Shown one piece after another: positions 1 to 64,000 of a stretch of DNA of 64,000 nt (positions are counted from its first letter, which is position 1; every line of letters starts with the position of its first letter). The translations under genes were made by a program, and so were the position numbers. The DNA comes from Daucus carota subsp. sativus (lineage: Eukaryota > Streptophyta > Magnoliopsida > Apiales > Apiaceae). The stretch lies in assembly GCF_001625215.2 (NCBI RefSeq), contig NC_030387.2, positions 26,362,517-26,426,516 on the forward strand, given 5' to 3'. The notes under the pieces were generated by a model, which saw nothing but the letters and a program-made list of their open reading frames with translations, was not told the origin of the DNA and did not search any database.

Positions 1-182
1 GGTGTTAATCTAATCTTGCTTCTTAAATTGGACGTAAATATTGTGCATAAATCAAGATGGAAATAATATGCAATCTAATAGAAAGCTGATGTAAAGCTGA
101 TTATCATTCCATTAAAATCTAAATCTCGATCATACGCCCCGCAATCAAATATCAACAAATTTGTAAAAAGAGCATGAAATTA

Positions 183-316
183 TGGGCCATATGAAGAGGC
201 CCAACCCAACTCAAAAAGGCCGAGGAGGTCATTGGGGCGTCGTGACAAAGTAATAAGTTCCCAGGTCGGCCCACATTGGTGACAAAGGAAATTAGGGTTT
301 GAGTGGTGTATAAATA
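183..316 (+). promoter_or_regulatory. Promoter of snoRNA cluster: site II, telo-box, TATA
   Basis: Three site II-type elements (TGGGCC or its reverse GGCCCA) lie at about 183, 198 and 268. A telo-box-like TTAGGGTTT is at 292-300 and a TATA box TATAAATA at 309-316. Site II plus telo-box is the known signature of plant promoters for ribosomal protein and snoRNA genes, and RNA polymerase II start sites usually lie about 30 nt after the TATA box, here near 340. The first snoRNA begins about 150 nt after that. The motifs are seen directly; their use is inferred from family knowledge. Confidence 0.75.
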
Positions 317-493
317 CTGCGATTTCTCTTAAACCTCACAGATGGGAATGATACAGAAACTCCATCTCTCTGCGATTCATTTTCTCGTATTCTTCCCTCC
401 TTGTATATGTATGTGTTTATAATAATTATTATATTTGTGTTTAAGTTCGATTTGAGTAGTTTATTTTGAGATTACATGGAAAAAGAAAAGAAT

Positions 494-584
494 AGTGCAA
501 TGAGGAAAACACATCTGTGCTCCAGAGAAGAGATGAATATCTCTTCTGTGACGGCTGTACAACCTCTAAGAAGTTCTGAGCACT
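494..584 (+). ncRNA. Box C/D snoRNA, U61-like (18S rRNA methylation guide)
   Basis: The 5' stem AGTGC (494-498) pairs with GCACT (580-584). It encloses a box C, AATGAGGA (499-506, one mismatch to RUGAUGA), and a box D, CTGA (576-579). The guide directly before box D, CCTCTAAGAAGTT, is complementary to AACTTCTTAGAGG, which I recall as a conserved 18S rRNA stretch. The fifth-nucleotide rule puts the 2'-O-methyl on a U, the site assigned to U61 in human 18S. An inner 9-bp hairpin (AGAAGAGAT/ATCTCTTCT) lies between the boxes. It would act in the nucleolus with fibrillarin, NOP56, NOP58 and 15.5K. The box C mismatch is the weak point. Confidence 0.7.
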
Positions 585-626
585 TGACTTTTTGTATCTA
601 TTTATTTGCACTCTATTATATACTGC

Positions 627-712
627 GCGAGATGATGATAGAATTCATTGGTCTGTCAATCCACTGATTATCTCTTGATGTTAAACAATGAATCCCGACA
701 GGATCTGATCGC
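627..712 (+). ncRNA. Box C/D snoRNA, U33/snR55-like (18S rRNA guide)
   Basis: The terminal stem GCGA (627-630) pairs with TCGC (709-712). Box C ATGATGA is at 632-638 (perfect), box D' CTGA at 664-667, box C' TGATGTT at 676-682 and box D CTGA at 705-708. The guide before D', GTCTGTCAATCC, is complementary to GGATTGACAGAC of plant 18S rRNA (recalled). The fifth-nucleotide rule points to the first U of that stretch, the site assigned to yeast snR55 and human U33. I could not match the second guide, before box D (around 690-704), to an rRNA from memory. It sits 42 bp after the previous snoRNA, as expected of a polycistronic precursor. Confidence 0.8.
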
Positions 713-775
713 CTTGGTTTTTCTTTTTCTTTTTTTTTTAAATTTTAATTTTAATTTTATGCGTAAAAAGTTGCA

Positions 776-863
776 GTGGTAGATGATGAAGATATAAAAA
801 GACAAATGGGTAATTTGCGTCTGATTCACATTGATGCTATTCACCTTGGAGAACTGATACTGC
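776..863 (+). ncRNA. Box C/D snoRNA with two rRNA guides (18S and probably 25S)
   Basis: Box C ATGATGA is at 783-789, D' CTGA at 821-824, C' TGATGCT at 832-838 and D CTGA at 854-857. A short terminal stem (776-781 with 858-863, two wobble pairs) closes it. The D' guide GGGTAATTTGCG is complementary to CGCAAATTACCC of 18S rRNA, giving methylation on the first A, equivalent to the yeast A436/human A468 site. The D guide TTCACCTTGGAGAA is complementary to TTCTCCAAGGTGAA, which I recall in 25S rRNA at the U24-type site. All boxes are perfect, so this is the best-formed snoRNA of the three. Confidence 0.82.
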
Positions 864-1379
864 TGCTATTCTTAATTCTTCCCCCACAACTTTCTCCTCA
901 GTCATCCAGCATTTTTGGACAAAAATAAGTATATTTTTTATAAGTATTATACATATTTTGTTACAATTTGAGGTTAGAAGCTGTTGTTTTGGTTTTGTTT
1001 GATATTTTCTATTATTTGGCCTGGAAATTAGTAATCATTGTAAGAATGTAAGGTAATAATACCATTGCCATGATATGAACTAATGGGCAGAGGCGCAGGA
1101 TGGTGATTAATCAGAGTATTCATTCAAAGAATTAATCATTAATTAGAAATCGGATAATTAATCATATATTTTTATTAAAAAAAGAAATTTTAAAAATAAT
1201 AATCTTAACTATGTGCCCAAGGGATTTAAAAATGTGTATCACAAAATCAAACAACTTATATTTTAAAATAGAAGAGTATCTTTTGACGATACATGGAAGG
1301 CCTTGTTCTACAAGAGAACAACTTTTCTGGTACATTCTCGTCAAAACCAGTTAACAGGGGAAGTACCAAAATCATTGTC
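864..1379. other. Non-coding stretch after the snoRNA cluster
   Basis: AT-rich, with no convincing ORF. Further C/D boxes were looked for and not found. It probably contains the 3' end of the snoRNA precursor and then intergenic DNA. Confidence 0.5.
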
Positions 1380-1807
1380 CAGTTCTAAAATGCTGCATAT
1401 TCTGGATACATCAAATAATCAGATCTAGTCTTTTCACAAAACAAGCTCTCAGGAGTCATTCCTCAAGAATTAGCAGCACAACTTAATTTCATCGAATTCT
1501 TCAATGTGTCTTACAACCTCCTAAGTGGTCGCATTCTACAAGGGCCGCAATTCAGGACGTTTGGGAATAATTCATACGTTGCTAACCCAGGGGGCTTTGT
1601 GGATTTCCATTGTGTAAGGAATGTGGAACTGTTTATTCAGTGCCAGCTGATAAAAATGACAGAATCCATGATGAAAATGAAGATGATAAAGAAAGGGATA
1701 AGTTTCCAAGTGGATTCGACTGGATATTTTTATTAGCAGGACTTGGAAGTGGGCTTATTGTTGTGTATGTCATAGGAAACATCTCAACAGAAAATAACTA
1801 CATTTGA
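1380..1807 (+). pseudogene. LRR receptor-like protein (Cf/RLP type), C-terminal fragment
   Basis: Reading forward gives LRR text (LSGVIPQELAAQL, FFNVSYNLLSGRI), then the typical cap of receptor-like proteins (QFRTFGNNSYVANPG), an acidic juxtamembrane stretch (NDRIHDENEDDKERDK) and one membrane span (WIFLLAGLGSGLIVVYVIG), ending at a stop at 1807. There is no kinase. The reading frame shifts after the NPG motif, so the cap and the membrane part are in different frames (1506-1736 and 1610-1807), and a stop interrupts the LRR part. Several hundred upstream codons (the LRR array and signal peptide) are absent. It is a dead remnant of a plasma-membrane immune-type receptor gene. Confidence 0.85.
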
Positions 1808-2519
1808 CAGAGAAGAAAGTACCCGTTGATAGCAAACCTGAAACACCAGATCGAGGATTACTTTTTTAGCGGACATTAAACACATTTTCGAAAAACATCC
1901 GTATATTTTCAAATTTGCAGGAGCATTTTATTAGTTTTCCTTTGTTTAGCCTGTTCTTGTGTTCCATAACTGGTCTGGTGTCTTCTGCTTTCAAAATTTA
2001 ACAATTCCAAGTTAATGTGAAATTCAATGAAAATTTAACAGATTTTGTAAAAGTTCACTTACTCCATGAAATTTTGTGCTCTTTTTAACAAGTCTAAGTT
2101 TACTTTACTTTGGAGTGATATCATGATTGTCTGAGTTTACTTTCAACCTAATACTATTGATTTTTAAATCATTAAACTAATGAAATTACAATTTCCTTTA
2201 AAAATATATTTTTTAAATATGTTATCCACATTAATATTTATAATAGGAAATTTGGGTGATATAAAACTTGATTATTATGATTGAATAAACGGCTAATTTC
2301 AATAGATGGTAGGTTGAGCCTTCAAATACACTACTATGTATATAATGTTATTTACCAGCATTAATTACTTTTTCCCCTTTCTGTAAATACTTTCTAATTT
2401 TTGAGTACCAATTATAAACAATAATTTGAAGTAGGTATCCCGTAAATAGGCTACAAAATGGAAACATACTAGATAAACAAAAGCTCATAACTACTAAAAG
2501 AAAATAGTGGAAACACTAG
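1808..2519. other. AT-rich intergenic DNA
   Basis: I see no gene or clear repeat here. From about 2520 the sequence probably becomes the 3' UTR of the tetraspanin gene read from the other strand. Confidence 0.5.
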
Positions 2520-2879
2520 CAGAGTAGCAGTACTACAACACTTCCATTAATATCTTCATGGATTCCCCTCTTCGCAAGTCCATCATAACCTCGTGACAGA
2601 TTCCATCTGGCTCAGGGTTGATAGAGTTGTGAATAAACCATGATTATATTTAAGACTATACACATTATTACACTACACCATGATCACATTGAACCGAAAT
2701 TAATGAGGTGCCAGCTTTGGAAAGGATAAAAGATTCAAGCTCCTAGAATGTTTTCGACAGAAACTTAACAGAGTAAACACCAAACATAAAAGATTCACAC
2801 AATAATGGAACACCACTAGGTGAAAATTGGTTCCAAGAAACACGTACAATAAAAAAATTGTGCAAAACACAGACATTTA

Positions 2880-5800
2880 TTACATGATTGTGCAACGACT
2901 CCCCTCCTCTGCTTGCTGATGTGGGGAAGCTTGCTGATTCCTGTTTGGTTCAGATGGGTTATATGTGAACTCCGAAGTATCAAGTCCATACTGATTACCA
3001 AAGAGAAAAGAAACACAAATATAAACATCAGAGATTATGCTATGGGAATGGGGAAATGCTTTTTCTTTTCTTTTTTTGAGTTTGATTCTATTAAAATTAT
3101 AGTGCAATATATGTATTTCACATGCCTAGATATACTATAAAGTGATTTAGAGAAAAAGGGCACCTTTTCCCGCATACGTGTGCTCCAAGCATCATTCCTG
3201 CTGGGACGGTTGTCAAGGGTACCAGCAACAGGGACACCTGTAGCGGGAACTGGCGCTCTGTTATTGATTAACGGCTGGCGTTGTTGCCTAGGGCCTCCTA
3301 TATACTCATCATCACTATCATATTCTGGTGGCTGATTGGCAGCCCTTACCAATATAGCCAGCAAGAAAACTAGAGCCTACAAAAACACAAGTGATCATAA
3401 AGGGCTTCATAGGATTATGAGAGATAATACACAGGCTCCCATTTAAGTATTGTATACCACATAACAGAAATAGAAATTTTTTGCATTATCACGGACCGGT
3501 GCGCATACAAATACATAATATGCATGCATACAGATAACTCTACAACATATTTTTAACTTGCATAAAACTTGGAAAAATATAGTTTAATGGGTCTGGTTCT
3601 ATAATTTTACAAAAGTCACTAAACTAATCCTTGATTCTAAAACTGTGTGCTGTGTATGAAGATATTAGATGAAAGTGTTAAAATGCTGGAACCAGGTAGG
3701 ACGCTATGATATAAAAGAACACAGCTCTATGATTTTGGAGGTCTAAGAGCATCTCCAAGAGATTAGCTATATGGGACATAAAAATACACAATATACATGC
3801 ATACAGATAACTGTACAATATATATTTTAACTTGCATAAAACTTGAAAGAAATAGTTTTAATGGGTATGGTTCTATACTTTCACAAAAGTCACTAAACTA
3901 ATCCTTAATTCTAGAACTGTCTGTTGTGTTTGAAGATATCAAATGAAAGTGTTACAATGCCTGAACTAGGAAGGACGTAATGCTATGAAATAACACGGCT
4001 CTAGGATTTTGAGGCCTGAGAGCATCTCAGAGATTCGACAACGGAACAGTCTGTCTTACCTGAAGAACTATAGCCCCAAGAGCAGCCCATCTCGCAATTT
4101 TCCAGTTCTTTTCCAGAAAATCCGAAATTTTATCAAAATTGCCAGTTTTGTCATCTGGAATTTGCTGAGACAAATTTGTGTGCCCAATCAGAAAAAGAAA
4201 AAAAATCTTAACTTAATATCAATATAATTAGAATACTTACATCTTTCCAACTTTCGTCGAAGAATATAAATGCTGCTGCAGCTAGCTCTACCAAGATCAA
4301 GAATATCAACAATACAGAATACTAAATTGTGTTAAGGAGAGCTATACAAACCAACAGCTACAATGCCCATTAAAAAGAATTTCACTCAATTTCACAAATT
4401 AAAAGTGTTAAAAGACAGATGACTATCAATAAAATGCTTAATATGTAAAATCAATTTAATTTCCAACAGTTCCATGTACAAGTACCGAAGCCATTCAGAC
4501 AAACAATCATCTGCTGACCCAATATGTTGATAACGAGCATAATAACTGATGCAGAACATAAAATAATTAAATTAGTTGTTAATGATTTAATATTATCATA
4601 TTAATGCAAGGGTATTTGTAACAATTACTTTGTATTATCCTATGTTACCCGGACTCGGCTTAAAAGGTCCAACATGGATACATGTCCGAGTGTCAGACTT
4701 GGCAACATTTTGAAAATTTTACATGTTTATGGACTAAAATAAGTGTCAGGGTGTCCATACCCTGGTCTGAGGGTCAAGTGTCCGACACGAGTACTTGAAG
4801 GAAAATGAAGACTCCGGGTAACATAGATTTTATCTGTTATAAGTATTTTATTGAGATATATGGTAATATCTATCTACTAGGAATTTCTTTAAGTCGGATA
4901 TTTATCTCTTATGAATCTACGTAGTAATTTGGATGAGTGTCTAAATTCCTGAGATAGGACTTTGAACCTAGATAAGGAGATGCCCATATCAATCACATTT
5001 TTATAGTTATTACTTATTAGTTATGAATTAGTGAATACGTATGAAATTTTGATTGTGTTTCCAAGTTTTCCCTGTCAAATTGTATCACCAAGTTAAGTAA
5101 TCCCGCCCGTATCACAATTTCAGGCCATGTCTCAAGATAATTCTCCCCTTCATTTAACCTGATCTAAACCTTGTCTTGCATCGAGGACATCAACATATAC
5201 TACAGTCAAGGTGCCGGTGACTAATATATAACTAATCACCCTTACGTTGTCAAAATATACTATCACTTAAATCATTTCAGAGAAAGAGAAACAAATATCT
5301 AGGATACACAAGACAGACAGCACCCATTCCTTGTTGCTGCTCCTATGCATCCAAAACAGGATATAAAGAAGATGATCACACCAATACCAAAGAATAAGTA
5401 AATGAACCTGCAGAGAAAAAACTTGTCAGCCATCAAATTTAATATTTAGAAATATATTAAGATGGATAGGTCAACAAATCTTATAAAATATGTTCTTTTT
5501 AAAACGGTGTGTGCATCATTTAAAGTTTAATGCATTTCCACATTTTACTTTTGCATCATTTAGATATTACAATTTTCAACTGCAATAAAAATGCAACAGC
5601 AATCCTCAAAATTATATAAACTAGCATTATATTCACAAAATGTATGATAAGAACTCTAAATGGCTACTACAAACAATCTATTAGCTTCTTCCTTTATCTC
5701 ATATCCCATTGGAAAACTTTGTGTTGAGATGAAGGGATTTAAGAACAGATGGTCTATCCAGCACTCGTAGTACAACATGGGCAGTTACATGCTTAAAAAG

Positions 5801-7098
5801 AGATGGAGATGACAAGAAAGTTGCTAAACTAAATAGGATCAGGGGAGAAGCAATATACACACTTCTGATACAGCAAAGATGCAATTCTATTCTCAGAAAG
5901 AATGGGCATTTTATAGTTTCAAGGCAACAAGTATCTGGCATTTGTAAAGATCAATATTGACAGTTTTGACTCCCAAGGAATCTATGTGGTACATTTGGTC
6001 AAAAAGTACACAAAGCCGCAGTAATGATTCTTTATACAGTCAAAGAGTGCAGGTAACCAGAACCTTAAAATGCTAAGAAAACAGTTCTTACACTAACAAG
6101 TAATGACAACTTTCGTCTAGAGTAGGCTAGTAATACAAGCAATGGTGATTCTTCTATAAAGTTCAGTAGTTAGGGAACTTAAAATTTAACAACGTGCAAG
6201 AAGCTGCACTAAGAGCAAGTCCAAGAAATGCCTTATATCATGTCCTAAGTTATAATTTAGGGCATTTGATGAAAAAGGTTGATCCAACAATGTCCTAGTG
6301 ATGCCGTATATCACTAGGACAACCTCTTCAACCCCTATTTTTGAGGCACCTCTCTCCTTGCCGTATCCTATATTTCATAATAAATTCTCATGAATACTCT
6401 CTTTCTCTCTCTACTTTATATTATGTTTTAATAATAACATATCAAACATATAGTGAAAATAAGGCACATTGTTGGAGTTCAAGTTAGTAAAATATGTCCT
6501 AAATTACTAGGACATAATATTTTATATTATATTTAGGGATTGAACTAGGACACTGTTGGACTTGCTCTAACATGATCATCCAAGCGTATAATTTTAAACT
6601 TGCCACTAGACATGTATCAGAAAGAATAACCATAAATTTTTGTATCTATTAAGTGAAAACTCATCACGTGTTGCTGGTGTTTCTGTTCCTGATTCTACCA
6701 ACTTACAAACAGTTGGAGAATAGATGTCAAAGAATTTGCATCATCTTCAAGAAGCAAGAATCTATCAGAAGGTACAATGCAATACAAAACCCAACTAAAC
6801 CGTATATAACAAGACCTGGGCCAAGTAATTGAGAACATATACGAGTGCAAAATATAGCATCTCACCAGGCTTGAGGCAAGTTATCAAGAATGTTGCTTGA
6901 TAGTGACACAGCCATCAGTAATGGACGACCAAACTGTACCATTTCACCACTGGAAGGTGCCATACCAGGATCAAATGAAGATGCATTTTTGTACTCAACG
7001 AAAAGGTAGATGGAATAGCCAACCATGGCCAGCCCAACAAGAGTTAACAAGAAGTTGAAGAGCTTCAATAGGCACTCGAGAAACCCTTTACATGCCAT
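2880..7098 (-). CDS. TOM2A: Tetraspanin TOM2A (tobamovirus multiplication protein 2A)
   Basis: Six exons: 7098-6866, 5407-5308, 4321-4241, 4164-4060, 3376-3164 and 2990-2880. All have GT-AG borders and consistent phase, giving 280 aa, about the length I recall for Arabidopsis TOM2A (At1g32400). The start MACKGFLECLLKLFNFLL matches that family. Four membrane spans lie near residues 12-34, 79-101, 112-132 and 164-184, with the GCCLSC cysteine motif before span 3. The acidic tail YDSDDEYIGG and the block GLDTSEFTYNPSE are TOM2A hallmarks. The protein ends in RCTIM, a CaaX-like box, so prenylation is possible. TOM2A is a tonoplast tetraspanin that binds TOM1 and is a host factor for tobamovirus replication. 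The gene looks intact. Introns 1, 2 and 4 carry transposon or duplicated sequence. Confidence 0.95.
3498..4045. repeat. Diverged ~280-bp tandem duplication in TOM2A intron 4
   Basis: Positions ~3498-3773 and ~3783-4045 align along their length, sharing CTTGCATAAAACTTG, GTCACTAAACTAATCCTT and GAAAGTGTTA. Each copy ends with a GAGCATCTC-like stretch that resembles a Tourist/PIF-Harbinger terminal repeat. Many substitutions separate the copies, so the duplication is old. Confidence 0.75.
4640..4826. mobile_element. MITE with CTATGTTACCCGGA termini (hAT-like) in TOM2A intron 2
   Basis: The ends are inverted repeats: CTATGTTACCCGGACTC on the left, and AGACTCCGGGTAACATAG on the right. The flanks GTATTATC and ATTTTATC could be a decayed 8-bp target duplication (two mismatches), which would fit hAT. 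There is no coding sequence inside. The class is inferred from the possible 8-bp duplication only. Confidence 0.7.
6213..6567. mobile_element. Tourist-type MITE (PIF/Harbinger) in TOM2A intron 1
   Basis: Terminal inverted repeats GAGCAAGTCCAA and TTGGACTTGCTC are flanked by TAA on both sides (6210-6212 and 6568-6570), the usual 3-bp target of PIF/Harbinger Tourist elements. The length is 355 bp. The inner arms also pair in part (TGTCCTA...TAGGACA). It is non-coding. Confidence 0.85.
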
Positions 7099-7852
7099 CT
7101 TTTTTTAATTATAATTACCCTCGATCTTAATTTTGTCACCAGGAACTCATCAACCCTTCAATTCACACTGGCACAAAATAATACCATAATCACATAGCAA
7201 GATGAGAACCTCAAATGATACACGCAAACCAAATAGAAAATTTATATTTAATTTAGTATACTTAATTACTTATCATCATAAATTTTCATCAGGGGTATAA
7301 ACAATCCTAGAGTTCCAAAAATGCAATTAAAATATGTATTATTATTTACGATGCTAGGAGTATAGCCGAGGCCTGCACACATATCACCCGTCTGTACACT
7401 TTTTTACATGAAGATAAACCCGGCATGCTTGGTAACATAGCTAGCTTTTTTTGTTTGAAACTGGCATCCGAAATTATGTTTCCTTCAAATGGGTACTTGA
7501 TTAATTCACTCATCTTTTCATTGTATTATTCCTTTAAAATCCTTTTTCAGTTCTTGTCCAACATCATCAAAAACTCAACCAAAAAAAAAAAGAAAAAAAG
7601 AAACCACACATAAAAAATCTTTGCCTACTTATCAGTACTAGACTACTAAAACATAAAAGGCTTATAATTAAAATTCATAAAGAGCTAGAAATCAAAACTT
7701 GAAAAGAGTTAGAAACAATCATGGTCTGATGAATCAAAACACCAAATGCATGAGAAAGAATCAACCATCTTGTTTATAACAGTAAAGAACACAAACACAT
7801 AGAACACATATACATAGCATAGATAATTGAAGAAGAAAAAAGAACAACTTAC

Positions 7853-7930
7853 AGGTTAATAGAGATGAGGAGGAGAAAAGGGTTCGTGTTCGATTTGATT
7901 ATCTTGGAAATATTAAATCTGGGAATAAAT
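7853..7930 (-). promoter_or_regulatory. TOM2A: Probable 5' UTR exon of TOM2A
   Basis: A good donor (CCT|GTAAGTTG on the minus strand) ends at 7853. The AG just before the ATG (AAAAAAG|ATGGC at 7098/7099) could be the matching acceptor, giving a ~750-bp 5' UTR intron. The upstream end near 7.93-8.0 kb is a guess. Leader introns are common in plant housekeeping genes. Confidence 0.45.
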
Positions 7931-8170
7931 TAAAATAATCCGATAAACAAGAAGATGAGAGTGATAAACACGACCACTATACGTATATGTGATTATGTAT
8001 ATATCAGATCATCCCTATTCTTTTTCATTATTAAAGTGCTTGGTCGGCAATACTTTATATTTGCCATTTTTCTCACATTACTATGTTTTTCTAGAAAAAA
8101 TTTGTAAATATGTATGTTGCCTAAATTCCAGTCGAAGGAATTTCCCGATTTGACAATTACTTATTTAAAA

Positions 8171-8215
8171 CTAGCGTAAAAGCCCGTGCGAGACACGGGC
8201 CCGTCATTTATAAAT
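8171..8215 (-). mobile_element. 3' end of a minus-strand non-autonomous Helitron
   Basis: Read on the minus strand, this ends with the hairpin CCCGTGTCTCGCACGGG, then CTTTTACG, then CTAG followed by T. That is a canonical Helitron 3' terminus inserted before T. The 5' TC end, expected to the right, could not be placed, so only the terminus is annotated. Confidence 0.7.
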
Positions 8216-10139
8216 TATTTTCTATATAGTATATTTTGATTAATAGTTCAAATTTTGAATTTTTTTTATAAAATATTAATTTTATTGAATTTTTAGATAT
8301 ATTTTTTACAATAAACTAATATCCATGATAACTGATTCAACATAACTGACAAATTTACATATAGCTCGAATTGACACTGTAAGATTGCATATGAAAGAGG
8401 TTTATATTGCAATTTTTCAGCGTGTTTTTCAATCAAACATAATAAAATGTGTTTATAAACGATAAAAATTATAGGCGCGTTTGAGTGAAACATATAAACA
8501 AACCCATGAAATAGTAGAATAATTAAAATTGATTTAATATGTTCATGTGCCACGATCATTAAAAAGAGATAAGTTCGAACACTGATGGAAATAATATATA
8601 AAACATGCTTATAAGAGGTAGCCAGGTAGCCATATAGTTAAGATAAGCATGATACTCGTTGATACTTATTATTTTTCCCTCCCTCTAGCTTTCCTACCCC
8701 CTCTTTTTCATGTAAATCTCTATATATTTACATATCTTACTCATCAGCGTGTTTTACTAATTATCAATCAGTTATCAGTTAGTGATACATGGATTATCAG
8801 TCGGTCGTATTAGGGATAATATATACGAGATTCAAATTCGCATCAATAATACAATCAATCAAATTATGATAATCAAGCCTAATATACTCAAGCACCCTCT
8901 CTCAAGTAATACCCAAGTATACATCTTGAAAACATAAATAATAGAGAAAATATGATCATGTATATAGTCATCTTAAATTTATCCAAATCTGAATCTATTT
9001 CTAAAATACCAAACTCCAATTCCGGAATCTCTAATTCAGACCAGAATACGATTATTATTCATATATATTTAATAACATCGAAGTCCATACTATTATTATA
9101 ATGAGTAGATACCTAACACGTCGATAAACTGTTAAATATTCTGTTGTTACCTTATGATCGGAGTTTATCGATATCTAATGGACTTTTTTATATAATAATC
9201 TATATATGTTTATTTTTTTAATAGTTAAGTGTTGGAATATATTAACTAAAATTCGATTAATTTGATCGGTAACTCGACTGAGTAGCCGGACACCGAGCTG
9301 GACATATTAGTTGGATGATAACTCGATTTTGAGTTTAATTCGGATAAATCTCAACATAACTCGAGTCAAAAACTTCTTTTCCCCGTTAGAAATTTTGTTA
9401 TTTTAGTTTCTATTGACACTCCCTCTTTGAGATGTGTTCTTCGAGATTTTAATTTGAGAGGAGTCCTCTCGTTGTAAATTCTTTTTTCTTGGTATAAAAT
9501 TTTACAAGGTGTAGCCCTCATTTACCAAAAGAATAAATAAATCAGGGCAACTTGGATTATACATTAAATTGAAAAATAAAGAACAAGTTAAAAACGAAAA
9601 AAATCTCACATGATAACATAATTATCTAACATTTGTAAAATTTTATATAATATTATAACATACACTATAAATTATTATTATTATTATTATTATCATATAT
9701 ATTTATATATATTTATATTTATATATATATAAATATCTAAAATCAATTTATAAATATATCCATTTTTTTAAATGAGTAATTTTCAACTAATATGAGTATT
9801 CGTTACTCAATAGGATTATCAAGTCAAATCGAAATTCAAATTTTAGAATATCAGTTAGCTGTTAATTTACTTGCCACTTGAGTGTTGAGGTACCTTCACC
9901 AATCATATTCTTTAGAACCAACACTAAGTTAAATCGAAATTAATTTGAGGTATATGCACATGTAAAAAATTATATTTTTTTTTGATAAAATGAAAATCAA
10001 GAGATCTTAATTTAATAGTTATGATCGTAGAGTTTACATGAGAGTTAGTTTAAATATCTGAAGTTCAAATCACATATTTCATTTTTTTTAATGAGCGGTC
10101 ATAAATAAGTTATAAGTGACAACTGTAATTAAATGGATA
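8216..10139. other. AT-rich intergenic DNA, partly Helitron or hAT-like debris
   Basis: I see no gene. The first part probably belongs to the Helitron ending at 8171. At about 9230-9370 a GC-richer patch (AACTCGACTGAGTAGCCGG, CTCGAGTC) resembles the 'ctcgag' class of plant hAT MITEs, without clear ends. (ATT)n and (AT)n simple repeats lie at about 9670-9740. Confidence 0.45.
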
Positions 10140-10980
10140 TCTATACTATACTATTAAAGCCGAAACATTGAAAGTTTGGTCAGTCGGTAATTGGACCAAA
10201 ATACGGGCCTATCTATATACCAATTATTCTTTTTAACTAAAATATGTTATCTTTTTTTATATTTTCTAACTAAAAAAACTCCATTATCTAAAATATCATC
10301 GAGAAACATAGTAATTACCTTTTTAATTAAAACACATCATCTTTTTTATATATTCTAACAAAAAAACAGATCTTCTACAATTAACACGGGCTACATATAT
10401 CATGATTTTGTTCTCACAATAATATTAGTTTACTATATTATTAAAACCGGAACATTAAAAGTTTGGTCGGTCGGTACTTGGGCCAAATTATGGGCCTACT
10501 TATATAATCAATTATCTTTTTAACTAAAAAATCTATTATCTTTTTTTATATGTTCTAACTAAAAAAACTCAATTTTATAAAAATAATATTGGACAACATA
10601 GCAACTACTCTTTTTAACTAAAACACATTATCTTTTTCAGAATCCTAACTAAAAAATCGATTTTTTAAAAATAGCACATGCAACATTCATATAAAAAAGG
10701 TATTATATATCTATATTATACTATTAAAGCCGAAAGCCGAAACATTGAAAGTTTGATCAGTCGGTACTTGGGCCAAAATACGGGCTTATCTATGTACCAA
10801 TTATTCTTTTTAATTAAAATATGTTATCTTTTTTTATATTTTCTAACTAAAAAAACTCCATCATTTAAAATAATATCGAGAAACATAGTAATTACCTTTT
10901 TAACTAAAACACATTATCTTTTTTTAATTTTCTAACTAAAAAACGGATCTTCTACAGTTAACAAGAGCTACATATATATA
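10140..10980 (+). repeat. Three ~280-bp tandem units inside the Helitron
   Basis: Units begin near 10140, 10428 and 10706. Each opens with a Helitron 5' module (ACTATTAAAGCCGAAACATT type) followed by GTTTGGTCAGTCGGTA-like sequence and ends with TTCTACAATTAACACGGGC-like sequence. The units are diverged by substitutions and small indels. Confidence 0.75.
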
Positions 10981-11639
10981 AATATATTATTCTATATAAT
11001 TTAATAAATAACCTGTGATATTTTTCAACCAAAATACATTAACATTATTTTTAAATACACTAATGGACTCACTTTAAAAGTAATATTATAAATCTATAAT
11101 ATGCTATTATACTGTTAAATCCGAAACATGAAAAGTTCAGTTAATCGGTAGGTCAGTCGAGTTCGGTGAGCCGGTTGGTATTCAACCCACGAACCTCCCT
11201 AATTTATAACATGTTATAATATATTTTTTATTATCTATTAAACCAAAATATTTAGGTTAGTATGATGGGTCGGTATTTGGTTTTACGCGTCTTTTCAACT
11301 TAATATTTAACATACTATATTATTAATTATCAATAACGAAATATTAAAAGATTGATTGATTGATTTGTATCTAATTTTATAGATCTCCTTAAATTATAAC
11401 ATGAAAAAAAAACGTATTTTAACATTCTGAGTAAAATATATATGTTCGACCTAATTTTTTATTAGCCATTTGACGAAATTAACTATTAAGAATTTATCAT
11501 CTGTTAAATAAAAAATTTTATTTAATCATATTATTCTATCATAATTTTATTCTCACAATAATATTATTTTGAATTAAAATATATACAATAAAATAGCAAA
11601 TATTATAACCGCCCGTGCATTGCACGGGTTATAAGCTAG
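10140..11639 (+). mobile_element. Non-autonomous Helitron with stacked 5' modules
   Basis: The 5' end TCTATACTATACTATTAAA starts at 10140 after an A. The 3' end carries the hairpin CCCGTGCATTGCACGGG, 8 nt further on CTAG (ends 11639), followed by T. These are the diagnostic Helitron ends (A|TC...CTRR|T). The same 5' motif recurs at 10710 and 11093, and a diverged copy at about 10430, so several elements or copies are piled together with only one good 3' end. There is no Rep/helicase gene; it would have needed an autonomous Helitron in trans. Confidence 0.8.
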
Positions 11640-12053
11640 TTTATTATGTAAATGTATCAATTACTAATACTTAATATTTCAAGTATAATAAATGAATCAA
11701 CTATTGGTAATTTTGTAATTACAATTAATATAGGGATATAATGGATATTTCACAGCCATTTTATTTGCTCTTTTTGCTCTTGGTTGCCATTTAATATATA
11801 GAAGTAGATTTGTTGTCAAAAAAATAATTTTTATATTAAACAAAAATATGATTGTTATGATGTTTTGTAAGATATTAGTTTTCAACTCCAAACACGCCAA
11901 TCCGAATATGATAAATTATTTTAAATGTTTTTTTAATTTAATCTGTAACAAAATTTATTAATATAGTTTATATTATTTCATAACAATATTTGGAAAATAT
12001 TATTTGTGTTATTAGATCAATATATTTTTAATTTTATTATTTATATAATGATT
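11640..12053. other. AT-rich spacer
   Basis: Nothing recognisable lies between the Helitron end and the MULE-type MITE. Confidence 0.5.
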
Positions 12054-12310
12054 TAAAATATTGGGAAATTCTTGATGGTACACTCATAGAATCGGTTTTT
12101 CTCAATGGTACCATCGCATTTTTGACTTCTATCAGTGGTACCTTTGTATTTTTAATTTACTCTCTATGGTTATGGTACACTCGTGTACTTTTGATCTACT
12201 CTCTATTGATTTCATACTGTAAAACAAATTGTCTATTTGAAATCCTTGCGAAAAGTTACATAAAATAGACCCTTAAATTATGTAAAACTGAGTCAAAATG
12301 AGTGAGATAT

Positions 12311-12915
12311 TGTTATGGATCAAAAATCGAGGGGTGAGCTTCGTGCTTTTTGACTGATCTCGCGAGTCGGAACTCAGACGGGTCCTCACGAGGTGCCTAC
12401 GTATCTTCAGCGGGGTGAAGAATCAAGTCAAAAAACGTAGTTCTATTTTGGAGGGGTAGAGCCCTTTATATAGATGTCTCAGGGTTAGAGACTGATCAGA
12501 AGTAGGATCCCTGGTGTTAGAGTCCTAGTAGAAATAGGTATTTGAGTCAGAGATAGGATAGGACTGATCCTTGATCCTCATCTTGAGCTGCTGGAGGTTA
12601 TCTAGGACTCTAGTTAGTTATCCACGAAACTCAGAGTTCTTGTAGGACTCTCGGAGTCCTGGACTCGTCAGTCAGACTCCTAGTAGGACTAGGATTCGAG
12701 TTCTGGGCCCTGACCGGGCTGGGGGCTCGTGTCTTGAGTTTGGGCAGCCCATGTTTCTCAAACATGAATGCCCAACGGGCTTTTTATAACCTCAATCTGC
12801 TAGCCACGAATTCTGGGTGATAGACCCAGAGTCCGGGCCTTATATTCTGGCCTTTAATCAGACCCGGGCTCAAAATTACCCAATAATTTTTAGGGCCAAT
12901 TTCAGACCCATATCA
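12311..12915 (-). repeat. Left LTR (3' LTR) of the Retand-like element
   Basis: 605 bp with TG...CA ends. It differs from the right LTR at one base that I could find, once the hAT insertion there is set aside. It contains a TATATAG-type stretch and CGCGAG-rich regulatory-looking sequence. Confidence 0.92.
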
Positions 12916-13109
12916 TTTGCCCCCCAACTTTGGATAAGTTTCGTAGAAACTTTTCTAAAGTTTTAGAGCATTTTCAATCACTTCTCGAGTCTATTTTGAG
13001 TAAGGTCAGCCATCTAGGCCGATTCTGGACTTTCCTTAGTCGATCCGAGGCATTTTGGGGGTACATCAAGTGTTCTGGGGTGCTTTTTGTGCGTTTTCCG
13101 GGCGCTTCC

Positions 13110-14380
13110 AGGGCGCTAGACCTCGCCCAGGTCGATTTAGGGCGCTCAGGGCGTCCAGGTCGACGCTGGCGCGCAGCTCGGGCGCACCTCGGGCGCTCAG
13201 GGGCGCTCAACCTCGCCCAGGTCGATTTAAGGCGCTCAGGGCGTCCAGGTCGACGCTGGCGCGCAGCTCGGGCGCTCATGGGCGCTCGACCTCGCCCAGG
13301 TCGACGCTCGCGCGCACCGTGGGCGCACCTTGGGCGCTTATGGGCGCTCACGGGCGTTAGGTGTTTTTGGACACCCAAGTCAGTTGTCGACCTCACCCAG
13401 GTCGATTTAGGGCATCCTTGGTGCCCAGGTCGACGCTGGTGAGGTCCTCAGGCGCACCTCGGGCGCTTTGGCGCTCCTGGGGCGCTCATAGGGCGCTCCC
13501 AGGGCGCTTCTTGGGCGCTCTCGGGCATTAGGTGTTTTTTGACACCCAAGTCGATTGTCGACCTCACCCAGGTGGATTTAGGGCATTTTAGGTGCCCAGG
13601 TCGACGGTGGTGAGGTCCTCAAGCGCACCTCGGGCGCTCTTGGCGCTCCTGGGGCGCTCATAGGGCGCTCCCAGGGCGCTTCTCGGGCGCTCTCGGGCGT
13701 TAGGTGTTTTTTATCACCCAAGTCGATTGTCGACCTCACCCAGGTCGATTTAGGGTATTTTAGGTGCCCAGGTCGACGCTGGTGAGGTCCTCAGGCGCAC
13801 CTCGGGCGCTCTTGGCGCTCCTGGGGCGCTCATAGGGCGCTCCCAGGGCGCTTCTCGGGCGCTCTCGGGCGTTAGGTGTTTTTTAACACCCAAGTCGATT
13901 GTCGACCTCACCCAGGTCGATTTAGGGTATTTTAGGTGCCCAGGTCGACGCTGGTGAGGTCCTCAGGCGCACCTCGGGCGCTCTTGGCGCTCCTGGGGCG
14001 CTCATAGGGCGCTCCCAGGGCGCTTCTCGGGCGCTTCTGGGCGTTAGGTGTTTTTTAACACCCAAGTCGATTGTCGACCTCACCCAGGTCGATTTAGGGT
14101 ATTTTAGGTGCCCAGGTCGACGCTGGTGAGGTCCTCAGGCGCACCTCGGGCGCTCTTGGCGCTCCTGGGGCGCTCATAGGGCGCTCCCAGGGCGCTCTCG
14201 GGCGTTAGGTGTTTTTTAACACCCAATGTTAATTGTCGACCTCACCCAGGTCGATTTAGGGCATTTTGGGTGCCCAGGTCGATGGTGGTGAGGTCCTCAA
14301 GCGCACCTCGGGCGCTCTTGGCGCTCGTGGGGCGCTTCATGGGCGCTCCCAGGGCGCTTCATGGGCGCTCTCGAGCGTTT
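13110..14380. repeat. GC-rich tandem satellite (~172-bp units) in the Retand element
   Basis: From about 13370 there are about six units with spacing 171, 172, 172, 172 and 162 bp, measured at the shared GCGCACCTCGGGCGCT. Each unit holds TTAGGTGTTTTTT, GTCGACCTCACCCAGGTCGA and several GGCGCTC words. Shorter units of about 88 bp precede them (13110-13360). The block is strongly GC- and CpG-rich in an AT-rich region. Tandem repeats in the 3' untranslated part are known for Tat-lineage elements. Confidence 0.9.
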
Positions 14381-14719
14381 CAGGACTATACATAGTTTAA
14401 ACATGGATTATGCAACCATTAAGTGTAATCATGCTTGATTATGACTTGTTAATGGTATAAGATAAGATTAGGCCTTAATCAAGGTTTTAGGGGCCTTTTC
14501 TAGGCTAATCCCTTGATTAGGGTTTTATAAGGTTTTATACATATTTTATACATGAAAATATGTATAAATATTGTATTTTCATTTATTTTTAGGCTCTAGG
14601 AAAATCTAGATCCTTCCAAAACCTTCTAGATTATGGGCTTTTTCTTGGGCTTGGGCTAGTTGACCTGTAATAGCAGGTCACTTGGCCTGTTGACCTGTTA
14701 GATGACCTGTTGGCCATCC

Positions 14720-14727
14720 TATAAATA
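14720..14727 (+). promoter_or_regulatory. TATA box of the antisense gene in the Retand element
   Basis: TATAAATA lies 112 bp upstream of the ATG at 14839 and is followed by a CT/CA-rich leader (TCATTTCTCACTTCACACTT) typical of plant 5' UTRs. It faces away from the 3' LTR and opposite to gag-pol. Confidence 0.65.
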
Positions 14728-14838
14728 AGTGAGCATCCTCATTTCTCACTTCACACTTCTCACTCTACAAGTTTACAACATCTCTCTAGAATTTTCTCAA
14801 GCTTCAAGCTTTCACCACCAAGGTTCTTTCGAGCTCAA

Positions 14839-16672
14839 ATGGCTGATCGGGAAGCATCACGCTTGGCCAAGATTTCCAAGGCCATGGGCACCTCCTCCAA
14901 GTCCAAGAGAGGTACTCCTATAATCATAAACTCTTCTTGTTCATCTTTACTTGATTTGATCAATATTATGCGGGATGAATACCCCTCCCTAGCTGAGCTA
15001 GGTTCTTATGGCTATGCTGCCGATTGTTCGCCTTCGTTGGCCAAGGCCTATCATAGATTGCTTAACTTTCCCAAAGCTTATTCCCTGGTCCGTGCCGAAC
15101 CCGGGGATAGGACCTGTCATTGGGATCCGCAGCACTTGTTTGTATACAAGCATGCTCTACTAGCCGGACTTAGGTTTCCCCTGCATCCCTTCATCCCTAA
15201 GCTCTTAGCTGATGTGGGACTCAATCCTTGCCAATTGACGCCCAATGCTTGGCGCATAATTCATTGTTTCATGGTTCAGTGCCTATCTAAAGGCCTTTCC
15301 ATGTCTGTCTCATTGTTTCGTAAGATTTTCCAATTCAAGAACTACCCGGTGGGCTCCACGGGTTGGGTTCTTATTAGTCATCGGCCTGACCAGCCTCATA
15401 TTTTCAACAATTCCTCTATTCCGGATAACAACCCTCGTTGGAAGAAAGAGTTCTTCAAGCTACACTGGGAAGGGGGAGATTGGGGAACTCTATTCAGATC
15501 CAAGTTTTGTAAGGTCGTTGATGGGAGTGTCGACTCCATCCACCTATCGGATGTCGAGAAGGCAGCCTATGCTGAATTGGTCAAAGACAATGGCCAATCC
15601 AAATGCTGGGATCTCCTTGATGAATTCAATCTTAGAAAGCTTGGTCTTTCAAGGGTTAGTGATGAAGGTATAAACCCCCCTTTTTTTTTACACCTAGGAC
15701 TTTTCTCGGGTCTACCCCATTATTCACGACTTAACTTATTTCTTGTTTTTGTTTTGCAGCTGCCACAAAAATCAATGAGCAGAATGCGCCTCTCCAAGAG
15801 GTGACGGGTCGTATGAAGCGGCATAGGTTGGCTCAAGACCCTCGGGTCCCTCGGGAGTTGCCTGCCTTCCTTCAACCCCATTCAGAGGGAGGATCATCTA
15901 GTCAGCCTCGGGCTTCCAAGTCTGAAGCCTTTAAACCGGCCTAGGGTTTTCGAAGGACTGATTCGGTGCTGGGATCGACTGTTCATGCTTCTGATTGGTC
16001 CCTTCACTCTATTACCCCTGCCGACTACCAGGATGTGGTGCTACAGTCGGAGATCGAGGGGATTGATGGCTTTGGCTCTCAAGCCCTTGCTAGTGTGAGT
16101 GTTCTTACAAACTTATTGTTTATGTTTTCCGAGTCTTTCTTAACCCGTTTATCTACTTGTCTCAGGCCAATGCTCAATTCCAGGCTGCCCTCCATCAGGC
16201 TAAAGCTTGGAAAAAACAAGCTGAGAGCCACAAGAAGGCTAAGGAATCCTTGGAGAAGGGCATGGAGGCCCTTCGAATCAAGGATGCGGAAAAAGACGAG
16301 ATTGTGGCTAAGACTCAATCGGAGCTAGTGGAAGCTCGAAGCGAGCTAGTCGAGGCTCGAAAGGGAAAGGATGCTATCATCGACGACTATATGGACTCTG
16401 ATGAGTTCAAGAATCTGCTGGAGAAGCACAATGAGACCACCTCTGCAGAGGATTACAGTAACGGGTGGAATGAGGCTGTTCATTTCATTCATGAGGATCA
16501 TCCAGACCTATTCCATCCTAAATGGGATTACCTCTGTCCCATGAGGATTGTTCTTGACTCTCCTAGTCCTATTGAAGAGGAAGTCGAAGATTTGGGTGTC
16601 ATTGAAAAGCATCCGGCTGGGGAGTCCGGGTCTGCAGATAGCTCGGAGGCTGATTCCGAGTCTGATGAGTAG
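14839..16672 (+). CDS. Antisense gene of the Retand element (Transposase_28-like protein)
   Basis: The frame starts at MADREASRLAKISKAMG. The first block (to about 15670) has conserved text such as YPSLAELGSYGY, LRFPLHPFIPKLLADVGL and LTPNAWRIIHCFM, which resembles the Pfam 'putative gypsy type transposon' family (Transposase_28). A later block (about 16160-16672) is a charged coiled coil (QAKAWKKQAESHKKAKESLE) with an acidic tail. GT-AG introns seem to separate the blocks. Such antisense genes between pol and the 3' LTR are reported for Tat/Retand elements; their role is unknown. Codon use is well behaved and clearly coding. It appears to have about one break. Confidence 0.75.
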
Positions 16673-17032
16673 GATTTATTAAGGACCCTGCGTGGTCTAC
16701 TTATTTAGACTTATCTAGCCTTAACTTGTAGTATTAGACTTGCCTAGCCTTAACTCGTAGTATCGGACTTATCAAGCCTTAGCTTGTAATTTTCACTCAA
16801 TCAATGTTAATCGTAACTTATTTATGGTTGAATTCATGTTCCGGGTCGACCCGTTCACGGTAAGTAAACAAAAACTCAAGGAAAACATTAGAAGCATGAG
16901 ATATGGAGCAATCCATAAGAAATTTTATTGAATCTATAGTAGAAGAGATAAACAACTAAAATCAACTAAGTTATAAACTAACTGGAGTGGTCTATCTGAC
17001 CTTATTCAATGGTCATCTACTTGCTAAGATAA

Positions 17033-20000
17033 TCAAATATAATAAATCTTCAAGTTGGTGGCATGCCAACTCCTTGGAAACTCAACTCCATCCAGGGTCT
17101 GAAGCTTGTACGAGCCGCGACCAATAACATCCTTCACCTGATACGGACCTTCCCAGTTTGGGGCCATCTTTCCCTTGGGACCAACTCCTGAGGCCTCAGC
17201 TTTCCTTAGGACTAAATCCCCTTTTCTGAAGAATCGTTCCTTGACTCGGAGATTATAGTAATAGGAAGCTCGTTTTTGGCTCTCAACGATCCTGGCGTTA
17301 GCCTCATCACGGACCTCATCGATCATGTCGAGTGCGAGTCTCATTCCTTCCTCATTGGCTTCGGGCTCATACTGCTGGACCCTGGGGGAGGTATGAGTTA
17401 TCTCAAGTGGCACTACGGCTTCAGCCCCGTAAGCTAACTGGAACGGGGTTGCTCCTGTGGAGACCTTGCAGGTTGTTCGATATGCCCATAGTATAGGGAG
17501 AATCTCTTCAGCCCAAGACCCATGCGCTTTCTCGACTCTTTTCTTTAGCCCATCAAGGATTATCCTGTTGGCTACTTCAGCTTGCCCATTGGCTTGAGGA
17601 TGGGCAACCGAAGTGAATCGTAGCTCAATGCTATAGTCGTTACAGTATCCCACAAACTCTGGATTGTTGAACTGAGCTCCATTGTCAGTAACCAAGACTC
17701 GGGGTATGCCATACCTGCATATGACGTTTTCCCAAAAGAACTGAGCAACTTGCTTGGTGGTTATCTTGGCCAGGGGTTTGGCCTCAATCCACTTGGTAAA
17801 GTAGTCAATAGCCACTATCAAAAACTTCCTTTGAGCACTGGCGAGTGGAAACGGCCCTAGGATGTCCATCCCCCACATAGCAAAGGGAATCGGGGAGTTA
17901 ATGGATGTCAGCATCTCTGGGGGCTGGCGCACAACAGGTGCAAATCTCTGACAACGATCGCATCTCTTAACATAATCCTTCGCATCCTTCAGCATATTTG
18001 GCCAAAAGAACCCAAGGCGAGTAATTTTGTGAGCCAAGGCTCTCCCGCCTAGGTGCTGGCCACAGATTCCTTCATGGACCTCTTTCAAGGCTTCCCGGGC
18101 CTCATCTGGCCTTAAACACTTCAAATAAGGTATAACAAAAGATTTCTTATAGAGAATCCCTTCAATGAGTGCATACTTTAAAGCTCTTACTTGTAGTTTT
18201 CGTGCTTCCCCAGCATCAGGTGGTAGATGTCCAGTTTCGAGATACGTTTTGACCTCATCGATCCAAGTGGCCCCCGTGTCGATTGGGGCTACCAGCTTGG
18301 CATTGATACTTGGGGTTTTCAAAACCTGATAGTAAACACTTCCCGAGCACACCTCATTCTCTGAGGATGCAAACTGGGATAAGGCATCAGCCTTTGTATT
18401 CTCTTCCCTAGGTATATGTTCTACCAAACATTCTTTAAATTGCGTCATCTGGGCTTTCACAATCCTTAAGTATTTCAGCATTGTTTCTTCTCGTGCCTCA
18501 AATTCTCCATTTAACCTGTGACACCACAAGTCTTGAGTCCCCACATACTTTCAGGTTTTTAACCCTCAGGGTTCTCGCCAATCCCAATCCAGCTATAAGG
18601 GCCTCATACTCAGCTTCATTGTTGGTAGTTGGAAAGTCTAACTTGATCGCGTACTCGACCGTGAAGCCATCCGGGCTTCGGAGCACCAGCCCTGCCCCAC
18701 TATTTTTTGTTTTTGAAGCTCCGTCAAAAAATAGTAACCAATACTCTTTAGGTTTCTCCTCTTCTTTGGGTTCCTCTACCATACTCTCCTGCCCCCCGAC
18801 TTCCTTGTTGTCGATGGTGCATTCAACGAGGAAGTCAGCTAGAGCTTGAGCCTTGATTGCCACCCGTGGTTTGTATCGAATTTCAAATTCCCCAAGCTCT
18901 ACTGCCCATTTGATTAATCTCCCACTAGCCTTCGGGCTATGCATTATGTTCCTAAGGGGCTGGTCTGTCAAGACTTCAATTTTGTGAGCCTGGAAGTAAG
19001 GCCTCAGCTTTCTTGAAGCTGTAATCATGGCTAAGGCAAACTTCTCAATCACAGAATAGTTGAGCTCCGCTCCATGCAAAATTTTACTAACATAGTAGAC
19101 GGGTTTCTGGATTTTTCGATCCTCACGAACCAAGACCGCACTCAGTGCTTTCTCAGAGACAGCCAAGTAGACATATAATGTTTCTCCATCCACGGGCTTT
19201 GATAAGAGTGGTGGCTCTGCCATATACTTCTTCAACTGCTCAAAGGCCTCTTGGCTCTCACTTGTCCATTCAAAATCTTTAACTTTCTTCAAAGCCTTAA
19301 AGAAGGGCAAGCACTTATCCCCGGACTTCGAGATGAAACGTCCTAGTGCCGCGATTCTTCCTGTTAGCTTTTGAACATCTTTTATAGACTTAGGCGGCTC
19401 CATATCAAGGATGGCCTTTATCTTGTCGGGGTTGGCCTCAATTCCACGTTTTGAGACCATCAGACCCAAAAATTTTCCAGACCCAACTCCAAAGGCACAC
19501 TTGGTTGGATTCAACATCATCTTATGTGTCCTCAGGACTTCAAAAGCCTCTCTCAGGTGTTCAAGGTGATCAGCTTTGTTCAAGCTCTTCACTAGCATAT
19601 CATCAACATAGACCTCCATGGTTTTTCCAATCAGATGTTTGAACATCTTATTTGCCAGGCGTTGATATGTGGCTCCTGCATTCTTTAAACCAAACGCCAT
19701 AACCAAATAACAAAAGATACCAAAATCAGTGATGAATGATACCTTAGGAATATCGTCCTTATTCATTCGGATCTGGTTGTATCCACTAAAGCCATCCATA
19801 AAGCTCAACATCTCGTGCCCAGCTGTAGCATCGATCAGAGTATCTATTCTTGGGAGAGGAAAACAGTCCTTAGGACAAGCATCATTCAAATCTGTGAAGT
19901 CTACACACATCCTCCACTTTCCATTAGCTTTCTTGACCATGACTGGGTTAGCTAGCCATTCTGGGAATTGGATTTCCTCTATAAAACCTGCTTCCAAAAG

Positions 20001-22553
20001 CTTATCGACCTCGTGTTTTATGGCTTCCTGCCTCTCAGGGGCAAAACTTCTCTTCTTTTGTTTCACGGGTTTTCTATCTGGGCTTACGTTAAGCGTGTGT
20101 GTCATAAAGAGGGGATCAATCCCTGGCATATCGGCTGCGGTCCAAGCAAACACATCCCGGTTGTTCCTCAAGAATTTCACAAATTCGGATTTCATATCCT
20201 CGGGGAGCGACGCCCCTACATAGGTCACCTTCTCGGGCTCATCTGGATATAGGGAGAAGGGAACCAAGTCCTCAGCTGGCTTTCCTCTCCTTTCCTCTTC
20301 CTCTCGGACATCCAAGTCCTCAATTGGGAGAACTTGCCCCCCGGTCCCTCCAGATTTCAGAGCCCCCACATAACAACTTCTAGCCATTTTTTGATCTCCT
20401 ATCTCTTCTCCCACCCCATTCTTGGTAGGGAATTTGATCTTCAAGTGGTAGGTGGATGGGATTGCTTTAAAAGCATGTATCCCAGTCCTCCCAAGGATAG
20501 CATTGTAGGTTGATGAAGCCTTAACGACCAAAAAATTCAGCATACATGTGGCCTGTCTAGGCTCGGTGCCCATTGTCATGGGTAGTTGGATCATACCTTC
20601 AATCTTTGTCTCCACGTTATTAAAGCCGTATATAGGCATATCTGAAGGTGTCAATTGCGAATCTGAATATCCCATCTTCTCATATGCATCATGAAATAAG
20701 ATATCTACTGAGGCTCCACCGTCAACGAGTACCCTTTTTACAGAAGAGTTTCCAATCACCGGGGTGATTACCAAAGGATCATCATGGGGAAATTTAACTC
20801 TGTCAAGATCTAAATTGTCGAATGCTAAAGCAAACTCAATTTTTGCCCTCTTCGGGGGCTCTCCAACAATGTACATCACTTCACGAGCATAAGCTTTTCG
20901 TGAGTTACTAGATAGGCCTGCTGCGGTCGGTCCTCCAGAGATTACATTGATCACAGGCCCTCTAGGCTGGTTTCTCTTATTCCTATCATCGTTGTCTCTT
21001 CCACGGTTGTCATTGTCACGGGGATTCTTGTCCGTATCCCTAGTATACTTGGACAGCTTGCCTTTTCGGATCAAAAACTCGATCTCATCCTTCAACTGCC
21101 AGCAATCATCGGTCTTATGTCCTGTATCCTTATGAAACCTGCAGTACAAGTCCTTGTTTCTCTTTTCGGGGTCAGTCCTGATAGGCTTCGGCCATCGAAC
21201 ACTTTCATCTTTCTCAATTTCCATCAGGATCTGACTCCTAGGGGCATTCAGCCTTGCATACTCAGTGAACCTCGGTCCTGCTTTCTTTTTGGTGGGGGAC
21301 TTATCACCATCCCCTGTCTTTGAATACTTACTATCCGCGTTGTACTCGGTGTCGTTTCCACGTTTCTTTGGGTTCGGGGTCGGTCCCTGGTTATTCTGAG
21401 ATTTCTTCAGGCTTTCCTCAGCCTTGATATACTTCCCGGCCCTCTCCTGGAGCTCATTCATATTTTCAGGGGCCCTCTTGGCTAGTGATCGGCGGAAATT
21501 ATCATCCGTGGTTCCTTGCTGTAGGGCAATCATGGCTACTTTCTGGTCTAAATCCGGGACCTTGAGCGCCTCCTTAGTGAACCTATTCATATAGTCTCTG
21601 AGGGATTCGTTCCTGCCTTGATGAAGGTTCATCAACGAGGCTGAACTCTTAGCGTGGGTCTTGCTTCCAATAAACTGGCCTATGAAAGCTCGGCTCAAAT
21701 CTCCAAACGAGGATATAGAGTTAGGGGGTAGTCGACTATACCAGTGTTGTGCCATCCCACTCAAAGTTTGGGGGAAGGCTCGACACTTAATGGCCTCCGT
21801 GACTGGTTGCAACAGCAATGCATTCATGAAAGTTCGTACATGATTCGCGGGGTCACCCGTTCCATCATACGCCTTAATTGTGGGCAACTTGAACTTTCGA
21901 GAAATCCTTGCTGCCATGATCTCCTCGGTGAATGGGGGGATCGGGTTATCTGGATCACCTGCAGCCAACAAGTGAATTCTATTCATACCTGCGTTCTGAG
22001 GGTTTTCAGTCCGTTGCCGAGGTTCGGGTGGTGGCTGCCTGGTCTGGCGTGCCGCCCTGTCTCTTCTCAACTGAGCTATCTCCTATTCATAAGCTCGAAT
22101 CCTGGCTTCGTACTCCTGGTCCGTGGGTCGACGGGACTCGGGGTTATTCGGCCCGGTGTTGTGCTGGGAGCCTCGGCTCTGGTTTCCGTCTCTCCTCCTT
22201 CGTGGGGGAATATCATAGTCCCTCTCCGAATCTTCAGAAGAGTCGTCCGTATAAACTACATACTCATCGGTTGGTCCTCTTGTGGTCGTCACAACGGTTG
22301 AGTAATGAGTCCCATGATCAGTGGCTGTGGCCACAACATTAGTCATAGGGGGCAGCGTGCCAAAAATCATAGGAATCGAGGTTTGAGCAGCGGTGGCTGT
22401 GCCACTGCTAGCAAGGGCCAACGTGACTGGTGGTGTGGTGGTGACGGGATTTGAGGTTCCAGCGGTGACCTGAGACAAGGGTGGATCCTGGGTTGCGGTG
22501 TTGTCTCCGTTTGAAGGTGCATGAATTTCTGAGCGTAATCTGGTGGACACCAT
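17033..22553 (-). other. Gag-pol coding region of the Retand-like element
   Basis: Parts, read right to left (approximate): Gag core 21.9-21.4 kb (HWYSRLPPNSISSF), zinc-knuckle-like CRFHKDTGHKTDDC near 21.1 kb, aspartic protease LVDGGASVDILF near 20.7 kb, reverse transcriptase 20.0-19.5 kb with YVDDM near 19.6 kb, RNase H 19.3-18.9 kb, second RNase H (LLFFDGASKTKNSGAGLVL) 18.75-18.5 kb, and integrase 18.0-17.4 kb (zinc CDRCQ, core MDILGPFP, DNGAQF). The dual RNase H is the Tat-clade mark. About two breaks separate otherwise long open frames. Confidence 0.9.
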
Positions 22554-22586
22554 GGTTGTTGTCTTCTTCCCACAGACGGCGCCAAA

Positions 22587-23950
22587 TGTTATGGATCAAA
22601 AATCGAGGGGTGAGCTTCGTGCTTTTTGACTGATCTCGCGAGTCGGAACTCAGACGGGTCCTCACGAGGTGCCTACGTATCTTCAGCGGGGTGAAGAATC
22701 AAGTCAAAAAACGTAGTTCTATTTTGGAGGGGTAGAGCCCTTTATATAGATGTCTCAGGGTTAGAGACTGATCAGAAGTAGGATCCCTGGTGTTAGAGTC
22801 CTAGTAGAAATAGGTATTTGAGTCAGAGATAGGATAGGACTGATCCTTGATCCTCATCTTGAGCTGCTGGAGGTTATCTAGGACTCTAGTTAGTTATCCA
22901 CGAAACTCAGAGTTCTTGTAGGACTCTCGGAGTCCTGGACTCGTCAGTCAGACTCCTAGTAGGACTAGGATTCGAGTTCTGGGCCCTGACCGGGCTGGGG
23001 TAGGGCTGTAAATCGATACGGACTATCCGGTGTCTCGGCTCATATCCGGCTCGAAAATATGATACATGTCTCATATCCGTTTTGAAAACGATCCAAATCT
23101 GGCGGAAAAATTAAGCCCGTATAATATATGATCCCGGATACGAGCACACCTATACCCGCTCAGATTCGGTCTCATATAATTTTTCATAATATGATCATAC
23201 CCGAATAACCGAATATGATCCACGGTTCATATTCGATTCAAACTCATATAACATATTATATTTTAACACCATCATATTTGTAAGTAAATAATCATCATTT
23301 TATAAAATTGTAATATCTTATTTAAGTTTATATCTTCATAAAATATGATTTATTTAATGTGATTATACTTATTATCTTCATATATATATATATTTAATAA
23401 ATGATATATACCAACACATAACTATAAGTTTTAATTCAAAATTATTATATTTTATAATATTATGTTTACTTAGACTAAATGATAATTATTTGAACAACTG
23501 AAATAATAATGATATATGACGTTAGTGGATCATATCCGGCTCATATTAGATAGATCATAAACTACCCGGTTAAAAAATAGAAAATACGATACTGGATCAT
23601 ATCCGGTTCAGATCCGAATCTCAAATACCCGGGATCGGTTTATACCCGAATAAAACGATCCCGGACCCAAATCTGGACAAGCTAAAAATAATATGATCCG
23701 GTACTTGAGCAGAGGGGTACCCGGGATCACCCGGATCATTTTACACCCCTAGGCTGGGGGCTCGTGTCTTGAGTTTGGGCAGCCCATGTTTCTCAAACAT
23801 GAATGCCCAACGGGCTTTTTATAACCTCAATCTGCTAGCCACGAATTTTGGGTGATAGACCCAGAGTCCGGGCCTTATATTCTGGCCTTTAATCAGACCC
23901 GGGCTCAAAATTACCCAATAATTTTTAGGGCCAATTTCAGACCCATATCA
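22587..23950 (-). repeat. Right LTR (5' LTR) of the Retand-like element, carrying a hAT insertion
   Basis: It is the same 605-bp LTR as 12311-12915, interrupted once by the hAT element (23001-23751) and its 8-bp duplication. Because this is the 5' LTR, its promoter-to-primer segment is now separated by about 760 bp of foreign DNA. Confidence 0.92.
23001..23751. mobile_element. Non-autonomous hAT element inside the Retand LTR
   Basis: The termini TAGGGCTGTAAAT and (inverted) TAGGGGTGTAAAA are flanked by an exact 8-bp duplication GGCTGGGG (22993-23000, 23752-23759). TAGGG-type ends with 8-bp duplications are hAT features. The interior repeats CATATCCGG-like words and has no transposase ORF. 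It must be younger than the LTR insertion it sits in. Confidence 0.9.
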
Positions 23951-24376
23951 GATATTAATGACAAAATTTGGTTATGAAGTTTGAATATATCTAACTCATT
24001 TTGACTCTGTTTTACATGATTTAAAGTCTATTTTATGTAACTTTTCGCAAGGATTTCAAATATACAATTTGTTTTACAGTTTGAAATCAGTAGAGAGTAA
24101 ATTAAAAATACACGAGGTTACCACAGAGAGTAAATTAAAAGTACGAGTGTATCATCGGTAGAAGCCAAAAATGCGATGGTACCATTGAGAAAAGCCAATT
24201 CTATTAGTGTACCATCAAGAATTTCCCTAAAATATTTATGTTATACTAACTAACATCCGACATTAATAGTAATAAAATTGTCAAACACAAGCCAGTGAAC
24301 AAGCAGATCTTTTATTAGTTCAGGGTTAAAATTCAGTTAAATATAATTTTTAAAATTACTCCTCAGAACACTTATT

Positions 24377-24426
24377 AAGATTTATGATCTACTGTTTCAA
24401 AAAAAAAAAAAAGATTTATGATCTAC
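24377..24426 (+). repeat. Minute poly(A) insertion with 16-bp target duplication
   Basis: AAGATTTATGATCTAC occurs twice (24377-24392 and 24411-24426) around TGTTTC plus A12. This is the layout of a LINE-machinery insertion (target duplication plus poly(A)), with almost all of the inserted copy missing. Confidence 0.65.
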
Positions 24427-24710
24427 AAAAATATCACACATGAGAATTATTTAAAAGAAAATTGCATCTCAGTTCAAAATTGCTCGATTATACGATTTCA
24501 ATTCGATCTTACTCACCACTATCAGTAACAATACATTCACCTTTGCGCAACTCACCCATCACTATTGTTATATTATATGTATTTTAATATTGAAATTTGT
24601 TTCAATATATATTTATGTTTAAATAAGTTTCCAATAAATTAATTCGTCTAAAATTTATAAATAAATAAGTTTGAGAGATAATTTTAATCAGAATGTCCAG
24701 ATATTTTTTT

Positions 24711-24764
24711 AGTTATAATCAAAATATCTCTTTTCAAAAAAAAGAAGTTATAATCAAAACATCT
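24711..24764 (+). repeat. Minute poly(A) insertion with 19-bp target duplication
   Basis: AGTTATAATCAAAATATCT (24711-24729) and its copy with one mismatch (24746-24764) flank CTTTTCAAAAAAAAGA. It has the same layout as the footprint at 24.4 kb and lies only about 300 bp away. Confidence 0.6.
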
Positions 24765-25309
24765 AGTAAAATATGTTATAAAATGAGAGGGTCTTGTGAC
24801 ATGCGGGTTCTCTAATTTTAGGTTCACGTGATCAAGAATTTTGATTTTTGGGAAGTATGAGGATCATGACGGGTTCAAATAAACGACTGACCGACTAAAA
24901 TTTTAATATAATATAAATATATAAATATATATTTTTTCTTAAATCATATTCTTCTGGAAGAATATTAAAACTAGGTTTGAGTTATATATAGGTATATTTT
25001 TTAACTTAAACTGCAAGCAATATAAAATATATTATTATATAAAACATATCTGATTTGCTGTACATATATCAAAATATATTTATTTTAAGTATTTCCATAT
25101 AGTTTTGTATGTATTTGTGTATTTAAAATAAACATCTGTATTTCATCAATAATTTTTATTTTATTTTGAGTTCGCATATTGACAATTCGATACACTCGAG
25201 TTCGGTTCGATAACTTGAATCGAGTCACCAAATATTGACAAAAACTCGAAATATGATCAGTTTGGCTCGAGTTCGATTCGATTAAATATATAAATTATAA
25301 ATAAAAATA

Positions 25310-25480
25310 GGGAATTGATAAATAAGCTCCATATCTTACTATTTAAGCTCCACTTTTAAAATTTATACCATATTTACCTATACTTTCTCCACATGTTTCC
25401 ATCATATTGTAGGTGTTAATGCATGAAAAAATACAATTGGAGCTTAAATAGTAAAGTTTGGAGCTTATTTATCAATTCCC
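25310..25480. mobile_element. 171-bp fold-back MITE with 8-bp target duplication
   Basis: The ends are inverted repeats, GGGAATTGATAAATAAGCTC on both strands, continuing to ACTATTTAAGCTCC (about 40 bp per arm). Flanks are TAAAAATA on both sides (25302-25309, 25481-25488). The class is open: 8-bp duplications fit hAT or MULE, and the GGGAA start resembles the MULE-type MITE at 12063. Confidence 0.8.
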
Positions 25481-26280
25481 TAAAAATATTAAATATATTT
25501 GTAAAAATACATTTATATCAAAAAAATTAAAAAACAGTAGAGGCTCGATAAGACTCGCGAACTTTACTAACCGAGTAATTTGAAGCTCGATCTTGGCTCG
25601 GTAAAACATCCAAATAGCTCGAGCTCGAACTCGGATCAATTGTTACCGAATCAAATTCGACGAACCGAACTTGAGTAGCTCATGAACAGTTTGTTTACGT
25701 CCTACGTACAAATTACAATGCAAGTCGAATGATATATGTGTGATGCTGTGATTAAGGCAATTTTTTAAGATTCCATTTCGTATGTGCGCATCGGGTCGGG
25801 TGAGCGGTCAATATTTACCCACTTGAGAAGCAAAAGGCAGAGCTGTCTCGGTGTCCTTTTGTTGTTGGGTTAGCTGTTGTTAAACAAGAAGAAGAAGAAG
25901 ATAATAATAATTGAGTGTTAACTCCTAATACTAATCTTCCTCAGATCACAGATCGTCTCTGTTGCAGGTACCCATCTCGTCTCACTTGCTTTTTTTGCTG
26001 CCCTAACTTATATTTCGAATTTATCATTAATATTTTATGTAGCTTACATCTGTCTGCTATATTCTCATTTCGCATTTTGCTTGTGTTTTGATTCATCAAA
26101 TTTAATTTTTCTTAAAGTTTGGGGTTTAATCAAATACTTTTCTTTCCCTTGATCTATCATCCAGTTGTGTAATTGAATTGTGTGATAGTTAATTGGTTTG
26201 TAGCCAAACAATATGCTAAGTAAAAGTTGGCTGATGTGGCGAGGAGTCTTGTGCACAAATTTGTAGTGATTATGTTTTTG

Positions 26281-26802
26281 TTAAGCATATACAGCGATTA
26301 CGTCCTGTCGTTTTAAACTATTACTATTCCAGGGAGGTCGAATCGGCTTTGTTGTTCGTATGCCAAAAGAAGTTGTATTTGTTCCGTTAAAAGTTGGCTT
26401 TAAACATTCTATTGATTTCGTCGTCAGTGTTTTTTCATAAATGTTGAGAAAATTAGATGATAAATGAATATTTGCTAGAACGAAGCAGCGTGCAGAACAT
26501 AATTTACAATATCCATGGTTTAGCGCAAAACGTAATTGACTGTATCGAAATTCAATATGTTTGTAAACAGTATTTACAGTTATAATTGTGACTGGAAGTT
26601 CCGCTTTTTCAGTCAAATGTAACGGCTGTATTTCCTTTACCCAATTAAAACCGTTTTCTTTTGAATTCTTTAGAAAGTGCGGTGCCGTGTTAGCAGCTGT
26701 TACTATGTTACTTAATATATAAATTCTTTGCTGATTGCCAATCAAATTTCTGCATATATAATCATTTAGATTGTCTGTTATTTGTTTTCCCTTCTGTTCC
26801 AC
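26281..26802 (-). CDS. Unidentified 173-aa open frame in the VPS55 leader intron
   Basis: This open frame runs antisense through the 5' UTR intron of VPS55. A stop-free run this long is unlikely by chance in DNA of roughly 36% GC. I recognise no family. It has no clear membrane span and no repeat; cysteines cluster in one short stretch (YCKLCSARC). It may be a captured gene or transposon fragment, or simply chance. No promoter was seen. Confidence 0.25.
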   Translation of the reverse strand: MEQKGKQITDNLNDYICRNLIGNQQRIYILSNIVTAANTAPHFLKNSKENGFNWVKEIQPLHLTEKAELPVTIITVNTVYKHIEFRYSQLRFALNHGYCKLCSARCFVLANIHLSSNFLNIYEKTLTTKSIECLKPTFNGTNTTSFGIRTTKPIRPPWNSNSLKRQDVIAVYA

Positions 26803-26872
26803 ACATGACCTGGTTGGCTGGTTTTAATATGTTTTCCAGAAACTATCTTTTGCAAGCTGAGGCGAATTTATA

Positions 26873-29837
26873 ATGGGAGATTTACCGCGTTATGTAATAT
26901 CTTGCTTACAGACTGGTAAACTTGCCGCCTTGGCTATTTTGGTCTCTAGTGGGATAGTATTGCAAGTACTGGTAAGTCGAGTACTTCCCATTAATTTCTT
27001 ATAAATAGTAACATGATTTTGTTATAAGCACTAATTATTTCAACATTTTGACATGCCATTATATGTTGTTTCAGGCATGTGCTCTGTACCATAATTGGTG
27101 GCCTATGCTAACCGGTAATAAAAAATATTTTTTGCGCTTTTCTAGTCAGTTATAATTTTATAAATATTCGGAGAAGCCATGATGCTTACTTTTTTAAATC
27201 AATGCACATAAATCTTACTTGAATGGTTTTTGAAAATCTTCTAGTCATTTCTAGTTTCATTATGATATTTCCTACCAGTAGAGCCTAGAAAACAACGATG
27301 AACATTCAACATATTGTACTTTGTGATGCGGAGCATAAATTAATTGTATTAGTTAATTATATTATTGTTTAGACATAAGTATATTTTGTAATTGGTAAGT
27401 TGCATTATCTTTTCTTTTGTCTGGGTAAGTTATATTATCTAGTTAAAAATGTTTCAGATAATATATAAGGAGTAGTAGATACGTAATAGGTAGTTGTCAA
27501 TAATCAAAGATTTGTTTCCTTTTATCAATGTTTTTGATGTGGTCACCAGTTTAGGAGAGCTATATAAACATTGTAATCCTTTCATTATCGGATAAAGATG
27601 AATATGAATTGGTATTATAGTCTGATTCACATTGTACACGTATCAAAGAAAAATTGATGGTAACTTGAGACTGCCGAGTCCTTGTAAACAAGATGGTGAA
27701 TCTAATGATAACACAAACATAGGGGGAGTCAACAGGGACTAAGAATAATTACTCAACAAAGGCTAGAACTACATATTGCATGACTTTGTTTAAAGGATAA
27801 TTGTTATTCTAAATTTGGTCAATTATCCTCTACGATGCAATAAGTTCAATGAGCTTGGGTCTCTAAGTTCTCACAGCGAAATATTAGCGAACAACTATTC
27901 TTGGCAGGGGCATAGTCTGCAGTCATAAAAGAACTCAGGGCAGTGACTTAGAAACTCAGGGCACTCATAAAAGAACAAGATGGTGAATCTAATGCTAACA
28001 CAAACATAGGGGGGAGTCAACAGGGACCAAGAAATAATGACTCAATAAAGGCTAGAACTACATATTACAACGACTTTGTTTGAAGAATAGTTGTTATTCT
28101 AAATTTGGTCAATTATCCTCTACGATGCAATAAGTTCAATGAGTTTGGGTCTTTAAGTTTCTCACAGCGTAATATTAGCGAAGAACCATTCTGGGCAGGG
28201 GCATAGTCTGCAGTCATAAAAGAACTCAGGTCACTCTGACTTAGAAACTCAGGGCACTCATAAAAGAACAAGATGGTGGATCTAATGCTAACACAAACAT
28301 AAGGGGAGTCAACAGGGACTAAGAATAATTTCTCAACAAAGGCTAGAACTACATATTGCAACGACTTTGTTGGAAGGATAGTTGTTATTCTAAATTTGGT
28401 CAATTATCCTCTACGATGCAATAAGTTCAACGAGTTTGGGTCTTTAAGTTTCTCACAGCGTGATATTAGCGAACAACCATTCTGGGCAGGGGCATAGTCT
28501 GCAGTCATAAAAGAACTCAGGGCACTGACTGACTGCCCTCTTCTTCTCCTTCTTTATTGGAATATATAATTGTGAAATTGTCAATATATTTTTCTATATG
28601 TGGTTGCAGTGGGTTTAGAAGATAGTTTATAATGGTAGAATTGTCAATATTTTCTAATTGATTTTGACATATACCGATTATCGTTTGTATTTGATTAACT
28701 TTCAGTAAAACTGTTAATTTTTCATAGCTAAAGATTAGGTTGTGGACCTAAATTTAGACAACTAGTTTGTGTCTTTATAATGATATTTGAAAGAGATGTT
28801 TTTTACTACACACGCAAAAAAAAAAATCATTCCAATAGCTGTAGAATAGAATATCTTGTAGAGAAATCTGGGTAATTTGAGTCTAGTCATTATCATCCTA
28901 CTTATGCAATCTATTATTTGAAATTTTTGTATAAAAAAATTAAAATTTTCGAATAAGCTAGAGTGAGTAGACCATATTTCTGGCACTGCTAATGAATCAT
29001 ACATATAATTTTTGAGGTATCGAAGGTATTCATCATCTTCTGATCATCCCCATCGGTTATTAAGGCCTGCTATACAGAAAGTATAAGAGCTTTACAGAGA
29101 TAAGCTCTTTTATGGACTCAGATGGCAAAACCCTAATTTTCAATTTGTAATTTTATGTAGTTGGCAAAAGAGAGGCAAATGGGACGTGGAAGATTGAGAC
29201 CCTGCCTTTGCGAGTATTTGATTATTTCATGCTTTAGTAATTACACATATCTTTGTATATGGAAATAGTCTTACCCAAGAATCTTTTATTAATAGGCTCC
29301 AGTTCCTTCATTGTGATGTTTTTGGGGAGTGTTCGCTCATTTGTTTTTGTTACATTTGTCTACATCTAATGTTCATCCTATTTCAGCATTGCTGCTCTTG
29401 TCTTTTTAACAATAAAATTGGGTCTTAAGAAATCTATTTTGCATTGTCTTCTTCCAGCTCTAATGTATGTGTTTCTTCCCATGCCTTTGCTGTTCTTTGC
29501 GGGGTCCGATACCTCTTCTCTGTACTCTGAATCTGGAAACAGGTATATACCCATAACTGCACTTCTATGACTATATCATTTATGTTAAACTTATCACGAC
29601 ATTGATACTTTATATTGTCCCATTCAAAACCTACGGAGCAGCTGGGTCGATATTACAAAGTTTCTGACTGGTGCATCACTTGTGGGAAGCGTCGCAATTC
29701 CAGTTATCTTAAAGCATGCTGGCATTATTTGTTGGGGTGCTCTTGCAATGGAGCTGTCATCACTATTCATTTTTGGTCTAGCCATACTGTGTTTTGTTGC
29801 TACCAATGATGATGGTGATACATACGGAATGCTCTGA
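26873..29837 (+). CDS. VPS55: Vacuolar protein sorting protein VPS55
   Basis: Four coding exons: 26873-26971, 27075-27114, 29458-29542 and 29642-29837. All have GT-AG borders and matching phase, for 139 aa, the usual VPS55 length. Conserved blocks are TGKLAALAILVSSGIVLQVL, ACALYHNWWPML, LPMPLLFF, WVDITKFLTGAS and IPVILKHAG. Four membrane spans lie near residues 16-36, 43-62, 82-102 and 108-128. VPS55 works with VPS68 in endosome-to-vacuole traffic and resembles OB-RGRP/LEPROT of animals. A leader exon probably ends at 25967 (TTGCAG|GTACCC), with the second exon starting at 26840, giving a ~870-bp 5' UTR intron. Intron 2 is long (2.3 kb) and holds a minisatellite. As I recall, At1g32410 (VPS55) is next to TOM2A in Arabidopsis. 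Confidence 0.93.
27685..28540. repeat. ~290-bp minisatellite, three copies, in VPS55 intron 2
   Basis: Copies start near 27690, 27978 and 28271 (shared AGATGGTGAATCTAATG; spacing 287 and 293 bp). Each holds AACACAAACATAGGGGGAGT, TTGGTCAATTATCCTCTACG and GGGCAGGGGCATAGTCTGCA. They are highly similar, so the expansion is recent. No transposon ends are visible. Confidence 0.9.
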
Positions 29838-30478
29838 TGTACAGTACCCCAGGCTTCCCATTTCAATTATGTTTGAAGGGTGTAACATTTGCCCCCCCTG
29901 CACCAATGAGATCGCAATCTGTCCTATTGACTTGATCTGCTGGATTTTGTGGAAATTCGGGTTTGATCAATTGGTAGATTAAGTTCTAAGTGCGAGGAAC
30001 TGTACATGTCCAACTGCTTGTAAAAAATCCTTTGTTCATGTTGTGAGTGTTTTTGTAACATATGTTTGTTCATAAAATTCCTGTATGATCAGCCGAATCT
30101 GTTGTAACACAATTTAGTCAGAATGTACAAGCAATCTATACAACTATACATGGATCTAATAGAAGCTTAACAATCTTGTGAGCCCATGTTTACAAACTAG
30201 GAATCACACCATTGGACATTGCTGTTATCTATCATTTTAGTTCATCTCCTGAAATTGCCTATACCGGTTATAGTCAACATTATCGAAACAAAACGTGTTT
30301 GTATCCTATTTTCGAGTCATTAATTTGTTTTTCTTGGTCACGAAAACCAGAAAATAATGAAAGCAGTAAAAAAGAAAAACGAGCACTAACAACAGCAGTA
30401 AAAAGAGTGAAAGGTGAAAAATACAAGAGGGCTATATAAAAAACATTACACACAGATACATGCCCAACAAGATCTGAA
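29838..30478. other. VPS55 3' UTR and maMYB upstream region
   Basis: There is no convincing gene. The first ~250 bp are probably the VPS55 3' UTR; the last part, before the ATG at 30479, is an A-rich leader region. Confidence 0.5.
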
Positions 30479-31432
30479 ATGGAGTTCTTGGAAGAAGAAA
30501 GCAGACCCAAGCTCCTCTTCCAATCACGCCCAATCCCTGCAAACCATGAAGAAACCAATCCGAAAAAACCCTTATTCTCCTTCCAAAACCCCACCCTTTT
30601 CATCTCTCTCCCTATCTCTCTCCTCCTCTTCTTTCTCTCTCTCTTCCACTTCCAGTCTGAACCCCTTCAATCCATCTTCTTCTGGCTTGCTCTGTCGTTT
30701 TTTGTTGGCCCTTTTGCCCCCTCTTCCATCACTGCTGGTGACATTAGAGTAGGCCTTGGCCCCCCTCTCCTTCCCCCACCTGAAACTGATGTGCCCAGCT
30801 CAGATTCTTTGGAAATTAGTCGAAAGCCTAATCGGAGAAGTAAAATCAAGAAACAGGAAGAACCCCATCAAGATTTTAGCTTTAGTGTTGTTCCGAAAGA
30901 GGAGAAGAAAAAGGAGAGTTCTTTGAGTGATGGGGTGGTTGGGGTTAAGGAGGAGAGTGAGTGGACTGATGGGGATTTGGAGGTTTTGAAGAAACAGATG
31001 GTTAAGAACCCGGTGGGAATGCCGGGGAGGTGGGAGGTTATTTCTGAGGCGTTTAATGGGAGGCATTGCGTGGAGAGTGTGATCAAGACTGCTAAGTCTT
31101 TAGGGGAGAGGAAAGTGAGTGATTCGGATTCGTTTGATCGGTTTTTGAAGAATAGGAAACCGGTTGATAAGAGAGTCGAGGATGAGATTGAGAATGTGAA
31201 TGCGAGGCTTGGGAATAATGGGGAATTGAGTAATGAGAAAGAGAAGAGTTGGAGTAGTGGGGAGGACATTGCTTTGCTTAATGCACTGAAGGCTTTTCCC
31301 AAGGATGTGGCGATGAGGTGGGAGAAGATTACTGCTGCTGTTCCTGGGAAAACTAAGGCGGCGTGTATGAGTAGGGTTGCTGAACTGAAAAGAGATTTTA
31401 GGAGCTCTAAGGCGCCTCCTTCAGAGAAATGA
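30479..31432 (+). CDS. MAMYB: Membrane-anchored MYB/SANT transcription factor (maMYB)
   Basis: A single-exon 317-aa gene. Two hydrophobic spans lie at about residues 39-58 (LFISLPISLLLFFLSLFHF) and 63-81. A basic linker follows (KPNRRSKIKK), then two SANT/MYB-like repeats at about 159-207 (EWTDGDLEVLKKQM) and 256-307 (SWSSGEDIALLNALKAFP, GKTKAACMSRVAELK). This layout matches Arabidopsis maMYB (At5g45420, recalled), an ER-membrane-anchored R2-type MYB linked to root hair growth. The start chosen is the first ATG of the frame and agrees with the N-terminal position of the spans. The gene appears intact, and the downstream half is GA-rich as usual for charged linkers. Confidence 0.88.
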   Translation: MEFLEEESRPKLLFQSRPIPANHEETNPKKPLFSFQNPTLFISLPISLLLFFLSLFHFQSEPLQSIFFWLALSFFVGPFAPSSITAGDIRVGLGPPLLPPPETDVPSSDSLEISRKPNRRSKIKKQEEPHQDFSFSVVPKEEKKKESSLSDGVVGVKEESEWTDGDLEVLKKQMVKNPVGMPGRWEVISEAFNGRHCVESVIKTAKSLGERKVSDSDSFDRFLKNRKPVDKRVEDEIENVNARLGNNGELSNEKEKSWSSGEDIALLNALKAFPKDVAMRWEKITAAVPGKTKAACMSRVAELKRDFRSSKAPPSEK

Positions 31433-33220
31433 GTTGAATAGAATGCTTCAATCTTGGAATTGTAATGTTTGCAGCATTTGCTAGGTATTTTCTGTTTTTT
31501 TTTCATATATACTTGATAGTGAAGAAGGCTGTTATTTGTCTGAGAAGAGGTGATTTAGTATACCATATGTACGGAATCTACAAAATCATGTTATTTCAGT
31601 TGAAACTTATATGAATGAAGTGACTATATAGTTATATATCTTGTTTTGTTAAAATTAAAAATATTTGTGTATTGGCTTTGAGGACGAAAACATGTATATT
31701 GGATAAAGCTTCTACTTGTTGAGATTGTTAGGTGATTGCAACATTTAGTTGATGCAAGGGAACAGTGGTCAGTATTTATCTGTTTCACAGTCATGTGTTT
31801 TCTTGTCTGTTGTTCCCCTAATAAGCATTAATTTGTTGCTGATGTTATTGGCGAATCAGTATCTCAGTGTGAAGTTATTTTGATAACGGATTACAAACTA
31901 AATTATTTTTATATGATCTCATCGTGAATCTATTTTGATCACAGATCATCCACTAAAACATTGTGTTTTATGTTCTTATTGTGGATCTATTTTTATCACA
32001 GATGAAATCTTTGTTTTTGATATTTTTCCGGAAACTGTTTACAGTCTACTACTCTAGTCTTTGCTGTTTGTAGAAACCCTAAATAAAAATACCATTATAT
32101 AATATAGTATCATCAGTCAAGTCAAGCATCAATCCTGTTCTATCATGTTTCCAACTATTTACGAAGACTTTGATAAGCTCCTATTATAAAGTGAAAAATG
32201 AAAACCATGAAAAATTTACAAAATTAGTTTCCAATTTAGATCCTTTTTTGCGTAAACATGCTGTTTCTTGTATGTGATTCTTTGATAAACATCACATGGA
32301 TCTATAACTTTTGGTATGCACAGATATTAGCATTTGTGTATCTATATCCATTTGTCTGGTATCACTAATATTTGAGGTTTAGTATTGCTTATGTGATTCT
32401 TCTACGTACTTGCACAGTTATGTAATTCATGATCTGTATATCTATCTTCATAGCATTGTGCAATCTCTAGGTCTGTAATGTCAGTATATGTATAGATTTC
32501 TATTTTATGTAGGCCTCCATGATTTATCCGTGTTTGTGTGTGGCTTGTATGGTTTAATCTCTAGGTCACTTTTTGGATCCCAATAATCTATCAAGACTTA
32601 CATGTATATGGTGCTCGATTTTATTTCATTCCTCCATATTATTTTGTGATCCCAAAAACGAATGCCAGATCTTATAAGACACATACCAAACATCATATAG
32701 ATGATTATGTTGCTTGTGTTGAATCTAGTGTTCTTTACAAGGTTTCTGATACTGTGGTGGTGTTATGCAACGTCTTCTGTTGTTTTAGTTCTTAAAATGC
32801 TACGCGTGCATGGTCCAAACAAAATATCTTATAACTCATATATAATGGAAGAACAAATACAAAATTTGAAGAATGATATTTTCCCATAACAAGAGCTTTG
32901 ATTTGAGAGAATCATAAATCTGGCATAAAGGAATAAAGTAGGAAGCTAATAAAAAACAAAGCAAATGAGTGAGCTGGATAAAGGTCCATGGCTCTGTGCA
33001 ACTGACAACGCATGAGAATTCTGGCAAAGCTACAACATATAAAACACTCCTTTGAAGTTCCAAATAATTCAATAAATAGGTACAGATATGTGATCAGTTT
33101 CTTGTCAGATTCACAAGGAACTTAACAAGAGTAGATCTTTCAACAATAGGAGTGCAAACACCACATTTAACTGACAAACCAAAAGCCCAAAACCACTAAA
33201 TCATATAATAAAATCAAATT
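31433..33220. other. Intergenic DNA
   Basis: It contains the probable maMYB 3' UTR at its start and the expansin-like 3' UTR (minus strand) at its end. No other gene or clear transposon was seen. A weak local repetition of ATCACAGAT/GTGGATCTATTTT lies near 31.88-32.0 kb. Confidence 0.5.
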
Positions 33221-34709
33221 TTACTGGTCATTAACTTGTACTCCTGTGTCATATGTTCCTCCAGCCTTCCAGTGTTTCGGCAAGTTATTAGCTGCAGCTA
33301 CCCATTTTTCGTCTCCACTATCATCACTGAGTAGCATTCTTATCGCCAAGGCCCCGGTGGGTGGCGAGGTAGTTGCCCACACTGCTCCATAGCTTCGACT
33401 CAATAGCTTGCACACAAATCTTTTTGGCTGCCAATGAATTCGTCTCTTAATATTCAACATCATGAAAACCCCCCGAAATGTTCTTATAACACTGCAAATC
33501 TGCCTCTCCATTCTAAAAAGCTCCCTAAATTGCTTGTTAAGTGCTTTTAAGTGTTAAGAGTTCCTTACTGCCTTAGTTTATCAGGTGCATACATCACTTT
33601 TATGAGGTCCATAAACCACCCAGTTTCACACAACACTTAAAAAACATTTTACAACCTGCTCTTGACTTTGTTTTGCAAAATAGGATTTTCTTTGATCTTT
33701 TGAGAACCTAGAGTACAATGTAGGCATCCGAATGGATAACAATTGAAAGATATGAATATCGGAAAGATATGCGGGCCATACCTCACATAACTGGACTGCA
33801 GTAATATCCTTCATGCCTTGTTGATTCCATAACATAAAAGCCAAGTAATAAGGATAGTCACTGTGTTCATCAATCTTGACGATGATATTTTTGTTTGGAT
33901 AGCTGCATGGAATCCTGTTCCCAAACAGAAAAGAGATAAAGGGAGATCTTGTTTCAGGATATGAAGTTGAAAAAAAAAAGAAATCTGTCACATTTAGAAG
34001 CTAATTCTATTCCAGGATATTAGCAGAATATATATAGTTGGAAAAGATGTGCACAACTTTATATTCCTTGTTTAGTTATAAGAAATATTACCGTTTATAT
34101 TCAATATCAACAACACCAAGGGCTAATAGGGCTTTAGCATCGTGTCCTGTTTCGCCCATTCTACCAAATGCTTTCCTGCTCAGAATGAACTCTCCTGGAC
34201 CCGATCCCTGGTCAGTTATCACCACATTCACTCCTTTGTCTGAACAATAGTTACCATTGGTGCACCTCACCTAGTATGCATGCAGGATATGTCAAACTAT
34301 TTAGGCTTAAAATCCAGTTTTTTTTTTTTTTTGTCAGGGCTTAAAATCCAGTTTTGGACAACACGTGTGTAGATAGTCACCTGATAGCAAGCACCACAAC
34401 CAATGCCTCCTCGAAAGAGACTAGATGCAGCAGATACATATCCGTTATTGATCTTTGCTCCGAATTTACCAAACCCACACGCTCCAGCTGCAAACACAAT
34501 TAGAAAATGAACATAGTGCTACACTGGTATTGGTGCAGGTAACATATTAGGTTAGGATTCTTACTTGCTGTTCCATGTTGATCAGAGTTAGGGTAGTAGA
34601 CTGCTTGAGAATGCAGGAAACAGTTGCTACATGTTGCAGCATTCCCCTCGTAGACCATAAGATGAGAAGATAGTGTTAAGATTAGTATCAGTTGCAGAGA
34701 AGGAGCCAT
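33221..34709 (-). CDS. Expansin-like B protein, copy A
   Basis: Five exons: 34709-34565, 34487-34381, 34270-34092, 33914-33782 and 33427-33221. All have GT-AG borders, with total phase giving 256 aa, a normal EXLB length. Residues 1-24 form a signal peptide ending EGNA. The double-psi beta-barrel domain follows ([40 protein letters not shown]) and ends at VVDIEYKRIPC. The C-terminal carbohydrate-binding domain (CBM63-like) holds [10 protein letters not shown] and [18 protein letters not shown] proteins lack the HFD motif of alpha- and beta-expansins, and none is seen here. They are secreted to the cell wall; wall-loosening activity is not established for this subfamily. It is tandem with copy B, 2.2 kb away, same strand. 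Confidence 0.93.
34304..34354 (-). repeat. Minute poly(A) insertion with ~17-bp target duplication (EXLB-A intron 2)
   Basis: GGCTTAAAATCCAGTTT occurs twice (34304-34320 and 34338-34354) around a T-run plus GTCAG. On the minus strand the insert reads CTGAC followed by A12 or so. It has the same structure as the two footprints near 24.4 and 24.7 kb, and lies just after the donor region of a working intron. Confidence 0.65.
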
Positions 34710-34776
34710 TCTAAGATAACAGAAAGGAATGAATTATGCTTACTGATATCTGCTGCCTAATGTAGACTAGCCTATA

Positions 34777-34785
34777 ATATTTATA
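34777..34785 (-). promoter_or_regulatory. TATA box of expansin-like B copy A
   Basis: TATAAATAT on the minus strand lies about 70 bp upstream of the ATG at 34709, a normal distance for a short plant leader. Confidence 0.6.
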
Positions 34786-36883
34786 CTAACCCAGCTGCTT
34801 GACCACCTTCATTATTATGATTTCTTAAGCTTCATATTGAATTTGAATATTCCTGTGCCATTCTTTTTTGACATCATTTTCCCTGCACTCTTTAAAAGAG
34901 TTCTCTTTTGAAAATAGTTATCAACATATTAAATTTTAAGAAAATTTACAGGCCTGAAATTACACTGCAAGTTAACATTAGATTACGATACTTTTTTCCA
35001 AGGACCATCTAATTAAAAAGATTAAGGAAACACTTTATTGCATATCTTATTGTACTTGAAGAATCATTTGCCGGTGCCTTGTCTGATAAGCTCTCAAAGT
35101 TTCATCATTATATCTCAGTAGTGTAGTAGGAAGTTGTATATATATTGCATGTTAATCCTTTCTTACAGACGGAATCACATAACATTAAAAATAAATCGGA
35201 AGAGTAAAAAACTTGAAATCTTGAATAATTTTTGAGTAGCAGAAATTTTAATATATGTGGGATCAAAGTTATAAGTGAGTATATTGTATTTGATACATAT
35301 TATTATGATAAGCTAAGCAAATGTGATTAGAATAGTAGAGGTTTTGCTTGAAGAAAAAGAGAAGTGAAACAGTAATTAGTTGGTTTGCCACTAACAATTT
35401 TATATTTGTTATATATGGTAGTATGGTAAGCTGCATATGGTAGTGATCCTAGTTCCCACTTGTTCAATTATCACAGCACAAGTCTTGTTTCTTATAGTTC
35501 TATCATAGTATGCGTGCAATCACAGTAAGTCTCGTATCATTCAATACAATACAGTACACTGCTTTGTAGATTTAAGAACCCTTCTAAACAAGTGCAGACA
35601 AATTGTTAGATTAGCTAGTTTTTGAAATGTGATGTCGAGAAATTGTTTGTCCTGAATCGGCTTGAGGCAAGCTAGACTCCAGTTGTGCTCGCTGGACTAG
35701 GTGATAAACGTTTGTCTGTAATAATTAAATTTTTAGTTACCGAAGGTAGTATCAGATTATCTTCTTTAGCTTTATCATTTGCGAAACTGGTGCTTAGAAG
35801 CACAGAAAATCCTCAGTTCTGGCGATATCTGTGGCCATTGGAACCAGTAGTATCTATCACACTCTTTTGGCATTTGAAAACCCATTCAAAAGCACTCATA
35901 CCCCTACTATAAATGACTATGAATTTGTGCTTATATATCACACAGTTATGAATTAACCAGTAAGTTACCATTTGTAGATATGCAAATAATTATTTTGACA
36001 ATTAGAAGAGTCTCAAGTACTTCATACTCATCTGGTTTCCCCACTTTCAGCAACAAATCAGTGTCCAAGTCTATTACTCTTCTCTCCCTCTTATTTCTTT
36101 ACACTTTATTTTTGCATTGTTTGGCAACCATTTTAAGGCGCATATAAAACATAGTTTCATAATTTTTTTTGAAAATTTTCTTTTTTGTATAAATGTTCAT
36201 AATTTTTTTTGAAAATTTTCTTTTTTGTATAAATGTTTAGATACTAAATTTTTATTCAGACGAAAAAAAGTTCAAAATAATTTGTCAAATTATATTTTAT
36301 GAGAGTATTAAAATGCGTGTCAAGCCCAGTCTCCTAATGTAAACAATTGAGGGGGACGGGGGAGCATGCATAACACAGTGTAAGCCCATCATGTGATTTT
36401 CGACAAAATAAAAATTTGCAGAATCAAACCCATCTTTTATTTTATAACCCATCGCATATAATATATTATCAGTTACACAAGTCTATCCCTATTTATATGA
36501 GAGGGAGAATACACTATTATTAGCTTAATTAATATTTATAACAGATTTCACAGGATATAAATAGAAATTTCAGAAATAATTCATTTTAATGGTTTATATT
36601 TATAACATGTGAAAGTTGTGTCTCGTATATAATATACAAATCCAGATGTACAAAGATATATAAATGATCCAGATGTGAGAGCCATGTGAAAGCTGTATCT
36701 CTGTCTCGTATATTAATGGTTAATATTTGATTGTAATTATTCAACAGAAAAATGTTGGTTTTTCTGAACTTGGAATATAGTAGTACACCTAACAAATCCA
36801 ATCCTTGGAACTAAAGAATTCAAATGAATCTCAATTATTCTAATATCAGTTCTACAGATGTATCTTGATGTTTGTGTAACTAA
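34786..36883. other. Intergenic DNA between the expansin-like genes
   Basis: I see no gene. A 75-codon open frame at 35685-35912 is unrecognised and probably chance. A ~42-bp exact tandem duplication (CATAATTTTTTTTGAAAATT...) lies at about 36151-36236. The right end holds the 3' UTR of copy B. Confidence 0.5.
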
Positions 36884-38515
36884 TTAATTGTTCACTTGCA
36901 CACCAGTGTCATAAGTATCTCCAGCCTTCCAGTTTTCTGGAATGTTGTTAACTGGAACAACCCAAGTCTCGTCTCCAGTAACATCATTACTAAACAGCAT
37001 CCTCAGAGACAATGATCCGCTAGGGGCTGAAGTTGTCGTCCATACTGCTCCATAACTACGACTCAGAAGCTTGCAGCTAAGATTCTTTGTCTGAAACATG
37101 GAACATGGTGATTAGAGTATAAAGAGAATTAAAAAGTTAAAGTTTAAATTACAGAGTCACGAAATGATGTTCTACCTCGCATAACTGCACAGCAGTAATA
37201 TCACTGTTTCCTTGTTGATACCATAAAGAAAATGCCAAGTAGTGAGGATAGTTGCTGTTCTCATCAATCTTGACTGTTATGTTTTTGGATGGATAGCTGC
37301 ATGACACCCTGTTTAAGAAATGAAATTAAGTAGAGCAGAGATTTATATTGTGTTACAGAGTGCTAATCATCTGTTTAACAACATTAGAATCATACAACTA
37401 GTAAGATATGGTCCCTGGCATACGATTGTTAGGGATCTGTTAAATAACATACTGTTCCTCTGCATGATTACAATTTGTTATAATCCTGGCCGCTGGATAT
37501 TCATCCAACGGCCAGAAATTAGTATGCTATTTAACACATCCCTGGCAATTGTATGCCAAGGACCGTTACTCCAACTAGTAAGCACTCAAATTATTGAAAC
37601 TTTAACTAGTTGTGCAATTGCAATACTTCAAATTCTGTGTGCAAAAACTACGTATATGATCTATAAATTAACAGTGTACCTTCTGTATTCAATATCAACT
37701 ACACCAAGGTTTAGTAAAGAGGCAGCTGCATCAGTAGTCTGAGCCATCCGTCCAAAGGCTCGCCTGCTCAGAATAAAATCCGTGCTGGGGCCAGATCCTT
37801 GGTCAGTTATAACCACATTTACTCCTTTTTCTGAGCAATACGTGCTGTCGGAACACCTCACCTAATAGCAAAGGAGCGACGTTAAGAAAATTAATCATAA
37901 ACTGATTTAAAAACTTGAGTGCGGATAGTTGGTCATCTGACATGGTATGATAACAGAGGTCGTTTAGGAGAGGTCTTGGGTACAAGATCTTTGGTGAGAT
38001 GTGTCCAGGTAATTTAAGAAAGTTAAAACAAATTGTTAAGTAACCAGTTTTCTAAAAACCTCGAGGTATTAGGACTTTCACTTATTTCAATTTTATCATT
38101 TACGTATTCAACATAAATGAATATGATTATATGCATGTGTGTAATCACCTGATAGCAAGCACCACAACCTACACCATCTCGGTAGAGATCAGATGCAGCT
38201 GATACATCCCCGCCGTTAATGGTTGCTCCAAATGTGCCATACCCACACGCCCCACCTAGTATTGATTAATAAAAATATGTTTAGTATATCAAGCAATTAT
38301 TCTTAATACGTGTACTTGTTTAATGCACGCGTTTGTATACATGACATGTGTTCATAGTTCAGAATCTTACTTTCTGTTCCTTTTTCATCAGAATTCGGGT
38401 AATAAGCTGCACGAGAATGAATGAAACAGTCGCTGCATGTTGCAGCAGTCGCGACATTTAAAGCAGAAAGGATGCTTACAAAAAGAACTAAAACGCATCG
38501 AAAAGAAGGAGCCAT
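36884..38515 (-). CDS. Expansin-like B protein, copy B
   Basis: Five exons: 38515-38371, 38255-38149, 37861-37680, 37308-37176 and 37090-36884, giving 257 aa. Exon lengths equal those of copy A except exon 3, which has one extra codon. The signal peptide is about 1-24 ([11 protein letters not shown]), with domain 1 [45 protein letters not shown] and domain 2 [27 protein letters not shown] chose the inner ATG (MAPSF) over an in-frame ATG 29 codons upstream. It matches copy A, and the TATA box at 38606 puts the outer ATG at or before the transcription start. Intron 3 carries a MULE-type MITE. An orphan copy of its promoter and exon 1 lies near 59.4 kb. Confidence 0.93.
37405..37571. mobile_element. 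MULE-type MITE in intron 3 of expansin-like B copy B
   Basis: 167 bp with inverted termini (left GATATGGTCCCTGGCATACG, right, inverted, GAGTAACGGTCCTTGGCATA). The flanks are an exact repeat CAACTAGTAA (37395-37404 and 37572-37581), a 9-10-bp duplication typical of Mutator-like elements. The centre has a GGCCGCTGGAT/ATCCAACGGCC hairpin. Confidence 0.85.
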
Positions 38516-38605
38516 TGATGATTTGTGGATGGAATAAAATGACAGAAGAGGCAAGATAAGCAAAGTAGGAAGTTGGTTGTGCATGAAGTTGGTGTGCTTC
38601 ATATT

Positions 38606-38614
38606 CTATTTATA
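38606..38614 (-). promoter_or_regulatory. TATA box of expansin-like B copy B
   Basis: GTATAAATAG on the minus strand lies about 95 bp upstream of the chosen ATG (38515). The same box survives in the duplicated fragment near 59.59 kb. Confidence 0.6.
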
Positions 38615-38615
38615 C

Positions 38616-40859
38616 TGAAATATTCAGCAATTCTTTTTTTGTAAAAGAAATGCAAATTTGACTTTCAAATTAGTTGAATTCTGTTATAATTGTTTCCAGG
38701 CATCCTTATTAGACTTGCCACGAAATGATGAAAAACCAGATGTTGAAACTCTGCTGTATATTGTTAATTTTCGGTCCTAGGTGCATATCAGGATATGTTC
38801 ATGTGAAAAGCTGTCTAAACAGAATTTTACATTGAAAAATTAGGTATAATCTGCTGACTAATAGGATTTTTTTACCAGATACAAAGTTTTTCTATAACTA
38901 CTTTTACCAGTGTTCAATTTATTCATGGACAGACTGAAATAGTATGTTTATAGCTTGATGATTTGCGATACTGGTCAAATACAGACTTCCAGTGTTCTAA
39001 TTCATACAATAATGTAAGAAAGTCCGAGACAGGGTAGATCAAGGGTCGTGTCTCAAGTTAGGCTGCTTTGCACCATACTAGGAATCAAAATCTTACAAGG
39101 CCACAAGGGTTAGTCATATTGAGATTGTTCTTCTTGTTGAAAGATGCATATGTAACAACACTTGAGAGAAAACTTTGTTTTGGCAATTTGGTTTTGGCCT
39201 AATGGTAAAACATGGACCATGGTAACAGTGACATAGCTCAAGGCATTTATATACCGCGTAGCGTGTGTGTCTGCAACTTGTGTCTGGTCTTGACATGCAC
39301 AACAGCAACTTGTTTCCATGTTCCAAATGGTGGATAAGAACCGGTTCATATAAATTTGGTTCTATACCACTCAAGTAACTCTCTACAAATTCAACACCAT
39401 ACAAGGTTAGGCAATGTGATTCCACCATTTTAAGGTTACTGTCACACCATATAGGATATTCCATACTTGATGATCACACCAATTTGTACTATTGTTTTGT
39501 CGAAAATATATCTTTGTAGTAAATAAAAATATATTAATCAACTAATTAAATAAAAACTGTCTTTGTTTTTCCTAGAATCGTCATGAATGCATATTATTTC
39601 ATTTCATTGACAACATGATGAAATTATCCTCAAACTCCTTCATCGATCAGGATGAATTACTCAATTAATCTTTATTCTAATTTATATTTAATTCATTACT
39701 AAAAATAAAAACCATGATCAGTACTGAGTAGTTAAAACAGCATATCCGACGACATCAAAAGTGTGTTGCAAGTACTCTTTGTGTGGTTTCTCTGTTCATC
39801 TGCTAATCTTGGATTATGTGCATAATATATGTACATATAAATATACGTTCATTACGAATGAATTAATGAAGTGAACTCAGAGGTTAATTCGTAGAACTCC
39901 CAAGTAACAAAAGCTGCATCTACTCTTTCCAAATAGATCAAACACATCTCCTCATCATGCTTTCCCCAACGCAAGTACCTCCGAGTTCAGTTCATTCATT
40001 CCTAATGAATGTATATTTATATGTAGATATAATATGCACATAATCAAGATTAGTAGGTGAACAGAGAAACCATACAAAGAGTACTTAGTTACTCCGGACT
40101 ACTGATCACAGGTTTTATTTTGTAGTAACGAAAAAAATATAAATTAAAATCCTGATCGATGAAGGAATTTGAGAATAATATCATCAGTTGATTTTGATTT
40201 CTTTTCGGCCACCGCTTGTGACACCGGAAAATCCCTTATATTGAGCCGGGAGTTTTCAACTTTAAGCTGAAAAATGTCTGTTTGTGTAATAAGTCAGAAA
40301 TCAGCTTAAAGTAAAAATACTCCAGAAACTGACTTAAAGGCCAGAGAGTTATTTTGAGGTACTTTTTTCGGTGATTTAATTTTTTTGAAATTTTTTTGAT
40401 AAAAATTACTCCAAGTCATAAGTTACCCAGAGATTAATTTTATTTTTATTATTATATTTTTAATAGACTTTAAGTCATTAATAAGTCAAAATTACCCAAA
40501 CAGAATTTCAAACTCGCAGCTTATAAAATAAGTCACGTTAACTCATAAATCATGTTAACATAAGTCATTAGATCAGCTAGACGGGCTCTTAATCGAATGA
40601 CTAGTTAAGGTGTAAACATTTAACTGGCATTCCCCGAATTCAACATGGTACTGTTTCTTATTAACTGCTGTCGTAGAAAACTGGAAATAGCTAGCATGTG
40701 ATGTATTAGTATAACTTTAAGCAAGTCCAATAGTTTGCCTAAATGAGCGTCCTGAAATTCATGGTAAAATTTGTTAAGGACTTGAGTGATGAGAAAAGTG
40801 AATTATTGTCTTGATAAGTCACATTTTGCTGGTATTGCTATTAGATTTTGGGCTAATAC
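38616..40859. repeat. Duplicated upstream region of EXLB copy B and adjoining block
   Basis: 38.6-39.5 kb is closely repeated at 59.6-60.6 kb, including CATGGACCATGGTAACAGTG and a 116-codon open frame on the minus strand with a shorter partner there; neither is recognisable. 39.73-39.98 kb recurs at 60.74-60.97 and 43.33-43.55 kb, and part of it is repeated inverted at 39.98-40.09 kb. 40.20-40.72 kb resembles 61.79-61.95 kb and part of 43.86-43.93 kb. I see no working gene. Confidence 0.75.
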
Positions 40860-42140
40860 ACGACATGAAAAATACGCGAACCTGGTGAGAAAGTAGTCGA
40901 GTGGAGACAGGAGGAGACGGCCAAAGAAGCTAAACGAAGACGAGAGAGACCAAAGTAGAAGTCCTGGAGTGACCTCGGGACTCCACCACTTGTCCCAGAT
41001 TGTTCAGAAAACTAGCCCGAGAGTTGCACCAAACAAATAAACTAAAAAATATAACCAGAAATCCAACTTCTTGAGCTTCAACTTTGGTCCAATCTCCTCT
41101 TCTGCTGCATCATGACTGATTTCTCCCCCTTTTTTCACTTCAGCATTTTCCAAATTCTTGAGCATCAACTTTGGTCCTGGACGTAACATTTTCATCTGTC
41201 AAAACGCTACACACACCTTGCGCTGCCTGATCCAGCACTTGTGCTGCACGCTTTCTCTGATTTTCTCCACCAGAGGAACCTCTGATTTTCTCCACCAGAG
41301 GAACCAGGAGCGGGCACACGACAACTAAAAGTACGATACCAATCAGTATAAACATCTGAGATGATCTACTAGATAATGTTGAAACCCCTAGACTACTACT
41401 GATCACAGCATAAGTACCGGTGACTGGTTATTAAAAACATTACAATAAATCCTGAAGATAATTTTCTGCTGCAGGAATATGGTGATCCGCCACTAGGACT
41501 ACGCGGATCATCAACATTTGATGATCTAGCCACTAAAGGCGCCACGATTATACACACTAGAAAAGGCAAAACAGAATTTACCAAAAGATCTCTTTTGCTT
41601 TATCAACAGACGAAGAATTAGCGTACAAGACATCAATAACATCTGCGTAAATCTTTGCATTGAGGCCTTGATAGCTAGTGGATAATCCCAAAGCAATTTG
41701 CATATCCAGAGGAAAACTTTAAATAGTAAGAACATAGCACACAGTGTTAATACAGCAAATGCTATTCCCTGCTACAACAGTTAATAAGAAGACAAGCCAG
41801 TATGGTGTTGAGGTTTGATCATGCAAGTTAGTTAGAAAGAAATATTGCAAGCCATAACCAATCATTCCGATTAAAGAACCGATCAGGAGTACTAGCCATA
41901 CTGGAAGATGAGCTGCAGCGACGCCAGAGAACCATGCAAGGATTTTCCCCGAGTCAGAAGCAAAGGCTAAGTTATTGAGCTCAACTTGTGAAATATTAAG
42001 GCGCTTGAGCTGCGAAGAGTAGGCTGAAAAGTTCGTGCTGGTGCCACTTAGAGATTGAAGCCATATAGTAGCTACTAAACTAAGCCATTGTGCAGACATA
42101 ACGAGAAGCAGAGTATATATTTTGACGTAATTTCTTTTAC
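40860..42140 (-). pseudogene. Nodulin-like/NFD4 MFS transporter pseudogene, left arm of a palindrome
   Basis: On the minus strand the text begins SAQWLSLVATIWLQSLSGTS and continues SSQLKRLNISQVELNNLAFA, YWLVFLLTVVAGNSI and SFPLDM. This is the N-terminal half of the plant Nodulin-like (PF06813) MFS family, NFD4 subgroup. Further down come SSGFIVMFLIT, LFGATLGLVF, NNLGQVVESRG and SRTSTLVSL of the second half. It is spread over several frames with frameshifts and stops, and a small internal duplication (TTCCTCTGGTGGAGAAAATC twice near 41.27 kb). It reaches about 180 bp further than the right arm. No intact ORF remains. Confidence 0.85.
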
Positions 42141-43200
42141 GTAATGAGAATATATACTCTGCCTCTGATAATGTCTGCACAATGGCTTAGTTTAGTAGCT
42201 ACTATATGGCTCCAATCTGTAAGTGGCACCAGCACGAACTTTCCAGCCTACTCTTCACAGCTCAAGCGCTTTCTCAACATTTCACAAGTTGAGCTCAATA
42301 ACTTAGCCTTTGCTTCTGACGCGGAAAATCCTTGCATGGTTCTCTGGCGTCGCTGCAGCTCATCTTCCATTATGGCTTCTACTCCTGATCGGTTTCGTAA
42401 TCGGGATGATTGGTTATGGCGTGCAATATTTCTTACTAACTTGCATGATCAGAGCTCGACACCTTATTGGCTTGTCTTTTTATTAACTGTTGTAGCAGGG
42501 AATAGCATATGCTGGATTAATACCGTGTGCTATGTTCTTATTAATCAGAGCTTTCCTCTGGATATGCAACTTGCTTTGGGATTATTCACTAGCTATCAAG
42601 GCCTAAGTGCAAAGATTTATGCAGATGTTACAGATGTCGTGTACGCTAATTCTTCGTCTGCGGATAGGAAGAGGATATCTTTTGGTAAATTCTGTTTTGC
42701 CTTTTCTAGTGTGCATAATCGTGGCGCCTTTAGTGGCTAGATCATCAAATGTTGATGACCCTCGTAGTCCTAGTGGCGGATCGCCCTATTCTTGCAGCAA
42801 AAAATTATCATCAGGATTTATTGTAATGTTTTTGATAACCATAGTTACCGGGACTTATGCTGTGATCACTAAGTCTAGGCGTTTCGACATTATCTAGTAG
42901 ATCATCTCAGTTGTTTATACTGATTGGTATCGTACTTTTAGTTGCCGTGTGCCCGCTTCTGGTTCCTCTGGTGGAGAAAATCAGAGAAAACGTGCAGCAC
43001 AAGTGTTGGATCAGGCAGCACAAGGTGAGTAGCGTTTTGAGAGATGAAAATGTTAACGAACCACCTTCAAATTTGGAAATTGGTGAAGTGAAAAAGGGGG
43101 AGAAATCAGTCATGATTCAGCAGAAGAGGATATTGGACCAAAGCTGATGCTCAAGAAGGTGGATTTCTGGTTATATTTTTTCATTTATCTGTTTACAGAA
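41035..43200. repeat. Long inverted repeat (~1-kb arms, ~20-bp spacer)
   Basis: The arms 41035-42130 and 42150-43200 are inverted copies of the same nodulin-like sequence, meeting head to head near 42140 (AGCAGAGTATATATTTTGACG and CGTAATGAGAATATATACTC). The arms differ by scattered substitutions and a few indels. A transcript crossing the centre from either side would fold into a hairpin of about 1 kb. Confidence 0.88.
42145..43195 (+). pseudogene. Nodulin-like/NFD4 MFS transporter pseudogene, right arm of a palindrome
   Basis: The plus-strand mirror of the left arm: MSAQWLSLVATIWLQSVSGT, SSQLKRFLNISQVELNNLAF, LVFLLTVVAGNSICWINTVC, MQLALGLFTSYQGLSAKIYA, then LVNSVLPFLVCIIVAPLVAR in another frame. 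The longest open piece is 198 codons (42144-42740), which has run out of frame by its end. It stops after the central loop (GEVKKGEKS), so transmembrane helices of the C-terminal half are missing. Confidence 0.85.
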
Positions 43201-46190
43201 ACAATATAAAGAAATTAAAATCAATCCCAAACACAAGCTTTGTGTGGTTTCCGGAAACAATATAAGTACTCTTTGTGTGGTATAAAATCAATCCCAAACA
43301 CAAGCTTTGTGTGGTTTCCAGAAACAACATAAGGAAGTACTCTTTGTGTGGTTTCTATGTTCAGCTGCTAATCTTGATTATGTGCATTTTGTATGTAGAT
43401 ATTAATATATTATATCCATTCATTAGGAATGAATGGAGTGAACTCAGAGCTGTTAATTCGTAGAACTCCCAACTAACAAAAGCTGCATCTAGTCTTTCCA
43501 AATAGATCAAAAGCATCTCCTCATCATGCTTTCCCCAACACAACTACCTTCTTTCTATTATCAACTTCTCAAAATTGTTGTGCCTGTGAACCTGTGACGA
43601 AACCAGGGTGAGGCTAGCCAAGTCCCTGGTCCCAGATTAGCTTAGGCAAGGGTGTTTTCGTAAATAAAAAACTCTAGATTTGTTTATAATAGGATGAGGT
43701 TAAGTGGCTAAATGATAGTACGATACCAATTGCAAAATGTTTGGTGTACATAATTGTGTGTGTGGTAGATTTTAATTGGAATGAGTCGTCTGTATTTACA
43801 TCAACAATCCCAATTAAAACTCACACATCAATGATCATATCATTAACACGGTACTGTTTCTTATTAACTGCTGTCATAGAAAATAGAAAATAGGAAATAG
43901 CTAGCATCTGATCTGATAGTATTACTTAGGTATCATAAATAAGTGTAGTTCAGGTGTCTTGAAAGTAAAAAACTGAGTCTTAAACTGGACATGCAAAAAT
44001 GGGACAGAGGGAGTATGTGTTCTCTTATTTTTAAAAAAAATTATTTGGTGGATATGTAACTTGTCGGGGAATATCAACTAGTTATCAAAAGTTAAGAGCA
44101 ACATTTATGTGTGATATAATTTATGTTTTTGAACACAATGTTTTTCGTCGTATGACTTTATAGCTTTTATGATTATGTCGATAAAATTTATCAACTCGAT
44201 TCACTGTAATGTTTCTTATGACAAGAGTTACAAGTAGTTACAACTGACAAGGACTTGTGCTTAATATTAGTTTAAGGTTCTCGGTTTTATCATTTAAACA
44301 TTCTGCAGATTGATTATATTATAGAGTGGCATAGGAGTGCTACCTATTGTGTTGTTAGTTTTGGTTATGGCGGAGAAAATTAGATCAGAGTGGACCTGCA
44401 CTCGTGCAGCAAACTGTACGATGAGGCAGTAGAAAGTATGTATTTCCTGAATTCGGACGATGAACATGTGGGGGATTGGACCCAAGTTGGTGCTAAAGAA
44501 GGTCGTTTTTCAGTTGAAATCTTTTGCTTGGGCTGGTTTTCTTGAACAATCTGGTTTATAATAGTCTCAGGAAGAGTTGGAACCAGATGGTCGAAGAAGC
44601 AAAATGAAGAAAGCACAGAAACTAATAAGTAGTCTGAGATTGACCCCTGCCAATAAAACCAGGCCCATAGTTACACCGAACAAATATACATAACCAGAAC
44701 TCTAAGTAACCTGTTTAGCAAAAGATTTGGTCCAATCTCCTCAACATTAACATCACTCATCGTATCCTTCACCACTTTGTGAAGGCATCACTTCATTCAG
44801 ATGTTCATCTGCAACTCCAACATTTTAACCAATCACTCCAAAAAAAAAAAACAATCAAGAGTACTATCCATACTAGTGATGCTGGAAATGCAAGGATGGA
44901 AGGTGTTTGAGTGGAAACAGGAGGCCGGAGATTTTGAGTTTGTGACATACTCATGACTTGAGCAGAGTTGGTGCAGTGTTTTTAGAATTAAAGCACAATG
45001 CTTGAAAATCCCGTGAATTATAGTATGATTTCAAAAAGTATAAAACACACCGAACATTATCACAAAATCCATCCTTTTATGAAGTCCAGAAACAAAATCA
45101 ACCAGCATTTGAATACCATTAGATCTTAATGAAATTTAAATAATTCTAATCTGTTTTCAAGCATAATTCAAAATTCGGATTGAAAACCACCAGATTTGTT
45201 AAGATAATTTAAATTCTAATCAAATACCCCAAGATTCTGATATTTTCTTTAAACCCGAGTCATGAATTAAAAAAAAATCTTAAGAAAATCAGGAAGTTGG
45301 TTGCGCACCAATTAAGTTGATGTTTATAATGAAATAATCTGCGAAAATTCTTCAGTTGGTATGAAGTCTATGTCTCTGGGACATTTTAATCAGTCGAGTT
45401 CTGTTGGAATTGTTTCTTAGCAACCTGATTAGACTTTGTCACTGGAGAATACTGGTCTTTCTACTAAGAAAAACCGGCTGATAACCTTGTCTTTCAAACA
45501 ATAAACTTCCTGGGTCATTATCTGATCAAACTTCCATTCATCACACAAAAAATTATGTTCACGCATATAGATTCTTTTAGGTAAATTACTCTAGAAATAT
45601 CTATAATCTTCGAGAACATATTTTCACCAAGCCAAATTTGCCAGACATGTTTTTCTATCCCTCTGAATTGTACGGCGTTCATAATAATTTTTTGGTGCAA
45701 TGTACATCCCTCTGTTGGTCCCCGGGTTAAATTTCAAACTCAAATCGAAAATCAAAATTAACTGTAAACCAGGGTCTGCTGAAGTAGATGCATATAATTT
45801 TAACCCTCATCACAGTCCAAAAAAAAAAAAGAGGATAGAAGTTACTGAGCTAGTTGAATTTACACTAATGAGTAATGAGTAAACATCAGTTCATGCAAAA
45901 GTCTTATTATCCATCTACAATGTGGACTCGGAGAATTTACGAAGCAGTTTGTATATTAATGGAATGATGCTGATGCAATGGCAGATTGATGCTTAGAGAT
46001 TTTAGCTGCTGACACTTAGCGGTCTCTAAGCATCCACATCTCCATCCCGGTTACTACACTGACACGCTTGTGGCTCTGCATCACTCTGTGGCCAACATAC
46101 AAATCTAAGCCTCTGTTTAATTCACTCTGGAAAGAGATAATTTTTAGTTTTGTTGTAAGTCCACTTTCACACTAAACTTGAGTTTCTCCC
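43200..46190. repeat. Segmental duplication block, copy 1
   Basis: 43.33-43.73 kb matches 60.76-61.14 kb and 43.86-45.90 kb matches 61.90-63.97 kb, in the same orientation and order and with about 90% identity by eye. It starts with a short tandem repeat of AAACACAAGCTTTGTGTGGT (43.22-43.35 kb). It contains a decayed nodulin-like piece (44.29-44.64 kb). Otherwise I see no gene. Confidence 0.75.
44290..44640 (+). pseudogene. Decayed nodulin-like C-terminal fragment
   Basis: Broken frames read VLLVLVMAEKIRSEW and PKLVLKKV, then LEQSGL, lining up with the loop and the helix after it in the 41-kb copy (VLLVVVCPLLVPLVEKIR, PKLKLKKLDF, LNNLGQ). It has many stops and frameshifts and is much older than the palindrome arms. 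A second copy lies at 62.46-62.80 kb. Confidence 0.45.
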
Positions 46191-46198
46191 ATTCCCTT

Positions 46199-46206
46199 AT
46201 AAAAAA
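46199..46206 (+). promoter_or_regulatory. TATA-like box before the split nodulin-like fragment
   Basis: TATAAAAAAG follows a TTCTCCCATTCC leader and precedes the nodulin-like text that begins near 46240. It may be the original promoter of this gene copy. Confidence 0.35.
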
Positions 46207-46398
46207 GCCTTCCCCTGAATAATTTCATAATCATACCTTGTAGCACCAGCACGAACTTTCCAGCCTACTCTTCGCAGCTCAAGCGCCTTCATAACATTTC
46301 ACAAGTTGAGCTCAATAACTTAACGTTTGCTTCTGATGCGGGGAAAATCCTTGCATGGTTCTTTGGCGTCGCTGCAGCTCATCTTCCATTATGGCTTG

Positions 46399-47162
46399 TG
46401 TTATACGCAAAAATCACCATGAAGACCCGGCCCATAAAAGAAGACTATGATAGGCTCAAGATTGGACCAAGTCCAAACCAGCTATGTCAATAAGAAGAAC
46501 CCACTTCAAGAAGATGGGGCGCGCCTTATCTTCAGGACGCGCCAAGTTGTATCTTACAGAGAAAGATCGTTATTTGAAGGGCAGGAGGAGACATATTTTA
46601 CCTAGGGGGACGCCCTTAGGTGTATATGAGCTCTACTGTTAACTTGTCGAAGACTCTACCTTGTAGTCTGAGGAGTTATCCTCCTTGGGAGATAGAGAAT
46701 GAAGATTAGAGGAGGCCTTGCTCTGTAGTCTGGCGAGTTGTCCTTGTCGGGGAGCTTGTGAAATCTTCTCGAAGATACGCCCTGGAAGGCTCTATCTCTG
46801 TAGTCTGGCGGGTTGTCCCTGTCGGGGAGTAGAGAAGCGTCCTTGCATTTGGGGTAAGTCTTGGGTGCTCGAGAGTCTACAAGGCCCAAGTCTAGGCCTC
46901 ATCGTATTGGGCTCAGCAGAAGGGGAAACCTAATCCTATTAGGTTTCTTAGGAGAAAAGAACTACGTATTGGCTTGATCCCCTATAAATATAGGGGTACG
47001 TAGGCAAATTAGGGGACACGAGTTGGGAGCATCTGGAGGCAACTCGAAACCCTAATCTCAGCCACCCCTAAAATTTCATCACCACCGCTCAGCCACCATC
47101 ATAGATCTTGATTCCGGCCACGAACCTCGAATTTTGTTAATTACCAAATTCCTCCGTTAACA
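46399..47162 (+). repeat. Left LTR of the LARD-like element
   Basis: 764 bp. It holds CCTATAAATATAGGGG near 46980, a good TATA box, followed by a leader (GGGAGCATCTGGAGGCAACT). AluI-like palindromic words GGGCGCGCC also occur. Confidence 0.9.
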
Positions 47163-47209
47163 AATTGGCGCTAGAAGGAGGGGCCTCTTGATCTTTCGTT
47201 TGTGGAGGA

Positions 47210-47541
47210 TGTTACACTACAGATCTAAAATAACATAGAAATGGAAGAATACAAGAAGACAGAAATTAAAGCTGATCATAAAAGACAATTTTGTTCTCCA
47301 AGTTACTCCATACAGTGAGACATGTACCACCTAAATACATCTCCCTAGCCACCAAAATTAATTACCAGCTGCTCAGAGGGTCCTACAAGACCGTTACTTG
47401 TAACAAATTACTGGCAGTGCTACTAGTCTAAACGACATCGTGCTAAACAAAACTATTAAATAATATAGTAGTTCACTCTTAAAATAGAACGACAGCGTTT
47501 CACTTTAACAATCCTTCCCGCCTTTCAGCTAATTCGTGACA
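47210..47541 (-). repeat. Left LTR (3' LTR) of the Reina element
   Basis: 332 bp, identical by eye to 52426-52757. Confidence 0.93.
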
Positions 47542-50500
47542 ACTGCCATTGTCTCAAAAACATCCTTGTCCTCAAGGATGAAAATGGGGATACTTTTTTT
47601 ATGAGAGTGTCCCATTTCTCCCATGTTGCTTCTTCTTCAGTACCGTTTTCCCATTGAACCAACACCATGACAGCTGGTAAGTTACCTCTTTTAATCATTC
47701 TTCTGCTCAATATTGCAACTGGCTGAGGGTTAACAACTCCAGAATCTTCAACTCCAGGCAAGTGTGATTGGATCAATTTCTTGTTTCCCATCTTCTTCTT
47801 GAGCTGCGAAATGTGGAAAACATCATGTAATTTGCAGTCACTGGGTAGTAGGAGGCGATAAGCGACTTTTCCGATGCGCTCTGAAATCTGGTATGGTCCA
47901 TAGTATTTCGAAGAGAGCTTGTGGTTCTTTCTAGCAATCAAAGAATGTTGTCTATATGGTTGTAGTTTGAGAAAAACTTCATCACCCACAGCGAACTCTC
48001 TTTCTGTTCGTTTCTTGTCAGCATACCATTTCATCCTTTCTTGGGCCTTGGACAGGTTTTCTTTAATGAGGAGTTGGGTGTCACTCCTTTGCTGGAGCAG
48101 CTCATTAACATTGGCATCCTGGGTACGTTTGTAGTGGTATGTTATGGATGGGGGAGGGATAGCATATAAGGCTTGAAAAGGAGACATTCCTAATGCGCTG
48201 TGGTGGTTAGTGTTGTACCACCATTCAGCTAAAGGTAGCCAGGTGGACCAATCTGAGGGTTTGTTGCCCGACATACATCTCAGATACATCTCTATACACT
48301 GATTAACTCTTTCTGTTTGACCGTCTGATTGAGGGTGGTAAGCAGTAGTAAGTCGCTATTTGGTTCCAAGTGCAGAAAACAATTCTTTCCAGAAGGAGCT
48401 AACAAAGATGGGATCTCTATCCGAGATTATAGCCTGTGGTAGTCCATGCAACTTAACCACATTATCGAGGACTATTGTAGCTACTGATTGAGCAGTGTAA
48501 GGATGTGAGAGGGCCATTAAGTGACAATACTTTGTAAGTTTGTCAACGACCACCAGTATGACATTCTTTCCTTTGGATTTTGGAAGTCCTTCGATAAAAT
48601 CCATAGAAATGACTTCCCATGCTTGATCTGGAATGGCCACTGGTTGTAGTAGGCCTGCAGGTGAAGAGTGCTCAGGTTTATTTCTTTGACAGACCTCGCA
48701 CTCCTTGATGAACTTAGTGAAGTCTGATTTCATTGTCGGCCAAAAGAAAACTCTCTCAGCTCTTTTGTAAGTAGCAGCCACCCCTGAATGCCCACCTTCA
48801 ACATTACAATGGATGGCCTCACAAATATTTGACCTGAGATCTATGCTGGTTCCCACATAATATCGGCCATTCTTTTTAAGCAGGCCACTAACTTGAGCAT
48901 AACCTTCATTGTTGATTGGAGAGATCAACAATTGTGCTATCAGGTCCTGTGCAAAGTCATCATGTTGGATGCTGTCGAGTAGCTCTTGTTTCCACAGAGG
49001 GAGAACCATATGTTGGATAGTACTAATTTCAACATCTTCAAACACTCTTGATAAGGCATCGGCAGCAAGATTTTCTTTACCCTTCTTGTACACCACGGTG
49101 TAATCAAATCCGATGAGTTTGGAGAGCCATTTTTGTTGTAAACTAGTGGAAATCTTTTGTTCCATTAGATGTTTAAGTGCCTCGTGGTCAGTCCGAACTA
49201 TAAATTGGTGCCCGAGAAGATAAGATCTCCATTTTTGGGTTGCCATGATCACTGCCAACAGCTCCTTTTCGTAAGTGGAAAGACCAAGATGTTTTGGGCT
49301 GAGTGCCTTGCTCAAATAAGCTATTGGTCTACCATCTTGCATCATTACTGCTCCCACACCACTTTTGCAAGCGTCTGTTTCAATAACCAAGGGCTTGTTG
49401 AAGTCAGGTAAGGCTAAGATGGGAGTGCTGGCTAGTATATCTTTAAGCTTGGTAAAAGATTCTTCTGCCTCTGAATTCCAATGGAAGTTTCCCTTTTTAA
49501 GCAGCTGCGTTAGTGGCTTACTGATAATACCATAATGTTTAACAAAACGCCTGTAATAACCAGTTAAGCCAAGGAATCCCCGTAGTCCTTTAATGGTCGA
49601 TGGTCTGGGCCAATTGAGCATAGCTGAAATTTTGCTGTTATCAGCGGCCACGCCTTTAGCAGAAATCAGATGTCCTAAGTATTCGACCTGACCTGTAGCT
49701 ATAGAACATTTACTCCTCTTTATGAATAACTGATGTTTTCTAAGAATTTCAAAAACCACTCGCAAATGCTCCACATGATCTTGCATAGTTGGGCTGTAGA
49801 TGAGAATATCATCAAAGAAGACAAGGACAAACTTCCTTAGCTGCTCACAGAAAATGTCATTCATCAGACTTTGAAAGGATGCCGGTGCATTGGTAAGGCC
49901 GAAAGGCATTACCAAGAACTCATAGTGGCCTTGATGGGTTTTGAACGCGGTTTTAAATATATCAGATTCATTGACTCTGATTTGATGATAACCGCTCCGA
50001 AGATCCAACTTCGTATAGACACTACTGCCTTTGAGTTCTGCTAGGAGTTCCTCAATTATGGGAATTGGGAATTTATTTTTCACAGTAATAGCATTCAAAG
50101 CTCGATAGTCAACAACTAACCTCCAGGAATTATCCTTTTTTCTGACTAACAAGACAGGGGAGGCAAACGGAGATGTGCTATTTCGAATGACACCTGCCTG
50201 CAGCATCTCTCTAGTTATCTTTTCAATTTCCTCTTTGTGAGCAATAGGGCATCTGTAAGGATTTGATGTAACTGGTGAGCTCCCCGGTTTTAAGGGAATA
50301 TTGTGGTCATGTAGTCTTGGAGGAGGCAGCTGTGTGGGGACTTCAAAGAGGTCTGCATAAGTGTCCAGCAGCCCTTGAATATCTGGGTGAAGAGTCTCAG
50401 TGGGCGGATTATCTTCTGTAATAGAAGTGAGCTGAACAAGGAAATAAGCTTCTTCAGCATGAAATTTGGCACCTTCCTTGAGCTCAGTGACTACTTGCAC

Positions 50501-52423
50501 CTTAGCATCCGAAGAATTCTGCTGTTGTAATGTTACCCTCTTCCCTTGCCAGTTGACCGTGATACTATGATTTTTATAATCAAATGTAACAGGGCTAACG
50601 GCCGACATCCACTTAACTCCCAATATAACATCATAACCCCTTAAAGGGATGACATACATCTGGCTAGTAAATTCTTGGCCTGAGATATGCCACACTGCAG
50701 TGTCCAACACTGTGTTACATATTACTTGTTCCCCATTAGCAACAGTGATGGAAAAAGGTGTACAAGGGCTTGTTGGCAGTTTGAGGGATTTTACTAAACT
50801 TGCTGATGCAAAGTTATGTGTAGAGCCGCTATCGACCAGGATAGTGACAGCCTTGCCTCTAAAGGATCCTTGTAGTTTCAAAGTACAATTCCCAGTTGAA
50901 CCGTTCATGGCATGAGAAGAGATAATGGGTATAGTATCTCCTGTTGGGGGTATAACGTCGTCCTTCTCATCCCAAATGAGAGCCAACTCCTCATTAGTTG
51001 ACAAAGATGAGTCCTCAGTTTCATCATTTATCATGACAAAAATTTTCTTTTTCCTGCAATCATGGCCGGGTTCGTATTTCATATCGCAATGAAAACAGAG
51101 CCCTTTAGCTTTTCTGTCATTGATTTCTGCAAGAGAGAGCTTCTTGTAGGTGTCATTTAAGCGGGGTGTAGTACTAGCCTTGTCACTGGCCTTTGAAAAA
51201 GGTGTGTGAGCAGGCTGTTTAGATGCTCCCCTGTACCGCTTGTCCAATACCGTTAAGTAATGTTCTTGGCCTCGAGCCCTGTCCCTGGCCTCTTGAAGGG
51301 TGTGAGGCCTCTGATTATACAAGTGTTGCGAAATTTCCTCCTTCAAGCCACTAATGAAATTATCTATGTAGTAGGACTCTCGATGAAATCCCTCCTGCAG
51401 CATTACATAATTTCGGAGTTCATCGAATTGATTGATGTAGTCCTCTACACTGCCCTTCTGGGTGAGCTTATTAAATTGCCCCACAATATTCTCGTAACCA
51501 CCCTTTGAGAAACGTTGACACACGAGACGTGTAAATTCCGGCCATAAGAGATTTGTTTTCTCTTCCTCGACAGTTCTGTACCAGATATCGGCATCGCCGT
51601 CCATATGTAGGGCAGCACACAAAACCCTCGAACGAAGGTTGGGTGTAGGGATGAGCTGAAAGTACTTTTCGCACTTGGTGACCCATCCTCTGGGGTCCTT
51701 CCCTTCAAATCTAGGGAAGTCAAACTTGGGGGATTTAAGGGATGGTGTAGGGTTGGGAGTTCTGGTGTTGTTGGTAGGGGGCCATGGGGGATGTGGTTGC
51801 TGTGGTTGGGGTGGGTAGTATAGTGGGTAGGGCTGTGGTAGAGAAGGTTGGGATGTAGGTGGGTAAAAAGGCGGAGCGAAGGGGTTGTATGGTGGTTGAA
51901 AGGGCATGTTGTATGGGTAGGTAGTAGTGATAGGGAGGCAGTAGGGCGGCATTTCTGGTGGGGGACGGTGGTGAGAATCAAACATCAGTTGGGACACTGG
52001 TGGGGGTTGAGAAGGTGTTGGGTGAGGTCCTCTGGTATCTTTGAAGGTAGTTGCCACATTATGAACCACAGTAGCATCATTAAAATTACCAAAGTGAGAA
52101 GGGGTAGAAGGGGAGAAGCTGACCTTCTTCGGAGGTGGTTCATTATGGTTGGTAGAGCTTTCACCTTCAGCTGCGACAAGGCGAGAGATGGTGGTAGCCT
52201 TCATCATCTCGAACAGTTCGCCCAAGGTCTTTTTCAGATCTTGGTTCTCAGATGTAAATTGCTCTTTCAGTTGAGTCAGCTGTTGTGAAGCTGACAGCTG
52301 GTGTTCCTCAAAAGCTCCCAGTTTGGCCTCCATTGTAGAGATAGCTTTCTCATGTTTTTGTAACAGATTTTTATCCGCCATTGCAGGTGAGCAAGCCAAG
52401 AAAGGACTGGCTCTTGATACCAA
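47525..52423 (-). other. Gag-pol coding region of the Reina element
   Basis: Parts, right to left (approximate): coiled coil and proline-rich Gag N-terminus 52.4-51.75 kb, Gag core 51.75-51.25 kb (DGDADIWYRTVEEEK), zinc knuckle CFHCDMKYEPGHDC near 51.1 kb, protease LVDSGSTHNFAS near 50.8 kb, RT 50.2-49.6 kb (FFDDILIYS near 49.8 kb), RNase H 49.4-49.1 kb (ETDACKSGVGAVM), integrase 48.85-48.0 kb (HSG...CEVCQ zinc, MDFIEGLP, SDRDPIF) and chromodomain 47.75-47.6 kb (VQWENGTEEEATWE). About one break in all. Confidence 0.92.
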
Positions 52424-52425
52424 TT

Positions 52426-52757
52426 TGTTACACTACAGATCTAAAATAACATAGAAATGGAAGAATACAAGAAGACAGAAATTAAAGCTGATCATAAAAG
52501 ACAATTTTGTTCTCCAAGTTACTCCATACAGTGAGACATGTACCACCTAAATACATCTCCCTAGCCACCAAAATTAATTACCAGCTGCTCAGAGGGTCCT
52601 ACAAGACCGTTACTTGTAACAAATTACTGGCAGTGCTACTAGTCTAAACGACATCGTGCTAAACAAAACTATTAAATAATATAGTAGTTCACTCTTAAAA
52701 TAGAACGACAGCGTTTCACTTTAACAATCCTTCCCGCCTTTCAGCTAATTCGTGACA
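52426..52757 (-). repeat. Right LTR (5' LTR) of the Reina element
   Basis: 332 bp, TG...CA ends, next to the initiator-Met-type primer site on its left. Confidence 0.93.
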
Positions 52758-52762
52758 GAGGA

Positions 52763-55700
52763 CAAACGATTATCCCAGGACATAAACAACAGTTGTGCTG
52801 TTTTTATAAAACTTAAATATCAGCGTGAGTGGCGGCTCTGGTTCGGTGCTTCTTCTAAACTCGTATCCACGCGCATATGATCACCAAAAGATCAGAAGGA
52901 TCTCACATGATCGTAGTAGACTGGTGATGATCGTCGGATCCCGGGGGGTCGTTGAAGACAATGATACTGCATACAGTGGCTACCCAGATGGCGTCGTGAA
53001 CAGTTTGTATAAGCCTTTATATACCTGCTTCAAAATCATGAGGATAATCGGAAAACAGGACTCGCCGGAATCATCATCCACGTAATATGTGGTTCTTGTA
53101 GTTCAGTTAGTTTGTTGGACTGGACAATCTATTGGCCATGGTGTATGTGAGAAACAAGAACAAGCGCTATCAGATATCTTGTACTGTATCGGTTATAAAC
53201 CTTATCCAGGATTCCACCATACAACAAGTATATAGCTGGCCGGTTTATTATATCATGTGCTCCAGAGTTTCGTCAATCAAGCCGTAACATGAAGATGGTT
53301 CAAGATTTTGTAAAAGATAACATAGCCCGAAGCCTGTGAATAGTTTCAATATGGAAGCAAAGCAAAAACACGTCGGAAACAGGTCCGTAATCAGAGTATC
53401 AAGCAAGAGGATCCGGTTCATTAAACAGAGGAGCACGAGAACCCTGTTAAGCACACACTGATGAAATCATGTGCGAATAGAATATGGCGCACGGCTTTCG
53501 GAAACGTAACTACGTCAAAAGAATGACCGAGGCCATCGTCACCTGAAGAACTCTGGATGGACTGACAAGAAGGATAAGTTTAATAATATTATTTTTGCTT
53601 AAATTGCATATATGTGTAACTGTCCTAGCTTTACAGGAAAAGCAAATGGTCATGTATATTGTATTGCATCAAAAGCCACACAAGTTGAACCTTGGTGGTG
53701 AATATACCGGCCTCTCTGCCACTGTTTCGACCCGTTAAAGAGATAAGTTCTTCTTTGTCTTTATTAATCTGCTAGTTAATTAATTTTCTGTGATTGTTTG
53801 TATGTATTATATATCAAGTATTGTTAGATTATCATATTAATTGATGTTTATAGATTATGTCTTAAATCTTCATGCATGATGAATATATTATTTTTTAAGA
53901 TATTTGTGATATGATCTTATTGTTTATAATGAAGATGAGAGGAAAAACAGGGGCTTAAAAGGTAGGCTACAGGAGGATATCAGCTGGCAAGTTTGAAGCA
54001 GAGCAAGGCTCCAGGTTGTGGCCATGCTAAAGACCAGAGATAAGTCCATTCATTATTATTACTTTTTCTTTTTATTAAATAATTGCATTCCCATATTTAT
54101 AATATGATTTGTTTGATATGGTATCAATTCTTATGTTTTTGACGTGACATCTATTATATATTTTTTGCATCTCAACCTCCTGGTTTTATTACATTTCTTG
54201 CATGTGTTAATTAATTGTTAAGGTGCCAACATGTGATTTATCCTTATTATAATATGTGATGACTTGAATATCAACTTAATTGATGTAGTGACTAGATGCA
54301 TTCTGTATACATCTGATTTAAATTTTTATGTGACCCTGTAGATACATTAGGTAGAATTTGTACTGATTTATATATATTAACCGATTCCTACATAAATGGA
54401 CTTATGTTAGTATCATTATTTTTATTATATCTGTAGTAGTTGTGGTAGTGCCTTGACTTGAATTCAGTGTTATATTTTAATATTACAAGTTTAGAATGTG
54501 TAGATAAGTTGTTAGCAATCGGTGGTTAGGGTGTATTTTGCCTTTAAATTTATATAGTCGTTAATTGATAAGATAGTTAGTAAATTGTTTGTCTCGTATG
54601 ATAATAAGTCAAGGTTGGGTTGATTATATTATGCATTATTTCATGCATATTAATTATCATATATTCTTATAAATTGTGTGTTAGAATTTGAGTACATTAT
54701 ATTTTCATAGAAATTTGTATAAGTTGTCTCGTACAGCAAGGTTTGGAAAAAGATGCAGTAATAAGGAGACGCGGAATGCTTTTTCTTATAAACTAGTCCC
54801 AGGAACAAAGGACAGCAAACTATAAAAGAGAATAGAATTAACAATATGGAAAAGGAGAACACGAGTTTGGTCATGGTGCATGCAAATATACGCAGGAAGA
54901 GACTACAACACGATTGAGATAAGTAATTATTTTCACGTGCTTCTCGATTTGTTTATGCGATTTTTTTATAAAAAAATAATATTGCATGCATTTTTTTTTG
55001 CTTGTTAATTTAATATGCATAAAATTGTCATTGGTAGCTTTTTATATTAAAATAATGTCGTATTAAACTCTTATCTCATGTCATAGTAAATTATTTTGTT
55101 TAGAGATTAGTGGATATTTTAGATATGTAGAGCGTAGGATATATATGTTTGCAAGGTGCCTAACAAAATTGATGCAATGTCTCTATATATAAAGTATTAT
55201 TTTAGAGTTGAACTAATATAAGTGCAGGTACATGATGATTTGCACGTTCAATAAAAAGATAAGTATTTTCCATTTTTGTAATTTTCATCTGGTAATATAT
55301 TCTTGTCATGCATATATTTATTCTTGGATATGTATGTTTTAAATTTGAATATTATATGGATAATTGAATCATATATCTCTCTTATCGAGTATGGATTATT
55401 ATTACTATTATTATACTACAAATATATTGATATATTTATGTGTGGTGTTTACGTAATAAATGTTGCATACCTCTAACCTAATATTTTATTTTAGTGAGCT
55501 ATTTTTTGACAGGAAAAAACTTCAAGAATTTCGTAAGGCGAGCTCAGGATGAAAGTAATGTGAATCGAGGATATTTACAAGATGTGTCTCCCCCGAACAG
55601 CGTTCTCTTGAAATTATCGAGAGGCGCACCTTCCCCTAACAGGGCGCGCCATGAGGTAAATACTAACCTTATTATTTTGCTAAATATAATTGTGTATATA

Positions 55701-56504
55701 TGTTGTATACAGAGACGCGTCCAACACTCCAGTCTTCAAGATTCAGAGTAAATATACGTCACAACACAACTTCGCAACACTGTCTTCTCCAACCTGCATC
55801 TTCAAGTCAAGCTCATACTCCGAAACTGGGGGGTGATCATACAGACGTGGTAGAGGGCGCGTTCTTCTGCTTCAGCCTTGGCTTCCGCAGCCTCATCTCT
55901 CCTTCAGCCTCGGCTTCCGCGGCCTCAGCTTAATCTCTCCTCCGGCCTTGGCTTCCGCGGCCACATCTTCAGCCTTGGCTTCCGCAGCCTCATCTCTCCT
56001 TCAGCCTCGGCTTCCGCGGCCTCAGCTTAATCTCTCCTCCAGCCTTGGCTTCCGCGGCCTCATCTTCAGCCTCGGCTTCCGCAGCCTCATCTCTCCTTCA
56101 GCCTCGGCTTCCGCGGCCTCATCTTCATCGACTCAGCCTCGGCTTCCGCGACCTCATCCTCAGCAACCTCGTCATCGTCTCCATCAGGCAAGCACTACCT
56201 TCACATCCATCAAGCAAATGCTACCTTCACCTCCGTCAAGCGAACATCATCTTCACCCCCGTCAAGCAAAATCATCTCCATCTTCAAGAAACTTCTTCAT
56301 CATCGGCTTCAGAGGAATCTCCTTCGTTCGACTCACTTGTACTATTCGGACTCAGCTATTATACGGCAAAATATGGCGCGCCTAGTTAAAGAACGTAAAC
56401 ATCTTCTGCATCAACCGTGAGCAACCAAGATGGGACATCTCAGGGGATAAAGGACATCAAGATCTCGTCGACATCTTCAATGCCACCAAGATCTGGGGGG
56501 TAGT
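52763..56504 (+). other. Interior of the LARD-like element
   Basis: There is no recognisable protein domain. AT-rich stretches alternate with GC-richer blocks of about 60-200 bp. Several blocks end in GATAAGT (53573, 53742, 54039, 54918, 55258), and one ends in the donor-like GAGGTAAATA (near 55655). Some start after CAG acceptors (TTTACAG near 53636, TTGACAG near 55514, ATACAG near 55711). The layout looks like short non-coding exons and introns. Confidence 0.55.
55860..56165 (+). repeat. ~27-37-bp tandem repeat, about nine copies
   Basis: The unit is around CAGCCTCGGCTTCCGCGGCC. I count nine GGCTTCCGC words at 55.88-56.14 kb, spaced 27-37 bp. It produces Ala/Ser-rich open frames on the plus strand (SASAASS runs) that are more likely a repeat artefact than a protein. 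Confidence 0.85.
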
Positions 56505-57267
56505 TGTTATACGCAAAAATCACCATGAAGACCCGGCCCATAAAAGAAGACTATGATAGGCTCAAGATTGGACCAAGTCCAAACCAGCTATGTCAATAAG
56601 AAGAACCCACTTCAAGAAGATGGGGCGCGCCTTATCTTCAGGTTACAGAGAAAGATCGTTATTTGAAGGGCAGGAGGAGACATATTTTACCTAGGGGGAC
56701 GCCCTTAGGTGTATATGAGCTCTACTGTTAACTTGTCGAAGACTCTACCTTGTAGTCTGAGGAGTTATCCTCCTTGGGAGATAGAGAATGAAGATTAGAG
56801 GAGGCCTTGCTCTGTAGTCTGGCGAGTTGTCCTTGTCGGGGAGCTTGTGAAATCTTCTCGAAGATACGCCCTGGAAGGCTCTATCTCTGTAGTCTGGCGG
56901 GTTGTCCCTGTCGGGGAGTAGAGAAGCGTCCTTGCATTTGGGGTAAGTCTTGGGTGCTCGAGAGTCTACAAGGCCCAAGTCTAGGCCTCATCGTATTGGG
57001 CCCCTTTCAGGAGGAAGACAGCAGAAGGGGAAACCTAATCCTATTAGGTTTCTTAGGAGAAAAGAACTACGTATTGGCTTGATCCCCTATAAATATAGGG
57101 GTACGTAGGCAAATTAGGGGACACGAGTTGGGAGCATCTGGAGGCAACTCGAAACCCTAATCTCAGCCACCCCTAAAATTTCATCACCACCGCTCAGCCA
57201 CCATCATAGATCTTGATTCCGGCCACGAACCTCGAATTTTGTTAACTACCAAATTCCTCCGTTAACA
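56505..57267 (+). repeat. Right LTR of the LARD-like element
   Basis: 763 bp. Compared with the left LTR it lacks a ~16-bp piece after CTTCAGG and has a ~16-bp extra piece (CCCCTTTCAGGAGGAAGA) after GTATTGGG. Confidence 0.9.
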
Positions 57268-57593
57268 GCTTGTACTCCTGAATCATGCAAGAACCGATTG
57301 GCTTGTCTTCTTATTAACTGTTGGCTTGCATATTGGCTTGTCTTATTAACTGTTGGCTTGCACATTGGCTTGTCTTCTTATTAACTGTTGTAGCAGGGAA
57401 TAGCATTTTCTGGATTAACACAATGCGCTATGTTCTTACTATTCAGAGCTTCCCTTTGGATATGTGTTGTGTTCCAATTATCACAGAGTGCACAACTATT
57501 CCCGGTTCCAGTACCTTCAATATACAACACATAACATTAGCAACTATGCGAAGACGGAATCAGGATTTCGAGAGAGTCGGAGTTGAAACTATA

Positions 57594-58500
57594 TTACAAA
57601 TAACAACTATAAATATTTGTACGTACTTGTGATACCACGCATTGTCGAATAAGCTGTTGGGAGGGCTCTGAAACCAAATATCCATGAACATGGCCATGCA
57701 CGTGAGTCCCCGAGTCCTCCACATCACTAACAGCAACCGTGTTTTGAGCTTTATTAGACAGATATGATTTGCTATGAAAGCAAGTCGCATAACTATGGAT
57801 CATCAGAGTCCCGATTGCTGCAACCATGGCAATAAATCCCGTAAACGGGAATTTTTCCCAGGGATTTTTATCTAAACACGGAGTTGTTAAATTCTCAAAC
57901 GCATCAGGAAGCACATGTATAAATCCGGATGCCAAAATCACACCCGCGGCAAAAGCCTTAACGAGAAAAAACAAATTCTTCTCCGGATTCAAAGCCGGAA
58001 TTATCTTCCCTAGAAACGGAATACAAACCCCGATTGCACTTGTGACAAGTATCGAAACTTTATACTTCAAAGCTAGATTCTTGTCACGCTCTTCTGCTTC
58101 GGAATCACATGTACATTCGCCTAAAATTAAATTCGGCGCCATCATCATCGCCATCGCGCCTGCTCTCGAGCTCATTACTTTATCCTGAAATTCATGTTCA
58201 GCTTCATCAACATTTTCATCTGTCAAAACGCTACACACCTTGCGCTGCCTGATTCAACACTTGTGATGCACGCTTTCTCTGATTTTCTCCACCAGAGGAA
58301 CCAGCAGCGGGCTGTGGGCACACGACAACTAAAAGTACGATACCGATCAGTATAAACAACTGAGATGATCTACCAGATAATGTCGAAATGCCTAGACTAC
58401 TCTGATCACAGCATAAGTCCCGGTCACTATGGTTATCAAAAACATTACAATAAATCCAGATGATAATTTTTTGCTGCAAGAATAGGGTGATCCGCCACTA
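57594..58500 (-). pseudogene. Chimera of nodulin-like fragment and ZIP metal transporter exon 1
   Basis: On the minus strand, 58500 to about 58175 reads nodulin-like sequence (FILIGIVLLVVVCP, ENQRKRASQVLNQAAQG, VLTDENV). From about 58170 it becomes a ZIP (ZRT/IRT-like) transporter: MMAPNLILGECTCDSEAEE, SAIGVCIPFLGKIIPAL, FFLVKAFAAGVILASGFIHV, LPDAFENLTTPCL, FPFTGFIAMVAAIGTLM and the His-rich loop THVHGHVHG. The ZIP part runs to RQCVVSQ|GTACGT near 57.63 kb, where family members splice to the next exon; that exon is absent. The ZIP stretch is fully open, so its loss of function is recent. The nodulin/ZIP junction is off frame. Confidence 0.85.
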
Positions 58501-58540
58501 ATACCAACAGGATCATCAACATTTAAGGGTTAAGCAAGTG

Positions 58541-59340
58541 AGACATTTCTGGCAAATTGTTGGTACAACACAATCCTTGCGTTGCTTCTTAAAGAATATT
58601 TGCTCATGCTTCTTTGGTGTTGACTGTTGAGTTTAAGTAGAAAACTGGTTGGCTACTTTTATGATCTGGTTTAGTAACATACCATTGTACACTAGAGAGG
58701 TAGTTATGTAAGATCATCAACAAATACCAACCAAATTAAGATGTGCACAAGTGTTGCGTGCAAGTTCTGAATTCAGTAGAGTGACATGTCTGATGCAAAA
58801 TTCAGTAACTGCCAGTATTCATAAAGAAGTACTTGCAATGTCCTTGTTTGTTATCAGATGAATAACGAATTTCGAGTTATATGTCCACACTTATGCGAAC
58901 GGTTTGTGATTTGTACAAGAATCAAGTTTCATAATCAATAACTGTTTTTATTTGAGAATCATTCTGAATGCTTATTGTTTGGTTATTTGCAAACCATCAT
59001 CATTTTTACCACTTGAATCATTAAATGATTTAAGCCCCAAACTGTTATATTATTTGATGTGATCCAACGTTGATGGCTTTAGATTACTATATGTATAATG
59101 TAGAAATAGGAATCCGAGGTAATGGATGGTCTCAGAAATCAGGAATCAGAAGTTTAGAACTGATTGGTTGACATGTAAGAAATCAGGAACCAGGAACACC
59201 AAAAAGGATTAATTGGATCAGTAATCAAAAATATTTGAATAGTAATAATAATATATATTTGATAGTTTCACCTTTTTTATAAAACATATCATTTAAACAT
59301 AAGGTAAAAAGATTAATCGGATTTTAAAAGTCGAATCTAT
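58541..59340. other. Intergenic DNA
   Basis: No gene was seen. Short repeated words AATCAGGAATCAG/AATCAGGAACCAG lie near 59.14-59.19 kb. Confidence 0.45.
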
Positions 59341-59369
59341 CAACGATGGGATGCTCTTGTAAGTGGTAA

Positions 59370-59456
59370 GTCGCTGCATGTTGCAGCAGTCGCGACATTT
59401 AGAGCAGAAAGGATGCTTACAAAAAGAACTAAAACGCATAGAAAAGAAGGAGCCAT
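59370..59456 (-). pseudogene. Orphan exon 1 of expansin-like B (copy of gene B)
   Basis: From the ATG at 59456 the minus strand reads [20 protein letters not shown] and on to ATAATCS, nearly identical to the signal peptide of copy B, then loses similarity near 59370. The upstream TATA stretch (CTATAAATAG, near 59.59 kb) and about 1 kb of promoter are copied too, with a short insertion (AGGGAGGGCTCTAGCATCCC) near 59.54 kb. No other exon is present in this window. Confidence 0.85.
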
Positions 59457-61140
59457 TGATAATTTGTGGATGCAATAAAATAGCAGAAGAGGCAAGATAA
59501 TAAAAAAAAATATACACTGTCTTTTTGAGGTTAGGGAGGGCTCTAGCATCCCCTAGCCCCCCTCTGGTTCCGCCACTTCTTCATATTCTATTTATAGTGT
59601 AATATTCAGCAATTCTTTTTTTGTAAAAAAATGCGAACTTTCAAATTAGTTGAATTCTGTTATAATTGTTTTCAAGCATCCTTATTAGACTTGCCATGTA
59701 ATGATGAAAAACTAGATGTTGAAACTCTTCTGTATATTGTTAATTTTCGGTCCTAGGTGAGTATCAGGATATGTTCATGTGAAAAGCTGTCTAAACAGAA
59801 TTTTACATTGAAAATTTAGGTATAATCTGCTGACTGATAGGATTTTTTTTACCTGATACAAAGTTTCTCTGTAACTACTGTATCCAGTGTTCAATTTATA
59901 CATAAACAGACTGAAATAGTACCATTTACAGCTTGATGATATATAGTTAATCTCTCGGAGATGTTCTAATTAACTGGATCAAATACGTGACCTACTAGCC
60001 TACCAAAAATATACAATTTTTTAATAAATCATGAATTCAACTGATATACTTATAATCAAATTCAGATATTGCATTTCAATGGTCGACTGAGTATTACATG
60101 AAGAGAATTGCTTAGCTAAATGATGATATGTGTCTTGTGATATTGGTCAAATACAGATTTCCAGTGTTCTAATTCTTACAACAATGTAAGAAAGTCGGAG
60201 ACAGGGTAGATCAAGGGTCGTGTCTCAAGTTAGGCTGGTTTGCACCATACCAGGAATCAAAATCTTATAAGGGTTAGTCATATTAAGATTGTATTTATTG
60301 TTGAAAGATGCATATTTAACAACAGTTGAGAGAAAACTTTGTTTTGGCCTAATGGTAAGACATGGACCATGGTAACAGTGACATAGCTCAAGGCATTTAT
60401 ATACCGCGTAGTGTGTGTGTCTGCAACTTGTGTCTGGTCTTGACATGCACAAGCAACTTGGTTCCTTGTCGAAAATGGTGGATAAGAACAGTTCATATAA
60501 GTTTGGTTCTATACCACTCAAGTGACTATCAAAAATTCAACACCATACAAGGTTAGGCAATGTGATTCCAGCATTTTAAGTTTACTGTCACACCAAACAA
60601 AATATGCCATACTTTGATTATCACACCTTTGTACTAATGTTTTGTCGAAATTATATCTTCATAGGGCAAAAAAAATATCGTGCTAGACTATATAATAAAG
60701 TCCTTTTTAACATAAAGGAAGGTGAATAATACAGCATATCCGACGACATCAAAAGTGTGATACAAGTACTCTTTGTGTGTTTTCTCTGTTCATCTGCTAA
60801 TCTTGATTATGTCCATATTTTATGTACATATAAATATACATTCATTAGGAATGAATGAAGTGAACTCAGAGATTAATTCGTAGAACTCCCAGCTAACAAA
60901 AGCTCTGCATCTACTCTTTCCAAATAGATCAAACACATCTCCTCAATATGCTTTCCCTGACGCAAGTACCTTCTTCTATTTCTCAACTTCTCGAATTTTT
61001 TGCTTGTGAACCTGTGAACCAGGGTGAGGCTAGCCAAGCCCCTGGTCCCCAATTAGCTTAGGTTAAGGGTGTTTTCGTAAATAAAAAATTCTAGTTCTGT
61101 TTACAATAGGACGAGGTTCAGTGTCTAAATGATAGTACGA
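59457..61140. repeat. Copy 2 of the EXLB-B upstream block and adjoining sequence
   Basis: 59.6-60.6 kb matches 38.6-39.5 kb. 60.72-60.97 kb matches 39.73-39.98 kb, and together with 60.97-61.14 kb it matches 43.33-43.74 kb. A ~170-bp stretch (59.94-60.12 kb) is absent from copy 1. No working gene. Confidence 0.75.
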
Positions 61141-61144
61141 TGAT

Positions 61145-61310
61145 AGCAAGGGAAGAGAGCTATTACCAATTTACCATGCACAGCAGAGGAGAGCATGGGT
61201 TGATTCAGTCCGGTTTTTGGATGAAGTTTTCGGTTTCGTTTCGGTTTTGTTCGGATCGATTTTTCCCGGTTCTGTTCGGTTTCAATTTTAATTCGGGTTT
61301 TTCTCAGCCC
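61145..61310. mobile_element. Possible small hAT-like element (CGGTTTCGGTT type)
   Basis: A run of TTTTCGGTTTCGTTTCGGTT and GGTTCTGTTCGGTTTC ends in CTCAGCCCTA; the inverted TAGGGCTGAG is a common hAT start. The other end is unclear and no target duplication was found. Confidence 0.4.
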
Positions 61311-61346
61311 TAATGCATGAGAGATTCCAATAATATTAATATATTT

Positions 61347-61349
<3 letters not shown>

Positions 61350-61393
<44 letters not shown>
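61350..61393. repeat. (AT)n microsatellite
   Basis: About 21-22 uninterrupted AT units follow TTTTATT. Probably polymorphic in length. Confidence 0.95.
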
Positions 61394-61397
<4 letters not shown>

Positions 61398-61789
61398 AAA
61401 TTTCATAATTTCGACTTTTAGCTCCTAATCATTAAATTATCAGGATTTGGTTCAACTCTTTTAATATTAATATTGTAATAGATGAATTTTGGGTTTTGGG
61501 ATTTAAAAAATCAATACTGTTTTAATTTATATATAAATTATTTTATATTTTTATTTTTGTATTAAATATATTCTAATATTATTTTCAGCTGGGCCTGCCA
61601 ATCGTCCCTCGGGCTGGACACTTGGCAAAATAAAAATATAAAAGGGTAATACTAGAACTAGATGATGAAGTCAGTTTGCAACGTTATCACATAGTCATAG
61701 TTGTCATCATGTGTCTTCTGGATATAATTACATTATTATCAATATTACGAAGAAAATCTATTAAGCATTTAAACCACAATTGATTTTAA

Positions 61790-64000
61790 TTTATTTTTAG
61801 CCACCGCTTGTGACACCGGAAAATTCCTTATATCGTTTCTGGCCAGCACTCTTAATCGAATGACTAGTTAAGGTGTAAACATTTATTCAACAGGCATTCC
61901 CCGAATTCAACACACTGGAAATAGCTAGCATCTGATGTATTAGTATTACTTAGGTATCATAAATAAGAGTTGTTTAGGTGTCTTGAAACTAAAAAACGAG
62001 TCTTAAACTGGACATGCAAAAATGACAAAAACAACTCGTAAACTAGACAGAGTATGTGTTTTCTTATTTTTCAAAATTTTTATGTGGTGGATATGTAACT
62101 TGAGTACTGTATCAACTAGTTATCAAGAGTTAAGAGCAACATTTATGTGTGTTATAGTTTACGTTGTTTAACAAACTGTGTACAGAAAATTTGTACATAA
62201 TGACGTGGCAAGTGATGTGGTGGATTTTAATTTGGGTGGTTGGTGTAAATGCAGGGGGTCATCCAATTAAAATCCGTCACATATCATTATGTACATGTTT
62301 TTTACACAATACCAAGCATTTTCCTTTTAATATTAATTCACACTTAATAGCTTTTATGATTATGTTGATATAAAATTTATCAACTCGAATCACTGTAATG
62401 TTTCTTATAACAAGAGTTACAACTTACAACTGACAAAGGACTTGTGCTTAATAAGGTTCTCGGTTTTATCATTTAAACATTCTGCAGATTGATTATATAT
62501 ATAGACTGGCATAGATGTGCCTATCTATTGTGTTGTTAGTTTTGGTTATGGACTATGGTGGAGAAAATTTGATCAGAGTGGACCTGCACTCATGCAGCAA
62601 ACTGTACGATGAGGCAGTAAGAAGTGTGTATTTCCTGGGGGAAGACCCAAGTTGATGCTAGAGAAGGTCGTTTTTAGTTGGAGGCTGGTTTTCTTGAACA
62701 ATCTGGTTTATAATAGTCTCAGGGAGGGTTGGAACTAGATGGCAGAAGAAGCAAAATGAAGAAAGCAGAGAAACTAAAAAGCAGTTTGAGCACGATTGAT
62801 AGCCCGAGTGATGGGTTTATCGTCTGTTGTACCGGAACACCCGGGTTATCAGAACAGATATTATTTTGTAAGACATATAAGCCCATTCAGATGTTCATCA
62901 TATATATATTTCAATTCCCGACTATTAGTTATAATCTGTTTAAAAAAAGCAACCAAGAGTACTAACCGGACTAGTGATGCCGGAAATGCAAGGATGGAAG
63001 GTGTTTCAGTGGAAAACAGGAGGCTGGAGATTTTGAGTTTGTGATTTACTCGTGGGTTAAGCAGAGTTGATGCAGCGTCCTTAGAACTTAAGCACAATGC
63101 TTAAAAATCCTATAGATTATAATGCGATTTCAAAAGGCATAAAATACAATGAGCAGTCTCACAAAATCCATCATTTTACGAAGTACAAAAAAATCAATCA
63201 TTAAGATCTTAATGAAATTTAAATTATCTCAATTGAATACAATCGAATTCTAAGCATAATTCAAAATCCAGATGAACACCACCGGGTTTGTTAAGATAAT
63301 TTAAAATCTCAATTGAATACTCAGGATTCTGATATTTCTTGAAATCTGAGTCCTGAATGAAAAAAATTCTTAAAAATCAGGAAGTTGGTAGCGCGCAATT
63401 AAGTTGGTGTTTATAAATGAAATAATCTGCGAAAATTCTTCGGTTGGTATGAAGTCTATGTCTCTGGGACATTTTAATCAGTCCAGTTCTGTTGGAATTG
63501 TTTCTTAGCAACCTGATTAGACTTTGTCACTGGAGAATACTGGTCTTTTTACTAAGAAAAACCAGCTGATAACCTTGTCTTTCAAATAATAAACTTACTG
63601 GGTCATTATCTGATCAAACTTTCATTCATCACACTAAAAGTTATATTCACGCATATAGATTGTTTTAGGTATATCACTCTAGAAATATCTATAATCTTCG
63701 AGAAGATATTTTCACCAAGCCAAATTTGCCAGACATGTTTTTCTATCCTTCAGTGAATTGTACGGCGTTCATAATAAATTTTTTGGTGCAATGTACATAT
63801 CCTCTGTTGGTCCCCGGGTTAAATATCAAACTCAAATCGAAAATCAAAATTAACTGTAAACCAGGGTCTGCTGAAGTGAAGGCATATAATTTTAACCCTC
63901 ATCAGTCATCACAGTCCAAAAAATAGAGGTTAGAAGTTACTGAGCTAGTTGAATTTACACTGATGAGTAAACATCAGGTCATGCAAACGTCTTATTATCC
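61790..64000. repeat. Segmental duplication block, copy 2 (runs off the window)
   Basis: 61.90-63.97 kb matches 43.86-45.90 kb in order and orientation. It includes a decayed nodulin-like piece at 62.46-62.80 kb (TTGTTAGTTTTGGTTATGG, GGTCGTTTTTAGTTGG) and ends in the TCCCCGGGTTAAATATCAA block also seen at 45.72 kb. Copy 1 continues into a nodulin-like gene piece at 46.24 kb, so another copy may follow just beyond 64 kb. Confidence 0.75.

Follow-up and report, generated by a model that had tools for sequence, protein, structure and literature searches.

A very probable polycistronic box C/D snoRNA gene of the order U61 - snoR14 - snoZ101 downstream of site II, telo-box and TATA motifs in carrot

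The window analysed here, a stretch of 64,000 nucleotides of carrot DNA whose first letter is position 1, almost certainly carries near its beginning a non-intronic polycistronic plant box C/D snoRNA gene in the order U61 - snoR14 - snoZ101, the last unit being SnoR15-like. The high probability of this assignment comes from the Rfam search and from the pairing with 18S rRNA. A polycistronic C/D snoRNA gene, as the original prediction had it, remains the best reading of the region. We infer that the units are transcribed together, because a single promoter block precedes them and they lie close to each other, 43 and 61 nt apart. The features are as follows.

183, no strand assigned: site II motif TGGGCC (motif search)
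198, no strand assigned: site II motif GGCCCA (motif search)
268, no strand assigned: site II motif GGCCCA (motif search)
292..300, no strand assigned: telo-box TTAGGGTTT, reverse complement of AAACCCTAA (motif search)
309..316, plus strand: TATA box TATAAATA (read by eye)
495..583, plus strand: U61 snoRNA gene (RF01170; Rfam 60.2 bits against a gathering score of 55)
494-498/580-584, plus strand: U61 terminal stem, 5 pairs
500-506, plus strand: U61 C box ATGAGGA, one mismatch to RTGATGA
563-575, plus strand: U61 D guide (18S pairing, D+5)
576-579, plus strand: U61 D box CTGA (guide and stem evidence)
627..712, plus strand: snoR14 gene (RF01280; Rfam 85.1 bits against a gathering score of 40)
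627-630/709-712, plus strand: snoR14 stem, 4 pairs
632-638, plus strand: snoR14 C box
651-663, plus strand: snoR14 D' guide for 18S (D+5 pairing)
664-667, plus strand: snoR14 D' box
about 675-681, plus strand: snoR14 C' box
692-704, plus strand: snoR14 D guide, predicted for 25S
705-708, plus strand: snoR14 D box
774..865, plus strand: snoZ101 gene, SnoR15-like (RF00358; Rfam 69.1 bits against a gathering score of 44)
773-781/858-866, plus strand: snoZ101 stem, 9 pairs
783-789, plus strand: snoZ101 C box
808-820, plus strand: snoZ101 D' guide for 18S (D+5 pairing)
821-824, plus strand: snoZ101 D' box
about 831-836, plus strand: snoZ101 C' box
841-853, plus strand: snoZ101 D guide, predicted for 25S
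854-857, plus strand: snoZ101 D box

An Rfam covariance search, which had been proposed as a check together with the original prediction, was run with 4227 families on both strands of the whole window. U61, snoR14 and snoZ101 reached gathering, all on the plus strand, and no other family did so in the 64 kb; the E-values, computed for the whole window, were 1.7e-11, 1.8e-16 and 2e-11, respectively, and the U61 score exceeded its gathering score by 5 bits. The three snoRNA-like units that had been described downstream of a promoter are thereby located by Rfam at 495-583, 627-712 and 774-865 on the plus strand. Box C/D RNAs usually have no stable overall fold, and two of the three units have none (z-scores of the folding energies -2.11, +1.62 and +0.29 in the order of the gene).

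Five 13-nt guides precede CTGA words of the three units, and three of the five pair with 18S rRNA by the D+5 rule, one in every unit. The reference for this comparison was an 1800-nt eukaryotic 18S, not a plant sequence (record L008, 2050-3849), presumably, judging from its length, from yeast or a close relative. On this molecule the U61 D guide scores 12/13 and places D+5 at nt 1378 (U), the snoR14 D' guide scores 11.5/13 with D+5 at nt 1231 (U), and the snoZ101 D' guide scores 12.5/13 with D+5 at nt 436 (A). At the equivalent places the snoR14 D' guide also pairs with the 18S of records L007 and L006, and the snoZ101 D' guide with that of L007. The L007 18S fragment ends short of the U61 site, and the U61 guide gave no match (9.0) on the 18S of L006, a divergent eukaryote. 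A first scan by 18S words had produced three contigs, in none of which Rfam found rRNA. The source of the reference is itself peculiar: positions 2050-4963 of L008, a record labelled as the bacterium Planomonospora parontospora, hold a complete eukaryotic 18S and 5.8S and a partial LSU, probably a contamination.

Each unit had been predicted to bear an 18S guide, and this holds for all three, with one such guide per unit; the prediction had passed over the D guides of snoR14 and snoZ101. Two of its three target labels also stand, namely the U61-type site (the unit is U61 in Rfam and its D guide falls at nt 1378) and the yeast A436-type site (D+5 of the snoZ101 D' guide at nt 436). The third, U33/snR55 for the middle guide, has to be abandoned: the unit is snoR14, and the register of nt 1269, which we take to be the site of yeast snR55, scores 3.5/13 versus 11.5 at nt 1231. 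The Arabidopsis list in Table 1 of PMC8053127 (here, as with all papers cited, comparison extends to an excerpt) gives U1235 (SnoR14) and U1273 (U33, SnoR34) as two different 18S sites. The same table assigns 18S U1384 to U61.1 and A440 to both SnoR15 and U16. From the three positions on the 18S of L008 to the listed Arabidopsis ones the offsets are +6 (1378/U1384), +4 (1231/U1235) and +4 (436/A440), by comparison of the numbering.

The remaining two guides, the D guides of snoR14 and snoZ101, probably target 25S U803 and 25S C1860, respectively, a prediction made from their D+5 letters and from the Arabidopsis sites. In the excerpted Table 1 of PMC8053127, U803 is listed under SnoR14 and C1860 under SnoR15 and U55, and the D+5 letters of all five guides (U for U61; U and U for snoR14; A and C for snoZ101) agree with the sites given there; for U803 the paper is inconsistent, its text naming SnoR30 and its table SnoR14. 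Over UUCACCUUGGAGAACUGAU the snoZ101 D guide is identical to the consensus of Aspergillus Afu_294, and this shared stretch speaks for a widely conserved target of the guide. Pairing of the snoR14 and snoZ101 D guides stayed within the range of the controls described below on the 18S of L008 (9.5 and 10.5 of 13), on the LSU of L006, which extends no further than position 1752 of the Rfam model (9.0 and 9.5), and on the short LSU piece of L008 (9.0 and 8.5). On L009, found by scanning viral contigs for conserved eukaryotic 25S words, they scored 10.0 and 9.5 at unrelated places, with no pairing at the end that, by eye, resembles LSU over about 100 nt; other scans of this kind yielded no contig. 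Around the place where U803 is expected, the Rfam consensus for eukaryotic LSU is variable.

The promoter that had been proposed, of the site II/telo-box/TATA type, is borne out at the level of motifs: all three elements are present at 183-316, site II in three copies. They stand before the first snoRNA in the arrangement of plant TeloSII promoters, for which an excerpt of PMC4660826 gives the site II consensus TGGGCY. Among 20,000 simulated 200-mers (first-order Markov, window composition), at least three site II motifs occurred in 9, and at least three together with a telo-box in 0. In the window itself, a 200-bp stretch opening with a site II motif contains three such motifs plus a telo-box in a single case, at 183. 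A second combination, a telo-box at 14517 followed by TGGGCT at 14634, 14646 and 14652, spans 14517-14657 (141 bp). The carrot motifs fit a TeloSII promoter, yet alone they are no proof of a snoRNA gene, because telo-box/site II combinations recur elsewhere in the window; the promoter reading carries weight because the motifs, with the TATA box, directly precede three snoRNA genes.

We consider it very unlikely that the snoRNA units have no gene of their own and belong, as intronic or exonic sequence, to some longer host transcript. Plant intronic clusters do exist and are commoner in rice than in Arabidopsis, and host genes may bear the same promoter motifs, according to the excerpt of PMC3022908; in addition, the window begins only 182 bp ahead of the motifs. 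Against a host stands the TeloSII-TATA block directly before the first snoRNA, as does the coding content of the neighbourhood. Closed ORFs of at least 110 aa (ATG/GTG/TTG to stop) are absent from the first 12.9 kb of the window, and thus for 12 kb downstream of the gene, by a criterion that passes over short exons and ORFs running off the end; the claim that no protein explains the region agrees with this. Just downstream of the snoRNA gene, at about 1300-1650, we noticed by eye a stretch resembling a leucine-rich-repeat receptor-like protein, which looks degenerate.

A dedicated gene could still be a duplicate of the cluster that has decayed or fallen silent, recognisable and no longer expressed, and for this speaks the one mismatch in the U61 C box. 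Save for that base, however, the matched guides have intact C, D and D' boxes, and the guides themselves, all stems and the promoter motifs are likewise undamaged; we regard silence of the locus as even less likely than a host transcript. A terminal stem with C and D boxes, as had been claimed for each unit, is found in all three, with the U61 exception just named, the stems having 5 (U61), 4 (snoR14) and 9 (snoZ101) pairs.

Chance resemblance in A+T-rich DNA is a vanishingly improbable explanation: C/D boxes are short, and of 14 Rfam matches found at a lax threshold in 1-1500, led by U61, snoR14 and snoZ101, the other 11 fall below their own gathering scores, but the idea is refuted by whole-window E-values between 1.8e-16 and 2e-11 and by the control guides. 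The control set comprised 521 13-mers, each preceding another CTGA word of the window; one of them reached 12, two reached at least 11.5 and none reached 12.5. A scan of both strands of the 64 kb for a C box (7 letters, one mismatch allowed) and a CTGA 55-125 nt apart, enclosed by a terminal stem of at least 4 pairs, gave 23 candidates. When these were ranked by their best guide pairing to 18S, the snoZ101, U61 and snoR14 units took the first three places with 12.5, 12 and 11.5 of 13; the remaining 20 reached 11 at most.

Further snoRNAs in the window were sought and rejected: Rfam has none at gathering, and the scan of CTGA guides against 18S has none above 11 beyond the three. This home-made scan covers CTGA guides against 18S, and H/ACA RNAs are covered through Rfam alone. 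A search with ARAGORN gave no tRNA anywhere in the window, which therefore holds no tRNA-snoRNA dicistron.

The preferred reading, a dedicated gene with three units, implies a course of expression that we can outline from its parts. Transcription is expected to start about 30 bp downstream of a TATA box, and RNA polymerase II would thus begin some 30 bp below that of the carrot gene, under the control of the site II motifs and the telo-box. One precursor RNA would carry all three units, and cutting and trimming back to the terminal stems would release three RNAs of 85-95 nt from it. These RNAs would each assemble with fibrillarin and its partners and guide 2'-O-methylation of rRNA. In Arabidopsis numbering, the targets would be 18S U1384 for U61, 18S U1235 and 25S U803 for snoR14, and 18S A440 and 25S C1860 for snoZ101/SnoR15.

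The carrot gene has the standard plant arrangement and repeats a cluster already published for other plants. Plant snoRNA genes are often polycistronic and driven by promoters with a telo-box and site II motifs (excerpts of PMC4660826 and PMC3022908), and in Arabidopsis 34 of 40 non-intronic loci were reported to combine a telo-box with either a TEF box or a site II motif (PMC3022908, excerpt). The carrot locus resembles these TeloSII genes in its site II, telo-box and TATA elements, which precede a non-intronic C/D cluster, and we saw no difference from the excerpted descriptions at the level of motifs. In the excerpt of PMC5122169, rice cluster 49 (U61-snoR14) is described as conserved and treated as the equivalent of a cluster of three genes in Arabidopsis, which appears there as 'U61-U14.1-U56'. 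Like these, the carrot cluster is small and has U61 followed by snoR14, and like the Arabidopsis counterpart it has a third gene. In carrot this third gene is snoZ101/SnoR15-like; the name printed for the Arabidopsis one is U56, which may or may not denote the same gene. With Arabidopsis SnoR15, as excerpted from PMC8053127, the carrot snoZ101 shares a D' guide that fits 18S A440 (nt 436 in the L008 numbering) and a D guide that implies a C at its D+5 position, in keeping with 25S C1860; here SnoR15 was compared by its listed target sites rather than by sequence, and U16 is listed for A440 as well.

Taken together with the three Rfam families and the promoter motifs, the plant-type genes and retrotransposons further along the window point to a plant, probably a dicot, as its source. 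Several repeats were noticed there. Direct repeats at 46399-47162 and 56505-57267, 95.5% identical over about 763 bp, are LTR-like, and each holds a pair of site II motifs together with a telo-box (46883, 46908 and 47047; 56972, 56997 and 57152), so that the plant ribosomal/snoRNA promoter signature looks to occur inside apparent retrotransposon LTRs. Nested between these repeats, which lie at 46.4-47.2 and 56.5-57.3 kb, is a Ty3/gypsy-type element (47210-52757) whose two 332-bp ends are identical and whose long gag-pol frame runs on the minus strand. Another gypsy-type element, at 12311-23000, has its gag-pol on the minus strand at 17.0-22.1 kb and is probably a recent insertion, because the 414-bp repeats that enclose it are 100% identical. 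A tandem array lies at 13.2-14.4 kb, and the motif cluster at 14517-14657 sits about 180 bp before an ORF (14839-15804) with the Pfam domain Transposase_28 (putative gypsy type transposon). Several diverged repeated blocks of about 0.25-1.1 kb are common to 38428-46399 and 58203-64000, with nodulin-like and ZIP coding pieces (42144-42737 and 57597-58238) near them, and may represent a segmental duplication.

We raise tentatively, as a possibility we hold to be on the unlikely side, that the order U61 - snoR14 - SnoR15-like has been kept since early angiosperms, its third member being misnamed in, or missing from, published lists. If this were true, a set of methylations that fall mostly on 18S would be linked to a single promoter. 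For the carrot locus, a real non-coding gene was recognised from its promoter and boxes alone, and the names of its parts and three of their targets are now fixed.
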